Below, piece after piece: positions 1 to 64,000 of a DNA stretch of 64,000 nt. Under the pieces are notes generated by a model. It had not been told where the DNA came from. It saw only the letters and a program-made list of their open reading frames with translations, and did not search any database. The translations under genes were made by a program, and so were the position numbers. Within the stretch, counting starts at the first letter, position 1. The number at the start of each line of letters is the position of its first letter. The stretch is from Pseudoips prasinana (Eukaryota > Arthropoda > Insecta > Lepidoptera > Nolidae), in the NCBI GenBank assembly GCA_951640165.1, contig OX621252.1, positions 33,377,934 to 33,441,933 on the forward strand, written 5' to 3'.

Positions 1-227
1 AGGTACACATTACATAACTCAATTTGTGTTTATAACTAATTTCTTTCAACAACATTTCTTTGTTGAAACTATTCCCTACTTCTTATATTCATTCATTCAT
101 GTATGTATTTCTTAATTAATCTAAAGTTAATAAGCGCGACGTACGGCGATATGGGCCGTAGCTCACTGATATTGTTTGAGATTGTAGGTGCACCTTCTCG
201 ACAACGTATCTTTTCTCTTATAAAAAT
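1..227. other. AT-rich, nothing recognised
   Basis: No open frame, repeat head or inverted repeat that I can support in this leading stretch. Confidence 0.5.
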
Positions 228-706
228 CTAGCGGCCCGGTACGTGCTTCGCTACGCTTTTAAGTATTAGTACAAATTGTTTGTATATGGGAGTATAGAAA
301 AATGTTGATGTTGATTTTACACTTTTTCAAGACATTTTTTAAATTTTCGCTACGTACAAACCTTCCCTGGACTTCCACGAATAATTCAAGACCAAAATTA
401 GCCAAATCGGTAAAGGCGTTGTTGAGTTATAACATTACAACGAAAAGTGGCATTGATTTTTATATATTACTAGCGGCCCGGTACGTGCTTCGCTACGCTT
501 TTAAGTTTTAGTACAAATTGTTTGTATATGGGAGTATAGAAAGATGTTTATTTTACACATTTCAATTTTTTTTTAATTTTCTCTACGTACAAACCTTCCC
601 TGGACTTCCACGAATAATTGATGACCAAAATTAGCCAAATCGGTAACGACGTTGTTGAGTTATAACATTACAACGAAAAGTGGCATTGATTTTTATATAT
701 ATAGAT
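228..706 (-). repeat. Two tandem copies of a ~242-bp lepidopteran interspersed repeat
   Basis: Two direct copies start at about 228 and 470, each with CTAGCGGCCCGGTACGTGC near its left end and each ending in a run of TATATA. Both contain the phrase ACCTTCCCTGGACTTCCACG. The terminal CTAG recalls a Helitron-like end read on the minus strand, but the TATA tail would also suit a non-LTR element tail; I cannot decide. The tandem pairing may reflect local duplication or insertion of one copy into the tail of another. The open frame at 302-511 lies inside the repeat and is not a gene. Confidence 0.6.
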
Positions 707-710
707 AATT

Positions 711-1044
711 CCCTTCTCGCCGAATTTCAGCCTCGGCGGCCAGACATATTATAGTGCACAAGTGTATGCGCAAACACAAGGGCACTTTCTATTCCTTCAC
801 TCCCATGTTCCGATGGCACGCATAGACGAACGGAAAGAGGTCAGGCACAGTACCGACGCCTTTACATGCTCGGCTCGAGGTTCGGGGGTATAATACCGCC
901 AACTCACAGACTTCAGGCTGATGCTTAGAATTTTTTGTTCTTACAGAAAGTCCTAAAACCACTTTTGGCGCGACCCGGGATTTGGACCCAGGACATCGTT
1001 CTCTGCGGGTGAACTCGCTATCGCTAGACCAACAAGGCATCCCA
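711..1044 (-). mobile_element. tRNA-derived SINE, family E (antisense)
   Basis: Read on the minus strand it begins with GCCTTGTTGGTCTAGCG (A-box-like) and has a B-box-like GGGTCCAAATCCCGGG, then the family body (CTGAGTTGGCGGTATTATA, CGGCCGCCG region). It matches the copies at 11762-12132, 17446-17705 and the two halves flanking the 368-bp array at 42527 and 48509. It is useful as a reference for what the interrupted copy at 42527 looked like before insertion. Confidence 0.75.
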
Positions 1045-1132
1045 ATATATATATTATTTATATAATGCTATTACTTGGAGTATATTCAGTAGTCAAGCAG
1101 AATAATATTACGACTCAACTGCTTTGATCCCA

Positions 1133-2732
1133 TATACACACATCAACACAATCTAGGGATATTGAACATTTCATTGATTATCTAGAAAACTATAAACATT
1201 TTGTTATGACTGTAAATGGAAGAATTAAAGATAATTTCATGGCCGATATTTAAACATTAACAACACGATGCGATTTTGTTTTTCTAATTAATAAAAGTCT
1301 TAAATTAATTAAGCCATAGAAAATTACTGAGTGAACAAAAACATTTTATTCTTATAAAATTATTCAATCGAATTAAATGAATAAAAATCTTACCAAATCT
1401 GATAATCAGTAATCGGTATTTCCTCCTCTAACATTAATCACACAGCGGCAACGATTTTCCATACTTAAAATTAAGGTGTCAATGTCTTGCTGGGGTATGC
1501 AGTCCCAAGTTCTTTTTAAATGTTCGAAAAGTTGTTCTTCTGTTGTCAAGTTGGGCGGAAAATCCCTCAATGCTCTTCGCTGTAACATGTCCCAGGCGTG
1601 TTCAATTGGGTTTAAGTCTGGCGACTGTGGAGGCCAATCTAATACCTGAACATCGTGTTCTCGAAGGGCGGCCCTCACCAGCCGCGCTGTATGGGAAGGT
1701 GCATTGTCATGCATGAGCTGAAATTCTTGCCCCGTTAGGGCCCTGAGCGGGACAATGACACGTTCTACTACCTCCTCACGGTATCTATGGGCAGTCATGC
1801 TGCCCTGAATCCAAATGAGTTGGGTTCGTCCGCCGATTCGTATTCCTGCCCACACCATAATTGTCCCGCCTTGGTAAGAGTGGACCTCCTGTGGATGTCG
1901 GAGACGGCTGACCCTGCCTGGAGTTCTCCAAACGCGTGTTCGTCTCGAATCTGGATGAAATCCATAGCGGGACTCATCAGTGAACAGCACCAATGACCAT
2001 TGTTGATCACTCCATGTCAAATGTTCTTGAGCCCATAAAAGTCGCCTACCGCGATTGCCACGTCGCAGCGCTGGGACTCGTAGCGGTCTGCGAGCATGAA
2101 GACCAACTTCATGCAGCCTCCTTCGCACGGTTTGGTCGCTCACCAGCAGCTGCTGACCCTCCTGGAGCCTTTGCACTAGTTGCATCGCTGTGATATTGGG
2201 TAGTCTTCTGGCGGTCATTTGGAGAAATCGATCCTGTCTCTGAGTGGTAACACGATATCTACCTGTGTGCCGTTCTGCCACATCTCCAGTAGCGCGATAA
2301 CGTGACCACAGCCTGGATACCACATTTTGGCTTGTGCCCAGAGACTCAGCAACGACGCGTTGAATAGCACCGTTTTGTAACATGCCAACTGCCCGTAACA
2401 TTTCATCTCGACTCAAATGATGGCGTGGCATGACGCTAAAAAGCTTACACAACCAATTGAGAAAAGAAAATAAAACAATTTATCAGGTTTTCTTCAATTA
2501 ACACGCAAAAAAAAATTTAATGCAACTTCTTGAAATTAGATACAACTCAAGATTGCGCTGTGCTTTGCGTGTTTTCATTTGTTTCTCATTTTAATTTTTA
2601 AATTTTGAATAAAGAATAGACAAGGTTTAAATCTGTAAATAAACTTTTTAAGGAAACTAAATAGGTTTTAAACAATAAAGCCATGTTTGATTTCAAAATA
2701 ACGTATCCCTAGACTTTGTTGATGTGTGTATA
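1133..2732 (-). mobile_element. Tc1/mariner-type DNA transposon, apparently complete
   Basis: Terminal inverted repeats of about 29 bp lie at 1133-1161 and 2704-2732 (outer sequence TATACACACATCAA on the left, its complement on the right; 27 of 29 positions agree). The element is about 1.6 kb and encloses one intact transposase. The outermost bases are TA, as expected for a TA target duplication in this superfamily. Related ends occur at 10031-10217 (a short non-autonomous copy) and at about 33880-33906 (a solitary end). Confidence 0.8.
1406..2431 (-). CDS. Tc1/mariner (IS630 superfamily) transposase, DD34E
   Basis: This is a 341-residue transposase starting at the ATG at 2431; the frame can be extended upstream to a TTG but the ATG gives the usual family start. 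Residues about 1-120 are the paired helix-turn-helix DNA-binding region (a Q-VVSRLWSRYRATG-type segment is visible). The catalytic domain has D152 (LFTDESRYGF), D242 (HDNAPSHTA) and E277 (SPDLNPIEHAW). The D242-E277 gap leaves 34 residues between them, the DD34E signature of Tc1-like enzymes. Family members cut the terminal repeats and paste the element at TA dinucleotides in the nucleus. I see no stop or frameshift, and the length is normal, so this copy could still be functional. Flanking 5' and 3' untranslated stretches run to the inverted repeats at 1133 and 2732. Its codons are richer in GC than the surroundings, consistent with a relatively recent arrival. Confidence 0.9.
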   Translation of the reverse strand: MPRHHLSRDEMLRAVGMLQNGAIQRVVAESLGTSQNVVSRLWSRYRATGDVAERHTGRYRVTTQRQDRFLQMTARRLPNITAMQLVQRLQEGQQLLVSDQTVRRRLHEVGLHARRPLRVPALRRGNRGRRLLWAQEHLTWSDQQWSLVLFTDESRYGFHPDSRRTRVWRTPGRVSRLRHPQEVHSYQGGTIMVWAGIRIGGRTQLIWIQGSMTAHRYREEVVERVIVPLRALTGQEFQLMHDNAPSHTARLVRAALREHDVQVLDWPPQSPDLNPIEHAWDMLQRRALRDFPPNLTTEEQLFEHLKRTWDCIPQQDIDTLILSMENRCRCVINVRGGNTDY

Positions 2733-2914
2733 CATACGTACACCGGCTCAATTGCCGTCCTACATTTAATGTAACAACTCCAATGTCTGGTATTAACTTA
2801 TAAACGACTCAATTGCCTTAGTCGCATATACTCGAGGTTTCATTTGGGCTTGGGTGGTCAATTATTATATATTTTCAAAATTAACGACTACATGTTTGTG
2901 CTCTCATCATTTTT

Positions 2915-3249
2915 AACACGCTTTTATTAGCTTCACCTGCAAACTTTTTGACCTACTTCCCGGTCTCCGATTAGGATGAAATTTTGCAAACGCTCTGAGT
3001 TCTGATGACAATACATGACTAGCTAAGAAACGTCATTACAAATTAAATCCAATATGGCGGACCTTCAAGATGGCGGACAGGCTATTTGAAATGCACCCCC
3101 ATGATATTGGTATCAAATGAAAGGGTTAGCTGTCAGGAATACGAAAAAAATAGTCATGTGACTTAAATCCAACATGTCGGGCATCCAAGATGGCGGAATG
3201 GCTATTTGAAATGCATATTGTAATTTCTTGCGCCTGCCAAAAGCGTGTT
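2915..3249. mobile_element. MITE-like lepidopteran repeat with AACACGCTTTT ends
   Basis: Perfect 11-bp inverted ends (AACACGCTTTT at 2915-2925, AAAAGCGTGTT at 3239-3249) enclose repeated phrases such as CAAGATGGCGGA. No coding capacity. I recognise the interior phrase style (ATGAAATTTTGCA, AAGATGGC) from Lepidoptera repeats. Superfamily not assigned. Confidence 0.6.
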
Positions 3250-3390
3250 TTATTGGTTTTTTAAACTATTATTTAATCTTATTTAAAACTAGCGGTGCCC
3301 GCGACTTCGTCCGCGTGTTAATTAGTTTATTTTGTTTTATTATTGGTTTTTCCAAAACAAATGACTTTTATAAAATAAAAGTAGCCTAAG

Positions 3391-4788
3391 TTTTTTTTTT
3401 TTTTTATTTATTAAGGTTAACCAACAATGGTTTACACATAAACATTTCTAACTTAAAGGCTAGGGTAACATTTACAAGTGCAACAATTAATTATAGGTTA
3501 ACACCACATGCATAAAAAAAATGGCTTTATATAATATTTTAACACAAATTGTAACAAATTATCTATCTAACTTATTTAAAATTAAAAGTGAAATTATACA
3601 AACAAAAATAAGAACAAATAAAGTAATCAGTTAGTAACATTCAATGAAGTATATAAAAAAAATGGCATGAAGATGTATAAGGTGATTAAAATTGTAATTG
3701 ATTAAATTCTGTTTGATTATTATTTAAATTATGAATAAAAATGAAATAATTATATAAAGATAACAACATTAAATTAATTACATTAATAGAATTAAATTAT
3801 AAGAATAATCTTAATATAGTTAAAAATAAAACACGTATACAATTAAATTACATCTACATTGGATTATTTACAATAGCTCGTAGGATCGTATTCATACTGT
3901 CGTGGTGTATATCAATTATGTCACTGCGGCCATTAATGATTTTGCACAATCTGGGTAATGGAGAGTTCGCACCAAGAACAGACCTTCGAAGTGGCGGACA
4001 CAGGGGTGTTATTTTATTCCTAGGGTATCTAGAGGGCGCATGGAACCTAATAAGCTTTATTAGACTGGGGCAGTCGAACTTATTGCGCAACAGTTTACAA
4101 AGAAATAAGGCATCGGTTATATCTCTACGCATGGATAAGGTTTGTATTTTGAAATGGCACAGACGAGCCTTGTAAGAGGGCAGACGCTTCGATTTCCCCT
4201 CACTGAAGGCTAAATGCCAAACAAAACGTTTCTGTACCCTTTCTAGACGCAACATGTGAGTGGCATAGTGAGGCCTCCACACAACACTGCAATACTCCAT
4301 AACACTGCGTACAAGGCTGTTATACAAGATTATTTTAGTGCCACTTTTCCGAAAGCCTTTAGTGTTACGAAGTAAGAACCCTAACATTTTTGATGATTTC
4401 TTAATAATATATTCAATATGGGGCACAAAAGTGACCTTTTTGTCAAAAAGAACTCCTAGATCCCTCATTGTTTCGACTTCCTGGACTTTTTTTTGGTTTA
4501 TGAGATATTCCGTGTCAATACTATTAATTTTTCTCGTATATTTTACATGGTAACATTTATTTAGATTTAGTTGCATTTTATTATTGTGACACCATTTTAT
4601 AACTTCATTGAGATCATGTTGCAGTAGTTCACAGTCTCTTTTTGACTCGATTACTCGTGCAAATTTCAAGTCATCCGCATACAGAAAAGGTTCGGAAAAA
4701 CGAAAACATTCAGGAAGGTCATTGATGAACAAATTAAATAGTATTGGAGCTAAGTGAGATCCTTGAGGGAGTTAGTAGTAGTAGTTAG
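3391..4788 (-). mobile_element. 5'-truncated non-LTR retrotransposon (CR1/Jockey-type)
   Basis: On the minus strand the copy starts inside the reverse transcriptase and ends in a poly(A) of 15 (poly-T at 3391-3405). A TAAG duplication (about 3387-3390 and 4789-4792) flanks it, consistent with target-primed insertion into the Helitron-like repeat. Its 3' untranslated region resembles that at about 53962-54240, so at least two insertions of the family are present. Confidence 0.75.
3854..4774 (-). CDS. Reverse transcriptase C-terminal fragment of CR1/Jockey-type LINE
   Basis: The fragment begins with the RT motif PQGSHLAPILFNLFIND (encoded at about 4774-4724; the 292-residue ATG-initiated part starts at 4732). 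It then has the catalytic FLYADDLK box and the thumb region with LNLNKCYH and DLGVLFDKK. The C-terminal tail includes YNSLVRSVMEYCSVVW, a hallmark of the region after RT in CR1/Jockey-type elements. It copies element RNA onto nicked chromosomal DNA. The endonuclease and N-terminal palm are missing because of 5' truncation, so the copy is dead although its remaining frame is open to the stop at 3854. Confidence 0.85.
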
Positions 4789-5117
4789 TAAGTTACTCCT
4801 TATTACATCAGCTACCTGCCAATAAAAATCCCGTCAAAATCGGTCCAGCCATTTCAAAGATTAGCCGGAACAAACAGACGGACAAAAATTGAAAAAAATG
4901 TTATTTTGGAGTATGTACCGTATATATATTCATATACATGTAGTAAAAATCGGTTATTTCAATATTACAAACAGACAGTTCAATTTTATTTATTTGTAGA
5001 GATAGTCCTATGTAGTAATATAACAACTCAGTTGCATTGACCCTAGGTTTAAATATAACGACTGAATAGGTTAGGTCCAGTCCGGGACAATTAAGAGGCA
5101 TAGAAATATTTTTAGAC

Positions 5118-5389
5118 GGGCCTGTAGCGTGGTTGATAAATGCTTGCTTTGCACGCCGCAGGTCGTGGGTTCGATTCCCACCCAGGACAGATATTGGTGT
5201 GCATGAACATGTCTGTTTGTCCTGAGTCCGGGTATAATTATCTACATAAGTATGTATTTACAAAAGAATAGTAAGTAGTTTATGTAGTATATCAGTTATC
5301 TGGTTTCCATAGTACAAGCTCTGCTTAGTTTGGGATCAGATGACGGTGTATGAATAATGTCCCAGAATATTTATTTATATTATTTATTA
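5118..5389 (+). mobile_element. tRNA-derived SINE, family A
   Basis: Head GGGCCTGTAGCGTGGTTGAT with B box GGTTCGATTCC (about 5167-5177), body CATGAACATGTCTGTTTGTC and TAGTTTGGGATCAGAT, and a TTATTTATT tail. Other copies: 5621-6297, 11078-11310, 14856-15110, 19340-19540 (minus), 59783-59970 (minus), 60287-60525 (minus), 63020-63272 (minus). The antisense tail lies directly after the stop codon of the exon candidate at 5397-5587. Confidence 0.8.
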
Positions 5390-5396
5390 CGCTACA

Positions 5397-5587
5397 CTAC
5401 TTCACTTCCTCCGTCCACGGCTTATAAGGTTCTGGGAATCCAAAAAATTTACTTGTGAAATTTTTGGATTGCATGAAACTAATTCTAGAACTCAACGTTT
5501 TATTGATAGCGGCCTTATCGTTGAACCCCTTCATTGTATACGTGTGGAGATCAGGTTGACACTCTCCTCTGTACAGCATCATCCATC
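5397..5587 (-). CDS. Candidate terminal exon of an unidentified secreted protein gene
   Basis: On the minus strand an acceptor (TTAATCTTTCAG) precedes a clean open frame of about 63 residues to TAG at 5399-5397. It contains GECQPDLHTYTMKGF, two N-glycosylation sites (NKT, NFT) and ends PEPYKPWTEEVK. I do not recognise the family. AATAAA (minus strand, 5388-5383) lies nine bases past the stop, inside the antisense tail of the neighbouring SINE. The incoming phase needs two bases of a codon, while the exon at 9607-9792 leaves two bases, so if they belong together at least one exon between them is missing. Exonic character is inferred from the acceptor, codon content and stop/poly(A) arrangement. 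Confidence 0.4.
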
Positions 5588-5632
5588 CTGAAAGATTAAT
5601 ATCCTTACTAATTTTTCCGACGACGGGCCTGT

Positions 5633-5867
5633 GGCTCTACTGGTTAAGTCGCCGAACATCGTTTTCGTGAATGGCGTTCAAATAAATAAAGGTTAAAAAT
5701 GACTTAATCAATCGTTAAATCGGCCTCAACGTTGACGATAGATTTCGGCCCATTTATGACGTCACATGTGGTCATGGAAGCCGATTTAAAGATTAAGTCA
5801 TTTTTAACCTTTATTTATTTGAACGCCATTCACGAAAACGATGTTCGGCGACCTAGCCGGTAGAGCC
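5633..5867. mobile_element. Foldback MITE, family FB1, copy 1
   Basis: Almost the entire 235 bp is an inverted repeat: GGCTCTAC...GCCGAACATCG on the left and its complement on the right, arms of roughly 90 bp. CTGT flanks both ends (5629-5632, 5868-5871). Other copies: 18636-18773 and 21328-21541, both flanked by CTG. No coding capacity. Confidence 0.8.
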
Positions 5868-6076
5868 CTGTTGGCGTAGTTGCCAAATGCTTGCTTTTCA
5901 CGCCGAAAGTCGTGGGTTCGATTCCCACCCCGGACAGATATTTATGTGCATGAACATGTCTGTTTGTCTGTATGGGTGTATATATCTATATAAGTAGGTA
6001 TTTATAAACGAAAAGAAGTATATGTAGTATATCAGTTATCTGGTTTCAGTACAAGCTCTGCTTAGTTTGGGATCAG

Positions 6077-6257
6077 TGCCTCTAACACGAGTTCCTGCAG
6101 TTTACTAACTCGACCACACGTACAGTTTCCTCCCATACATTGAGCACCAGCGCCTCTCGCGGAAACTATTAAGAACTAAAACTCTGGTGCTCAATGTATG
6201 GGACGAAACTGTACGTGTGATCGAGTAAGTAAACCGCAGGAACTCGTGCTAGAGGCA
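6077..6257. mobile_element. Foldback MITE, family FB2
   Basis: Inverted arms of about 74 bp (6077-6150 and 6184-6257; starts TGCCTCTAACACGAG) around a ~33-bp loop. CAG occurs on both sides (6074-6076, 6258-6260), and the host SINE reads GATCAGATGGCC once one CAG is removed. Superfamily unknown. Confidence 0.8.
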
Positions 6258-6299
6258 CAGATGGCCTTGTGTGAATAATGTCCCAGGATATTATTATAT

Positions 6300-6438
6300 T
6301 TTCCGCACAGGACAACTATTTGTGTGAACCAAGTTGTGGTTCTGAACCTAGGTGTATTTTATGGCCATCAATTATATGTTTGTAAAGAACCCCGCGAACG
6401 GATTAATTTCCTTAGTGCAGGCGTTGTCTTTACATATT
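6300..6438 (+). mobile_element. SINE family D, 5'-truncated
   Basis: Begins at the GGACAACTATTTGTGTG segment just past the missing tRNA-like head, then TTATATGTTTGTAAAG and a GTGCAGGCGTTGTCTTT end followed by poly-T. Family members with the head are at 8201-8420, 19031-19239 and 21670-21880. Confidence 0.7.
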
Positions 6439-6570
6439 TTTTTTTATTAAGTCATAGAGCGGCAAACGAGCAAGCGGGTCACCCGATGGTAAGCAACTCG
6501 CAATACCAGAGGAGCCGTGGGTGCGTTGCCGGCTTTTTAAAGAGTCGGCAAACAATTGTTGCTGACCCTT
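6439..6570 (+). repeat. Lepidopteran repeat fragment (GGCAAACGAGCAAGCGGGTC)
   Basis: A short conserved-looking fragment (AGAGCGGCAAACGAGCAAGC, GTTGCCGGCTTTTTAAAGAG), of a type I associate with LINE 3' regions in Lepidoptera. The frame 6324-6602 runs through it and the adjacent SINE and is not a gene. Confidence 0.45.
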
Positions 6571-6599
6571 CCCCCCACCCCGATGAGCTCTGGCGCTCT

Positions 6600-7508
6600 T
6601 AGTTGACCTTACTCACACTCAGAAACACAATATTAATGTCATTAATGCTCTTATTAATGTATGTCTTCTGTAAGGTGGAGGTACTTCCCCAGTCAGGCTG
6701 CTATTTCAGCTTATAAACGCGATCTCTCTTAATATTATGTAAATATTTAAATAAATAAATACATGGTGTACTTAAGAACCTTAATTTGACTATGAAACTG
6801 AACAACGTGGAGCATATCAACATTTAAAATACTCTGAAATTAATATTAACTTCCCAGGAACAACGTGCAGCTGAAGCATTAAATTATTTTTTTCGTAATT
6901 CTCAATCATTGTTTTGTATTAGTTCACAAGTTGAACAACAACCAAATTGATATTTTAGTTCATCTGCTCATTCGTTGAGACTGTTCTTACATAAGAAATT
7001 TAATTATAAGTGATGTAAATTACTGCAACTAGGTTTTATTGTATTGTTATTTTTAATTGAAATTTTTGTTTTGTCATCTTTCTAATATTAATTTCAATTT
7101 GAACTGACTACGATGTAACCCAACTGTAATCTTTCTTTTTGTTTAATGAATCTGTGTTCACTTCTAGAAGGCCGAACACTTAAGCTATATTTGTTTAATG
7201 CTATTTAAATTGTACAAAGTGCGTTGGCTAGTTAAGCGAACCTAATTTAAAAAAAAATGTTTTAAAGGTTCTTGTTAAAGTTCTTAATTTATGTCCACTA
7301 TTTATGTTACACCTTGTATACTCTACTTTCTAGACGGACATAAAAACAATAACATACGTTCCAAGAACGTGCAATCTTCTTTCTTGAGCATGCAGTAGTT
7401 TTCAAACGTTTTGTATTTAAAACGTTTGTTTCTTCCACAAACTTTCCCATAACTAGAAATGAAAAAGTTAAACGTTTCAATTAAATGTTATCCTTGACAT
7501 TTATAATA
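6600..7508. other. AT-rich intergenic or intronic DNA
   Basis: No supported coding frame, SINE head or inverted repeat. If the minus-strand exons at 9607-9792 and 5397-5587 belong to one gene, this is intron. Confidence 0.5.
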
Positions 7509-7763
7509 AATTAGCAGTGCCCGCCGACTTCGTTCTGCGTTATAAATAATTTTGTCCCTGTCCGTTTGTCCGGCGTAATACTTCGGGTTAAAAGTTCGGG
7601 ATAAATAAAAATTATGATGAAGAATCATAGCCTATGACACTCCACAATAACGTAGCTTTCTATTGGTGAAATAATTTTTGAAATCGGTTTAGTACATCCA
7701 GAGATTACCCCTTACAACGTCACAAACTCACAAACGTTACCTTTTTATAATATTAGTATAGAT
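7509..7763 (-). mobile_element. Helitron-like repeat, diverged
   Basis: Left end TTAGCAGTGCCCGCCGACTT and right end TTATAATATTAGTATAGAT match the two ends of the repeats at 32810-32999 and 50399-50585, in minus orientation; the middle is diverged. Confidence 0.6.
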
Positions 7764-8200
7764 TATTAGTATTTAAGGCTTAAGTGACATTTATAATTTA
7801 AAAAATAATAATAATAAATAACGTACTGACAAATGTTACTACAGGAAACTAAATATATACTATGCTTGCTAGTGATTTGTTCTTTTTTAGTTTTATACTT
7901 TTGTTTATTATTAGAATCTTTATCTAACCTATTGTATGCCAATTTGGCAGGTCATAGCTGCACAACTCATTCTAACACATCTATAATACCTAAGTCCCAC
8001 TATATATTTCATTTCAATAATTATAACTGTTTAAAAGAACTTTAAACGGACGTACGAAGACGTGTTTTTAAAGTAACCAACTGTAACAATATTTATATAA
8101 GGCCATTTCGAAAGAATCACTAGACGAACAAAAGCATCACACACAACATCAAATCTGTTTGTGAAGTGAGAAATCGCATAACATAACGCATGACTAACGT
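7764..8200. other. AT-rich stretch, nothing recognised
   Basis: A hydrophobic 70-residue frame (7833-8045) is present, but codons are AT-dominated and there is no splice or start context. I see nothing else. Confidence 0.45.
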
Positions 8201-8420
8201 GCACGTGTCGCGCAGCGGCTAAGACAGTCGCCCCGCCGCTCCGTGTCGCGGGTTTAAATCCCGCGCCGGACAGCTATTTGTGTGACCCATAAATGGTTGT
8301 TCTGAGTCTGGATGTAATTTGTGTCCGTCAATTATAAGTTTGTAAAGTACCCGCGACACATCGATTAAATTCCCTAGTGCGGGAGTGGTCTTTTTAAATT
8401 AGATTAAAAAAAATTGTAAA
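8201..8420 (+). mobile_element. tRNA-derived SINE, family D
   Basis: Head GCACGTGTCGCGCAGCGGCT (A-box region) and a B-box-like GGTTTAAATCC, then CCCGCGCCGGACAGC, GTGTGACCCATAAATG and TATAAGTTTGTAAAGTACCC. Other copies: 19031-19239, 21670-21880, 34426-34628 (minus), truncated ones at 6300, 55975 and 63902. Confidence 0.8.
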
Positions 8421-8754
8421 AAATACAGTCACTTGTTTAGACGTCGGTTTAAGAACACTTAAGTAAACCGTACATTAACTATTACAAAACAGTTGTCTTT
8501 TCCAAATTTTCTAGCATCTACATTGAAAAGAAGAGAATCAGAAATACAGCAGGATTTTTCTTGTTATTTTATGATACACATGTGAATTTGTCCTACTAGC
8601 CTTATTTATTTCTATATATTTAAAAAAATTGGTAAAGATATAGTTTAGGTACGATTTACTTCCATCGTACTCTATGTTTCCAGAAAACAAACACATACAG
8701 GGTTTTAACAAGGGAATGCCAAATCTGAACTGTCAGTGTGTATCGTTCGTAGCG
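8421..8754. other. AT-rich stretch, nothing recognised
   Basis: No frame, repeat or inverted repeat supported. Confidence 0.45.
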
Positions 8755-8862
8755 TAAAGCAGAGCGTCTACCGCAGATTGGTAGAGTGCTGATTCTAGAC
8801 CCACCGGAATATTAGTTTAATGATTTTTGAGATTAGATTTACGCTTTGCGTTTCATCATCAA
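8755..8862 (+). mobile_element. tRNA-related SINE-like repeat, family F
   Basis: GCAGAGCGTCTACCGCAGAT and TTTTTGAGATTAGATTTACG match the fuller copy at 31165-31290, which has a B box (GGTTCGAGACC). Confidence 0.5.
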
Positions 8863-9207
8863 CATCATAACAGAAGTAAAATGCTCACTGCTGGACAAAG
8901 ATCTCCGCACTTGCGCTACGGCAACCAGCGACTTCCAGCGGCCCTCATAAGATCATCAGTCCATCTTATAGGGGCCTGTCCACGCTGCGTATTCCGGTTC
9001 GTGGTCGCCACTCGAGAACCCTTCTGCCCCAGCGGCCGTCGGCTCTACGAGCTATGTGCCCTGCCCACTGCCACTTCAGCTGGGCAGTTCTTCGGGCTAT
9101 GTCGGTTACTTTAGTTCGCCTGCGGGTCTCAGCATTTCTCATTTGATCCCGCAGGGAAACTCTAAGCATAGCCCTCTCCATTGCTCTTTGGGTGACATTG
9201 GTCTTGC
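8863..9207 (-). pseudogene. RTE/BovB-like LINE 3' fragment
   Basis: The minus strand encodes the post-RT tail of the family: MERAMLRVSLRDQMRNAE, then LKWQWAGHIARRADGRWG and VLEWRPRTG, followed by frame loss and the 3' end with TTATGATGTTGATGATG. The same protein tail is seen at 51385-51805. It is truncated at the 5' side and frameshifted, so dead. Confidence 0.8.
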
Positions 9208-9606
9208 GGTTAATGCAATTAAAACTAAAATGTAATAGTAATTATACAACATGTAACGTAATTAACGCACACCCTCAGACACCCCAATTAGAATATTATG
9301 TTGTAATCATAATACATACACTGAATTTTTAATTGAACATGTATATGCATTGTTATTTACTAAATTAGTTTCTTGGAATAAAGTTTATTTTTCTTTATTT
9401 TGTATTGAATGATGGAATTTGAATGAATACAAATAAAACTGCAATTTTAAAAGTTTTTAATATTTGGCTTATGGTCGTTTTCAATTTATTTTGACTGTAT
9501 AGGGTTAAATATGTGCGTTAATTATGTTACATGTTGTATACATATAGGATTAATGTTTATATTCTTATAGATAGGATGAATTAGATAAAAAAGGCATATT
9601 ACTAAC
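9208..9606. other. AT-rich stretch beside an exon candidate
   Basis: No repeat or frame supported. On the minus strand this would be the start of the intron after the exon at 9607-9792. Confidence 0.45.
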
Positions 9607-9792
9607 GCCTTCTGATATTCGGGGCACACCTGGCCACAGGCGAAGTTATCCCCCGTGCCCGGCAGCGCCGTCGGTCGCAAGTCGAAGACCCAGCCTCCCC
9701 CCGACCAGTACGGCTCGTAGCCGTAGTTGGGGCGGTACTCGGAGTCGTGCGGTTTACCCATTATGATGGACAGGTCTTCACGATAAATGCGC
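9607..9792 (-). CDS. Candidate internal exon, unidentified protein
   Basis: On the minus strand a good acceptor (CTACATTTATTCCAG) is followed by 186 bp open in one frame (one base, 61 codons, two bases) and a donor GC|GTTAGT. The encoded segment includes IYREDLSIIMGKPHDSEYR, GYEPYWSGGGWVFDLRP and DNFACGQVCPEYQ. Synonymous sites are strikingly GC-rich (CCG, CAC, GAC, TCC, GAG, TAC) in an AT-rich setting, the best sign of a real host exon here. Two cysteines and aromatic/glycine-rich segments suggest an extracellular protein, but I do not recognise the family. Entering phase matches the candidate exon at 10786-10927. A transposon-derived origin cannot be excluded. Confidence 0.5.
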
Positions 9793-10030
9793 CTGGAATA
9801 AATGTAGTAGCTTTATTTAACTGCTAGTTCATTAATACTTTCCGACTAGGTCTCACTCAAACATTTGTTGATTCCATCACTTATATTTATGTTTCATTGG
9901 TCTAGAGGAATCGGATAATTAAGTCTTGGGTAGAAAAATGTGATTGGGATCTAAAAGCGGTCTTTCTTTTCCTAGATATACCCTGCTTGTGTCGAATAGA
10001 AATCACAAACAGATTATTAGAGTGAAGAAA
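9793..10030. other. AT-rich intron-like stretch
   Basis: No supported feature other than the acceptor side of the exon candidate at 9792. Confidence 0.4.
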
Positions 10031-10217
10031 TACACACATCACGAGTATCTAAGGACTAATCAATTAGTTTAGGATAAAAAAAATTCTATTAATATTTACC
10101 AAAACTAGTCCTCCCGATCAAATTCCTATTTGAGTAATTGTTTGATTGAGTAAATATTAAAGGCAATTTCTTTTTTTCGTTATAAATGTACTGATCCCTA
10201 GACACTTGATGTGTGTA
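10031..10217. mobile_element. Short non-autonomous relative of the Tc1 element at 1133-2732
   Basis: Left end TACACACATCACGAGTATCT and right-end complement TACACACATCAAGTGTCTAG resemble each other and the inverted repeats at 1133 and 2732 (TACACACATCAACACAATCT). It is 187 bp, with no coding capacity. TA at both outer ends fits a TA target site. It may be mobilised by the intact transposase at 1406-2431 if the ends are still recognised. Confidence 0.6.
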
Positions 10218-10785
10218 GATAGTGCACCCCTGTTTTCGCTTTTACTCCTACAATATTGTATTTCCACGGTTCGACCTGAAGCACTTCATTACCTTTGTTT
10301 GTAATTTAATTTTAATAATCAAATTATTTTCAGAATATTTTTTTATCTTCTTATTTCAAAAGGTCTTCCACCGAGTGTGTAATTTTGTTTAATAATGTTT
10401 ACAAGAAGCAAGAGAAGAAGAAAACAATCTTTACGATGGTAACATAGCATAGATAGCAATTTTAAAATGTGATTTACTCCCCCAATAGTCTCCTTTACTA
10501 AGTTTACTAGACACTGTGAAACCAGAGAGGAAAGGTAATAGCTTAACAAGGGATAAGTGGTACATCTGTATATTGTAAACGATCGTGGCCATCATTGTTC
10601 CCTTACCAATAGGCGAGCCATAAGCTTATTCGCAAACCGCCTCCAAAAAAGCTCAAAGTAGTTTCTGTTTTACAGTTATTTTTCATTGCAACCTTTTGTG
10701 TCCTTAACCATTGGGTTTGGAAATGACTAGATTCAAGGGGCTAATGTTCGTGTTTAAATTGCAGTGGTTACTAATAGTTACTAAC
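10218..10785. other. AT-rich stretch, nothing recognised
   Basis: Minus-strand frame 10343-10549 has no coding support. No SINE head seen. Confidence 0.45.
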
Positions 10786-10927
10786 CTTGTTTCATTACAC
10801 TGCCGTTTCCAAAACCTGGAAGTTCCATTTTTCACCCATCTCCCGAGCGAACATTTGGGCATCGTCCTTTTTATTTTGGTCACGTTGCGACTTGGACGAC
10901 CAAATGTCTGCATGGGTAGATATCCTA
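10786..10927 (-). CDS. Candidate internal exon (weak), frame uncertain
   Basis: On the minus strand an acceptor (GTACCATTTCAG) and a donor (AACAAG|GTTAGT) bracket 142 bp. In the frame that joins the signal-peptide exon at 12199-12250 (phase 1 in) and the exon at 9607-9792 (phase 2 out), all 46 codons are open, which supports splicing of the three. A second frame also reads plausibly (KKDDAQMFAREMGEKWNF) but stops before the donor and does not fit the neighbours. Family unknown. Confidence 0.3.
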
Positions 10928-11077
10928 CTGAAATGGTACAAAACTCTTATAATAATATAAGGCTCTGGTGTGGTCGTTGTCCATCACTCAGCTACAAACC
11001 GACAACCATCCTAAACAGCTAGAACTGATAAGTACTTGATACTGCCACCGATGTTATCCAAACCCCACACACATGGG

Positions 11078-11310
11078 CCAGTGGGGGGGTTGGTAAATAC
11101 TTGCCTTTCACGCCGGTTTGATCCCCCCCCCCCCCCCCCCCAAGAATGATATTTGTGTGGATGAACATATCTACGTGTGCTGAATCTGGGTGTAATTATC
11201 TATATAAGTATATATTTACAAGTATATAGGTATTAAATGGTATCTGGTTTCCATAGCACGAGCTCCGCTTGACCATGTGGGCATAATGTCACAGGATATT
11301 ATTATTAATA
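11078..11310 (+). mobile_element. SINE family A with a poly(C) expansion
   Basis: Diverged family A copy (GTTGGTAAATACTTGCC head, ATGAACATATCTACGTG body, CAGGATATTATTATT tail). The B-box region GATTCCCACC is replaced by a run of 19 C (11123-11141). Confidence 0.7.
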
Positions 11311-11761
11311 AACGGACGTAGTCACCAGCTTTATAAAGACCACAGAGCTAGGCTTCAATAGGTTTACCAATAAACTCGTGAAAAATAGTACATTACTTAT
11401 AGTGTGTATATACGATGCAAAGGTTATTTAGACTAGTAGGACTGTATTGACATGAAAAAAGAGCACAAATTATTTACGCTCTTCTTAGAATGTATCCTAT
11501 GTAATCTACCTTATAATATCATAGCCATAGTGTGAATTAATATGCCGCAACTTATTGCCGTGAAGCTTCGAGTGTCGCAAGTATTTATAAGATATGTAGC
11601 CCTTATTAGAAAATTTGTTGTGTTAAATGTATAATAAGGTACATGCTAGCTGCGTAGAATTGGAATTGGCTGTCTAACTTCAGTTCCTCACGTGTAAAGT
11701 CAAGCTTAATTCGTGGCTTGAGTTTGATCTATAATTCTGAACCATAGATAGAATAACAAAA
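11311..11761. other. AT-rich stretch, nothing recognised
   Basis: No supported frame or repeat. Confidence 0.45.
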
Positions 11762-12132
11762 TTACTACCTCATTAGATTAGCGGTAGCATGGTCAACTCA
11801 GATACCTAATGAGGTTCCGGGTTCAAATGTCGGGTCGGAGGAAAAAGTTATATTGGGTTATTTCTGTCAAGAAAACTTGCTGATTGTAGGACAACTTCCT
11901 TCAATCTGCAACTTTACGGTGTTACAACCTCGTTCTTCATAGGGAGCGTAAAACCGACGGTCTTGTACCTGTTCTCTTTTCGGTCGTGTCGGCAAGCCAG
12001 CCCTTCGAATCAAAAGAATTAGGGAATACAAATCTCATCTGTATTCGTTCACTATAATATGGCCCGCGCAGATGTCTAACGCCTTGCCGTTATAGCCGAA
12101 TTCGACCAGCAGGGCATTATTATTATTATTAG
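11762..12132 (+). mobile_element. tRNA-derived SINE, family E, diverged full-length copy
   Basis: Head TTACTACCTCATTAGATTAG, B-box-like GGTTCAAATGTCGGGTC, body with CGACGGTCTTGTACCTG and CGAATTCGACCAG, and a (ATT)n tail. Same family as 711-1044 and the copy split by the 368-bp array. Confidence 0.7.
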
Positions 12133-12198
12133 TATAAAATCCACAAATCAGAACCAAAACTTAGTAGCATATCTAGGAAAGTATAAAAATAAACTTAC

Positions 12199-12250
12199 CG
12201 GACATTGCTGCAGCTATCAAGCAAGCTATCAAATAAAGAACTGTATTCAT
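12199..12250 (-). CDS. Candidate first coding exon: signal peptide
   Basis: The minus strand has ATG at 12250 followed by 17 codons reading MNTVLYLIACLIAAAMS and one extra base, then a consensus donor GTAAGTTT at 12198. A short N-region, hydrophobic core and small residues near the end make a typical secretory signal peptide. Its phase is compatible with the candidate exons at 10786-10927 and then 9607-9792. Together with glycosylation sites in the exon at 5397-5587 it would predict a small secreted or luminal protein. I cannot name it; the exon linkage is inference. Confidence 0.45.
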
Positions 12251-12620
12251 TACAGTACTTTATACTCGTATATGTTATTCTCTTATCTTCAACGTACATG
12301 AAACAAATATAATTAACATTTAAAATGTATATTCTAAATATTACAGTTGTCCCCTAAGAGCAGAATAATCTGCAATGTATCCTTATACACCAACATCTTT
12401 TGTAACCTTATTCAAGTAAACAAACAAATTGAACTGCGTTGAACACAGACTATAAAACTTGAAATTTTAATTAAAATCTAGCCGGCCAAATGCTGCTACC
12501 AGTGAGTTATAATCATACGAAATTACATCTTAAGTCTCTTTTGTAGAAAATCTAAATTTTGCACTCTACCTCCCGTTGAAAAATAATCGCGTTAATAAAC
12601 AAAATTCAGCAATTCCATAG
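12251..12620. other. AT-rich stretch upstream of the signal-peptide exon
   Basis: If the exon at 12199-12250 is a true first exon, the promoter and 5' UTR lie here on the minus strand. I see no convincing TATA/Inr pair. Confidence 0.35.
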
Positions 12621-12872
12621 ATAATAATAATATCTCGGGACAATGTCACACAGATCATCCTAGCCCCAAACTAAGCAAAGCTTGTACTATGGGTACCAGG
12701 CGACGATATACATACTTATATAGATAGATAAATACTTATATACATAGAAAACATCCATGACTCAGAAACAAATATTCGTGCTCATCACGCAAATATTTGC
12801 ACTTACCGGGATTCGAACCCAGGACCACCAGCTTCGTAGGCAGGAGCACTACCAACTAGGCTACGGTGATCG
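12621..12872 (-). mobile_element. tRNA-derived SINE, family B
   Basis: Read on the minus strand: CACCGTAGCCTAGTTGGTAG (A box), GGTTCGAATCC (B box), then AAGTGCAAATATTTG, CGTCGCCTGGTACCCATAGT, TAGTTTGGGGCTAGGATGAT and an ATTATT tail. Copies also at 19560-19815, 25104-25196 (truncated), 29684-29945, 34997-35255, 36312-36572 and 49544-49797; most copies match closely, so the family is probably young. Confidence 0.85.
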
Positions 12873-13174
12873 TCAATAGGTAGCAGCCTAATAAAGACAT
12901 TGAAACGACGATACCGGTTAAAGGTACCATGTTATTGAACTGACCAAATAAAAATTACGCTCTTTTAAGCGTATTGTCAGAATTTGCAGCCGGGTTGCTG
13001 TGTGCGGCTGACGGAATAAAATATCGCCACCAAAGCACTTAAGTTTTAGTTAGAAGAACCACAACGCACCTGCTAGTAAAGAAATAAAATATGACTGGCC
13101 TCTTTGTTAGTGGCCCTGATTACTAATCCAAAATTCAAAAAGTCATTTATTCCGTTAAAATATTACATTTGTGT
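12873..13174. other. Low-information stretch
   Basis: Possibly decayed LINE material (CAGCCGGGTTGCTGTGTGCG), but no frame is kept. Confidence 0.3.
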
Positions 13175-13465
13175 GGAATCGTCAATTTTTTTACCCTACC
13201 GTGCAGTGCATGACGTGGCAGCTACTGAGAAACACTGCCAGAAAACTCAGTAGGAATCCTTTTTTAAAATATTTATTTCTTACATAAAGTTACATTGTAT
13301 TTAAATGTGTTAATTTAGAGCGACTCAATCCCAAGCTGTTTTGTCACTTAAATAATCAGAAGTTTCGTAGTAAGCCCTGCTACACAATTTGGCTTTTACA
13401 ATTCTTTTAAACTTATTCATAGACATTTCTCGGATATCACTGGGAAGTTTGTTATAGAATCTTAT
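13175..13465 (-). pseudogene. LINE 3' end fragment (Jockey/CR1-type RT C-terminus)
   Basis: The minus strand encodes FYNKLPSDIREMSMNKFKRI followed by KAKLCSRAYYETSDYLSDK and a stop at about 13325, the typical extreme C-terminus of Jockey/CR1-type proteins, then a 3' UTR. Strongly 5'-truncated. Confidence 0.65.
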
Positions 13466-13650
13466 AAAGGTCGTGGGTTCTATCCTCACCCAGATTAAAA
13501 CTTTCTATGATACACAGAACTACACTTATTACTGCTCTGAGTGTAATTTATCTATAACATATATGTATTTAGAAAAGAACAAAAGTAAGTTTATCAGTCT
13601 GGTTGATCAGATCAGATGGCAGTTTTTTAATTATCCCTAAGTATCTATTT
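13466..13650 (+). mobile_element. SINE family C, truncated and diverged
   Basis: AAGGTCGTGGGTTCTATCC (B box), then CTGAGTGTAATTTATCTATA, TATGTATTTAGAAAAGAAC and ATCAGATGGCAG. Confidence 0.55.
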
Positions 13651-13976
13651 TTATATTAGAATAAAAATGTGCACCAAAATGCAACCTAAGGTCTTAACTT
13701 TAGAAGCTACTCGTATTTATTACTAACACAAATGGATCCTCGTAGTTCGCAATAATTATACATCATAGAATACTCGGTGTACACAAAGATGGAAATTAAA
13801 AAAACTTATTGCTCGCCAAATGATCTTAATACAATTTTTCTCTATAGAACAGTTGACCTTGACCTTGTCCTTTCAATTCCATTTTTCATTGGTCACACAC
13901 GGGGAATTTTTATACGTTGATTTTTGGCAAAAATAAACTTACTTCTTCTAAGCACCTTCTACAAAATAACATATTG

Positions 13977-14128
13977 ATCATCATCATTATATCAGCCGAA
14001 AGATCCCCCAACAATCTCCGCAATGGCTAGTCTTGCGCTCCCCACATCCAGCGGCATCTCGCTATCCTTGCAAGGTCGTCCGTCCGCCTTCAGAGGCCTG
14101 CCCACGCTGCTCTTCCGGATCGTTGTCG
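13977..14128 (-). pseudogene. RTE/BovB-like LINE 3' fragment
   Basis: Starts with ATCATCATCATTATATCAGC and contains CTGCCCACGCTG near its inner end, as in the copies at 8863-9207 and 39553-41135 (minus orientation). No frame left. Confidence 0.7.
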
Positions 14129-14855
14129 AACGAAATGAACTTGCTCTTATCAATAAATGCTTTTATTTTGTTCCGATTTTTGTTTGTCACATAATTTTGA
14201 ATAAATCATTCTCCGTTATCTAAATAAATCTAACAAAAACACTCGAAATGATAAATTTCCGACGAGGCTTGTAAATTTGTGCCAGTGAGTCAATAAGGAT
14301 AATTTTTGTGTCGCTAAACATACACACATAAGGCTGGCAGTCCACAGAAACGTAGCTCCGTAGGCACTTCAAAATGTTTTACTACAAATTGCTGCTTGCT
14401 GCACAAGACTCGTTCACGAGAAATATACAGAATTTTTGATTTTGCTTTTATTTAGACGTATGTAGTATGGTGTATACTTTATAAGGTCGTAGAGGGAACC
14501 GAACTAGATTTTCTAGTTTAGTTGATATTATTTAGAATTAGCTTTCTTTTTAATTTTAGTTCTTATAGCGTTTTATCAATCGGCGGACTTAATTTACGAG
14601 TCTCCTTGCTGACACCTTTAAGGAGGTGGTTGGTGTATTGTTAACAGACATATTTACAGAGTAAATAAGTCTTTATATTATTTTAAAAACAAAAATCATA
14701 TTGAACTAGTATTAGTATTCACCAATCTGCCTTACATAGTTTGTTAGCGAACTCGGGATAACTTAAAACAACTAAAAAAAATAATACCAGTTAATAAATA
14801 TAAAAACAACAACAAAGTAAATAATAATTAGTATAACATATTATTGATAATATTG
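14129..14855. other. AT-rich stretch, nothing recognised
   Basis: No supported frame, SINE head or inverted repeat. Confidence 0.45.
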
Positions 14856-15110
14856 ATGGCCGGTCGGCGTGGTTGGCTTGCCTTTCACGACGCAGGTCGT
14901 GGGTTCGATTCCCAACCAGGAGAGATATTTGTCTGCATACATGTCTGTTTGTTTTTTTGAGTCTGGGTGTATTTATCTATATAAGTAAATATTTACAAAA
15001 GAAAAGTAGTATATGTAGTAAATTAGTTATCTAGTTTCCATAGTACAAACTCTGCTTAGTTTGGATCAGATGGCCGTGTGTGAATAATATCTCAGGATAT
15101 ATATTATTAA
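14856..15110 (+). mobile_element. SINE family A
   Basis: GGCCGGTCGGCGTGGTTGGC, GTCGTGGGTTCGATTCCCA, ATACATGTCTGTTTG and a CTCAGGATATATATTATT end. Confidence 0.75.
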
Positions 15111-15244
15111 GTAATAAATAATAGTAGAACTAAATTTCAAAATAATAGATTAGTAACTTGTTATTTTTTTAAGGATTTCAGAAAGTATATGCGATAAAAC
15201 AAACCGCACGGACGGACTAATTAATTTTTTTGTAAATTTTATAC

Positions 15245-15345
15245 TATCCACTATATTTATGTACTGCATTGTGACCTTGACAAGTACAAGTGTATGTTAA
15301 TACCCAAGTGCTGAATAAATTTCATTTCATTTCATTAAGCATGAG
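15245..15345 (+). repeat. LINE 3' tail (TTCATTTCATTTCATT)
   Basis: GACAAGTACAAGTGTATG and CCCAAGTGCTGAATAAATTT, then TTCATT repeats. A matching piece is at about 50795-50840. The element body is missing. Confidence 0.5.
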
Positions 15346-15654
15346 ATTCTTTAATAATTATACTTACATAAAAGTCTACCTACATCCTTCACAAAAGTTA
15401 GCAGGGGAAGTAGTAAATTTGATCTCTCGGTGAAAACCATTCGTAGCGATACCGGACTAGTATGTTATGGGCCAAACTTGATCTGACGATAAAATGTATG
15501 AATTTTGAGTTATTTTTTAGTTCATATGCATTTGTAAGAAAGGAACATAATTTTACGAACCTAAGTATGTACTTAACTATTAGGTGGTATTTAAGAACTG
15601 GTTCTCCTCATCGAACCTAGCTATAATGTTACAAGTATCCGATGTTAGTTGTAA

Positions 15655-15832
15655 CATTATGCACATAGCTCGTAGAGCCGACGGCCGCTGAGGTAGAAAT
15701 GTTCTCGTGTGGCGACCACGCACCGGAAGACGCAGCGTGGACAGGAAGATGGACCGATGATCTTGTGCGGGTCGCTGGAAACCGGTGGATGCGAATAGCG
15801 CAAGACTGGCAATTGTGGAGATCTCTGTCCAG
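15655..15832 (+). pseudogene. RTE/BovB-like LINE 3' fragment
   Basis: GCACATAGCTCGTAGAGCC, then TGTGGCGACCACGCACCGG and GATCTTGTGCGGGTCGCTGG correspond to the AGHIARR...WRPRTG...DDLVRVAG tail of the family in plus orientation. Small deletions break the frame. Confidence 0.75.
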
Positions 15833-16019
15833 CTGTGATGTTAGTTGAAAAACTTTAATGTGACATGAATACTTAATTATTAAAGCTGACTAATACAATA
15901 ATCTTATTAAACTTAAAATGAACGCGGGACACGCAGTGACGAGGCGATTATCTTAACAATCAATATTTATTATGTTTTTTCCAACACACTCTTTGGGGAA
16001 TGTATTCGTTATCTATCGA

Positions 16020-16300
16020 TCATCATGACAGCCAAAGTACCTCCACTTCCTCCACCAAAGAATGGGGGGATATGCCATAATCGCCACGCTTTGCAGACAG
16101 ATTGGCGATCACACTTTGATGGTCATAATTCACAGAAAAATGCTGCTGCCCGTTCTCTGGTAGGTATTCCCTGAAACGATTTCTATGCCCCTACGGGATG
16201 AGATGGGGTGATGATATTCTATGCCGTCGCCCGAAAAAGTTCTAGTATATGAACGACGGCGGCTCAGAGGCAACGGGGTTCTAATAGCGCCAATCTCCGG
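16020..16300. repeat. Interspersed repeat G (CTGCTGCCCGTTCTCTGGTAG)
   Basis: CACTTTGATGGTCATAATTC, GCTGCTGCCCGTTCTCTGG and GGGATGAGATGGGGTGATG match 54700-54860, and in opposite orientation part of 21885-22018 and 54880-54960. Probably LINE 3' material; class not determined. Confidence 0.5.
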
Positions 16301-16315
16301 ACTCCGGGCTTCTAT

Positions 16316-16437
16316 CACACTAATATTATAAAGGCGAAAGTTTGTGAGTTTTAATAAAGTGAGTGTGGCAAATATTTGGTAAGGTGTTAGCTGACCCTGG
16401 ATTAACACATAGGCTATAATTTATAAAATTTAACGTA
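16316..16437 (+). mobile_element. Helitron-like repeat, 3'-truncated
   Basis: Starts ACACTAATATTATAAAGGCG and continues GTTTGTGAG...GGCTATAATTTATAAAATTT as in 32810-32999, but the GCGGG hairpin and CTAGT end are missing. Confidence 0.6.
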
Positions 16438-17445
16438 TAAAGTAATTATTTAGTATTATTTTTAGATTATAATTTAGGAAACAAATGAACAACAATGATT
16501 CAATAATATTAAATGTAGTATATGTTGAAATATTACAGATAGTTCACGTAACTCAACAGATTAGTCATGTCTATATGGCTACAACATCTCCAGCGAGCAA
16601 TGTGCAGGTAGGTGGTGAGCGCCAGACGTCTTTGTCATCGATGTACTCTTTAGTGGTGTAATAATCCCTCGCTACGGCACCACAGACGGTATAGTGGTAC
16701 CGTTCGACCGTCAAATAGTATTACTACGTTAAGATCGCGAGTAGGTCACCAGAACTCATCGGATAGGGGAGAAGGGTTCGTAACGCCTAAGTGATTATGA
16801 TAGACTACTTATCGGTAAGTGGCCCAAAAGCTTCTTCGCCGACACAGTAGTACCTACACAAAATTATCGAGACTTCACTGGACAATAGGCCTAAGAGAAT
16901 GCAATTTGTCATGGTAGGGGCGCGGGGCGAATTTGAAAAGGCGACGGAAAAATTATTCCACTGCGGAATCGCGCGATATATCACCGAGACACGCGCGAGA
17001 ATTACACGGAGCGAGTTTGTTACGAGTTATGATACGAGTTTGTTGAGTTACGAGTTTTCTGAGTTATGTTCATCTTTGTCGCTTTAATTTAATGAACGTT
17101 TTTTGGGTTACACCTGTGTTGACTTGCGACTCAAGGCGTCCGCATATTTGAATTTAATTACACGAACTTGTACCGCCGTGTATTACCATGATATTGATTA
17201 CGGGAAGCTGTTTGCGTTGGGTTTACGTAACAATATTTATTTCATACATATTATGAACAACATATGTTATGTAAAACAGGTACGTAGATTTAACCTTAGT
17301 AAGTACATATACCACTCTGTTACGCCAAACATTTACAAACAATATTCTTTTTTGTAAATTTTTGGCGTAATAAAGTATATATCAACGCAATGCGTAGCCT
17401 TACTGTTAAAAGTGGTCGATAATAATATAAAGATACGGTGTTATA
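16438..17445. other. Unassigned stretch, possible LTR or LINE debris
   Basis: Moderate GC between 16550 and 17100 (for example GCGATATATCACCGAG), then AT-rich. Open frames at 16899-17087 and 17103-17357 have no recognisable motif. An AATAAA lies near 17370. Nothing can be named. Confidence 0.35.
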
Positions 17446-17705
17446 CAATGTGCTCTTGGTCTATTTTCGACCACGGCGGCGGCTATTCTCAATGGAGAGT
17501 AGTCATCTACGCGGGACATATTATAGTAAACAAGCGTATGCGCAAATACAGAAGCACTTTCTGTTACATCACTCTCATGGTTCGATCGGACGACTAGTGA
17601 CAAGACCGGTAAGATACAGGATCGACGACTTTAAGTGTACTCCGAGGCACAGGGTTGTAACACCGCCAACTCCCAGACTTCAGGCTAATACTTATAAAAA
17701 TACCA
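17446..17705 (-). mobile_element. SINE family E (antisense), tRNA head missing
   Basis: Minus-strand body of family E: GACCACGGCGGCGGC, TATGCGCAAATACAGAAG, ACCGCCAACTCCCAGACTTC. The overlapping frames on both strands (17406-17722) are produced by the repeat. Confidence 0.7.
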
Positions 17706-17954
17706 AAATGGATGACTCATGATCTACGACCATACATTTCACAAGAAACTTTTTACGGCGTAGTACCTACTTCTAATCCGGTTTGACTGATTCCGGTTCT
17801 GGATCCGGTATGATACGAGAACGTTCTAGAAACGAGCCTAGTTCTTTCAAAGATCGGTTACGCTCTTGCGGTCCTACTGGTGTAGTGAGAGACCACGGGC
17901 GTCAGTGATGATGCGGCGGCGCTTACTCGTTAGCCCTGCTATTCTAGTAAAACT

Positions 17955-18196
17955 TAGATATACGATGCCGTCTCAGGAAACACCTGTCCACGGTGGGCAT
18001 CGGAGACTGTAGAGTGTGCAGATTCTGCAATAACGCAGACGAAACACCTCTACACCTGCTCTGTCACTGTGAGCCACTGATGCATAAACGTAACACCGTC
18101 CTGGGCGAACACTTCTTGCACCAGGACGATGTTATTGTTACTCCTGCCAAGAAGATTCTGCAATGTATCTATGTTGCAGGGTTAGACAGGGAAGTT
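17955..18196 (+). pseudogene. LINE C-terminal fragment with CCHC-like zinc motif
   Basis: Encodes GDCRVCRFCNNADETPLHLL and CHCEPLMHKR, a C-x2-C...H-x4-C-type motif that in R1/LOA-like and other insect LINEs follows the RNase H or RT domain at the protein C-terminus. It ends at a stop near 18199. Everything upstream is missing. Confidence 0.6.
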
Positions 18197-18635
18197 TAGT
18201 TGGAGCGGCGAGCACAATAGTTCATCACTGGACGCAGTGTTACTAGGACCTCCGGGGATTGGAAATAGCCGCCACCAGAAGAATAGATATACGAAACGTA
18301 ACTATCTCTTTTTCAATCTTCACTATTTTTTTCTCCCTCTCAACTTCCCTTTGGCTCGCCCGATCATACTTTTCGTAACGCTCTCGTCACGCATTCACCA
18401 ACTTACCCCTCATATCAAACGTGCATAAAGAAGTTGTCATCACAAAGGCTTCCCCAAGGATCTCCAAAATAGCCGGGCCTGCGCTGCCCGCATGCAGAAG
18501 TTTTACTTCTAAAATATATAACATATATATTTGTGACCATGATCCATGACCATGATCATGATCTCTTGCTACGAGAGTTACCCTGGAAGTGTTCAGATAC
18601 CGGACAGCTCCAGATGGCCTTTGAGTCAAAGTCTG
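18197..18635. other. Mixed debris with an RTE 3' piece
   Basis: At about 18437-18497 (minus) GGCTTCCCCAAGGATCTCC and GGGCCTGCGCTGCCCGCATG match the WRSLGEAF region of the RTE family. The rest is not recognised. Confidence 0.5.
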
Positions 18636-18773
18636 GGGCTCTACCGGCTAAGTCGCCGAACATCGATTTCTTAAATGGCGTTAAAATAAATAAAGGTTGA
18701 ACCTGATTTAACGATTTATTAATTTGAACGCCATTTAAGAAATCGATGTTCAGTGACTTAGCCGGTAAAGGCC
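18636..18773. mobile_element. Foldback MITE, family FB1, copy 2 (internally deleted)
   Basis: Inverted arms GGGCTCTACCGGCTAAGTCG...ATCGATTTCTTAAATGGCG with complement on the right; CTG at both ends (18633-18635, 18774-18776). Shorter loop than the other two copies. Confidence 0.75.
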
Positions 18774-18889
18774 CTGGTCGGGTCTCCTTCCAGACTCTAA
18801 GCTGTTACTGGGTAATTTTTTGCCAGAAATATACCATTAACATTATTAGGTTTGATCTCTTATTTGTACCCAGGACTTTATTACCTGCG

Positions 18890-19312
18890 GTGATTGCTAA
18901 GCCAAAGGTCAGGCGTTCACCAGGACACAAATCTTTGTGTTATGAACACGATTATTTGTTTCGATTCTGGGTGTTATTTATCTTTAATATGTATGTATTT
19001 AGAAATATATGTATGTATGTTTATCAGTTGCACGTGTGGCGCAGCGGCTAAGACAGTCGCCTCGGCTCTTCGGGTCACGGGTTCGAATCCCGCGCCGGAC
19101 AACTATTTGTGTGACCCATAAATGGGTGTCCTGAGTCTGGATGTAATTTTTGTCCGTCTATTATATGTTTGTAAACTACCCTGCGTCTCAGGGATTAGAT
19201 TCCCTAATGCGGGCGTTCTCTTTTTAAAAAGAAAAAAAATGGTTGCCATACTACAGGCTCTGTCTAGTTTGGGATCAGGTGGCAGTGTGTTAGTTGTACC
19301 AAGATTACGCTA
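18890..19312 (+). mobile_element. SINE family C interrupted by a family D SINE
   Basis: Family C head/body at 18890-19030 (GCTAAGCCAAAGGTC, ACACGATTATTTGTTTCGA, TTTATCAGTTG) and tail at 19240-19312 (GGTTGCCATACTACAGGC, GGGATCAGGTGGCAGTGTG). The family D insertion lies between. Confidence 0.75.
19031..19239 (+). mobile_element. tRNA-derived SINE, family D
   Basis: CACGTGTGGCGCAGCGGCTA (A box), GGGTTCGAATCCCGCGCC (B box), family body, ending in TTTTTAAAAAGAAAAAAAA. Confidence 0.85.
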
Positions 19313-19339
19313 CCGCTAGAAAGTAGTCGCGAAAACTGC

Positions 19340-19540
19340 ATAATAATAATTATTCACACAAGGTCATCTGATCCCAAACTAAGCAGAGCTTGTGCTATGG
19401 AAATCGTATAACTGACATACTACATATACTCCCTTTGTAAATACATACTTACATAGATAATGTCACCCAGACACAGGGCAGACAGACATGTTCATGCACA
19501 CAAATATTTGTCTTGGATGGGAATCGAATCATCATCGTTC
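19340..19540 (-). mobile_element. SINE family A (antisense), head truncated
   Basis: CATCTGATCCCAAACTAAGC, GACAGACATGTTCATGCACA and GATGGGAATCGAATCATC in minus orientation; it ends within the B-box region. Confidence 0.7.
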
Positions 19541-19559
19541 AACGGTAAGAGTTCCATCA

Positions 19560-19815
19560 TAACGGTCACCGTAGCTTAGTTGGTAGTGATCCTGCCTACG
19601 AAGCTGGTGGTCCTGGGTTCGAATCCCGGTAAGTGCAAATATTTGTGTGATGAGCACGAATATTTGTTTCTGAGTCATGGATGTTTTCTATGTATATAAG
19701 TATTTATCTATCTATATAAGTATGTATATCGTCGCCTGGTACCCATAGTACAGTGCTGCTAGCACTGCTTTGCTTAGTTTGGGGCTAGGATGATCTGTGT
19801 GACATTGTCCCCAGA
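19560..19815 (+). mobile_element. SINE family B
   Basis: GGTCACCGTAGCTTAGTTGG, GGGTTCGAATCCCGG and the family body. A short insertion near 19750 (CAGTGCTGCTAGCACTG) creates a small palindrome not present in other copies. Confidence 0.85.
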
Positions 19816-20219
19816 TATTATTATTATAACTTTAATATACTTAACTGCTAAGAATCCCAGTAGGTACACAACAGGATAGAGGCTGTTGACACGAATTAAA
19901 CAAACGGTAAACTATTTGTTCAGACAATAATAATTGGGAGTCCAGGGGGTACCTACGCAAACATACTGTAAATGGACCCAGTAGTTTATTATATTCTTTG
20001 ATACAAATATCGCTTTCTCATAGGTGGCAGTTTCCGGAATATGGATAATATAGACAAATCAAAATAAACATTCCCACAGAAACAGAGGAAAATATACAAG
20101 AAAATAAATCAAATAAGACATAAAAATAATATTGATATTATGATATAGCAGGCTTAACAACCATTCCTAGCTGCCATTTTCACATAAAACTTTCATTAAA
20201 ATAAAATAAAAAAAGTTTC
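19816..20219. other. AT-rich stretch, nothing recognised
   Basis: No supported feature. Confidence 0.45.
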
Positions 20220-20345
20220 TATTCACGTAGTTTTAAAAAAGCGCTTGTAAATAGTCAGACCATGTTTGTAGTAATACAGTTATTGTTTCTAGTTACTTAT
20301 TACAGATATTTAGGTACACGGAATGTTAAAACATTTATACAATTT
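20220..20345 (+). repeat. Interspersed repeat R
   Basis: TTAAAAAAGCGCTTGTAAATAG and CATGTTTGTAGTAATA recur at 36240-36310 and 49457-49535; the flank GGTACACGGA recurs at 36612. Possibly the 3' end of a LINE. Confidence 0.5.
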
Positions 20346-20499
20346 ATTTTATAATGGTAGTGATATTTAGCTAGCTTGTATTAAGTTATTGTCAAGGAGA
20401 TTATGTGTCGGTTTAATTATTGAAATTTATATTTTACTACATATTGACTGAATGTTTCTGTCTATATTAAGGTATGAATTCAGTATTATTATCATAACA

Positions 20500-20640
20500 G
20501 GTCTTGTGTTTAAAACGACGGTCGCGCTTAAAAGCTACCACCGGATCCAAAGCGCCCCAACTGAGAAGACCCAGCGAAACTAACTCAGCAGGTTCATCTA
20601 CTACCGGTTTCAACACGGCCCAGTTGAAGATGGCGGACGA
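20500..20640 (+). repeat. LINE-like 3' fragment (CTACCACCGGATCC...AACTCAGCAGGTTC)
   Basis: GCTACCACCGG followed by GAAGACCCAGCGAAACTAACTC is a phrase I associate with lepidopteran LINE 3' UTRs. No frame. Confidence 0.4.
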
Positions 20641-21327
20641 GAGAGGATAGCGGGGGTTACTGGTGGAAGTGTATTAGTGTGGATAATATATACTCTTACC
20701 TAAAGTTTATTTGTTTTATTGTCACCGGCTTCTTTTATACGGGCGTGTAAACTGGCAGCTTACTTCACTCTGGACATAAAGGTTTTGATCTAACTTGGGA
20801 CTTGTACCAATGACTTCATTTTTTGCGTTTCAACTCGGTACCAATCAACCAAAAACCAGTCAAAATTATAACTAAATACGGAAACACTTTGTGTTCCACA
20901 AGAGATGTAAATAGGTAACTCTATCGATTTCCCGATGTACTTGTATACGTAATATTAAAGCCTTACTGAGGGTGAAATAATTTCTAATTAATTATTTATA
21001 ATGAAGACATTAGAGGAAATATATTTACATAAGGTTCGCTCGGGTCTTAAGCAAATAAGTTCATTTCTGAGGCAAATAATAATTATGCCGTCAAGTGAAG
21101 GATCTTAAGTGATGTACAGCGTGGATCGATATTAAATTTTAACAGAGTATCGATATTGTGCTGCACGAGGTCAATTAATTATAATAATCATCATCTTATG
21201 TATTTCTAAGTTCTTATGAAAAGAACAGAGCAATTTTAACTCTAACCTCCTTATTTAAAAACGAAGTCTAAACTCAAACTGCAGTTGATCCTTGGTTTAG
21301 TCGAAAACCATCTAATGAAATTGCCTG
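20641..21327. other. AT-rich stretch, nothing recognised
   Basis: No supported frame or repeat. Confidence 0.45.
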
Positions 21328-21541
21328 GGGCTCTATCGGCTAAGTCGCCGAACATCGATTTCTTGAATGGCGCTCAAATAAATAAAGGTTATAAATGACT
21401 TAATTAATCGTTAAATCGGCTTCAACGTCACAATATGTGCTCGGGGAAGCCGATTTAACGATTAATTAAGTAATTTTTAACTTTTATTTATTTGAACGCC
21501 ATTTAAGAAATCGATGTTCGACGACTTAGCCGTTAGAGCCC
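21328..21541. mobile_element. Foldback MITE, family FB1, copy 3
   Basis: Near-complete inverted repeat: GGGCTCTATCGGCTAAGTCG, CATCGATTTCTTGAATGGCG, TTAATCGTTAAATCGGCTTC on the left with complement on the right. CTG on both sides (21325-21327, 21542-21544). Confidence 0.8.
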
Positions 21542-21669
21542 CTGACCCATAGTTCAACTGTAGTTTGACTTTAGACTCCATTTTTAAATAAGGGTGTAAC
21601 AGTTTAATTCAGTCATACAACATTGTAGATAGTTAAGGGGCAGATAAATATGGTTACCTGTCTGGCGTA

Positions 21670-21880
21670 CCTCGTGTGGCGCAGCAGCTAAGACAGTCAG
21701 CTCGCCGCTTCGTGTCGCGGGTTCGAGTCCCGCGCCGGACAACTATTTGTGTGACCCATAAGAGTTGTTCTGAGTCTGGATGTAATTTGTGTCCGTCTAT
21801 TATATGTTTGTAAAGTGCCCCGTGACACGGAGTATTATCCCTAATGCCGGCGTTGTCTTTATTTTGTTTTTTTTTTTAAT
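21670..21880 (+). mobile_element. SINE family D
   Basis: CCTCGTGTGGCGCAGCAGCT, GGGTTCGAGTCCCGCGCC, family body and a poly-T rich end at about 21863-21879. Confidence 0.85.
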
Positions 21881-21884
21881 TTTC

Positions 21885-22018
21885 ACCACCCCTTCTCATC
21901 CCGTGGGGGCGTAGTAGTCGTCCAAGGTAAAGGTCTTAGAGAATGGGCAGCAGCTTCTCTGTGTAATATTGAACATATACCAACTACGATCGCCTATCCG
22001 TCTACCTCCAAGCGTGGT
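21885..22018. repeat. Interspersed repeat G, partial
   Basis: TTCTCATCCCGTGGGGGCGT and AGAATGGGCAGCAGCTTCTC are the reverse-complement style of the 16020 and 54700 copies. Confidence 0.45.
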
Positions 22019-22021
22019 GAT

Positions 22022-25000
22022 TATAATATACATACATACATACATACATAGACTCACGCCTGTTTCCCAGAGGGGTAGGCAGAGACAACGAATTTCCATT
22101 TGTCACGATCTTTGCATACTTCTTTTGCCTCGATCACTGTCATTACATTCTTCATACATGCTCGCCGGTTTAGGGTACTTCTGACCTGCCCTTTCTTGAG
22201 AACATCTCCAATTTGGTCAGAGAATGTTCGACGTGGTCTTCCCCTTCCGGTTGTCCCATTCACACAGGCCAGGTATACTTCTTTTGTCAATCTTCTTTGA
22301 TTCATCCTTTCTAAATGGCCAAACCATCTCAGCATGCCTTTTTCAATCTTTGTGACTACATCCTCTTTCACACCACAACGCTCTCTTACATCAGTATTTC
22401 GAATTCTGTCTCTCAAAGTCACACCACACATACTTCTCAGAGCTCTCATTTCCACTGCATTTATTTTACTTTCATTCTTTTTCTGCCATACCCAACTTTC
22501 ACTTCCATACATTAAAGTTGGCACTAACACTCCATCGTGCACGGCTAGTCGAGCCTTCTTTGATACTTGCCGGCTACTCATAAAGGCGTGTAGTGCCCCA
22601 TTCACTCTGTTCCCCGCATTTACTCTTCTTACAATATCTTTTTCATATTTCCCATCTCTCGTAAACAAAGTTCCCAAATATACAAACTCATTCACCTGTT
22701 CGACTTTCTCTCCTCCAATCACAATATCACACGCTGTCGTGTATTCATCCCTCTCAAATACCATTACTTTCGTCTTACCTACATTCATTTTCATCCCTTT
22801 CTTTTCAAAAGATTCATACATCATTGTTACCATCACCTGCAACTCGTCCGCCGATGATGCAAGTAAAACTTGATCATCAGCGTAAAGCAGACATTTGATG
22901 AGTAACTCATTCATCCTTACACCGCATTCACTTTCTTTCAAATCTTTTAAACAGCTATCCATGAATAGGTTAAACAACCACGGTGACGCTACACATCCCT
23001 GTCTAACACCCTTTTGGATGCTAAACCACTCGGTGTATGACCCGTTAATCCTCACGCAAGCTCTGGAATCCCTATAAAGAGATTTCAGTGCTTGAACAAG
23101 GTTGTCATTCAACCCATACATGGACAGTACCGACCATAGTTCATTCCTCAACACTCTATCGTAGGCCTTTTCTAAGTCTACGAAGGCACAATAGACCTTT
23201 TGGTTTTCGCCCAAAAACTTCTCTACTATGCTTCGCAGAGAAAAGACCTGATCCGTGCATCCCATTCCTTTCCGAAAACCCGCCTGTGCATCCCATATTT
23301 TCGCATCGGTTTCTTTCACAACTCTTTCAACCAATACTTTTGCATACAACTTACCAACGACGCTGAGCAGACTAATGCCCCTATAGTTTTTACAGTCTTG
23401 CCGTGAGCCTTTCCCTTTGTAAAGAGGTACGATGACAGCCTTGCACCAATCACTTGGCACTTGGCCGGTGGTATAGCATAAATTGAAAAGGCTGCACAGC
23501 TGACTCGCTATGATGCCATGTCCAGCCTTCAGCATCTCGGAAGTTATCCTGTCATACCCTGGTGACTTACCTGATTCCATACCCTTAATAGCTTTCACAA
23601 TCTCATCCATACCAATGTCATCTTTACATTTGTTCTTGTCTATACTTAGTGAACTACGTTCACTCTCTGTTACACCTCTTTCATACAAACTTTCAAAATA
23701 CTCCTTCCAACGTTTTAACACGCATTCTTCCCCTTTCACTATATTTCCATCTTGGTCTCGTATGGATTTCAGTTCTGAGGTTTGAGTTATGCCTCTTACT
23801 GATCTAACGGATTTCCAGAAAAACTTAATGTTCGTCTGAAAATCCTTAGACAACCTTCTATCAAAATTATCCTTTTGTTCATTTTTCTTTTCGTTCACCA
23901 CATCCTTTACAATTCCTTTCATTTTCCTATAATCATTCCAGGCCCTTTCTATATCCTCATTCGTCGCCTTATGCATTCGTTCGTTTGCTCTGGTGGCTAG
24001 CCAGTCTAACCACGCTTTCTTTTTTTCACATACAACTTTTTGTACACTTTTATCCCACCAAATATTCTTCATCTTTCTTCCTCTTCTTCTCTTTATTACA
24101 CCACATACTTCACCAGCTACACTCACCACACCTTCTTTGACTACCTTCCATAGCTCTTCTACTTCTCTTATGTCTTCAGATCCCTCAAACTTCTCAACCA
24201 ACTTACTTTTGTACTCATCTGCCACTTCTTCCTCTTGCAGTTCCTCTACTTTTATTCTCTCTAGTACACTCTTAGTCTCAGGGATTCGGTGGCGCCATCC
24301 TTTGAATAGACCACTTATTCGGCTCATCACCAGAAAGTGGTCTGTATGGATTGCGGTCCCACGATAGACTCTTGTGTCTAGAACATTCTTTCTCAGTCTT
24401 TCATCTACAATCACGAAGTTAATCATACTCTTTCTCACATTTTTCCTCTCTCGTGTAAACGTATGGATTCTTTTATGTTCAAACATAGTATTTGTAACAC
24501 AAAGACCCCATTCCAAACATATCTTAAGCAGACTGTACCCATTCTCATTCTCACTCTCGTCACCGAATTGACCTAGTACTCTTTCAAAACCATCACGTTT
24601 TACCCCAACCCATCCATTAAAATCACCTAACATTATTACTCTTTCATTATACCGACTTAACCGCAACACATCTCTCAGGTTCTCCCAGAATGCCTTTCTT
24701 TCCTCTTGTTCTCGCTGTATTACAACTGCACCCATATCTACAGGAGCGTACACTCCTACTAGGAAGATACGGGTCATACCAACTTTCATTCTCAACCACA
24801 TTACTCTTGCATTCACGCATTCGAACTCAGTCACACACTCAGACATACTTGTGGAAAGAATGAGACCCACACCTTAGCAAGCTCGGGTGGTGTTCGGTAC
24901 TCCAGACCAAAACGCCGTGTATAGTCCGTGGTTTGTAGTATCACACCCTTTCCGCTTCGTCTCATTCACACACAACACATCGATCTGCTTTTCACTCATC

Positions 25001-25092
25001 AGCTGACATACTTCGTCCATCTTACCTTCTATTCCTCCTCCAACATTCAACGTAGCAAAACGGCTCTCCGTTGACCACTTTTCGCCTCTCTG
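22022..25092 (-). mobile_element. Nearly full-length APE-type LINE
   Basis: On the minus strand the element runs from an endonuclease start near 25090 to a 3' end with GTCTCTGCCTACCCC and a (ATGT)n tail at about 22022-22050. One long frame carries endonuclease and RT; it is interrupted once. The clade is not certain from inspection (RTE/CR1-type organisation with single ORF and microsatellite tail). Family B SINE sequence begins directly beyond the 5' end, so it may have inserted next to or into that SINE. Confidence 0.8.
22054..25090 (-). pseudogene. Endonuclease-reverse transcriptase ORF with one in-frame stop
   Basis: An open stretch of 938 codons (22054-24870) is preceded in the same frame by about 70 codons containing FATLNVGGGIEGK and QIDVLCVNETKRKG (AP endonuclease N-terminus), separated by a single TAA at 24876-24874. 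Residue numbers below count from 24870. LGDFNGWVG (about 81-89) and TDH (176-178) are endonuclease motifs; the usual S-x-I-D motif reads SMIN (148-151), an Asp-to-Asn change. RT motifs follow: [54 protein letters not shown] and the catalytic [11 protein letters not shown]. The tail has [11 protein letters not shown] and RRFGHLER-like segments. Such proteins nick DNA and reverse-transcribe the element RNA in place. The stop and the Asn make this copy probably inactive, yet it is otherwise remarkably intact, so it inserted recently. Confidence 0.9.
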
Positions 25093-25103
25093 GGAAATTA
25101 ATA

Positions 25104-25196
25104 TATAATAATATATAGGGACAATGTCACACAGATCATCCTCGCCCCAAACTAAGCAAAGCTTGTACTATGGGTACCAAGCGACGATATACATAC
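25104..25196 (-). mobile_element. SINE family B, truncated at the LTR element junction
   Basis: TATAGGGACAATGTCACACA through GCGACGATATACATAC, then the family sequence stops exactly where the LTR element begins (TGTACGGTGCAC at 25197). Confidence 0.75.
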
Positions 25197-28100
25197 TGTA
25201 CGGTGCACGTACAGGATTTTAATGTATATTTAGCAAATTATGTTAGAAAAGGCCCGCTTTGATCGCAACCTACATTTGGTACTTAGTGCAATGACATGTA
25301 GCAGAACATTTTTATACATTTCTCATATTTAGTGTTCATAAAGACGTGGTTTGATTCGGACGACTTGCATTTTCATTACGATTCATCCCGTGGAACATTC
25401 ACTGACACTCTACATACATTTAATTGCACTGACATTCAATGAACGGTTAACACACCGTACATTTTTTTTTTGGTCCTTCGAAATTTCTTATTTTTGCAAG
25501 TACGGTCCGTAATTACGGTCGGTTATTCGTTTCGTGTAATCTGGGTCGCGTCGTGTCGTACCGTGCCACGTGTGTTGCCGTGCAGGAGCATTCAAGGAGG
25601 TCGCAGCAATCCAGGTTCCGGAGCCTCACATTGCATCTGAGTAGTGGAAGAGTTCCTGATTTTCAAGTAAGATCGTTCTTTTTTTTCCTACCATACCAAC
25701 AATGGAAGGTTTAATCGCACGTCAAGCTGAAATTCTCGAGGAGGTGAGGCGGATCCATACTAATTTTAAGAAGGATTCGGCTAACAGAAAGAATCCTGAT
25801 TATATTCGTCAAAGACTTCAGCAATTAGATCACCTTTGGGTTGAAAGTGAAAAGAACAATCAGGAGCTCAGTGCAGTAGAAGAAAAGAAGCATCAATACT
25901 TCACTGACAACATCTTTGAGGTAATAAAGAGCTGGTATCAAGGCGCCCGTCGAGAGATAGCAGAATGGGAGAAGCTTCAAGTTGGACCCAGCGGCGCTGC
26001 ACCTAGCAGCTCTAGTAAGTTAAATATTGAGTTTGACAGCACCCTATATGAAAAGAAGCCAATGGGCGAGGAGAAGCTACTCGAGTTACAACAGTTGCAA
26101 CAGGCTAACTTCCGTGCATTTAAGAGAGCAGTTACGAGTATTTGCATTGACAAGGTGAGCGAAAAATGGGAGATTGAGGATATATTAAAGACTTTGGAAA
26201 CACGATGGACTGCAATTGACAAAGTACACTTAAATATTGATGGCATATTACAAGGGGCACCTAATGCATATTATGCAGAATTTGATTGCCATGAAAGTTC
26301 CTTTACAAAAATTAAACGGGCGTTGAACACAAAGCTAAACGCCACTGTGCATCAACAACAAACATTACCTAAAATTGACATACCCATCTTTAATGGGAAT
26401 TACGCATCGTGGCCTACGTTCATGGACTTATATGTGGAAGCAATTCATAATAATCCTGCGATTGCAAAGGCGCAAAAAATGCAACACCTTAAGGGACGAT
26501 TGCGAGGTGAGGCGGAAAAACTCGTACAACACTTACACATCGCTCCCGAAAATTATGACACGTGCTGGGAAATATTGAACCATAGGTATAATAACCAATT
26601 CCTATTATTCACCAATAATTTCCAGGTATTTATGCGCCAACCTATAATTCAGGTACAGTCAGCAGTTGACATTAAGCGGTTATACGACACTAGCAATGAA
26701 ACTATAAACGCTATACATAACTTGGGTGTAGATACAAGCACGTGGGATCCCGTTTTAGTTTATATTTTATGCCAAAAGCTTGATTCTGTAACATATTCGG
26801 AATATATGCAAGCTAGGTCAGATCCGCGGGAGATACCCACATACAATCATTTCATGGATTTTTTAGAGAATAAGTTTATGGCACTAGAACCATTGCATAA
26901 GAAAAAGCCAGAACATATTAATAAACCTGCCCCAACAAAAACTCAGTTTAACAGCGCACCATTCAACAAAAACCCTAAACCAGCATATATGCAGCATAAT
27001 AAAAGTTCATCGACTCATTCTCGGAATTATCATGCCTACAATATTGGCCAGTTTCGTAAAATTAATTGTCCACTGTGCGATAGCAACCATGCATTATTTC
27101 AATGTTTGAAATTTGCAGACATGAATAGTTATGAAAAGTTGACATTTATGTCAAATAACAAGATTTGCAAGAATTGTCTGTATGTGCATAACAAGGGTTT
27201 TTGCGCGTCTCAAAAAAGATGCCGAGATTGCAATGAACCACATAATACGTTATTACACACCGATATGGGTAACTTGGGGAAAACACCTTTAGCAACGTCG
27301 ACGACTTCTAAACCAATACCTTCGGTGTCAACTAGATCATGCAAAAACATTCAAAATAACTTCGCCTCAAACAGTAACGATGAGATATTATTGGCAACTG
27401 CATTATTAAAGGTAGCGACCGTTAAGGGTGATTACATTACATTAAGAGCGTTGATAGATCAAGGGTCACAGATAACTCTAATAACGGAAAATGCAGCACA
27501 GAGACTGGGTTTACAGCGTCAACAGTTAAGCGCGAGTATTAGTGGTATTGGTACTTTATCAAATAAAAGTAAGGGGAAGGTCGAACTATTCTGCAAATCC
27601 TTACATAGCGATTTCAGATTTACAACGGAAGCGTTAATCATGACAAAGGTGGTAAGCAATTTGCCTAATGCTACATTTGCAAGGAAAGCTTGGGCTCATA
27701 CTTCAGGCATAACTCTAGCCGATCCAGATTATAACATATCTAGGCCCATTGACATACTTCTAGATGCACATGTATTTTCGAAAATTTTGATGAATGGGCT
27801 GATTAAGGGAGAAGGTAATGAACCCATGGCTCAGCAAACATATTTGGGGTGGATATTATCTGGAAATGTCCACAAGACATAACTGCAATGTTGTAATAAA
27901 TCAAGTCGATGAGTTAACAAAGTTTTGGGAAATCGAAGACATTAGTGGTGATGCGTGCATTTCAATGACATCAGAGGAGAGATATTGTGAGGAGTTTTAC
28001 GTTGAAACAACAAAACGTTTGGATAATGGTCGGTATGAAGTCCGTTTACCAATGAAACCTAATTTTGAGCAATTGTTGGGCAAGTCAAAATCACGGGCAA

Positions 28101-28415
28101 TAGCACAATTTACGCAATTAGAAAGGAAAATGTGCAGGGATGAGATGTTTTCGGAAAGTTACACTAAATTTATGCAAGAATATTTGGAAATGGGGCATAT
28201 GAAAGAGAGTAAGTCTGACCGTAACCCGGAATGCTTCTTACCTCACCATGGAGTCCTTAAACAGGACTCAGTGACAACGAAACTAAGAGTTGTTTTCAAT
28301 GCCTCACAGAATACTGACTCTGGCTACAGTTTGAATGACTTGATGGAGTGCGGTCCTAAGCTTCATCAAGATTTATTGATTTTGTTAATGGGATGGAGGC
28401 GATACAAGTACGTTT
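25197..28415 (+). mobile_element. BEL/Pao LTR retrotransposon, 3'-truncated
   Basis: Starts with TGTACGGTGCACGTACAGG, a TG-beginning LTR candidate, placed at the break in the SINE. The LTR/primer-binding-site boundary lies somewhere in 25560-25680 and I cannot fix it. Gag-protease and the start of RT follow; RT, RNase H, integrase and the 3' LTR are missing, and sequence switches to a minus-strand LINE ORF1 near 28415. Confidence 0.8.
25702..27882 (+). CDS. BEL/Pao Gag and aspartic protease
   Basis: This 726-residue frame begins at ATG after a poly-T stretch. The N-terminal region is helical and charged. Residues about 215-400 are the retrotransposon capsid-like region of the DUF1759 type (IDIPIFNGNYASWPTFMDLY, LKGRLRGEAEKLVQHLH). 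Zinc-binding Cys/His clusters are at about 455-467 (CPLCDSNHALFQC) and 488-520 (CKNC...CRDCNEPH). The retropepsin-like domain has LRALIDQGSQITLITENAA near 582-600, where D of DQGS is the catalytic Asp of BEL-type proteases. Gag packages element RNA in particles and the protease matures the polyprotein. The frame ends in TAA at 27880-27882, where a family member would continue into RT: a one-base gain or two-base loss just after KT (about 27877-27883) shifts the frame. Confidence 0.9.
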   Translation: MEGLIARQAEILEEVRRIHTNFKKDSANRKNPDYIRQRLQQLDHLWVESEKNNQELSAVEEKKHQYFTDNIFEVIKSWYQGARREIAEWEKLQVGPSGAAPSSSSKLNIEFDSTLYEKKPMGEEKLLELQQLQQANFRAFKRAVTSICIDKVSEKWEIEDILKTLETRWTAIDKVHLNIDGILQGAPNAYYAEFDCHESSFTKIKRALNTKLNATVHQQQTLPKIDIPIFNGNYASWPTFMDLYVEAIHNNPAIAKAQKMQHLKGRLRGEAEKLVQHLHIAPENYDTCWEILNHRYNNQFLLFTNNFQVFMRQPIIQVQSAVDIKRLYDTSNETINAIHNLGVDTSTWDPVLVYILCQKLDSVTYSEYMQARSDPREIPTYNHFMDFLENKFMALEPLHKKKPEHINKPAPTKTQFNSAPFNKNPKPAYMQHNKSSSTHSRNYHAYNIGQFRKINCPLCDSNHALFQCLKFADMNSYEKLTFMSNNKICKNCLYVHNKGFCASQKRCRDCNEPHNTLLHTDMGNLGKTPLATSTTSKPIPSVSTRSCKNIQNNFASNSNDEILLATALLKVATVKGDYITLRALIDQGSQITLITENAAQRLGLQRQQLSASISGIGTLSNKSKGKVELFCKSLHSDFRFTTEALIMTKVVSNLPNATFARKAWAHTSGITLADPDYNISRPIDILLDAHVFSKILMNGLIKGEGNEPMAQQTYLGWILSGNVHKT

Positions 28416-28420
28416 TATAA
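27818..28420 (+). pseudogene. BEL/Pao Pol N-terminal part, frameshifted and truncated
   Basis: From about 27884 the +1-shifted frame encodes NCNVVINQVDELTKFWEIED, typical of the BEL/Pao linker after protease, and then RT start motifs PECFLPHHGVLKQDS, KLRVVFNASQ, YSLNDLMECGPKLHQDL and LMGWRRYKYV. The catalytic YVDD region is not present because the element is cut at about 28415. The overlap 27818-27882 belongs to the Gag-protease frame. Confidence 0.85.
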
Positions 28421-29399
28421 TGTTAGTACAACCAAATTATAATAGTTTTTAGTGATCTTAAAGTCATTTTCACCTACAAGAATTAAACAATAATCTTGGT
28501 TAGTGAACTTTGACACTTTTTTGTCTAAATGTTTGATAAGATGTTCAACGCTACAGTTTGTCGATATATAATGACATATATTAAAACAAGGGAAAGCCCT
28601 TTGTGACATAGACAAAATTTTGTTTGAGTTATTACTGCTTAAGATACTAAGTTTCGGTTTATCTTGCAATTTCGATGGTGACGGTCCGTCTAAAGAGCTG
28701 GCGATGATGTTGTTCATTCCTGTTTCGTTCTTGTTTAGGGGAATCTCGCAGTCAATGTCATCCCCACGTTGCTGATAGTTAGATTGCGTGGTTTCGATTA
28801 TTGCCGTTTCCATACTACTAGCGCCATCTTTTGTGGGGACTAGGCAAGTATCTATGTTTGTGTCTTTCCTAAGGTGTAGTGATGCGCAACTAGGTCCGAA
28901 CTGGTCGAGATCTGCAGTAGCTGGTAGTTGTTGCTTCAGTTGTTAACATACTGGAAGACTGGATAGGAGACGAGCAAGGGAGCCCCATTTTTATGCACCG
29001 CACATTTCTTGGTGTACACTTCATTTCGCTTCTCTTTGGTGTTAGCGAACGATCGTGCACAATATCCGAGCTAGTCACCTTCTTATACATTTGTATAACT
29101 CTGTTATACTCCTCAACCTTGCTTTTTAGGTTTGAATTTTCAAGGTTGAGGCATGCTACTTCCTCATGGGCAGATTCCAACTGGTTTTTAAGTAAATCTA
29201 TTTGGTATTGATAATCTTCCAAAGTAGACTGGTTGTTAGTCGAGACATTAGGCAGACTTGTTCCCAACAGATTGAGCGTAGCGTCACAAGTATTGTCATT
29301 ATCAGATGATAATATACAAGAATTGTCTTCGGAGTTCCGTTTTTGTACTTTTTCATTTTTATTTTGCTTTCTCTGCGTAACATTACTAAACAACGACAA
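28415..29399 (-). pseudogene. LINE ORF1 fragment, 3'-truncated and frameshifted
   Basis: Minus-strand frame 29399-28890 (169 codons) has Ser/Asn-rich sequence, then a coiled coil (QIDLLKNQLESAHEEVACLN, LKSKVEEYNRVIQMYK) as in ORF1 proteins of CR1/Jockey-type LINEs. A frameshift near 28900-28930 moves coding into the frame that continues (open upstream of the ATG at 28813) through FTNQDYCLILVGENDF, resembling the SGNH/esterase-type segment of CR1-like ORF1. ORF1 proteins bind element RNA. The ORF is cut at about 28415 against the BEL element. A LINE losing its 3' part is unusual, so a later deletion is likely. Confidence 0.6.
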
Positions 29400-29599
29400 A
29401 TTTATGACAACAAATTTATGACATGTTACGCACTGATAGACATATGACTAAAAACAGTGAATTTAAATAAAATACATACATAGGTATTTGTATATTTCTA
29501 AAATATCTAATACACGGGATCAAAGCTATTGAGTAGTATTATTATTCTGCTCGCCTAGTGGATACACTCACAAGTAAAATCATTACATAAATAATACAT

Positions 29600-29682
29600 A
29601 ACTTGGGATAACTGACACACTGACATCTGATCCCAAACTAGGCATATTACATGGTAACCATATAACAGATAAACATTTTTAG
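29600..29682 (-). mobile_element. SINE family C tail fragment (antisense)
   Basis: ACACTGACATCTGATCCCAA and AGGCATATTACATGGTAACC match the family C tail; head absent. Confidence 0.55.
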
Positions 29683-29683
29683 A

Positions 29684-29945
29684 TGGTCACCGTAGCCTAG
29701 TTGGTAGTGCTCCTGCTTACGAAGCTGGTGGTCCTGGGTTCGAACCCGGTAAGTGCAAATATTTGTGTGATGAGGACGAATATTTGTTTCTGAGTCATGG
29801 ATGTTTTCTATGTATTTAAGTATTTATCTATCTATATAAGTATGTATATCGTCGCCTGGTACCCATAGTACAAGCTTTGCTTAGTTTGGGGCTAGGATGA
29901 TCTGTGTGACATTGTCCCTAGATATTATTATTATTATAATTTTAA
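29684..29945 (+). mobile_element. SINE family B
   Basis: GGTCACCGTAGCCTAGTTGG, GGGTTCGAACCCGG, full family body and (ATT)n tail. Confidence 0.85.
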
Positions 29946-29964
29946 TAATAATAATAAAATAATT

Positions 29965-30230
29965 AAAGATAAATTACACCCACACACAGAACAAATTTCA
30001 TTACATTTCATTTATTAATTCGTTAACAATATACATTGTGTCCGAAATACAATTCACTTATAACTAGCAATTTTCAATTACATAAATACAATAAACAGTC
30101 AAAAATATCATATTATCGTGCTTATCACACAAAGATATAATATTACATAATATTATGTCGGTAGGGATCGAACCCACAACCTCTGGATGTGCGGTCAGAG
30201 TCACTAACCACTAGACCAACAGGTTAGTCC
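29965..30230 (-). mobile_element. SINE family C (antisense), interrupted
   Basis: Body piece AATTACACCCACACACAGAA near 29970 and head piece GATCGAACCCACAACCTCTG to ACTAGACCAACAGGTTAG at 30118-30230. Between lies about 115 bp of AT-rich insertion with no recognisable ends. Confidence 0.6.
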
Positions 30231-30595
30231 GTATTAACTTACATACTACATAATATTAATGAATACTTTACTATATACAATTTTTTTAAATAAATAAAGT
30301 TTTTATTGGAATAAAATATTTTTTTTTGTTTTTAAACCCACCAAACTACGCAACAGTTTGTCGGCGGGATTAGCGCTTGTTTTCACTTCCTTAAAATAAG
30401 TACAAACTAGATGAATACTTACAAGTTTGATTAATATTTGTAACTATAGGAATTTCATCAAACCACTTGCAAAAATATCAGCATTCACAAAATTCAGTTA
30501 GGAGTATTTTTCTAACTTTATGTTTTAGGGATGCTTTATTTGTCATATATTATGTTCTTTCCTAAACAAAGAAAATTGATTGTATAAAGTTGGCG
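30231..30595. other. AT-rich, probably 3' UTR of the adjacent LINE fragment
   Basis: Lies downstream (minus strand) of the RT fragment at 30596-31084; no separate feature seen. Confidence 0.35.
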
Positions 30596-31084
30596 TCAAA
30601 TACTTGTTGGTTCTTTCACCGTAAAGGTTTTTACTGAGGTTCGTATAAATTTTTGTTCCCGTACACGCCTGGTGTTATAATTGTTATTTACGCGTACCTT
30701 ATATTGGTCACTATAGAACTGCTCCAGTATCACCAAGTATTTAACCTTCTCATGAACAGGTAGTACTTTACACTCGACTAGAAGTTTCTCAAAATTTTCT
30801 TTATACTGAAGGTTTGTTTTTGTATTAACCAGATATTTCATAAAGCGAATTTGCAATGATTTAATGTTGTCTAAATAAGTTTTAAAAGTGCGACCGTACG
30901 TGTTTAATGCGTAGCTGAGCAGTGATTCGGCGAGAGCAAAATAAACGCGCAACGTTTTTATACTTAATGATGATTTTAAGCAGTAAAACATACTCAGTAC
31001 TGATCTAAGTTTTGCACACACCGTATCAACCTGCGATCTCCAGTTCATGTTATTTATTATCCACCCACAGCCCGAGGTACCTGA
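30596..31084 (-). pseudogene. LINE RT C-terminal fragment (CR1/Jockey-type)
   Basis: From about 31084 the minus strand encodes FRYLGLWVDNNMNWRSQVD, then KLRSVLSMFYCLKSSLS and LLSYALNTYGRTFKTYLDN, the thumb/C-terminal region after the RT palm, to a stop at 30598-30596. No palm domain, 5'-truncated. Confidence 0.7.
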
Positions 31085-31164
31085 ACTGAATTATATAATA
31101 TACTCGTAGTAAACATATCTTTTATCAATTCCCCACGGGTTTTGGGGCCAGCTGGCAGATGCAC

Positions 31165-31290
31165 AATAATATAATTATTAACGCAGAGCGCGTACCCCGG
31201 ATTGGCAGATGGTGCAGGTTCGAGACCCGCCGGACGATTAAATTTATGGTTTGCCATTTTTGAGATTAGATTGACGCTTTGCATTGCGAA
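31165..31290 (+). mobile_element. tRNA-related SINE-like repeat, family F
   Basis: AACGCAGAGCGCGTACCCCG, GGTTCGAGACCCGCCGGACG (B box) and TTTTTGAGATTAGATTGACG; matches 8755-8862. Confidence 0.55.
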
Positions 31291-31796
31291 TAATGCGTTA
31301 ACATTCCAATTTAATAAATTCTACTAGCTAGTTGGAACAGTTAAGGCTGGGAATTGGCATGGACTAAGATAAGAATATTTTAAATTATTTAATCCTTTCA
31401 TTTTGTAGAAAATAACGGTCACTTCTTAAAATGTAAATTACAATATTGTCATAAAGTGCGTCGATGATTGTCCGATAGGACCCATCTCTAAAATATTATG
31501 TAATTACCAAGCAACGTAACGCAAATCAAATACTTCGTGATTACAAGCTTACAGTGTAGTACATATGGCAGTACATCGTAAGCCCAGCTCCAGTCTAAGC
31601 CTGGCACAATTTACATTCACCTCCAAGTATAATTCATTGTATGAAAGTGATATAAATTATATTGTTTGCCGTGTGCCTTACAGTAAATTGGTTTAAAATG
31701 TATCTAGTTTACGTTTTTGAACGATAGAAAATTCGCATGTATTATTATTGATCTAAAAATTAAAAAAAAACACCCTTATTCTAAACTATTATAAAT
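31291..31796. other. AT-rich stretch, nothing recognised
   Basis: No supported feature. Confidence 0.45.
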
Positions 31797-31930
31797 TGAC
31801 TGCCTCGTTCGTCTAGTGGTAGCTTATTTAACCACAGATAAAGATGTCCTCGGTTCAAATACCGGGTCGAATCATAAAGTTATTTTGAGATTTAACTATA
31901 AAGAAAAAATCTCAGTATCAGCCTGGCCAT
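31797..31930 (+). mobile_element. SINE family E, 3'-truncated
   Basis: TTGACTGCCTCGTTCGTCTAG and GGTTCAAATACCGGGTCG; ends before the second half of the family. Confidence 0.65.
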
Positions 31931-31949
31931 TTTATACCGCGTCTCTTAT

Positions 31950-32152
31950 GTACACACGGCTACATATCAAGCTACCATCATCATCATATCAGCCGAAAGA
32001 CGTCCACTGCTGGACAAAGGCCTCCCCCAAAGATTCAAGATATCAAGCTATACATTTCCAATATAAGGTGACGTCTCATTGTATGGAAAGCCTATACTAC
32101 GCAGGATCAGCTTATACTGGAAATGTAGAGCTTGATATGTAGCCGTGTGTAC
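31950..32152. mobile_element. Foldback element FB3 with a LINE fragment inserted
   Basis: Outer arms GTACACACGGCTACATATCA at 31950 and its complement ending at 32152; inner arm CATTTCCAATATAAG pairs with CTTATACTGGAAATG. A 66-bp piece of RTE LINE 3' end (31974-32039, minus) sits in the left arm between two copies of ATATCAAGCT (31964-31973 and 32040-32049). Removing it restores the arm. Confidence 0.8.
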
Positions 32153-32261
32153 TATAACCATCATACTATGACGTCATCTAAACGTGGCGATCATGACAGA
32201 AGCTAGTTCTTCGGTTTCTTGGTGTAGAGTACACCTTGAAACTGAAAACTAGCCTCTAGTG

Positions 32262-32753
32262 TAGAGATGTAAAATGACTGAATATGACTAGTCACAATTA
32301 TCATAAACCTTAAATGACCGGTCATTTACTGTCAAATTCAGTCAATTTGACTCAAATATTATTGTCTATTCTCGACTACCACCCAATTATTTATTTATTT
32401 AGGTACCCAATTTATATGCAAGTTTAAATGAAGCAACGTTCTATTTTCTATTATATCATGAGAGGATAAGACGACATCGAAGTCGATGCGCGTGGCGATG
32501 CGACGTTGCCATTTTGTCTTAAATGCACGCATGATTAGATATGTAAAATATTTAACACTATATAATAATACTATAAGACCTATAAACCACTTTTTTGTTT
32601 CAATTTAGAAGTTGTAGAATTAATCAACGACAAATACTTAAAAGGTACAAAAATATTACTGAAACCAAATTGACTGAAAAAGACCATTTTTGACCAATTT
32701 GACCATAAATGACAGTCAGACTAATTCAGCCACTTTCGTCATTTTCAACACTA
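32262..32753. mobile_element. hAT-type MITE with perfect 8-bp target duplication
   Basis: Flanked by CTCTAGTG at 32254-32261 and 32754-32761, an exact 8-bp duplication as made by hAT transposases. Ends TAGAGATGTAAAATGAC and (complement) TAGTGTTGAAAATGAC agree at 13 of 16 positions. The 492-bp interior is AT-rich, with further inverted phrases (AATGACCGGTCATTTA) and no transposase frame. Confidence 0.8.
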
Positions 32754-32809
32754 CTCTAGTGTCTGTTTATTTCATATAATTATTTATTTTCCCAATGTGG
32801 GATTTGTCA

Positions 32810-32999
32810 CTATCCTACTAATATTATAAATGTGAAAATTTGTGAGTACGGACGTATGGATGTTTGTAACTTTTTCACGCAAAATCTGCGGAACGGATTT
32901 TGAAGAAACTTTGTAGTAATATAGCTTATATATCCGGATAACACATAGACTATAATTTATAAAGTTTAACGCAGGAGAAACCGCGGAGCACAGCTAGTT
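32810..32999 (+). mobile_element. Helitron-like repeat, full-length short form
   Basis: Starts TACTAATATTATAAATGTGA, contains GCGGAACGGATTTTGAAG and ATAACACATAGACTATAATT, ends with GC-rich hairpin then CACAGCTAGT. The terminal CTAG after a hairpin and the following T fit a Helitron 3' end. Confidence 0.7.
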
Positions 33000-33954
33000 T
33001 TTAATAAAAATAATAAACTCAAATTTATAACTCAAATTAATTGGCTATTATTATTAAGCCAACTTGCTGATGTTTTCAAAACAATGTTTTTTCTCAACGA
33101 GCCTTGAGATTATTTCGTAATAACAATTTTATTATCCTAAGAGATTAAAATTTTTATCTTCTTTGAAGGTTCACCAGATTAAATTCCTCCGCCGATAATG
33201 AGTTGAGAACTAAAAAATGCGAACTCGAGACAGTCCTTTCAGAAAATCAACTTACCTGTTGCCATTTCAATAATTTCTTATTCAGAATTCAGTCGTCAGT
33301 CGTGAATTTATGTAATTGAATTACACGGGGGCCCGTCAAGGGATTTACGCAGTAGGTGCTTACATTTAAAAGGTTTCGTTAGCTTTTTTTAAGAACAAAA
33401 GAATGTCGTTTATAATTTATTCAACGCGAAAATTACGCGTTAACTGCGAAGGTAATCTTGTATTCTATTCGTGCTTAGATTTGGCTTGATGCCCGCTGCG
33501 ACCGGGCGCGGGCTCCGGCTCCCGAGGGTGAGTGGGCTTTCAGTTAGGTATTAGCCTTTGTGGAAAGGATGTCTCCAAAACACGACGTAACATACTTAGT
33601 ACCACAACTGTTTCGCTGAGTGGGTTGGCAGTCTTACAGTAAATACGAGTGATATACGCCGCAATAGAATTTGTTTATTTCTCTTTGCAAAAATAGTTAG
33701 ATATATACATTATGCGTTTAATCTCGTCTCTCTAGGCCTGCTCACAAATCCTTTAACTATTATAGATTGGATTTATCATGTATTTGTACACTAAGGGCAT
33801 GCACTTACATATGTTTTCCTGAAAATCGTATACAAAGCTTAAAATTATCAATGCAACATCATATTTTGCATTTCATAAATACACACATCTATAAAATCTA
33901 GGGATATCTTAATCCTAAATTGTTTTTGACTTAATAAATAAATAATAAATATCT
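33000..33954. other. Mostly unassigned; a solitary Tc1-like end near 33880
   Basis: TACACACATCTATAAAATCT followed by AGGGATAT at 33880-33906 resembles the end of the element at 1133-2732; no partner found. A GC-rich patch at 33490-33535 ends in GAGG|GTGAGT but has no acceptor or useful frame. Confidence 0.4.
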
Positions 33955-34156
33955 TGGAACAACTAACACACTGCCATCTGATCCCAAACTAGGCAAAATC
34001 TGTACTTTAGCAATTAGACAACTGATAAACATACTTATATAGATAAATTACACCTAGACACAGAGCAAATATTCGTGTTCATCTTATAAAGATTTGTGCC
34101 CGGTGGGAATCGTACCCACGGCCTCTGGTTTAGCATTCAGGGTCATTAATCACTAC
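33955..34156 (-). mobile_element. SINE family C (antisense)
   Basis: CACTGCCATCTGATCCCAAAC, GATAAACATACTTATATAG, GGGAATCGTACCCACGGCC in minus orientation. Confidence 0.75.
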
Positions 34157-34286
34157 TTATTCTTCTTTTCTTCTATATTTGCTATATAGTTTTAAATCGG
34201 TTTATTTTCCATAAAAAGTTTATATTCAGATTGAAACCTCTATTATTATAGTTTCAAAATTCAATAATAAAAAACAATAATTACTA

Positions 34287-34945
34287 TGACTGGCCTGTTG
34301 GTCTACTGGTTACTGACTTTGACTGTTTAGCCAAGGTCGTGGGTTCTAGTCCCACCGAGGAGAAATCTTTGTGTGATGAACCCGATTGTTTGTTCCTATG
34401 TGTGTGCGTGTGAGTAATTTATCTTTTTTTTAAGACATAGGGAAGCCGGGAAGTGTATTTAATCTCTGTGTCGAGGGGTACTTTACAAACATATAATTGA
34501 CGGACACAAAGCATATCCAGACTCAGGACAAATATTTATGGGGCACACAAATAGTTATCCTGCGCGGGAATCTAACCCAAGACACGAAGTGGCGAGGCGA
34601 CTGTCTTAACCGCTGCGCCACACGTCCAGTCAAATATGTATGTATTTAGAAATATACATATAATCTTGAGAACGTCCTTGGAGGCCATCCTGATCTCGAG
34701 AGGCAGCGCATTCCACAGAAGAACAGATTGGGCAAAAAGGAAGAGTGAATAAAGTCAGAACGGTGAGCCGGGCATTGAAAAGGGTGGTTAGAAGTAAAAC
34801 GGAGGTTGTCTTATGATTATTGTCCAGAAATTGAAAGTTAGTAGTTAAGTAAGGAGGTGAAGAGGATCCCATTTATCAGCTGTCTCGTCGCCATAGTACA
34901 GGATCTGCCTAGTTTGGAGTAGTAGTAGATAGCAGTGTGTTAATT
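34287..34945 (+). mobile_element. SINE family C holding two further insertions
   Basis: Family C pieces: 34287-34425 (GACTGGCCTGTTGGTCTACT, GTCGTGGGTTCTAGTCCCAC), about 34629-34660 (ATGTATGTATTTAGAAATAT), and 34873-34945 (TTTATCAGCTGTCTCG...AGTGTGTTAATTGTCCCAAG). Inserted are a family D SINE (34426-34628, minus) and a 34661-34872 segment with a short minus-strand frame of LINE character. Confidence 0.7.
34426..34628 (-). mobile_element. SINE family D (antisense)
   Basis: Poly-T at 34426-34434, CGAGGGGTACTTTACAAACA, GGACAAATATTTATGGG, AAGACACGAAGTGGCGAGGC, CTTAACCGCTGCGCCACACG. Confidence 0.8.
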
Positions 34946-34996
34946 GTCCCAAGATATATCTATATCTTCTATATCTATATCTATACATTGGTTTCT

Positions 34997-35255
34997 TAAC
35001 GGTCACCGTAGCCTAGTTGGTAGTGCTCCTGCCTACGAAGCTGGTGGTCATGGGTTCGAATTCCGGTAAGTGCAAATATTTTTTTGATGAGCACGAATAT
35101 TTGTTCTGAGTCATGGATGTTTTCTATGTATATAAGTATTTATCTATCCATATAAGCATGTATATCGTCGCCTGGTACCCATAGTACAAGCTTTGCTTAG
35201 TTTGGGGCTAGGATGATCTGTGTGACATTGTCCCTAGATATTATTATTATTATAC
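34997..35255 (+). mobile_element. SINE family B
   Basis: GGTCACCGTAGCCTAGTTGG, GGGTTCGAATTCCGG, complete body and (ATT)n tail. Confidence 0.85.
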
Positions 35256-35426
35256 ATATAATAAAATCATAAGAAAGTAAAAAATGTACATTGAATTTGT
35301 TTTTTTAAACAATACTTTGGTCGTGATCTACAATCGATATCGAAGCCAAAGATATAGTTTGCATGATATAGTACTGCATGGATTTACTTCAAATTTTGCA
35401 TGAATATTCTAAGAGGTCGTAACATA

Positions 35427-35518
35427 TAGGCTACATATTATCACGCTATCACCTACGGAGGAGGAGCTGTGATAATTTATAAAATTTAACGCGGGTAAAA
35501 CCGCGGGGCACAGCTAGT
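35427..35518 (+). mobile_element. Helitron-like repeat, 3' end only
   Basis: AGGCTACATATTATCACGC, then AATTTAACGCGGGTAAAACC, GCGGGGCACAGCTAGTAT, the hairpin-CTAGT end. Confidence 0.65.
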
Positions 35519-36224
35519 ATAAAAAAAAGTTAAGTACTTTGATCAGCAGATTATATATTACTTATTGGATACTTGTAATTGGTCTTAACATAAACATACA
35601 ACCTTATTATTGTTTAATTAACTGTAAGTTTTAAAGATTTCAAAAATAAAATATTATAATATTGCAAAAATATGAAAGACCCAGAAGGATAGTAACGAAT
35701 CAAGTACAAGTGAAATTTGTGATAGAGTCCTATGCAATCGAGCGAGATAGCGCTTCAGCCCACTTAACATGCAATAATACGACATGAGATACGAAATGCG
35801 TCGACCTAGATTTATTTCCCGAGCATCTTGCACACCGTGACAGCATTCGGTGTATACTGTAGAACTCAGACGCCATCTCCTTGGATCAAAAATTGGTTCG
35901 TAAGGCTCCATATTTTTGTGAAGCATTTTCATATATAAACTTTATTACAAGAGCACATTTTATCCCATTTTTGTCATGAATGGTACAGTCATTATTACTG
36001 AGAGATGACAAGCTTACTCACGTTCAACATAGATATAAAATATGAAATTTATCATTCGGCTATGTATGTAGTCGCTTATGAGACGGTTAAGGCCCCCGGT
36101 CGCCTGCAATGTCGGGTGAAGCAGTGAAAGGCAAATAAACAAGTAAACGTAATCTTTAAAAAAAAGAACCTCGCGTATTTTAATTTTTTTATGGAATAGC
36201 AGAGGCAAATAATTAAATAAATAA
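35519..36224. other. Unassigned stretch with a 92-codon minus-strand frame
   Basis: The frame 35932-35654 (ECCHGVQDAREINLGRRISY, RYLARLHRTLSQIS) has less AT-biased codons than its surroundings but no motif I recognise and no splice context; it could be decayed transposon. The rest is AT-rich. Confidence 0.3.
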
Positions 36225-36650
36225 AATAAAAAAGGTTATTAGTCACGTAAACTTTAAAAAAGCGCTTGTAAATAGTCAAAACATGTTTGTAGTAATATAT
36301 AATTCATTAATTGACGGTCACCGTAGCTTAGTTGGTAGTGCTCCTGCCTACGAAGCTGGTGGTCCTGGGTTCGAATCCCGGTAAGTGCAAATATTTGTGT
36401 GATGAGCACGAATATTTGTTTCTGAGTCATGGATGTTTTCTATGTATTTAAGTATTTATTCTATCTATATAAGTATGTATATCGTCGCCTGGTACCCATA
36501 GTACAAGCTTTGCTTAGTTTGGGGCTAGGTAGATCTGTGTGACATAGTCCCTAGATATTATTATTATTATTATTAATTAATCATTATTTATAGATACATA
36601 CGGATAGTAAGGTACACGGATTGTATAAAAACATTTACAATAAAATTACG
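36225..36650 (+). repeat. Interspersed repeat R split by a family B SINE
   Basis: Left part ACGTAAACTTTAAAAAAGCG...CATGTTTGTAGTAATAT to about 36311; right part with GGTACACGGATTGTATAAA near 36612. The uninterrupted copy at 20220-20345 shows both parts adjoining. Confidence 0.6.
36312..36572 (+). mobile_element. SINE family B
   Basis: GGTCACCGTAGCTTAGTTGG, GGGTTCGAATCCCGG, complete body and (ATT)n tail. A TTAATT-like short repeat occurs at both ends. Confidence 0.85.
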
Positions 36651-36659
36651 AAACGAGCA

Positions 36660-37130
36660 AGTCTCTTTATGGCAAGTAATCACAGACGCCTATGGACACT
36701 CACTACACCAGAGTGACCGCAAGTGTGTTGCCAACCTACAAGGTAGGAACAGGCTCGCTTCTCGAAGGCTGCCATGTCATAGGCAGAGGGCATACGCATA
36801 ATAATGCGTTCAGGATGTTGATTGGGCTGCCACGTTTTTGTAGTGCATCGGGGATGTTTGCGGAAGCGAGGGTTGATGGTTTCCACGCCATCATCCGCAA
36901 ACAGTGTGCACCCCTCCTACGCAGGGTGCGTGGTAGCTCACACAGCATCTTCAACGCATTATGTGATAAATAGGATAGTCCGATGCTGGAGCACTGGATA
37001 CGACTGCACACGACGTAGACGGTGCCCTAGTACCGCGATTTTATATTTATATGTTGTAAAATTACTAACATTAGGTTAAGATTTTTGTAACTAACAACTT
37101 ATGGACTTAAAATGGTCTGAAATGAATGAT
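36660..37130 (+). pseudogene. LINE 3' fragment (family with FCSASGMFAEAR tail)
   Basis: The plus strand encodes, with frame breaks, AFRMLIGLPRFCSASGMFAE, ARVDGFHAIIRKQCAPLLRR and RVRGSSHSIFNALCDK, then a 3' UTR with TTACTAACATTAGGTTAAG. The same tail is at 55020-55391, and the same 3' end at 59344-59445. Confidence 0.7.
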
Positions 37131-38132
37131 ATATAAATACCGGATCGGAGATACCTCCGGATTTAATCTCCACAGATTGTTCTTGTGAAAGAAGACCACT
37201 CATCCAGGTGATATAGATGAAATTTCCAATCCCGGTGAATCTGTTGTGGGACGGGGCAGCAGATATAAGCTACTAAGAAAAATTCCTCAAAACACTCTCC
37301 TATAAATGTGGTAAAGTTGACAGGTCAATAGAGAGATTGCAAATTAGATTTCTTTGTTTTGAAATCACACTAGGGGTAACCACTCCCATCTCTTTCCCAC
37401 TTTCGTCACATTCTCACTTATTTCGGATGCATACGAGTATATACCTCGTACCGATATGCAGGTTACACTAGAATACGCAGAGTAAAGCGAGTGATATGAA
37501 ATTATACTATTGGTGCATTGTTTACCCCGCACTGCTCAGATTCTGCGCACATCTCGGGTGGAAAAGCCCTAGAATTGCTGTTTAGCCTAAGGATATGTAA
37601 TTAAACGAAATTAATATATTTATTTTAATTAAATCTATCAATAAAGAGATAATAACTCTCCATATGTGACGAAAATACGTCAAGATACGATCTAAGTTCA
37701 TTGTACAATGAACTTAGATCGTTACGAACGTCGATCTTCCGTTGTTTAATATTTCCTCGTACTCCTATACATTGACAAATTAATAGACTTACTCGAAGCA
37801 AACACAGGAGTTTGTTTCTAATCTTATAATCTTTAGCTAAGGTTAACGTACGCACAAAAGGTGATGAGGTGGTGCCATTAATTACGGGACCACATGGTTC
37901 TCCTTGGCAAGCGGAGCTAATTCTGCTTCGAGGATAAATAGGCTGGCTTCAGATACATGTACTCGTGTGGCGGCTCATTAGTGCTGTGAGAGATGGGAAT
38001 CCTTGTGTTTGTTGCAGTACTTCAACTTGGAATCTAGACCTGCATCTTAATTTAAGTTGCGTTTTGAAGTACAGTTATCTATCGTATGCAACGTGATTTA
38101 AATTAACTGTTGTAGCTTTTCCATATTAGAAT
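37131..38132. other. Unassigned stretch containing a perfect 36-bp palindrome
   Basis: The only distinct structure is the palindrome at 37687-37722. Minus-strand frame 37855-37625 runs through it without recognisable motifs. Confidence 0.4.
37687..37722. repeat. Perfect 36-bp palindrome
   Basis: ACGATCTAAGTTCATTGT is immediately followed by its exact reverse complement with no spacer. No terminal signals for a transposon were seen around it. Confidence 0.85.
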
Positions 38133-38280
38133 CCTGATAATAGTATAAATGCGAAAGTTTGTGAGTATGTATGGATGTTTGTTACTCTTTCATAAACTAT
38201 GCTTATATGTATATCCGCATAAGACATAAACAATAATTTATAAAGTTATACGCGGGCGAAACTGCGGGCAAAATCCAGTA
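38133..38280 (+). mobile_element. Helitron-like repeat, shortened
   Basis: GATAATAGTATAAATGCGAA, GTGAGTATGTATGGATGTTT, GCGGGCGAAACTGCGGGC; the final CTAGT is altered to CCAGTA. Confidence 0.6.
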
Positions 38281-38374
38281 TTAATATAATACACCAGGTA
38301 ACTATGTAATCGCTACGTATGTGCTCTAAAGAAAGGTCATAGTTGATTACAGCTGTTGATTACTACAACATCTA

Positions 38375-38509
38375 CAGACGCCAGCACATCAAGCTACCCC
38401 AATCTGTCAAATTTCTCCAATTGAAAGTGAACCTTATGCTTTTGTGATAAAGTTGAAAATCTATAAAAGAAATTTGACAGATTGGGGTAGCTGGATGTGC
38501 TGGCGTCTG
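38375..38509. mobile_element. Foldback MITE FB4 with TA target duplication
   Basis: Arms of about 40 bp (CAGACGCCAGCACATCAAGC... and complement, one mismatch visible) around a ~55-bp loop, TA on both sides (38373-38374, 38510-38511). Fits a Tc1/mariner-type MITE; only one copy in the window. Confidence 0.75.
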
Positions 38510-38561
38510 TACATAAAATGGTGGCTGTGTTGTGTCTAATAATTATGTATCCATTACTTAC

Positions 38562-38693
38562 GTACTTATCGTACGGGCAGTGGTTACCCCTGGGTAAGAG
38601 TTGTAGCAGCCGATTAGGTTTCAGAAATGGCTTAACGACTGTTCTGTCAGCTTCAACTGTGTGAAGCCATACAGTTGAAGCTGATATTGGCAG
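38562..38693 (-). CDS. Candidate host exon, 44 codons, phase 0-0
   Basis: The minus strand has acceptor GATTGTCCCAG at 38694 and a full-consensus donor TAC|GTAAGTAAT at 38561. The 132 bp between are open in phase 0: LPISASTVWLHTVEADRTVV, KPFLKPNRLLQLLPRG and NHCPYDKY. Codon composition is balanced in an AT-rich area. I do not recognise the protein and find no partner exon nearby (the RTE copy at 39553-41135 lies upstream). A 14-bp perfect hairpin (38647-38684) is inside the exon. Confidence 0.4.
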
Positions 38694-39552
38694 CTGGGAC
38701 AATCAACTTTTAAAGTGCTCCTTTCAATGGTTTGAACAAGATTTTTTTGAAAATATATTTTTACATATTTTAATAAACTTATTGTACCGTCACCAAGGAA
38801 ATTCATTGAATTTTATGTTTTTCGTAGTAGCTACGAAGGTTCTGTTATATTTTCGGATATTTTTTATACTTTATGATTATGGATCTCTCGCGTTACTAAA
38901 ATTAGGACTTATTATTATGGAGTAAAACACAACATATTACTTATACAAATTGTATTAGTGGTTAGAGATAATCAAACAGTAGATATTAATTTAATCAGAC
39001 TTTCTTTTTCATTATATTATCACATAATAAATGATGTTTTAAGGTCTACGGTGTTACCATAACCATTGCGACAGCTTATTTTTTAAAATAATCATACTTG
39101 AACATAATCAGTATTAATAGTTATATAATATAACAACAAGCAGGTATTAAGGTTTACATTTTGTTAGTTTTTATGTATAAATGAGTGAAAATCTTGTAAC
39201 AAATTACCAAAACAAAATCGAAAAGGCAGGGACATTTAGTAACGCTAGAGAAAACTATTTGGTAACAACAGAGAATGTGTTGAAAATCCGCATGTTAAAA
39301 ATAAATGAGATCTAAGGCCTAAAAGAGATCTAAGAAACCATTATAAAATAAAAGCAATGAAAAATATCTTCTCAAATAACAAATACTTAATATAACCTTC
39401 TTCATTATTTTCGAAACTAATATTTGGCGAGTAAGATCAACATAAAATTAAATTTTTGATTTTAATTTTTGTAAAAATCTGCGTAAATGTTAAGGAGTAG
39501 ATCACCAACTGCGATTTTAGAATTTTCTTCATTGTAACTTGAACAAGGTTGT
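38694..39552. other. AT-rich stretch, nothing recognised
   Basis: No frame, repeat head or inverted repeat supported. Confidence 0.45.
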
Positions 39553-41135
39553 TCATCATCAGAAGAATATATCGTCATATCAGCCGAAAGACGCCCACTG
39601 ATGGACAAAGGCCTCCCCGAAAGATCGCCACAATTACCGGTCTTGCGCTATCCGCATCCAGCGACCATGGGTCCATTTTGGAGAGGGCCTGCCTACGCTG
39701 CGACTTCCGGATCGTGGTCGCCACTCGAGAACTTTTCGGCCGTCGGTTCTATGAGCTATGTGCCCTGCCCACTGTCACTTCAGCTTCTCAATTCTTCGGG
39801 ATATGCCGGTTACTTTGGTTCGCCTGCGGATCTCAGCATTTTCGATTGGATCTTGCAGGGAAACTCCAAGCCTAGCCCTTTCCATTGCTATTTAGGTGAT
39901 CTTGAGCCGTCTGATAAGGGCCATAGTGAGCGACCACGTCTCTGTTCCGTACGTCATCACTGGCAACACACACTGGTCGAAGACTTTTGACTTGAGACAC
40001 GGCGGTATTTGGGACGAGAAGATGTTACGTAGCTTCCCGAACGCTGCCCAGCCGAGCTGGATTCTACGAATGACCGCTTTCTCGAAGTTAGACCTAATTA
40101 GTTGGATGATCTTGTCCTAGGTAAATATAGTTCTCTACAACTTCGAGTGCAGAGTCTCCAACCTAAACTAGAGTGGGTGATTCATGGATGTTTCAGACCC
40201 ACTTGTTGAGAGACTCTGCTGACGCCATCGAGCATTGTACCGAGGTCTTCAAAGGTCTCAGCCATGACATTAATGCCAAAGCCTTCCTATTCCAGAAGCT
40301 TGAAGACATCTTCCAATGCAGCGGTGAACAGTTTCGAAGATATGACATCTCCCAGTCTCACACCTCGCTGCAAGTGGATAGGTTTCGAGTTCTGGTCCTG
40401 GAGTCGCATAGACATAGTAGCGTATTAATACAAACACTTTAACAGCTCGATATACCGGTATTCGATTCCTTTGGAGAAACCTCATTACGGCCCAGGTTTC
40501 GATTGAATCCGAGGTTTTCTCATAGTCCACAAACGCTAAGCATAATGGCTGGTTATACTCCTCGGTCTTCTGTATAACTTGCCGCAGCGTATGTATGTGG
40601 TCTATGGTACTACTAAAGCCTTTACGGAAACTGGCTTGTTCGGGAGGCTGGAAGTCGTCAGACCTGCGTGCGAGACGTTTCGTAATGACTCTCGAAAACA
40701 ATTTGTAAACATGGCTCAGCAGTGTGATGGGTCTGTACTTCTTCAGGAGGGTTTTATCACCCTTTTTGAAGAAGAGCACCGCCACACCTCTGTGCCATGC
40801 TTGTGGCGTTTGACCTTCTAGTATGACGGAGTTAAATAACTTCTGAAGGGCCCGTAAGATTGGTGTACCACCCGCCTTTAGAAGCTCTGCTGTAAGTCCA
40901 TCATCACCAGGCGTCTTGTTATTCTTAAGCTCTTTGAGAGCCATTCTAATGTCGTACAGGCTGACGTACGGGATGTCTTCGCTAAAGTGTTGGGTTAGTC
41001 GTGCTCTGGGAATAGACCTCTTTATATATATTTTGCGCCTCTTATTAGTAATGTCCTTTGGTAAATTTGAGATCAACCAAGGGTTCATCATCGCCCGAAG
41101 ATTTAGCTGTTTGTCAAGATTGGTGAGCATCATTA
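39553..41135 (-). pseudogene. RTE/BovB-like LINE, 5'-truncated and frameshifted
   Basis: The minus strand from 41133 encodes DIRMALKELKNNKTPGDDGL, LLKAGGTPILRALQKLFNSV, FFKKGDKTLLKKYRPITLLS, FRKGFSSTIDHIHTLRQVIQ and LCLAFVDYEKTSDSIETWAV: the finger and palm motifs of an RTE/BovB-type RT, with the first catalytic Asp in FVDYEK. Frame is then lost; the thumb and post-RT tail are visible only as broken pieces to about 39600, ending at the family 3' end CTTTCGGCTGATATGACG with a short tail. Endonuclease is missing. It is the longest of nine pieces of this family here (8863, 13977, 15655, 18437, 31974, 39553, 49816, 51385, 55797). Confidence 0.85.
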
Positions 41136-42526
41136 TTTACCGTACCATCATTGGAGTGAATATAAAAATGTTCATCATTTTCTGTGATTATCCGCATTTC
41201 TTAAATCGTAATTTCATTTGGTCTCCGAAAACATGGCGGTGTATTTTCCAAAACTCTGTTTAACATATTTTTCGTTATTTTCTTTTGGAATCAAATCTTT
41301 GACTAATCTTTATGTTTCGGGATATCGTTCCCTTGGCTTTCTTTTTGCCTCTTCGTAACTCTCGGAATTATTTTCCAATCGTTCTCTATAAAGTTACTGT
41401 TTTTCAGCCGCACTAATTGACATTTACACTTTTTGTTTTGTATTTTATTTCAATCTGAAATTACAAATAATACAGTTATTTAAATAATTAGCTCAAATAT
41501 TTTAAAAATAATAGAAAGTTGACGTTATTATTACAAATAAAGACGAATTATTATGATTAAAATCGGTATCACCTTTGCCATACATTCTCTAAAGTTACCT
41601 ACAACGCCAGACAGAAATTTACAGAAACGCGGGGGAAAAAGTAACACAAAATCGATTATAAATTCACATTTACGGAATGAAACGAAATGATAGTGGTCTA
41701 ATTTTAAAATTAGAGCAAAAAGGCTTTATATTTAAATAACAAAAGCAACTAATTATAAAATCTTACCCAAATTTATGTCGTAACTTAGTAGAGCGGTAAT
41801 AAACCCACGCACACCTCTTGAGAGCTTGTCGCACAGTGACGACCGACCTATGAGACATTGATCTTGCTGCGGCTTGCCAACGTAGTTAGAGACAATCACT
41901 CTCGCTAATAACTAAAGCTTAGAGCTATTTCTCGAGAAATTTTGGAATTTTTTCATATAACGCAGTAGAATTGATGTTTTAGATTCTCTTCGGGGACAAA
42001 CACTTAAAAAAATAAAAATGTACGTCATAATTAAAAAAATATGTATGAACTGTCTTTTTAGCTAAGCTTACTCCAATAGCTATCTAATAAAAATATTAAA
42101 AACCTATGTCTCTAAGCAGCTAAGCCGAAAAAAAGGCAAATGTTTGTTGTGACCCATACCTGGGGACATACTGTTTTTGTACGAATATCGACAGTGTTCC
42201 CCTGCGTTTTTACAAAAAAGCGACTAATAATTTAAAAAGTTGTACATATAAACATAGTAACATAACATCTAAGCATCTTATTCCATAATATAACAACAAT
42301 ATTTACAAAATATTCATATTTAATATTGATTTTGGATTTTAATTTCATAGGGACACGAAAGGAGTACTTTAAAAGTTGATTGACCCAGCTATCAATTAAT
42401 TTTTATTTATGTTACTAATACTACCTACCTTTTTGCAAGTCTGGTTTCTAACTCAGTTATAGATCTATGTCATCAGAAATTAAATAATTTTATTTAATAA
42501 CTTTGTTTTACATTTATTAATTGTTG
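41136..42526. other. AT-rich stretch, nothing recognised
   Basis: No coding frame, SINE head or inverted repeat that I can support. It adjoins the array insertion site. Confidence 0.45.
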
Positions 42527-42553
42527 ACTGCCTCGTTGGTCTAGTGGTAGCGT
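42527..42553 (+). mobile_element. SINE family E, first 27 bp (left of the array)
   Basis: GACTGCCTCGTTGGTC followed by TAGTGGTAGCGT is the head of a family E SINE. Its remainder resumes at 48497 after the array, repeating TAGTGGTAGCGT. Confidence 0.85.
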
Positions 42554-42591
42554 TGTTTCAGAAATCTTTAAAATGAATTGTACAAATTTTA

Positions 42592-42662
42592 AGTGCGGGT
42601 GGGAATCGAACCCACGACCACGGGGATCCGGCCCATGTGCGTTAACCGCTCCGCCACCGCAC
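42592..42662 (-). ncRNA. tRNA-like domain of the array units (minus set)
   Basis: Minus-oriented copies occupy about 42592-42662, 42960-43030, 43329-43399 and 43698-43768. Same features as the plus set described at 44618. Confidence 0.65.
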
Positions 42663-44024
42663 CAGGTACTGAACACTTCAAATTTATACAACCCATTCGT
42701 TCGATATTTCTTAACGCATTTAAGTCGCTTTAACGCCATCTTACCGAAACCTACACGGCTAACAACGGCTGGAATGCCAATACTTAGATCGGACAATTCC
42801 AACAAATGGCGCTTTTTTAAATTATTCATTTTTGAATATTTTTATTAAATCATAGTTTTTTTATTATTAACTATGATTTCTTATTACTTTTAGCATTTTA
42901 AACATGCTATACTGAAAACAATGTTTCAGAAATCTTTAAAATGAATTGTATAAATTTTAAGTGCGGGTGGGAATCGAGCCCACGACCACGGGGATCCGGC
43001 CCATGTGCGTTAACCGCTCCGCCACCGCACCAGGTACTGAACACTTCAAATTTATACAACCCATTCGTTCGATATTTCTTAACGCATTTAAGTCGCTTTA
43101 ACGCCATCTTACCGAAACCTACACGGCTAACAACGGCTGGAATGCCAATACTTAGATCGGACAATTCCAACAGATGGCGCTTTTTTAAATTATTCATTTT
43201 TGAATATTTTTATTAAATCATAGTTTTTTTATTATTAACTATGATTTCTTATTACTTTTAGCATTTTAAACATGCTATACTGAAAACAATGTTTCAGAAA
43301 TCTTTAAAATGAATTGTATAAATTTTTAAGTGCGGTTGGGAATCGAACCCACGACCACGGGGATCCGGCCCATGTGCGTTAACCGCTCCGCCACCGCACC
43401 AGGTACTGAACACTTCAAATTTATACAACCCATTCGTTCGATATTTCTTAACGCATTTAAGTCGCTTTAACGCCATCTTACCGAAACCTACACGGCTAAC
43501 AACGGCTGGAATGCCAATACTTAGATCGGACAATTCCAACAGATGGCGCTTTTTTAAATTATTCATTTTTGAATATTTTTATTAAATCATAGTTTTTTTA
43601 TTATTAACTATGATTTCTTATTACTTTTAGCATTTTAAACATGCTATACTGAAAACAATGTTTCAGAAATCTTTAAAATGAATTATATAAATTTTTAAGT
43701 GCGGGTGGGAATCGAACCCACGACCACGGGGATCCGGCCCATGTGCGTTAACCGCTCCGCCACCGCACCAGGTACTGAACACTTCAAATTTATACAACCC
43801 ATTCGTTCGATATTTCTTAACGCATTTAAGTCGCTTTAACGCCATCTTACCGAAACCTACACGGCTAACAACGGCTGGAATGCCAATACTTAGATCGGAC
43901 AATTCCAACAGATGGCGCTTTTTTAAATTATTCATTTTTGAATATTTTTATTAAATCATAGTTTTTTTATTATTAACTATGATTTCTTATTACTTTTAGC
44001 ATTTTAAACATGCTATACTGAAAA

Positions 44025-44072
44025 AATGTTTCAGAAATCTTTAAAATTCATTTTAAAGATTTCTGAAACATT
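44025..44072. repeat. Palindromic junction between the two arms of the array
   Basis: A 23-bp arm (44025-44047, starts AATGTTTCAGAAATC) is separated by TC from its exact complement (44050-44072). Just to the right, the first plus unit has lost about 90 bp (the two-hairpin linker) and resumes at TAATTTAAATAAGCGCC. Confidence 0.9.
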
Positions 44073-44617
44073 GTTTTAAAAAAATAATAATTTAAATAAG
44101 CGCCATCTGTTGGAATTGTCCGATCTAAGTATTGGCATTCCAGCCGTTGTTAGCCGTGTAGGTTTCGGTAAGATGGCGTTAAAGCGACTTAAATGCGTTA
44201 AGAAATATCGAACGAATGGGTTGTATAAATTTGAAGTGTTCAGTACCTGGTGCGGTGGCGGAGCGGTTAACGCACATGGGCCGGATCCCCGTGGTCGTGG
44301 GTTCGATTCCCACCCGCACTTAAAATTTATACAATTCATTTTAAAGATTTCTGAAACATTGTTTTCAGTATAGCATGTTTAAAATGCTAAAAGTAATAAG
44401 AAATCATAGTTAATAATAAAAAAACTATGATTTAATAAAAATATTCAAAAATGAATAATTTAAAAAAGCGCCATCTGTTGGAATTGTCCGATCTAAGTAT
44501 TGGCATTCCAGCCGTTGTTAGCCGTGTAGGTTTCGGTAAGATGGCGTTAAAGCGACTTAAATGCGTTAAGAAATATCGAACGAATGGGTTGTATAAATTT
44601 GAAGTGTTCAGTACCTG

Positions 44618-44688
44618 GTGCGGTGGCGGAGCGGTTAACGCACATGGGCCGGATCCCCGTGGTCGTGGGTTCGATTCCCACCCGCACT
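44618..44688 (+). ncRNA. tRNA-like domain of the array units (plus set)
   Basis: Plus copies start at about 44250, 44618, 44986, 45354, 45721, 46089, 46457, 46825, 47194, 47561, 47929 and 48297. Acceptor GTGCGG pairs with CCGCAC; A box TGGCGGAGCGGTTAACG; T arm GTGGGTTCGATTCCCAC has a perfect 5-bp stem and B box GGTTCGATTCC. The middle can form a stem ATGGG/CCCGT with loop CCGGATC, whose anticodon position reads GGA but lacks U33, so it is unlikely to decode. TTTT 19 bases downstream (44707-44710) could end Pol III transcription, giving an RNA of about 90-100 nt. The last unit (48297) has CCGCAG, breaking the acceptor. Confidence 0.7.
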
Positions 44689-47600
44689 TAAAATTTATAC
44701 AATTCATTTTAAAGATTTCTGAAACATTGTTTTCAGTATAGCATGTTTAAAATGCTAAAAGTAATAAGAAATCATAGTTAATAATAAAAAAACTATGATT
44801 TAATAAAAATATTCAAAAATGAATAATTTAAAAAAGCGCCATCTGTTGGAATTGTCCGATCTAAGTATTGGCATTCCAGCCGTTGTTAGCCGTGTAGGTT
44901 TCGGTAAGATGGCGTTAAAGCGACTTAAATGCGTTAAGAAATATCGAACGAATGGGTTGTATAAATTTGAAGTGTTCAGTACCTGGTGCGGTGGCGGAGC
45001 GGTTAACGCACATGGGCCGGATCCCCGTGGTCGTGGGTTCGATTCCCACCCGCACTTAAAATTTATACAATTCATTTTAAAGATTTCTGAAACATTGTTT
45101 TCAGTATAGCATGTTTAAAATGCTAAAAGTAATAAGAAATCATAGTTAATAATAAAAAAACTATGATTTAATAAAAATATTCAAAAATGAATAATTTAAA
45201 AAAGCGCCATCTGTTGGAATTGTCCGATCTAAGTATTGGCATTCCAGCCGTTGTTAGCCGTGTAGGTTTCGGTAAGATGGCGTTAAAGCGACTTAAATGC
45301 GTTAAGAAATATCGAACGAATGGGTTGTATAAATTTGAAGTGTTCAGTACCTGGTGCGGTGGCGGAGCGGTTAACGCACATGGGCCGGATCCCCGTGGTC
45401 GTGGGTTCGATTCCCACCCGCACTTAAAATTTATACAATTCATTTTAAAGATTTCTGAAACATTGTTTTCAGTATAGCATGTTTAAAATGCTAAAAGTAA
45501 TAAGAAATCATAGTTAATAATAAAAAAACTATGATTTAATAAAATATTCAAAAATGAATAATTTAAAAAAGCGCCATCTGTTGGAATTGTCCGATCTAAG
45601 TATTGGCATTCCAGCCGTTGTTAGCCGTGTAGGTTTCGGTAAGATGGCGTTAAAGCGACTTAAATGCGTTAAGAAATATCGAACGAATGGGTTGTATAAA
45701 TTTGAAGTGTTCAGTACCTGGTGCGGTGGCGGAGCGGTTAACGCACATGGGCCGGATCCCCGTGGTCGTGGGTTCGATTCCCACCCGCACTTAAAATTTA
45801 TACAATTCATTTTAAAGATTTCTGAAACATTGTTTTCAGTATAGCATGTTTAAAATGCTAAAAGTAATAAGAAATCATAGTTAATAATAAAAAAACTATG
45901 ATTTAATAAAAATATTCAAAAATGAATAATTTAAAAAAGCGCCATCTGTTGGAATTGTCCGATCTAAGTATTGGCATTCCAGCCGTTGTTAGCCGTGTAG
46001 GTTTCGGTAAGATGGCGTTAAAGCGACTTAAATGCGTTAAGAAATATCGAACGAATGGGTTGTATAAATTTGAAGTGTTCAGTACCTGGTGCGGTGGCGG
46101 AGCGGTTAACGCACATGGGCCGGATCCCCGTGGTCGTGGGTTCGATTCCCACCCGCACTTAAAATTTATACAATTCATTTTAAAGATTTCTGAAACATTG
46201 TTTTCAGTATAGCATGTTTAAAATGCTAAAAGTAATAAGAAATCATAGTTAATAATAAAAAAACTATGATTTAATAAAAATATTCAAAAATGAATAATTT
46301 AAAAAAGCGCCATCTGTTGGAATTGTCCGATCTAAGTATTGGCATTCCAGCCGTTGTTAGCCGTGTAGGTTTCGGTAAGATGGCGTTAAAGCGACTTAAA
46401 TGCGTTAAGAAATATCGAACGAATGGGTTGTATAAATTTGAAGTGTTCAGTACCTGGTGCGGTGGCGGAGCGGTTAACGCACATGGGCCGGATCCCCGTG
46501 GTCGTGGGTTCGATTCCCACCCGCACTTAAAAATTTATACAATTCATTTTAAAGATTTCTGAAACATTGTTTTCAGTATAGCATGTTTAAAATGCTAAAA
46601 GTAATAAGAAATCATAGTTAATAATAAAAAACTATGATTTAATAAAAATATTCAAAAATGAATAATTTAAAAAAGCGCCATCTGTTGGAATTGTCCGATC
46701 TAAGTATTGGCATTCCAGCCGTTGTTAGCCGTGTAGGTTTCGGTAAGATGGCGTTAAAGCGACTTAAATGCGTTAAGAAATATCGAACGAATGGGTTGTA
46801 TAAATTTGAAGTGTTCAGTACCTGGTGCGGTGGCGGAGCGGTTAACGCACATGGGCCGGATCCCCGTGGTCGTGGGTTCGATTCCCACCCGCACTTAAAA
46901 TTTATACAATTCATTTTAAAGATTTCTGAAACATTGTTTTCAGTATAGCATGTTTAAAATGCTAAAAGTAATAAGAAATCATAGTTAATAATAAAAAAAA
47001 CTATGATTTAATAAAAATATTCAAAAATGAATAATTTAAAAAAGCGCCATCTGTTGGAATTGTCCGATCTAAGTATTGGCATTCCAGCCGTTGTTAGCCG
47101 TGTAGGTTTCGGTAAGATGGCGTTAAAGCGACTTAAATGCGTTAAGAAATATCGAACGAATGGGTTGTATAAATTTGAAGTGTTCAGTACCTGGTGCGGT
47201 GGCGGAGCGGTTAACGCACATGGGCCGGATCCCCGTGGTCGTGGGTTCGATTCCCACCCGCACTTAAAATTTATACAATTCATTTTAAAGATTTCTGAAA
47301 CATTGTTTTCAGTATAGCATGTTTAAAATGCTAAAAGTAATAAGAAATCATAGTTAATAATAAAAAAACTATGATTTAATAAAATATTCAAAAATGAATA
47401 ATTTAAAAAAGCGCCATCTGTTGGAATTGTCCGATCTAAGTATTGGCATTCCAGCCGTTGTTAGCCGTGTAGGTTTCGGTAAGATGGCGTTAAAGCGACT
47501 TAAATGCGTTAAGAAATATCGAACGAATGGGTTGTATAAATTTGAAGTGTTCAGTACCTGGTGCGGTGGCGGAGCGGTTAACGCACATGGGCCGGATCCC

Positions 47601-48496
47601 CGTGGTCGTGGGTTCGATTCCCACCCGCACTTAAAATTTATACAATTCATTTTAAAGATTTCTGAAACATTGTTTTCAGTATAGCATGTTTAAAATGCTA
47701 AAAGTAATAAGAAATCATAGTTAATAATAAAAAAACTATGATTTAATAAAAATATTCAAAAATGAATAATTTAAAAAAGCGCCATCTGTTGGAATTGTCC
47801 GATCTAAGTATTGGCATTCCAGCCGTTGTTAGCCGTGTAGGTTTCGGTAAGATGGCGTTAAAGCGACTTAAATGCGTTAAGAAATATCGAACGAATGGGT
47901 TGTATAAATTTGAAGTGTTCAGAACCTGGTGCGGTGGCGGAGCGGTTAACGCACATGGGCCGGATCCCCGTGGTCGTGGGTTCGATTCCCACCCGCACTT
48001 AAAATTTATACAATTCATTTTAAAGATTTCTGAAACATTGTTTTCAGTATAGCATGTTTAAAATGCTAAAAGTAATAAGAAATAATAGTTAATAATAAAA
48101 AAACTATGATTTAATAAAAATATTCAAAAATGAATAATTTAAAAAAGCGCCATCTGTTGGAATTGTCCGATCTAAGTATTGGCATTCCAGCCGTTGTTAG
48201 CCGTGTAGGTTTCGGTAAGATGGCGTTAAAGCGACTTAAATGCGTTAAGAAATATCGAACGAATGGGTTGTATAAATTTGAAGTGTTCAGTACCTGGTGC
48301 GGTGGCGGAGCGGTTAACGCACATGGGCCGGATCCCCGTGGTCGTGGGTTCGATTCCCACCCGCAGTTAAAATTTATACAATTCATTTTAAAGATTTCTG
48401 AAACATTGTTTTCAGTATAGCATGTTTAAAATGCTAAAAGTAATAAGAAATCATAGTTAATAATAAAAAAACTATGATTTAATAAAAATATTCAAA

Positions 48497-48845
48497 TAGT
48501 GGTAGCGTGTTTCACCCGCAGAGAACGAGGTCCTGGGTTCAAATCCCGGGTCGGGCCAGAAAAGTGATTTTGGGACTTTTCTGTATAAATAAAAATTTCT
48601 CAATACTAGCCCGAAGTCTGGGAGTTGGCGGTATTATATCCCCGTGCCTCGGAGAGCACGTAAAGCCGTCGGTCCTGTACCTGACCTCTATCCGGTCGTG
48701 TCGCTAGGCGTCCCATCGGATCATGAGAGTGATGGAATAGAAAGTGCTCTTGTGTTTGCGCACACACTCTTGAGAATAATTGGCTAATCTCTGTTGAGAC
48801 TGGCCGCCGTGGTCGAAATTCGGCTAGGAGGACATTAGTATAATT
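48497..48845 (+). mobile_element. SINE family E, remainder right of the array
   Basis: Second TAGTGGTAGCGT, then GTTTCACCCGCAGAGAACG, GGTTCAAATCCCGGGTCG (B box), GGGAGTTGGCGGTATTATAT and GGTCGAAATTCGGCTAGGAG. Joined to 42527-42553 it makes an uninterrupted family E copy. Confidence 0.85.
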
Positions 48846-49204
48846 GTATCAGAATTATTATATTGCAACATTAATCACTTAACTACATACAATCGCAAAG
48901 GAACCCAAACTAATCAAATGTTTTATTGAAATAAAACTCCGCTTGTAGGCCAAACAATCGCGTCCTATAAATCACCTCCATAATACTCCAGTGGAATTAT
49001 ACTTACATAAAGCATAAAAAATGTGTGGAGCGGTCATCGCGAGATAGTCGCCTAGCTACATCAATCAACCTTAGTGCCCGTACAGTGTTGCCACATCTCG
49101 GGATTCGGGCCGGCATTTTCCTCATGATAGGTATCCTAAAATACTTTTTCGTTTTATTAGTATAGTCTTATAATTTGTTTGCGTTTTACTAAATGACTAT
49201 GGTT
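48846..49204. other. AT-rich stretch, nothing recognised
   Basis: No supported feature. Confidence 0.4.
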
Positions 49205-49455
49205 AAAATAAAATAATAATAATTATTATTATTTGTAATCAGGCAGGCAGTTGAAACAACTGATAATTGCCTGTATCTAGTACATTGAGTTAGCTTGTAT
49301 TTTTTGTTGTTATTATGTGCTTGTCTAGTCTGTTCTTAAATATGTTGGTGTTTGGTACTGACACTACACCTTGTGGTAGTTTGTTCCATTCTTTAACAAC
49401 TCTGTTCGAAAGGAAATTCTTGTTGGGTATATTGTGTGAGAAGCGGGTCTGAAGT
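49205..49455 (-). pseudogene. CR1-like LINE 3' end
   Basis: The minus strand encodes NFLSNRVVKEWNKLPQGVVS and VPNTNIFKNRLDKH, a typical CR1-clade C-terminus, then a stop and a 3' tail with AATAATAATAATTATTATT. Only the last ~50 codons remain. Confidence 0.75.
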
Positions 49456-49456
49456 T

Positions 49457-49535
49457 TAAATATTCACGTAAACTTTAAAAAAGCGCTTGTAAATAGGCAG
49501 AACGTGTTTGTAGTAATATAGTTAAGTAGGTACAT
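49457..49535 (+). repeat. Interspersed repeat R
   Basis: TTCACGTAAACTTTAAAAAAG and GTGTTTGTAGTAATATAG as at 36225 and 20220. Confidence 0.55.
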
Positions 49536-49543
49536 CATCAATA

Positions 49544-49797
49544 ATAATAATAATATCTAGGGACAATGTTACACAGATCATCCTAGCCCCAAACTAAACA
49601 AAGCTTGTACTTTGGGTACCAGGCGACGATATACATACTTATATAGATAGATAAATACTTAAATACATAGAAAACATCCATGACTGAGAAACAAATATTC
49701 GTGCTCATCACACAAATATTTGCACTTACCGGGATTCGAACCCAGGACCACCAGCTTCGTAGGCAGGAGCACTACCAACTAGGCTACGGTGACCGTC
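49544..49797 (-). mobile_element. SINE family B (antisense)
   Basis: AATAATAATAATATCTAGGG, CCTAGCCCCAAACTAAACAA, GGGATTCGAACCCAGGACC, CTACCAACTAGGCTACGG in minus orientation. Confidence 0.85.
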
Positions 49798-49815
49798 CTA
49801 TACATAATTATTGAT

Positions 49816-49922
49816 CTTGTGCTGGAAATCGCTGGATGCGGATAGCGCAAGACCGGCAATTGTGGAGATCTTTGGGGGAGGCCTTGGTCCAACAGTCTTA
49901 CGGCTGATATGATGATGATGAT
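49816..49922 (+). pseudogene. RTE/BovB-like LINE 3' end
   Basis: TGCTGGAAATCGCTGGATGC, GGGGGAGGCCTTGGTCCAAC and CGGCTGATATGATGATGATG. Confidence 0.75.
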
Positions 49923-50398
49923 GACATAATTATTTCTAGTTACATATATATATTTAGTTCTGAGCATGCATTAACCCACACAATAATATATCACAATGAT
50001 AGATAAAAATACCAGACGAAAACCCACGGAGTACACAAAAGTTTATTTTTGACTGGCTTCTTTGGGCGTCTACTTAAATAGCTTGTGACGGCTTCAGGTT
50101 AAGTAGTGTAGGATCCTCGTGTGGGCCGAGGTGAGGATCACATTAGCCCGCTACTTGGCAAATGTTTATACTTGATAAATGAATGAATTGTTATGTATTA
50201 TTAAAAATCTTACCCTATACCTATTAAGAATTATTGTTACACGTTATAAATTTAAATATCCAAAAACTTTCAATAAATTCATTAATTAATTAGCATGTCA
50301 TGTAATAATTGCACCTATGATTACCTGTATAATAAAGTATTGAATCTTGTCAAAATTTGTGTCTAAAGGACAGAAAATGCTGTAAAAATATATATTAT
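49923..50398. other. Mostly AT-rich, nothing recognised
   Basis: A moderate-GC patch at 50085-50160 (CCGAGGTGAGGATCACATTA) may be LINE 3' UTR; not assigned. Confidence 0.35.
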
Positions 50399-50585
50399 AC
50401 TAGCTGTGACCCGCGATTTTACCCGCGTTAAACTTTATAAACTATAGCCTATGTGTTAATTCAGGGTGTCAGCTAACTCCATACCTAATTTTAGTAAAAT
50501 CGCTCCAGCTGTTTAGTCGTGAAGAAGTAACAAACATACACACTCACACACTCACAAACTTTCGCCTTTATAATATTAGTGTGAT
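50399..50585 (-). mobile_element. Helitron-like repeat, full-length short form
   Basis: ACTAGCTGTGACCCGCGATT at the left (CTAGT end read on minus), CTATAGCCTATGTGTTAATT, and CTTTCGCCTTTATAATATTA at the right. Confidence 0.7.
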
Positions 50586-50794
50586 TACCACCTATTATAG
50601 CCTGACTCTCCTGTTTGTCTAGTGGTCAGTGACATAAAATGAACCACCGAAATGTCTGTACGCTCATAACTTCCAAACGACTGCACCAAATTGTATAAAT
50701 CTTTATTTTATATGTTCGTTATTATCAGGAGGTTTGTAAGGAAATAAGCCTTTTCTACTAAGTAAATTATTATTCAGTACTTTTCTTCAAGTAC

Positions 50795-50840
50795 AAGTGA
50801 TGTTTGTACCCAAGTGCTGGATGAATTTCATTATTTCATA
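50795..50840 (+). repeat. LINE 3' tail
   Basis: TGTTTGTACCCAAGTGCTGG and ATGAATTTCATTATTTCAT, as at 15245-15345. Confidence 0.4.
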
Positions 50841-51038
50841 AGAGCGAAACAAATATAGAGAACGTGTCGACTTAAACGTGCTAGACGCTCTGGCGCGAGT
50901 AGCATATTATATAATAAAAGTAGCATATATTTTGTTATATGTACTCGCCTAACGTCGACAAATAACATTATTTATTTTACAGAAACTTGCGTTATCGTAG
51001 TTTGTAAGTACAGTTCATTTTTTCATCTGGCAACCCAG

Positions 51039-51079
51039 CACCCGCCGCCCTCAATAACGCCCCCAGAAACCCTCAGAAG
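51039..51079 (+). CDS. Candidate GC-rich micro-exon (very tentative)
   Basis: Acceptor TTCATCTGGCAACCCAG precedes 41 bp of CACCCGCCGCCCTC-type sequence and donor AGAAG|GTAAGG. Alternatively the exon starts at 50983 after TTTATTTTACAG, with one open frame through to the donor. No protein family can be inferred; the case rests on paired splice signals and local GC. Confidence 0.25.
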
Positions 51080-51384
51080 GTAAGGATTTTATTTTACGAA
51101 ATATATTTATTTTACGGTTCCTTATGAAATATTCGGTTTTGTTAGAATTATTCCCGTTATCATATGATGTGAAGTAATTTTTGTAGTTTTATCAAATTAG
51201 GATATTAAGATCAATAATAGGGAAATTAATTTCTTAATTAGTGTTTCGCGGGAAACTTTTTAACATGCAATTTATGGACACAAAGTACACCCGTACAGAC
51301 CTACAGTCATCGTACTTAATTGAAATATTTAATGTTTTAATAATTGGGTACGTTTCTGCTTTAAGAATTAAAAGAACGCTTGAA

Positions 51385-51805
51385 ACATATTTGTTCCGGC
51401 TAAATCACTATAGGCCTTATCAGGCGGCTCAAGGTCACCCAAAGAGCAATGGAAAGGGCTATGCTTGGAGTTTCCCTGCGAGATCGAATCAGAAATGCTG
51501 AGATCCGCAGGCCAACCAACCAAAGTAGCCGACATAGCCCAAAGAATTACCAAACTAAAGTGGCAGTGGGCAGGGCACATAGCTCGTAGAACTGACGGCC
51601 GATGGGGCAGAAAGGTTCTTCAGTGGCGACCACGAACGGGAAGACGCAGCGTGGGCAGGCCTTCTACACGGTGGATCGACGATCTTGTGCGGGTCGCGGG
51701 AAGCCGCTGGATGCGGGCAGCGCAGGGCCGGCTATTGTGGAGATCCTTGGGGGAGGCCTTTGTCCAGCAGTGGACGTCTTTCGGCTGATATTATGATGAT
51801 GATGA
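51385..51805 (+). pseudogene. RTE/BovB-like LINE 3' fragment
   Basis: AMERAMLGVSLRDRIRNAE, a frame break near 51500, then KLKWQWAGHIARRTDGRWGR, LQWRPRTGRRSVGRPSTRW and RLLWRSLGEAFVQQWTSFG with stop, then TTATGATGATGATG. This is the intact extreme C-terminus of the family and serves as reference for the other pieces. Confidence 0.85.
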
Positions 51806-52637
51806 AATCACCTATGTTAACCCCATTAGGATTCCTTATTTTATGCCCACTACTTATGTATGTTACACCTTGTCTTGGGGTCCGAATTGCGGGCCGTCAA
51901 TTTGAGCGAATTTCGCTAGCACGTTTTAGGCCCGGCGGTGATTGGTTAAGTTGTGTGTAACAGCCGAAATATGTCGTTACAGTCCAGAGATACGGGAGCC
52001 GCGATTGTAACTTTTTTGAAATCATTTTCTGTAGTAAATTATTACCGTCCATTTACAATTATGATTAAAAGTAATTACTTGTATAGTCAGTGACACCTAT
52101 GAAAGTTTAGAAATGTCTATAAATATTTCCACGCACACAAACACTCATAGAGGTATATTTAAGCTAAAAAATAAAATAAACACATAAATTTAAGTTACCT
52201 AACCAAACTTAAACGTAATATATTTATACTGTTCGCAAATAAAATTCAAGATTCACATTTGGGCCACAACTAAACATCGCGCCGACCTCTACATCAGCTA
52301 TAAATTTTATTACATCTACTTATTTGGCGAATTTTCATCGTTCCAAGATTTGGATGGACCTTCAGTTCGCAAACTCTGCAGAAATTTTTGGTTTTATTTT
52401 TGATCATTTTAAGATATATTCATGTCGGGTATTGTACACGCAGCAGCACGTGAGCCGAGCGCCCGAGTTTAACAACTTGCGCTGAAACTGTAACTAGGTT
52501 ATCGTTAAACCCGTTTGAGGGAAATATATATATAGGCGCGCAACGATTTAAGTATACATTGAAAGTGTATAGAAGCGCTTTGAATAAGGAATATTACTAC
52601 AATTTTTTACTGCTATAATTTTATAGAGATAAATGTT

Positions 52638-52684
52638 GTGATTACATACTCCTTGCCATCTCTAGCCAAGGAGTATGTAATCAC
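52638..52684. repeat. Perfect 18-bp stem hairpin
   Basis: GTGATTACATACTCCTTG and its exact complement CAAGGAGTATGTAATCAC are separated by 11 bases. Confidence 0.85.
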
Positions 52685-53078
52685 TAGGTATACATTGGCT
52701 AAAGATGCCACAAAGTGCGAGAGTGAATAAATATATTGAATTAATACACTGACCTCTTCTTATCTTCTGCTTAAATTCTGTCCCTGAATATTATTTTAAA
52801 AGAGGTGTTGTATAGCAGTTGTATAGCACCTAGGCATGCGATCAGTTTATAGATGGGTGACTGTCAAAGTGCTTAAATTTTCTGCATATCCGTGTTTCGT
52901 AGGCACGTTAAGGAGTCAATCGCAGTTGTTGTTGATAGACATCAGTTGTTAAACCATCTCGAAAATCCCGCCCAAAAATCTCTTTTAGGGCGGCTTGTAC
53001 AACTATGACACCACAGTAGGTAACCACTGCTGAAGAAGAAGTAAAAAAAATATTTTACAACACTAATCAGAAGTTTAA

Positions 53079-53148
53079 TGTGTCGAAAAGTCACTGAACT
53101 GGTACATTATGAACTAATTTTAGTTCTAATGCATCAGTTCAGTGACTT
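53079..53148. repeat. Short foldback (arms about 30 bp)
   Basis: AAAAGTCACTGAACTGGTAC at the left pairs with the segment ending CAGTTCAGTGACTTTT; the inner arms (GAACTAATTT/AGTTC) continue with mismatches. No clear target duplication. Confidence 0.6.
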
Positions 53149-53961
53149 TTTCAAATGGCCTGTTTTTCCATTGAGATGCATCGAATTCGCAATCTTTTTT
53201 CGACTAAGTATAGAATCATTTTTCATTCATATATGCCATTTCACATAATTAACAATAAGTAAATGTTTAAAACTAAATTACGTTAGGAAATAAACGTCAA
53301 TATTAATTGAAAACGGCGGCCTCTAGACTATAGGCTAAAAATCGTTAAAAATTTCCTTTTTATCAGATTGTTTATTTTTATTATGATATCTTAAATGGCA
53401 TCTACCAAATATTTTTAGAAATGCGATACAGAAGTTTTTAATCGACTCATAGTAGACAAGTAGGTATGTGTACCAATGCCCCGAGAAAAATCGATATGAG
53501 GCGGAAGTTTCAATAATAGAGCTGCACTCGTATTGAAAATCTACCGAGAAATCCCTCGTCTAATTAAATCTTAAAAAGTTAGCTATACTTTTTGTTCAAG
53601 CGCCTGACGGTTTTGTGTCGCGAGTCGTGCCTGGAGTAACAGCAAACAATACGCGGTCCCAAATTAATTTAATCTCATCGGCAACAATAAATTGTGAACA
53701 GTGAATTCGAGATGTTGGTACCTTCTTTGTTTACGACACTAATCAGAAGTTTTTGATATTCAGCGCGGGCGGTGAGACGCGCGCGTCGCACCGCAGACGC
53801 CGCGATGCGACATGTTTAATAAGTATTCAACTACGGAACTTCGCGACCCATCGGGATATAAAAGTCTCGTTTGAATAAACGTTTAACTTTAAGATTGAAG
53901 CTGTTCTTACAGTGCGAACAGCACTGGATAATAAAACTGAACGGTTCCTGGCCTTTCGCTT

Positions 53962-54240
53962 ACATTATAATTTTGTTTATTAGGCCAACCAACAATTGCT
54001 TACACATGTGAGTTTGGTATATCTTAACTTACGAAATACATTTTCTTGTGTAGCAACCAGTTACAGGTTAACATCAAATGCGAATTAAAAAGATTAGCTT
54101 TAAATTAAATTGACTAAAAATAAAATTACAAATTATCTATATTTACTAATTAAATTTAAATTAGATTGTGAGTGGATGATACAAAATTAAAATATATATT
54201 AGTAAGAATTTAAACAAAAAATAATTAACAAGTTATAAAA
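53962..54240 (-). repeat. LINE 3' UTR copy related to 3391-3853
   Basis: TTTATTAGGCCAACCAACAA, TTACAGGTTAACATCAAATG and ACAAATTATCTATA parallel TTATTAAGGTTAACCAACAA, TATAGGTTAACACCACATGC and ACAAATTATCTATCT in the LINE at 3391-4788. Confidence 0.65.
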
Positions 54241-54690
54241 TTAGATCCGAATTAAATAATAATAATAAATGAATAAAGTTTAAAGTTTAAAGACATTTAT
54301 TCTCATTAAGACATAGATACGTCACTTAAATGAGAACTTAAATATAAACAAAATTATAATAGTATATGTTCGTTAGCATAAGTACATACATAGTAAAAAA
54401 TAAAAATAAAAATGGACATAAAACAAAAAGTAAAAACATAATGACAATATCCTAACAAACTTAACCAATGCAATAAAATTGCATTGCATTAAATAATAAT
54501 AATTATATCAACATCATAATTTTGTTCCACTAATATGCTAGTGGGTATGGTTTCCGCACTTAGTCCCGATGTGGACCATTGTACGTGAGCTATGGCGGCC
54601 TTCATTCCATCCAGCCCACCTCCTTCCAGAAGCATATTAGGTTTTGCCAATTTTCTCAGGGCCTCCCTAAGAGCAGATTTTGATTTCAGG
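54241..54690. other. AT-rich stretch, then an unassigned minus-strand frame
   Basis: 54290-54480 looks like another LINE 3' UTR. The frame 54734-54489 (ALREALRKLAKPNMLLEGGG) has non-AT codons but no recognised family. Confidence 0.3.
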
Positions 54691-54699
54691 GTTTCCCTC

Positions 54700-54960
54700 C
54701 GGATCGCGATCGGCGATCGCAGTTTGATGGTCACAGTTTACAAAAAAACGCTGCTGCCCGTTCTCTGGTAGGTATTCCCTCGGTCGATTTCTACGCCCCC
54801 CGCGGGATGAGATGGGATGAGATGATATTCTATGCAGTCAGCCATACAGCATCTTCAACTTCTACAGACACAGTCCCTTAAAATTTGCAGCCCCGTGGGG
54901 GAGGCAAAAGTCGACCCGAGGGTATATCACCGAGAGAACGGGCAGCAGCGTCTCTGTATA
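54700..54960. repeat. Interspersed repeat G
   Basis: GATCGCAGTTTGATGGTCAC, CTGCTGCCCGTTCTCTGGTA and GATGAGATGATATTCTATGC as at 16020-16300; then the inverse-sense GAGAACGGGCAGCAGCGTC near 54935. Confidence 0.55.
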
Positions 54961-54964
54961 CTAT

Positions 54965-55391
54965 GATACCAAATATCTTACCAAAAGATCGCTAGATGTC
55001 CTACGTATACAGTACAACAATGTTTTCAGAATGCTTTTGAAACTGCCATTGTTTTGTAGTGCCTCAGAGATGTTTGCGACGGCTCGGACGCACGATTTCC
55101 ACGCCGTCATCGGCAAAAAAACCGCATCCATCCTAAGGAGAATAAGAGACAGTGACAACAGCATTTTGAGAACGGTTGCTGAAAATTACAGCTCACCTAT
55201 TGTTGGAGAGTTTGTGCAGAGGGTAATAAAGTAAGGGTGCTTTATTGCGTTCTGCACAGACAGAGTACCTACCTTAATTTATAATACCTCCTCACCAATT
55301 TTCCTTACTAACATTAGTTCATAAGTCACTTTATTAACAAAATATGGATCTGTATTGTTGTCCGAAATAAAAGTCATTAATTAATTAATTA
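54965..55391 (+). pseudogene. LINE 3' fragment (family with FCSASEMFATAR tail)
   Basis: Encodes MLLKLPLFCSASEMFATART, HDFHAVIGKKTASILRRIRD and SILRTVAENYSSPIVGEFVQ, then a 3' UTR ending TTGTCCGAAATAAAAGTC and ATTAATTAATT. Same family as 36660-37130. The frame is open to the stop at about 55232, but it is only the extreme C-terminus. Confidence 0.75.
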
Positions 55392-55415
55392 TGACCATCA
55401 TAGTGCATCGCCAAC

Positions 55416-55788
55416 CAGTGGCGGATTTGCCCTAAGGCCCAGTAGGCCCGGGCCTCGGGCGGCCAGATATTAGGGGCGGAAAATCGTGAAAAAAAATCAC
55501 AGATAATAGCAAGAAATTACTCAAATGCAAAGTACCAAAATATTTAAAAGGGTGGGCATATTATGGCGGGACGCACTCCACCACGACGTATAGCGTACTT
55601 TTTTATTCTGTGGTATAGCATTAATCTTCCTATATAATTTTTTTATGTATTAAAATATATATGTAAAAAATGATAAAAGTTGGCAAGAAAGTGAATTCGT
55701 TATGTACCTAGTCTATATGGTGGATGCTGAGAAAGGGGCGGCACATAACCTGGGGCCTAGAGCGGCCAAGACTGTAAATCCGCCACTG
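55416..55788. mobile_element. hAT-type MITE
   Basis: Perfect 13-bp ends CAGTGGCGGATTT and AAATCCGCCACTG; flanks TCGCCAAC (55408-55415) and TCGCCATC (55789-55796) agree at seven of eight positions. CAGTGGCGG is a classical hAT-type terminus. The 373-bp interior has no transposase. Confidence 0.8.
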
Positions 55789-55796
55789 TCGCCATC

Positions 55797-55905
55797 TCGT
55801 CTGCTAAGCGTGGCAATTATGGCATATCTCCCCAATTATGGACAACTCCATTGTGGAATTCTTTTGTCCAACAGTGGACGTCATTCGGCTGACATGATGA
55901 TCTTT
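55797..55905 (+). pseudogene. RTE/BovB-like LINE 3' end
   Basis: TTTGTCCAACAGTGGACGTC, ATTCGGCTGACATGATGATC. Confidence 0.65.
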
Positions 55906-55974
55906 TGAAGTTGTTTAAAAACGGGTGTCACATCGTAAAATATCAATATTGTTACACACGTTTTGTATGAGGCA

Positions 55975-56070
55975 TAATAGTTGCTCTGAGGCTGGATTTG
56001 CTTTGTTCTTGTATAGTCCCCCGCGACACGGTGATTTATTTCCCTCGAGCGAGTGTTGTCTTTAAAGAGA
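55975..56070 (+). mobile_element. SINE family D, 3' part only
   Basis: GCTCTGAGGCTGGATTTGC, CCGCGACACGGTGATTTATT, GAGTGTTGTCTTTAAAGAG. Confidence 0.6.
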
Positions 56071-56614
56071 ATACTAATAAAATAAGTAAACCACAAGGTA
56101 GAACATGATTGGACTTTCTTACCATTAAACACCTTACCGTCAAAATGTATCTCTATATTACTTACATGTTGTATTATCCATACTTTATTTATATATTTTA
56201 TATAAATAACTAGCAAAATTTTGTAAAAAGGTAGCTAACTTACATATAGTAAGCTTGCTACATTTTTTCATACACATCAAACAAATTATCTCCAAAGCAT
56301 CAAGGACATTGGGATTTGTAATGAGGATATCGAAGTGCTTTAAAAAAGGGAAAATATTAATTGCACCTTCGTAAGAAGTCTCTTCGAATATACCAATGTC
56401 AATTACTTACGTTCTTTAGGTTCCATGTAATATAAAATGAAAAAATATAAATAAATGAAAAAAAAAGAATGTAAACTAACATATAAGAAACGTAAGTTGG
56501 CATTTTAATGTCTGCGAATAGAAAATAGTTTCTATTTTATTATTTTAAAATATATAGATAAATGTTATTATTATGATTTCATGTATGAAATTTTAAGCGC
56601 AGCATTAGCATAAA
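56071..56614. other. AT-rich stretch, nothing recognised
   Basis: No supported feature. Confidence 0.45.
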
Positions 56615-56631
56615 AACAGTTACAAGTAGCA

Positions 56632-57285
56632 TTGTATCTTGTAATTAAAATTAAAAATTTCACATTGCTAGGACTTACTATAGATACACATATTTCTTGG
56701 AAAACCCACATCCAAAACATTAGATCAAAAATTTCAAGATTTAGTTATGCGCTTCGTGAAGTTAAAAAAACAACCGATCTACCGACAGCTCTTACTACAT
56801 ACTACGCCTATGCACATGCGTGGTTCACTTACGGCATTATAATGTGGGTCAACAGTACAGATGCACATTCACTTTTTATTCTACAAAAGAAATGAATTCG
56901 CATTCTTGCCAATATAGAACAAACGGACAGCTGCAAGCCTTTATTTACGAAATATAAAATTCTAACTTTACCCTCTATCTATATCCTGGAAATATGCAAG
57001 TTTGTTAGGAAATATAAAGTATTTTTTACAACACGAGCAGATAAACACAATAATTTGAATAGTCGTTCACTTAGACACAAGAATATGTTAATGTTACCCA
57101 ATTCCCGAATTACACTACACCCTAACAGTCGTAATGTAATGTCAATCAAAATATATAATAACATTCCAAATTCTATAAAAAATGAAACCAGAGAGAATAA
57201 ATTCATAATTAATCTTAAACAAATACTAATAAATAAGGCTTATTACACAGTAAATGAATACTTAAATGATAAACAAATAACCTAA
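56632..57285 (+). pseudogene. LINE RT C-terminal fragment (Jockey/CR1-type)
   Basis: One frame encodes TLLGLTIDTHISWKTHIQNI, SKISRFSYALREVKKTTDLP and TYYAYAHAWFTYGIIMWVN, then a TGA at 56893-56895 (where a Cys codon is expected), then IRILANIEQTDSCKPLFTKY and the end TVNEYLNDKQIT with stop. It is the post-palm region of the protein; the catalytic YxDD is absent. AT-rich 3' UTR continues to about 57660 with ATGAATATGAATATAAT. Confidence 0.8.
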
Positions 57286-57660
57286 ATTACAATAAACACA
57301 CATACATTCAAACTTATACATGAATATATTTTTATTTATATAATCTATTAAATAGTTAGATCCAAATGTATCACACAAATATAACTTGTTACTGTTAATA
57401 AGCAAAATTTATTTCCTTATTGAATGACATGATAGTTAAATAATAATATGCTAGTGTATATAAAATGTAAAGTAGTCATAAGAAATAGAAAACTCAATTA
57501 GTTCCTTAATAATTTACGAATAATAATAATTTACCGATATATATACCTAATTATAAATTTGCTGTGCCCGACAGGGTCCATAATGCTCCTAGCTATAAGC
57601 CTAATGTTTACCACCTAAGTTCACATTGTGGAATGCAAATAAATGATATGAATATGAATA

Positions 57661-57939
57661 TAATTATATCGTAATAGGTGTCGCTCCCGCAGCGAGGACT
57701 TCACAATCAAATAGCGTCGCCAGTATGAAACCGACTGTTAAGTATTGAACGCTTGAAAAATTTACCAGTGTTTTGAGCGACTTGAAACGCGAGTGCTAGT
57801 ATAATCGCCCGCGTGACATGCGGGTAGTTGATAACTCCGAACGCAACTCAGTGGTAGTTCGCTCTTGTGTTACCCTTGTTGGTTGAATGATACGAGCATG
57901 CGCGTTGTGTCCGTTGTATTCCTTGAAGGCTAAGATAGT
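57661..57939. other. Moderate-GC stretch, unassigned
   Basis: Contains CGCCCGCGTGACATGCGGGT and similar; might be single-copy or decayed repeat. No frame. Confidence 0.3.
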
Positions 57940-58518
57940 TTTTAGGGTTCCGTAGCCAAATGGCAAAAAACGGAACCCTTATAGATTCGTCATGTCTGTC
58001 TGTCCGTCCGTATGTCACAGCCACTTTTTTCCGAAACTATAAGAGCTGTACTACTGAAACTTGGTAAGTAGATGTATTCTGTAAACCGCATTAAGATTTT
58101 TACACAAAAATAGAAAAAAAAACAATTATTTTGGGGGGTCGCCATACATAGAATTGAAACTCAAAAATATTTTTTTTATCGTATCCATACATGTGGGGTG
58201 ACATAGGTCACATAGGTCTTTAAAAATGATATTGAGGTTCGTAATATCTTTTTTTTCTAAACTGAATAGTTTGCACGAGAGACACTTCCAAAGTGGTAAA
58301 ATGTGTCCCCCCCCCTCTAACTTCTAAAATACGAGAATGATACAACTAAAAAATTATATGATAGAAACTAACAACTAAAACTGTTTTGAACGAGATCTAG
58401 CAAGTAGTTTTTTTTTAATACGTCATAAACCGCAATTTGCTTTCATTTAATCAACTGAAATACTTGCTGCTACGGAACCCTTCATGTGCGAGTCCGACTC
58501 GCACTTGGCCGGTTTTTT
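57940..58518 (+). repeat. Lepidopteran GGGTTCCGTA...CTTGGCCGG element
   Basis: Begins TTAGGGTTCCGTAGCCAAAT with a 5' hairpin (AGGGTTCCGT pairing with ACGGAACCCT), contains CTGTCTGTCCGTCCGTATGT, and ends TGCGAGTCCGACTCGCACTT, GGCCGG and poly-T. I recognise this as a very common lepidopteran dispersed repeat; its class is not settled to my knowledge. About 575 bp, no coding frame. Confidence 0.75.
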
Positions 58519-58714
58519 TTTGTATTATATTTGATCGGTTGCTCGACGCATCCTGATTTGGTTGTATTAAAATATTAATTTGGTTTTGATAACTGAGACG
58601 CGTAGACGCGTATCGTTCGGAGTTAAACTTGCGGATAAGTTGTTTGTTTTATAAGGAGTCTTAAAGTTAGACACGTGTAAAAGGTACGTTTTATTATAGT
58701 TATTCCTTTTGATT

Positions 58715-58935
58715 GCTTTGACTGGCCTGTTGTTCCAGTATTTAGTGAATTTGAAAGCTAAGGTCGTGGGTTCGATTCCCTTCCGGAACAAATCTTTGTG
58801 TTATGAACACGATTATTTGTTCTGTGTATTTAGAAATATATATGTATGTTTATCAGTTGTCTGGTTGCCGTACCACAGGCTTTGCCTAGTTTGGGATCAG
58901 ATGGCAGTGTGTTAGCTGTCGTAAGATATTTATTT
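58715..58935 (+). mobile_element. tRNA-derived SINE, family C
   Basis: GACTGGCCTGTTGTTCCAGT, GTCGTGGGTTCGATTCCC (B box), ACACGATTATTTGTTCTG, GTTTATCAGTTGTCTGG, GATCAGATGGCAGTGTG. A short internal deletion after TTTGTTCTG. Confidence 0.8.
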
Positions 58936-59230
58936 TATTATCCTCTTCCCCCCTTCTCATCCCCTGCTGCATAATACTATTGTAGTAAGTTAAAAGAGAG
59001 CACAGAGGTGAATATAAGTGTGTATTTCATGTCTGGACAAATAAAATACATTTTATCTGTTATGACCTGCAATAAAGTAGCATATTATAAAACTCCCACG
59101 TCAAGAACACGATCAATTTCATATATTAGAGCGGCGATTCAAATAATAAAAGTTTTATTTCCCGCGAGTCAGGTGGGTCGTGCGGAAATGTTTACAGTGC
59201 TAACGTAATAGAATTTTTACCGACGATGAA

Positions 59231-59755
59231 TGTCGGTAGGTGCACAGCAGTGCAGCGGTCCATATTTTCAGAACGCTCTCGTAAAAATAATGTTATTAAT
59301 AAGAATATTGATCATAGATCAACAACCCCATACTAAGCTTACCCATACTTTTATACTAACATAGCTCTTTAAGATTAATTTACTAACAATACTATGGATG
59401 CAATTATCTGAAATAAATGTTTTATTATTATTATTATTAAGCCGCTGGGTGGGCAAAATCAATAGGGGTTGGCTTATTTAGTTTAATCTATTTTAATAGG
59501 TACTAACATAGTTCTTTAACATTAACTTAGGTAAATTAATCTTAAAGAACTGAAGAATAAATGTCGGTAAAGTGCACAACAGTGCTGAGTTAAGTATTTC
59601 TGCGACGCTCTCTTAAAAAAATGTTTTTAAAACGAATATTGATTATAGAGCAGTTTAGAACCCCATACTTAGCCATCGGGTGGGCAAAATGGTAGGGGTT
59701 GGCTAATTCAGTTTAATCTATTTTAATAGATACTAACATCGTTCTTAAATCAAAT
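59231..59755. repeat. Diverged tandem duplication, ~330-bp period
   Basis: GTCGGTAGGTGCACAGCAGT at 59231 recurs as GTCGGTAAAGTGCACAACAG at about 59561; GGTGGGCAAAATC...GGGGTTGGCTTATT at 59448 recurs at 59688. The first copy holds a LINE 3' tail (59344-59445, ending ATTATTATTATTATTA) of the 36660/54965 family. Confidence 0.6.
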
Positions 59756-59782
59756 ACATTTATCTGAATTAAATAAAAAATC

Positions 59783-59970
59783 AGACACGGCCATCTGATC
59801 CCAAACTAAGCAGAGATTGTACTACTTGTGCTTCTAGAAATAATTAAACCCAAACACATGGCAAACAGACATGTTCATGCACACAAATATCTGTCCTAGT
59901 TGAGAATCGACCCCACGACCTGCTGCGGCGTGGATAGCAAGCTTTTACCAACCACGCCAACTGCCTCATC
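59783..59970 (-). mobile_element. SINE family A (antisense)
   Basis: CATCTGATCCCAAACTAAGC, CAGACATGTTCATGCACACA, CCCCACGACCTGCTGCGGCG, TACCAACCACGCCAACTG. Confidence 0.75.
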
Positions 59971-60286
59971 GTTATTAGCATTACCTACTACTTACTGGGT
60001 CCGTTCTAAAAGGGTTTTCGGACTATCGGCTTCCCTTCTAGAATATTCCGTCCGTCGCCACTGTCAGTGAGTGTATAGTATTTACATAATATTGACTAAA
60101 CTGTAAAGCGCTTACATTAAAGGGATCCCTTCGCAATAGGTACCGATAGTTGATTATCAAGTTACTTAGGTATTCAGCGCTCGTATAGCGCTGCTCCTTG
60201 GTGTTGCTCGTTGCTTTTTATGCAATTTATTTATTTCATTTGAATTTTTGCATTTTTATTTTATTCATTTCAAGAGAGAGATAAAC

Positions 60287-60525
60287 AAATAATAATAATA
60301 TTCTGGGACATTATTTACACACGGCGTTTGATCTCATTCTGATCTCATACTATGGAAAACCAGATAACTGATATACTACATTATAATACTTTTCTTTTGT
60401 AAATACATACTTATATAGATAATTACACCCACACACAGGACAAACAGATATGTTCTTGCACACAAATATCTGTCCTGGGTGGGAATCGAACCGGCGTGAA
60501 AAGCAAGCATTAGCAAATGACGAAG
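60287..60525 (-). mobile_element. SINE family A (antisense)
   Basis: ATAATATTCTGGGACATTAT, CCAGATAACTGATATACTAC, GGGTGGGAATCGAACCGGCG. Confidence 0.75.
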
Positions 60526-61141
60526 TATTATATTACTTTAGTATTAAGGCATATCTAAACGGCAAATCACCAGGCCAATTGAAACACATAGAGACATGTT
60601 AGACCTATTGTAACTTCGTTGTGACATTTTCCTGATAAAAACAAAGCATTGTGTCAGGATGGTGTCAAAACTAAACCAATGTGTAGGTACCTAATTTTGT
60701 TTTTGTTATTTTCAGTTATATGTTTACTTAGTATTGTATATTAAACCGACCAAATTGAGTCGAATCGAATTTCACACACAAACCCCCGTGGTTTAAGTGG
60801 GAGTAAGAACTGTACTCAAACTTTGTAAATATTTATTTTTGTAATAAAAAAAACTTGGGAGGTGTCAAGGGACACCCGGATGGAACGAAATTATTTCTTA
60901 TTATTTATTATGTACAAAAACCTGTTTACACTCAACAAAAATAATCATCGCGACACCACACTGTTCAATGCGAAATAGAAATGAAAATATCTGGCTTGCT
61001 TTCTATAAGAGAGAGAGTGAGAGAGAGAAAGAGACAGACTGAGAAACATGCGCACGCCGCACAGCTGCAAAAAGTGTCGTGACAACTTTTGAGATTTTTT
61101 TCCGTTTAGCCCCCTTTCACAACGCGCGATAAGGAACTTCG
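60526..61141. other. AT-rich stretch with an AG-rich microsatellite
   Basis: GAGAGAGAGTGAGAGAGAGA around 61008-61035; nothing else recognised. Confidence 0.45.
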
Positions 61142-61382
61142 GTCCAAAAACATCGACAGCCTGATATCATCCACTGCTGGACATAGGTCTCCTCCAAAAG
61201 TTTCTATAATGTTACCATTTGGAGGTGTTTGCACCAGTCACCGCAGTTAGGTGGTAGCTAGTACCCAGGTGGCGCAGCTGCCCGACAACCTGCTGTATCC
61301 CTTTTTCGCCTTTTACGACACCCACGGGATGGTATGCGATAGCCCTGTTATTCTTTTAAGGCGGGGACCTAATTCTATCTAG
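61142..61382 (-). repeat. LINE 3' fragment
   Basis: CCTGATATCATCCACTGCTG, GACATAGGTCTCCTCCAAAA and CGCCTTTTACGACACCCACG are lepidopteran LINE phrases; no frame kept. It borders the minisatellite. Confidence 0.5.
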
Positions 61383-62585
61383 CTTTTCTAACATATTACA
61401 ATGCATTGTTGTTAACTTCATCCTCTTGCATCAAAAAAACGGGTTCTTTTCTAACATATTACAATGCATTGTTGTTAACTTCATCCTCTTGCATCAAAAA
61501 AACGGGTTCTTTTCTAACATATTACAATGCATTGTTGTTAACTTCATCCTCTTGCATCAAAAAAACGGGTTCTTTTCTAACATATTACAATGCATTGTTG
61601 TTAACTTCATCCTCTTGCATCAAAAAAACGGGTTCTTTTCTAACATATTACAATGCATTGTTGTTAACTTCATCCTCTTGCATCAAAAAAACGGGTTCTT
61701 TTCTAACATATTACAATGCATTTTTGTTAACTTCATCCTCTTGCATCAGAAAAACGGGTTCTTTTCTAACATATTACAATGCATTGTTGTTAACTTCATC
61801 CTCTTGCATCAGAAAAACGGGTTCTTTTCTAACATATTACAATGCATTGTTGTTAACTTCATCCTCTTGCATCAAAAAAACGGGTTCTTTTCTAACATAT
61901 TACAATGCATTGTTGTTAACTTCATCCTCTTGCATCAGAAAAACGGGTTCTTTTCTAACATATTACAATGCATTTTTGTTAACGTCATCCTCTTGCATCA
62001 GAAAAACGGGTTCTTTTCTAACATATTACAATGCATTGTTGTTAACTTCATCCTCTTGCATCAGAAAAACGGGTTCTTTTCTAACATATTACAATGCATT
62101 GTTGTTAACTTCATCGTCTTGCATCAAAAAAACGGGTTCTTTTCTAACATATTACAATGCATTGTTGTTAACTTCATCCTCTTGCATCAGAAAAACGGGT
62201 TCTTTTCTAACATATTACAATGCATTTTTGTTAACTTCATCCTCTTGCATCAGAAAAACGGGTTCTTTTCTAACATATTACAATGCATTGTTGTTAACTT
62301 CATCCTCTTGCATAAAAAAAACGGGTTCTTTTCTAACATATTACAATGCATTGTTGTTAACTTCATCCTCTTGCATAAAAAAAACGGGTTCTTTTCTAAC
62401 ATATTACAATGCATTTTTGTTAACTTCATCCTCTTGCATCAGAAAAACGGGTTGTTTTCTAACATATTACAATGCATTGTTGTTAACTTCATCCTCTTGC
62501 ATCAAAAAAACGGGTTCTTTTCTAACGTATTACAATGCATTGTTGTTAACTTCATCCTCTTGCATCAAAAAAGCGGGTTCTTTTC
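61383..62585 (+). repeat. 63-bp minisatellite, 19 copies
   Basis: Unit: CTTTTCTAACATATTACAAT, GCATTGTTGTTAACTTCATC, CTCTTGCATCAAAAAAACGGGTT. Two positions vary systematically (GCATTG/GCATTT and ATCAAA/ATCAGA). Because 63 is divisible by three, frames of 403 and 387 codons stay open; they lack any other sign of coding and overlap each other, so I do not call a gene. Confidence 0.95.
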
Positions 62586-63019
62586 TTAAGACGGCACATT
62601 CGAATATTTCGAGATAATCGGAAAAACTAAGGTCAAAAATGCCAGCGCATTCCACCAATTTCCGTGATAAATCCTTCTATTGTGGTATGCGCTATCAATA
62701 ACAGTGCGAAACAACAGTACATAAAGTTTATACGAGTTCCAGCAAATTGCAAAGACTGAAAACCTATCACTAAATAATACACATGGAATGAAAGAAATAT
62801 TATTTAAGTAATATATATATCTCTTTATTATATTTTAACAGTAGGCTCTTATACTGAATGGTTAATATTAACAATATACACGGAAAAAATTGTCTCTAAA
62901 TAGGCCAACAAATTCCCAACTGCGTTTTCTTCACTCCTATTCCTCGAAGAGATTGAAGCTAGCGGTAAGGCTGCTTTTTTACCATCTTGTTAAACATGTT
63001 TATAGTAAATAATAATAAT
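62586..63019. other. AT-rich stretch, nothing recognised
   Basis: No supported feature. Confidence 0.45.
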
Positions 63020-63272
63020 TAAATAAATATCCTGGGGCTTTATTCACGCACAGCCATCTGATTCCAAACTAAACAGAGCTTGTACTACGGATACCAGATA
63101 ACTGATATACTATTTTTCTTTTGTAAATACATAATATTTATGTAGATAATTACACCTAGACTCAGGATAAACAGATATGTTAATGAACACAAATATTTGC
63201 CCTGGGCCCATATCGAACCCACGACCTGCGGCGTGAAAAGCAAGTATCTTCCAACCACGCCAACCAGCGTGA
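63020..63272 (-). mobile_element. SINE family A (antisense)
   Basis: AATATCCTGGGGCTTTATTC, CCATCTGATTCCAAACTAAA, ATCGAACCCACGACCTGCGG, CCAACCACGCCAACCAGCG. Confidence 0.75.
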
Positions 63273-63901
63273 GTAATTATCTAACTTCACACATAGAAGT
63301 ATGAAGCACCTATGTCCCTAATTAAATGAATCAGGAGACAAGAATCCCATCGGAACTTAATTTCGTGGCTCCCACGATACGTTTGATAAGAGTATAAATT
63401 CTAGACTAGTATTGTACTGCTTCCAAAAATCGTAAAACCATCTATGTAATTGTGTTACAAAACAGGAACATATCCGCGGGGTATAACCACACCTTCCGAA
63501 AGAGTAATTTGAATATGCGAATACCCATAGTCCACGGTCTGTCGTTTAATAAAACAAACGGCGCGGCTAAACTGACCCTCGTAAATAACGAAGGTTGGCC
63601 AGATGTCGCTGATATACGCAATCACCGCTAGCTATGGTAATGAACAGATCATTAGGTCCGACCAAATGGTGTCTTGTCGCGAAACGTTGCGACTTTCCCA
63701 TCTAATGTTCTTATGATAATGGGTTACACCGTAAAGGGTTATCTGAAAATTACTGTTTTTAGTGGACTGTAATATTAGTATTCAGTTGGTGGGTACCTAA
63801 CAACTACGAATAATTTTGCAGTCATATTTAATAATCCGTAATAAAATGGTAGAAAATGTCCAAGTGCTAGCGATATGTCTCACCGAAGATTATGCCTTCT
63901 A
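63273..63901. other. Unassigned stretch
   Basis: Moderate GC between 63540 and 63710 (GCGACTTTCCCATCTAATG) without frame or repeat that I recognise. Confidence 0.35.
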
Positions 63902-64000
63902 ATTTAGAAAAGAATAAAAACAAAAAAGAGGACGCCTGCACTAGGGAAATTAATCCTTGTGTAGCGGTTTACAAACATAAATTTGTCGGACACAAAGGAC
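63902..64000 (-). mobile_element. SINE family D (antisense), runs off the window
   Basis: AAAAAAGAGGACGCCTGCAC, TAGCGGTTTACAAACATAAA, TTGTCGGACACAAAGGAC; the tRNA head would lie beyond 64000. Confidence 0.7.

Follow-up and report, generated by a model that had tools for sequence, protein, structure and literature searches.

The 64-kb stretch of contig OX621252.1 of Pseudoips prasinana analysed here (the window, whose positions are used throughout) contains an array of 16 tRNA-like units in two head-to-head arms, inserted into a tRNA-derived SINE. The array and one copy of a target duplication can be removed to restore an empty site, which supports the proposal of an earlier, sequence-only reading that the block arrived as an insertion with one target duplication. 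The explanation favoured here, to which we assign a probability of about one half, is twin-primed LINE-type copying of a multimeric or circular tRNA-sense RNA, followed by homogenisation or expansion of the plus arm; this assessment refers to a single locus.

Architecture of the Array

Units of about 368 bp fill positions 42554-48496 (~5.9 kb), with four units on the minus strand being followed by twelve on the plus strand. The features of the array are as follows.

42554-44047, minus strand: minus arm, 4 tRNA-like units (1494 bp, ~4.06 unit lengths)
44045-44047, no strand: inversion hinge, a 3-nt AAT overlap of the arms, as deduced from sequence and unit positions
44045-44099, plus strand: partial first plus unit (55 bp; ~80 bp deleted beside the hinge)
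44100-48496, plus strand: plus arm of 12 tRNA-like units, ending on its outer side at unit position 350
46307-46674, plus strand: representative 368-bp unit (36% GC)
46456-46528, plus strand: tRNA-like sequence, one example of 16 (73 nt; anticodon read as GGA; C33)

Tandem repeats were reported by TRF at 42554-44047 (period 369, 4.1 copies, 99% matches) and at 44080-48496 (period 368, 12.0 copies, 99% matches). ARAGORN, run on the whole window, identified 16 tRNA-like genes, four minus and then twelve plus, and all 16 units exceeded the gathering score of the Rfam tRNA family (RF00005; 36.5-45.8 bits at a threshold of 29 bits). The count of 16 units of ~368 bp, four minus and twelve plus, given in the sequence-only reading is thereby confirmed. 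Regarding the layout described there, the arms and counts stand, while the plus arm has to be redrawn as beginning at about 44045 with the 55-bp partial unit, and the outermost units of both arms proved to be partial (259 bp in the minus arm, 350 bp in the plus arm). The partial first plus unit additionally carries one substitution and one 1-nt gap. The minus arm ends at unit position 259 on its outer side and at unit position 239 on its inner side, and the hinge sits within the near-perfect palindrome TTTAAAA-TTCA-TTTTAAA.

No further copy of the unit was found elsewhere in the 64-kb window, where the remaining matches were at most 57 bp long and the strongest of them were B-box matches of 19-23 bp. 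Exact unit patterns gave no matches in IMG/VR (two patterns; a viral collection without bearing on insects) and none in bacterial and archaeal genomes (one pattern; prokaryotes only, again without bearing on insects).

Insertion Site and Junctions

The insertion site comprises the following features.

42529-42553, plus strand: left flank, 5′ head of the tRNA-derived host SINE (from alignment)
42542-42553, no strand: left 12-bp target duplication TAGTGGTAGCGT, which we place in the A-box region within the head of the host SINE
48497-48508, no strand: right 12-bp target duplication TAGTGGTAGCGT, followed by GTTTCA
48509-48837, plus strand: right flank, remainder of the host SINE (extent from the alignment to 706-1039, minus strand)

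Within the 64 kb, TAGTGGTAGCGT occurs exactly twice, at 42542 and 48497, and its reverse complement does not occur. The exact 12-bp target duplication that had been claimed is thus present at both edges of the array; however, it may be longer, as the sequence is TAGTGGTAGCGT-T-GTTTCA on the left and TAGTGGTAGCGT-GTTTCA on the right, which together form an imperfect 18/19-bp repeat. The further claim that deletion of the array and one copy of the duplication rebuilds a SINE was confirmed by continuity with two other SINE copies: the rejoined host aligns across the junction to the copies at 706-1039 (minus strand; 79% over 356 columns) and at 31796-31923 (plus strand; 78% over 133 columns). Both alignments contain a 1-nt gap a few bases past the junction, in GTTT. 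Two more partial SINE matches, at 17441-17698 and 11808-12032, stop short of the junction.

At the left junction, the array end shares a 7-nt match, TGTTTCA, with the target just past the duplication. In tests whose offset range was chosen after the match had been seen, this length was reached in one of 736 unit phases on both strands, namely the real phase, and in 12 of 20,000 random window-position draws (array region skipped). No microhomology was found at the right (3′) junction, and the right array end, AAATATTCAAA, shows neither poly(A) nor a recognised LINE-like 3′ tail or SINE tail. An ungapped comparison of the two outer ends as inverted repeats gave 11 identical bases out of 30, and the array thus has no terminal inverted repeats.

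The Unit and Its Predicted RNA Fold

The tRNA-like part covers unit positions 150-222 and is enclosed, in the predicted fold of the unit, by a 19-bp stem (115-133/224-242). Judging from C33 and the 73-nt body, we read it as tRNA-like only; a genuine tRNA-Ser gene cluster was ruled out on the same grounds, the body lacking a long variable arm. A match to the RNA polymerase III A-box pattern lies at position 157 and one to the B-box pattern at 202. The tRNA-sense strand also carries TTTT at 240-243 and 263-266, so that polymerase III alone would often stop short of a full unit. The first of these runs falls at the hinge, where it offers a possible unrelated cause of the breakpoint.

Folded as a circle and compared with 100 shuffles, the unit is predicted to be much more stable than expected on the tRNA-sense strand (z = -6.7) and on the other strand (z = -4.8). 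Both outer array ends (unit positions 259 and 350) fall in predicted hairpin loops, and the inner ends (234 and 239) fall within the 19-bp stem, 8 and 3 nt from its 3′ base, so that the hinge is located at the base of the longest stem predicted for the RNA. By criteria set after the structure had been seen, all four placements are reproduced by two of 368 structure rotations, including the true one. The 19-bp stem forms in monomers; linear dimers and trimers pair it between copies unless the pairing distance is restricted to 200 nt or less. This weakens the structural argument for a linear multimer, and the modelled folds mildly favour a circle or local folding.

No Rfam ribozyme was found in 1,501 bases (~4 units) at E-values up to 10; sub-threshold Rfam matches (HPnc0260, RUF4 and others) scored far below their gathering scores and were taken as chance. 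The CTGANGA box of hammerhead ribozymes is absent from both strands of the unit, with two one-mismatch matches only, both on the minus strand.

Variation Between Units

The full and outer units carry eight substitutions, each private to one unit, and none is common to any two. An ordinary satellite array would be expected to share variants among its units through unequal exchange and to lack a target duplication. Such sharing is seen at three of six variable columns in a 63-bp array of the same window, of which 18 units were examined. Five of the substitutions belong to the minus arm, and none falls in plus units p1-p10, which make up 3,679 of the 5,947 bp of summed unit length (probability ~0.0004 if substitutions are placed evenly; longest-gap test, 0.003). 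Ten inner plus units without a substitution imply that the number of copies now present does not simply reflect a single cDNA. Two variants in homopolymer length are not private: p7, m1 and m2 have one of them in common, and p4 and p9 the other; a strict star of private changes does not give such variants unless they are recurrent or errors. Enclosed as a whole in one target duplication and provided with an inverted arm, the array differs from an ordinary SINE, MITE or satellite array, which supports the misfit noted in the sequence-only reading.

Origin of the Array

From these features we infer an RNA intermediate in circular or multimeric form, a helper reverse transcriptase, a stop at a stem and later homogenisation. 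A structured tRNA-like RNA, either a circle or a head-to-tail multimer, would have served as template for LINE-type target-primed reverse transcription into the SINE, the two ends of the staggered nick both acting as primers on the RNA. The bottom-strand end would have given rise to the plus arm and the top-strand end to the minus arm; synthesis of both DNA copies might have halted at the base of one and the same long RNA stem, where they would have been joined via the 3-nt overlap, and fill-in of the stagger would have produced the duplication of 12 bp (or, if imperfect, of 18/19 bp). The plus arm may subsequently have been homogenised or expanded in place and ~80 bp lost beside the palindromic hinge.

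This explanation is supported by the stable fold on the tRNA-sense strand, the array ends at loops and at a stem base, and the polymerase III boxes, together with the target duplication, the restored empty site and the private substitutions, as opposed to the shared variants of the 63-bp array. Twin priming is supported by the left-junction match and the AAT overlap at the hinge, since microhomologies at the 5′ junction and the inversion junction are reported as a mark of twin-primed L1 copies (PMC2912911). Against the explanation stand the single locus, the lack of poly(A) or a recognised LINE-like tail, the right junction without microhomology, and the description of Alu and SVA, also moved in trans, as rarely 5′-inverted (PMC2912911). 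The TTTT stops, the pairing of the stem between copies in linear multimers, the substitution-free inner plus units and the two shared homopolymer variants likewise count against it. Of the three origins proposed earlier, retrotransposition of a multimeric or circular RNA is favoured, combined with the second, amplification in place, as later homogenisation of the plus arm; the third, now phrased as integration of a DNA concatemer, keeps some probability.

Such a concatemer, derived from an extrachromosomal circle or a satellite fragment with a head-to-head junction, could have been captured at a staggered double-strand break, with fill-in of the overhangs creating the duplication. This would account for the tandem units, the inverted arms, the duplication and the microhomology at one junction, no RNA-specific feature such as poly(A) or a LINE tail is seen at the array, and the same loops and stem could form in single-stranded DNA. 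However, a clean 12-bp duplication is an unusual outcome of end joining, and capture alone gives no reason to expect the two arms to end at the 3′ base of one tRNA-sense stem. We regard this origin as rather unlikely, if still the strongest rival.

It is likewise doubtful that the array goes back to a retroposed short founder whose few units were already inverted and which then grew in place through unequal exchange or replication slippage. The lack of substitutions in p1-p10 is the pattern expected of mid-array homogenisation, uniform middle units are on record for SINE-derived satellites (PMC10702118), and the two homopolymer variants are common to several units. On the other hand, no substitution is shared between units, whereas the 63-bp array displays the shared variants that stepwise amplification should leave, and the founder must already have been inverted and longer than one unit, because the outer ends lie at different unit positions in opposite orientation. 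No more probable is a retroelement moving as a circular, viroid-like RNA with a tRNA head and no known ribozyme, whose multi-lap twin-primed integration would generate two-armed arrays in one step.

An assembly artefact, i.e., a chimeric or collapsed repeat, appears very improbable: the repeats are long and nearly identical, ten inner units are substitution-free and some homopolymer length differences resemble consensus errors, yet the minus arm has its own five substitutions, the flanks are not mirrored and the bracketing duplication is exact (copy number as assembled). Least probable, and largely refuted by the lack of terminal inverted repeats, is a foldback-type DNA transposon like Tetris or Galileo, which would offer inverted arms of few-hundred-bp tandem repeats and a target duplication; the array also has no middle domain, and its duplication of 12 bp compares with 8-10 bp in Tetris (PMC4079207). 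The 12-bp duplication also rules out a Helitron and, being longer than 4-5 bp, together with the head-to-head arms, a tandem array of LTR/TRIM elements (Helenus). To our knowledge, Helitrons make no target duplication.

Comparison With Known Elements

By analogy, the closest known kind are the metazoan non-LTR retrozymes. These are described as low-GC units of 150-450 bp without LTRs and with highly self-paired predicted RNA, occurring also in insects and said to harbour no promoters; their multi-unit DNA is proposed to derive from a circular RNA (PMC7229834; PMC7761336). Expression as circular RNA would be expected of a member of this kind. Tandem units range from dimers to 62-mers (in coral), and target duplications, when present, exceed 4 bp (PMC7229834). 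Similarly, the array consists of 16 tandem 368-bp units of 36% GC without LTRs and with self-paired predicted RNA. In contrast to retrozyme units, which carry a type I hammerhead, it contains no hammerhead or other Rfam ribozyme and no CTGANGA box, and it has a tRNA-like head with polymerase III boxes and an inverted arm, a feature that the available parts of these reports do not mention. As no known ribozyme was found, the array is not filed as a retrozyme.

Twin priming is known to yield copies with a 5′ inversion enclosed in a single target duplication (PMC2912911). The array resembles twin-primed LINE copies in its target duplication, inverted 5′ part, and left-junction and hinge microhomology, and differs from those described there in its multi-unit, non-coding template and lack of poly(A). 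With tRNA-derived SINEs and SINE-derived satellites (PMC10702118) it shares the tRNA-like head, tandem units and uniform inner units; it differs in the single target duplication round the whole array, the inverted arm and the lack of a single unit copy elsewhere in the window. A tRNA-derived SINE would be expected to occur as dispersed single copies with an A-rich or LINE-shared tail. TRIMp3/Helenus, with 4-5-bp duplications, LTRs, PBS and PPT in Helenus, is likewise short and non-coding with a small-RNA-derived polymerase III head, and tandem arrays are reported for one family, LTR-11_DR (PMC10886601); the 12-bp duplication and the head-to-head arms set the array apart. Foldback elements carry tandem repeats inside inverted arms and have terminal inverted repeats (PMC4079207). 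Tetris, with repeats of ~220 bp, resembles the array in its inverted repeat arms and target duplication (PMC4079207), and the array differs in lacking terminal inverted repeats and any flanking or middle domain, and in its longer duplication.

The earlier remark that no described element of this form is known is not supported, since retrozymes, twin priming and foldback repeat arms are known (PMC7229834; PMC2912911; PMC4079207). A two-armed tRNA-like array inside one target duplication was not described in the titles and abstract beginnings among the matches listed from the open-licence literature, a collection to which subscription papers and preprints do not belong.

Implications

If the array was indeed copied from RNA, a single retrotransposition event can give rise to a tandem array of several units, and SINEs, circular RNAs and satellite DNA would be linked. 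The same reading predicts a ribozyme-less circular or multimeric RNA with its own polymerase III promoter. Since the inverted arm would be explained by a known mechanism, namely twin priming, such loci could be sought systematically.

Insertion of the array into an older SINE

Two head-to-head arms of ~368-bp units (99% matches) fill positions 42554-48496, and within this block ARAGORN and Rfam each recognized 16 tRNA-like copies, 4 on the minus strand followed by 12 on the plus strand, in agreement with the number and order proposed in the sequence-only reading. The exact 12-bp target duplication described there was confirmed as well, with the 12-mer TAGTGGTAGCGT occurring exactly twice in the 64 kb, once at each block edge. 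Its claim that excision rebuilds the surrounding SINE also held: once the array and one 12-mer copy are deleted, the host sequence can be aligned through the junction to two further copies of its SINE.

SINE copies spanning the empty-site junction
706-1039, minus strand: 79%; 1-nt gap a few bases past the junction
31796-31923, plus strand: 78%; 1-nt gap a few bases past the junction

Two more SINE copies are partial and stop short of the junction. The restriction of the 12-mer to the edges and the restored continuity of the SINE indicate that the block, or its founder, is an insertion into the head of an old SINE. A chimeric assembly would not be expected to give unmirrored flanks together with variants private to units of each arm, and copy number and orientation are taken as assembled at this single locus. 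No further copy of the 368-bp unit was found within the 64-kb window.

Directly before the antisense SINE at 706-1039, two adjoining ~233-bp copies (228-700; 91% matches) start with CTAGCGGCCCGGTACGTGCTTCGCTACGC. Additionally, a motif of ~20 bp (TCTATCTATATAAGTATGTA and relatives) forms tandem pairs at 12708-12748, 19687-19727, 29807-29847, 36433-36480, and 49631-49671, with the pairs at 12708, 36433, and 49631 lying ~100 bp or less from tRNA-like matches at 12806, 36324, and 49729, respectively. These pairs are perhaps a SINE tail.

Unit anatomy and predicted fold

The 368-bp unit (36% GC) contains a tRNA-like sequence at unit positions 150-222, with pol III A- and B-box patterns. As read from the sequence, a working tRNA-Ser is ruled out by C instead of U at anticodon-loop position 33 and by a 73-nt body without a long variable arm. 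A 19-bp stem (115-133/224-242) surrounds this part. The complete unit is predicted to fold much more stably than shuffled sequence. Folded as a circle, the tRNA-sense strand yielded z = -6.7 against 100 dinucleotide shuffles, and the opposite strand z = -4.8 against the same number. The stem is predicted in linear monomers too; in linear dimers and trimers it pairs between copies unless pairing is restricted to distances of up to 200 nt. When about four units were scanned with Rfam, no ribozyme family was detected up to E = 10, and the hammerhead box motif CTGANGA is absent from both strands of the unit.

Junctions and a possible twin-priming origin

The outer end of the array falls at unit position 259 on the left and at 350 on the right, and therefore the two ends form no terminal inverted repeats (11 of 30 bases are identical). 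At the hinge, where the orientation inverts, the minus arm stops at unit position 239 and the plus arm starts at 234; the arms overlap by 3 nt (AAT, 44045-44047). Approximately 80 bp adjoining the hinge are missing, on the plus side only; loss of this kind occurs in unstable palindromes. At the left end, the array sequence TGTTTCA equals the target sequence just beyond the duplication, displaced by one base, and so the duplication may be an imperfect 18/19-mer. Matches of this length came up once among 736 unit phases and 12 times among 20,000 draws of window positions that skipped the array region, both tests having been framed after the match was seen. The right junction showed no microhomology.

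In twin priming, as described in PMC2912911, both ends of a staggered nick start reverse transcription on one RNA. The resulting copy is flanked by a target duplication, its 5′ part is inverted, and microhomologies occur at the 5′ junction and the hinge. All of these features are present in the array. From their orientation, both arms would be DNA copies of the tRNA-sense RNA, one primed at the left target end and the other at the right. When the unit is folded as a circle, each outer end is predicted to fall in a hairpin loop, and the inner ends 3 and 8 nt inward from the 3′ base of the longest stem, a site at which a reverse transcriptase would stall. Among 368 rotations of the structure, only 2, one of them the true arrangement, place all four ends in this way, by criteria set after the structure had been seen. 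TTTT, a possible pol III stop, is also found at the hinge (unit 240-243). A circular template would explain how each primer gave several laps; a linear multimer, transcribed from another array elsewhere, would also suffice.

Domains were searched in 6 of the 25 listed open frames of the window; nothing ties the resulting reverse-transcriptase matches to the array.

RVT_1 matches
22054-24870, minus strand
3854-4768, minus strand
40270-41133, minus strand

The first lies in a LINE-type frame (22054-24873, 939 aa open from stop to stop) which also has a sub-threshold endonuclease match. Other open frames are a Tc-like transposase at 1406-2479 (minus, 357 aa; DDE_3 and HTH_Tnp_Tc3_2) and a 740-aa frame at 25660-27882 (plus; DUF1759 and an aspartyl protease match slightly below threshold), probably an LTR-type element, with a second frame at 27803-28420.

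Substitutions and later history

Each of the 8 substitutions among the aligned units is private to a single unit; one more, the ninth, is in the damaged unit adjoining the hinge. Two homopolymer-length variants are common to several units (p7, m1, and m2; p4 and p9) and may reflect recurrence, inheritance or sequencing error. Five substitutions fall in the minus arm, three in the last two plus units and none in the ten inner plus units, which account for 3,679 bp of a summed unit length of 5,947 bp (probability 0.0004 under even placement; 0.003 by the longest substitution-free gap). Given this absence, insertion was probably followed by homogenisation or expansion of the inner plus arm, and the present 16 units may differ from the number inserted.

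The 63-bp array at 61383-62586 (19.1 copies, 97% matches, two frames open over 400 codons) was taken as an internal control, to show what ordinary tandem amplification looks like. Across 18 of its units, three of 6 variable columns have states common to 2, 4, and 8 units, a pattern typical of stepwise unequal exchange. The 368-bp array is unlike it in variant sharing.

Comparison with known elements

Foldback elements (PMC4079207), Helenus-type TRIMs (PMC10886601), and SINE-derived satellites (PMC10702118) have single features in common with the array and do not match it in others. Metazoan non-LTR retrozymes resemble the array in their tandem organisation, the size of the unit, the range of copy numbers, low GC, and target duplications (PMC7229834, PMC7761336). 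Their defining trait is a hammerhead ribozyme; none was found in the units scanned and, for this reason, the array is not classed as a retrozyme, though it may work in a retrozyme-like manner.
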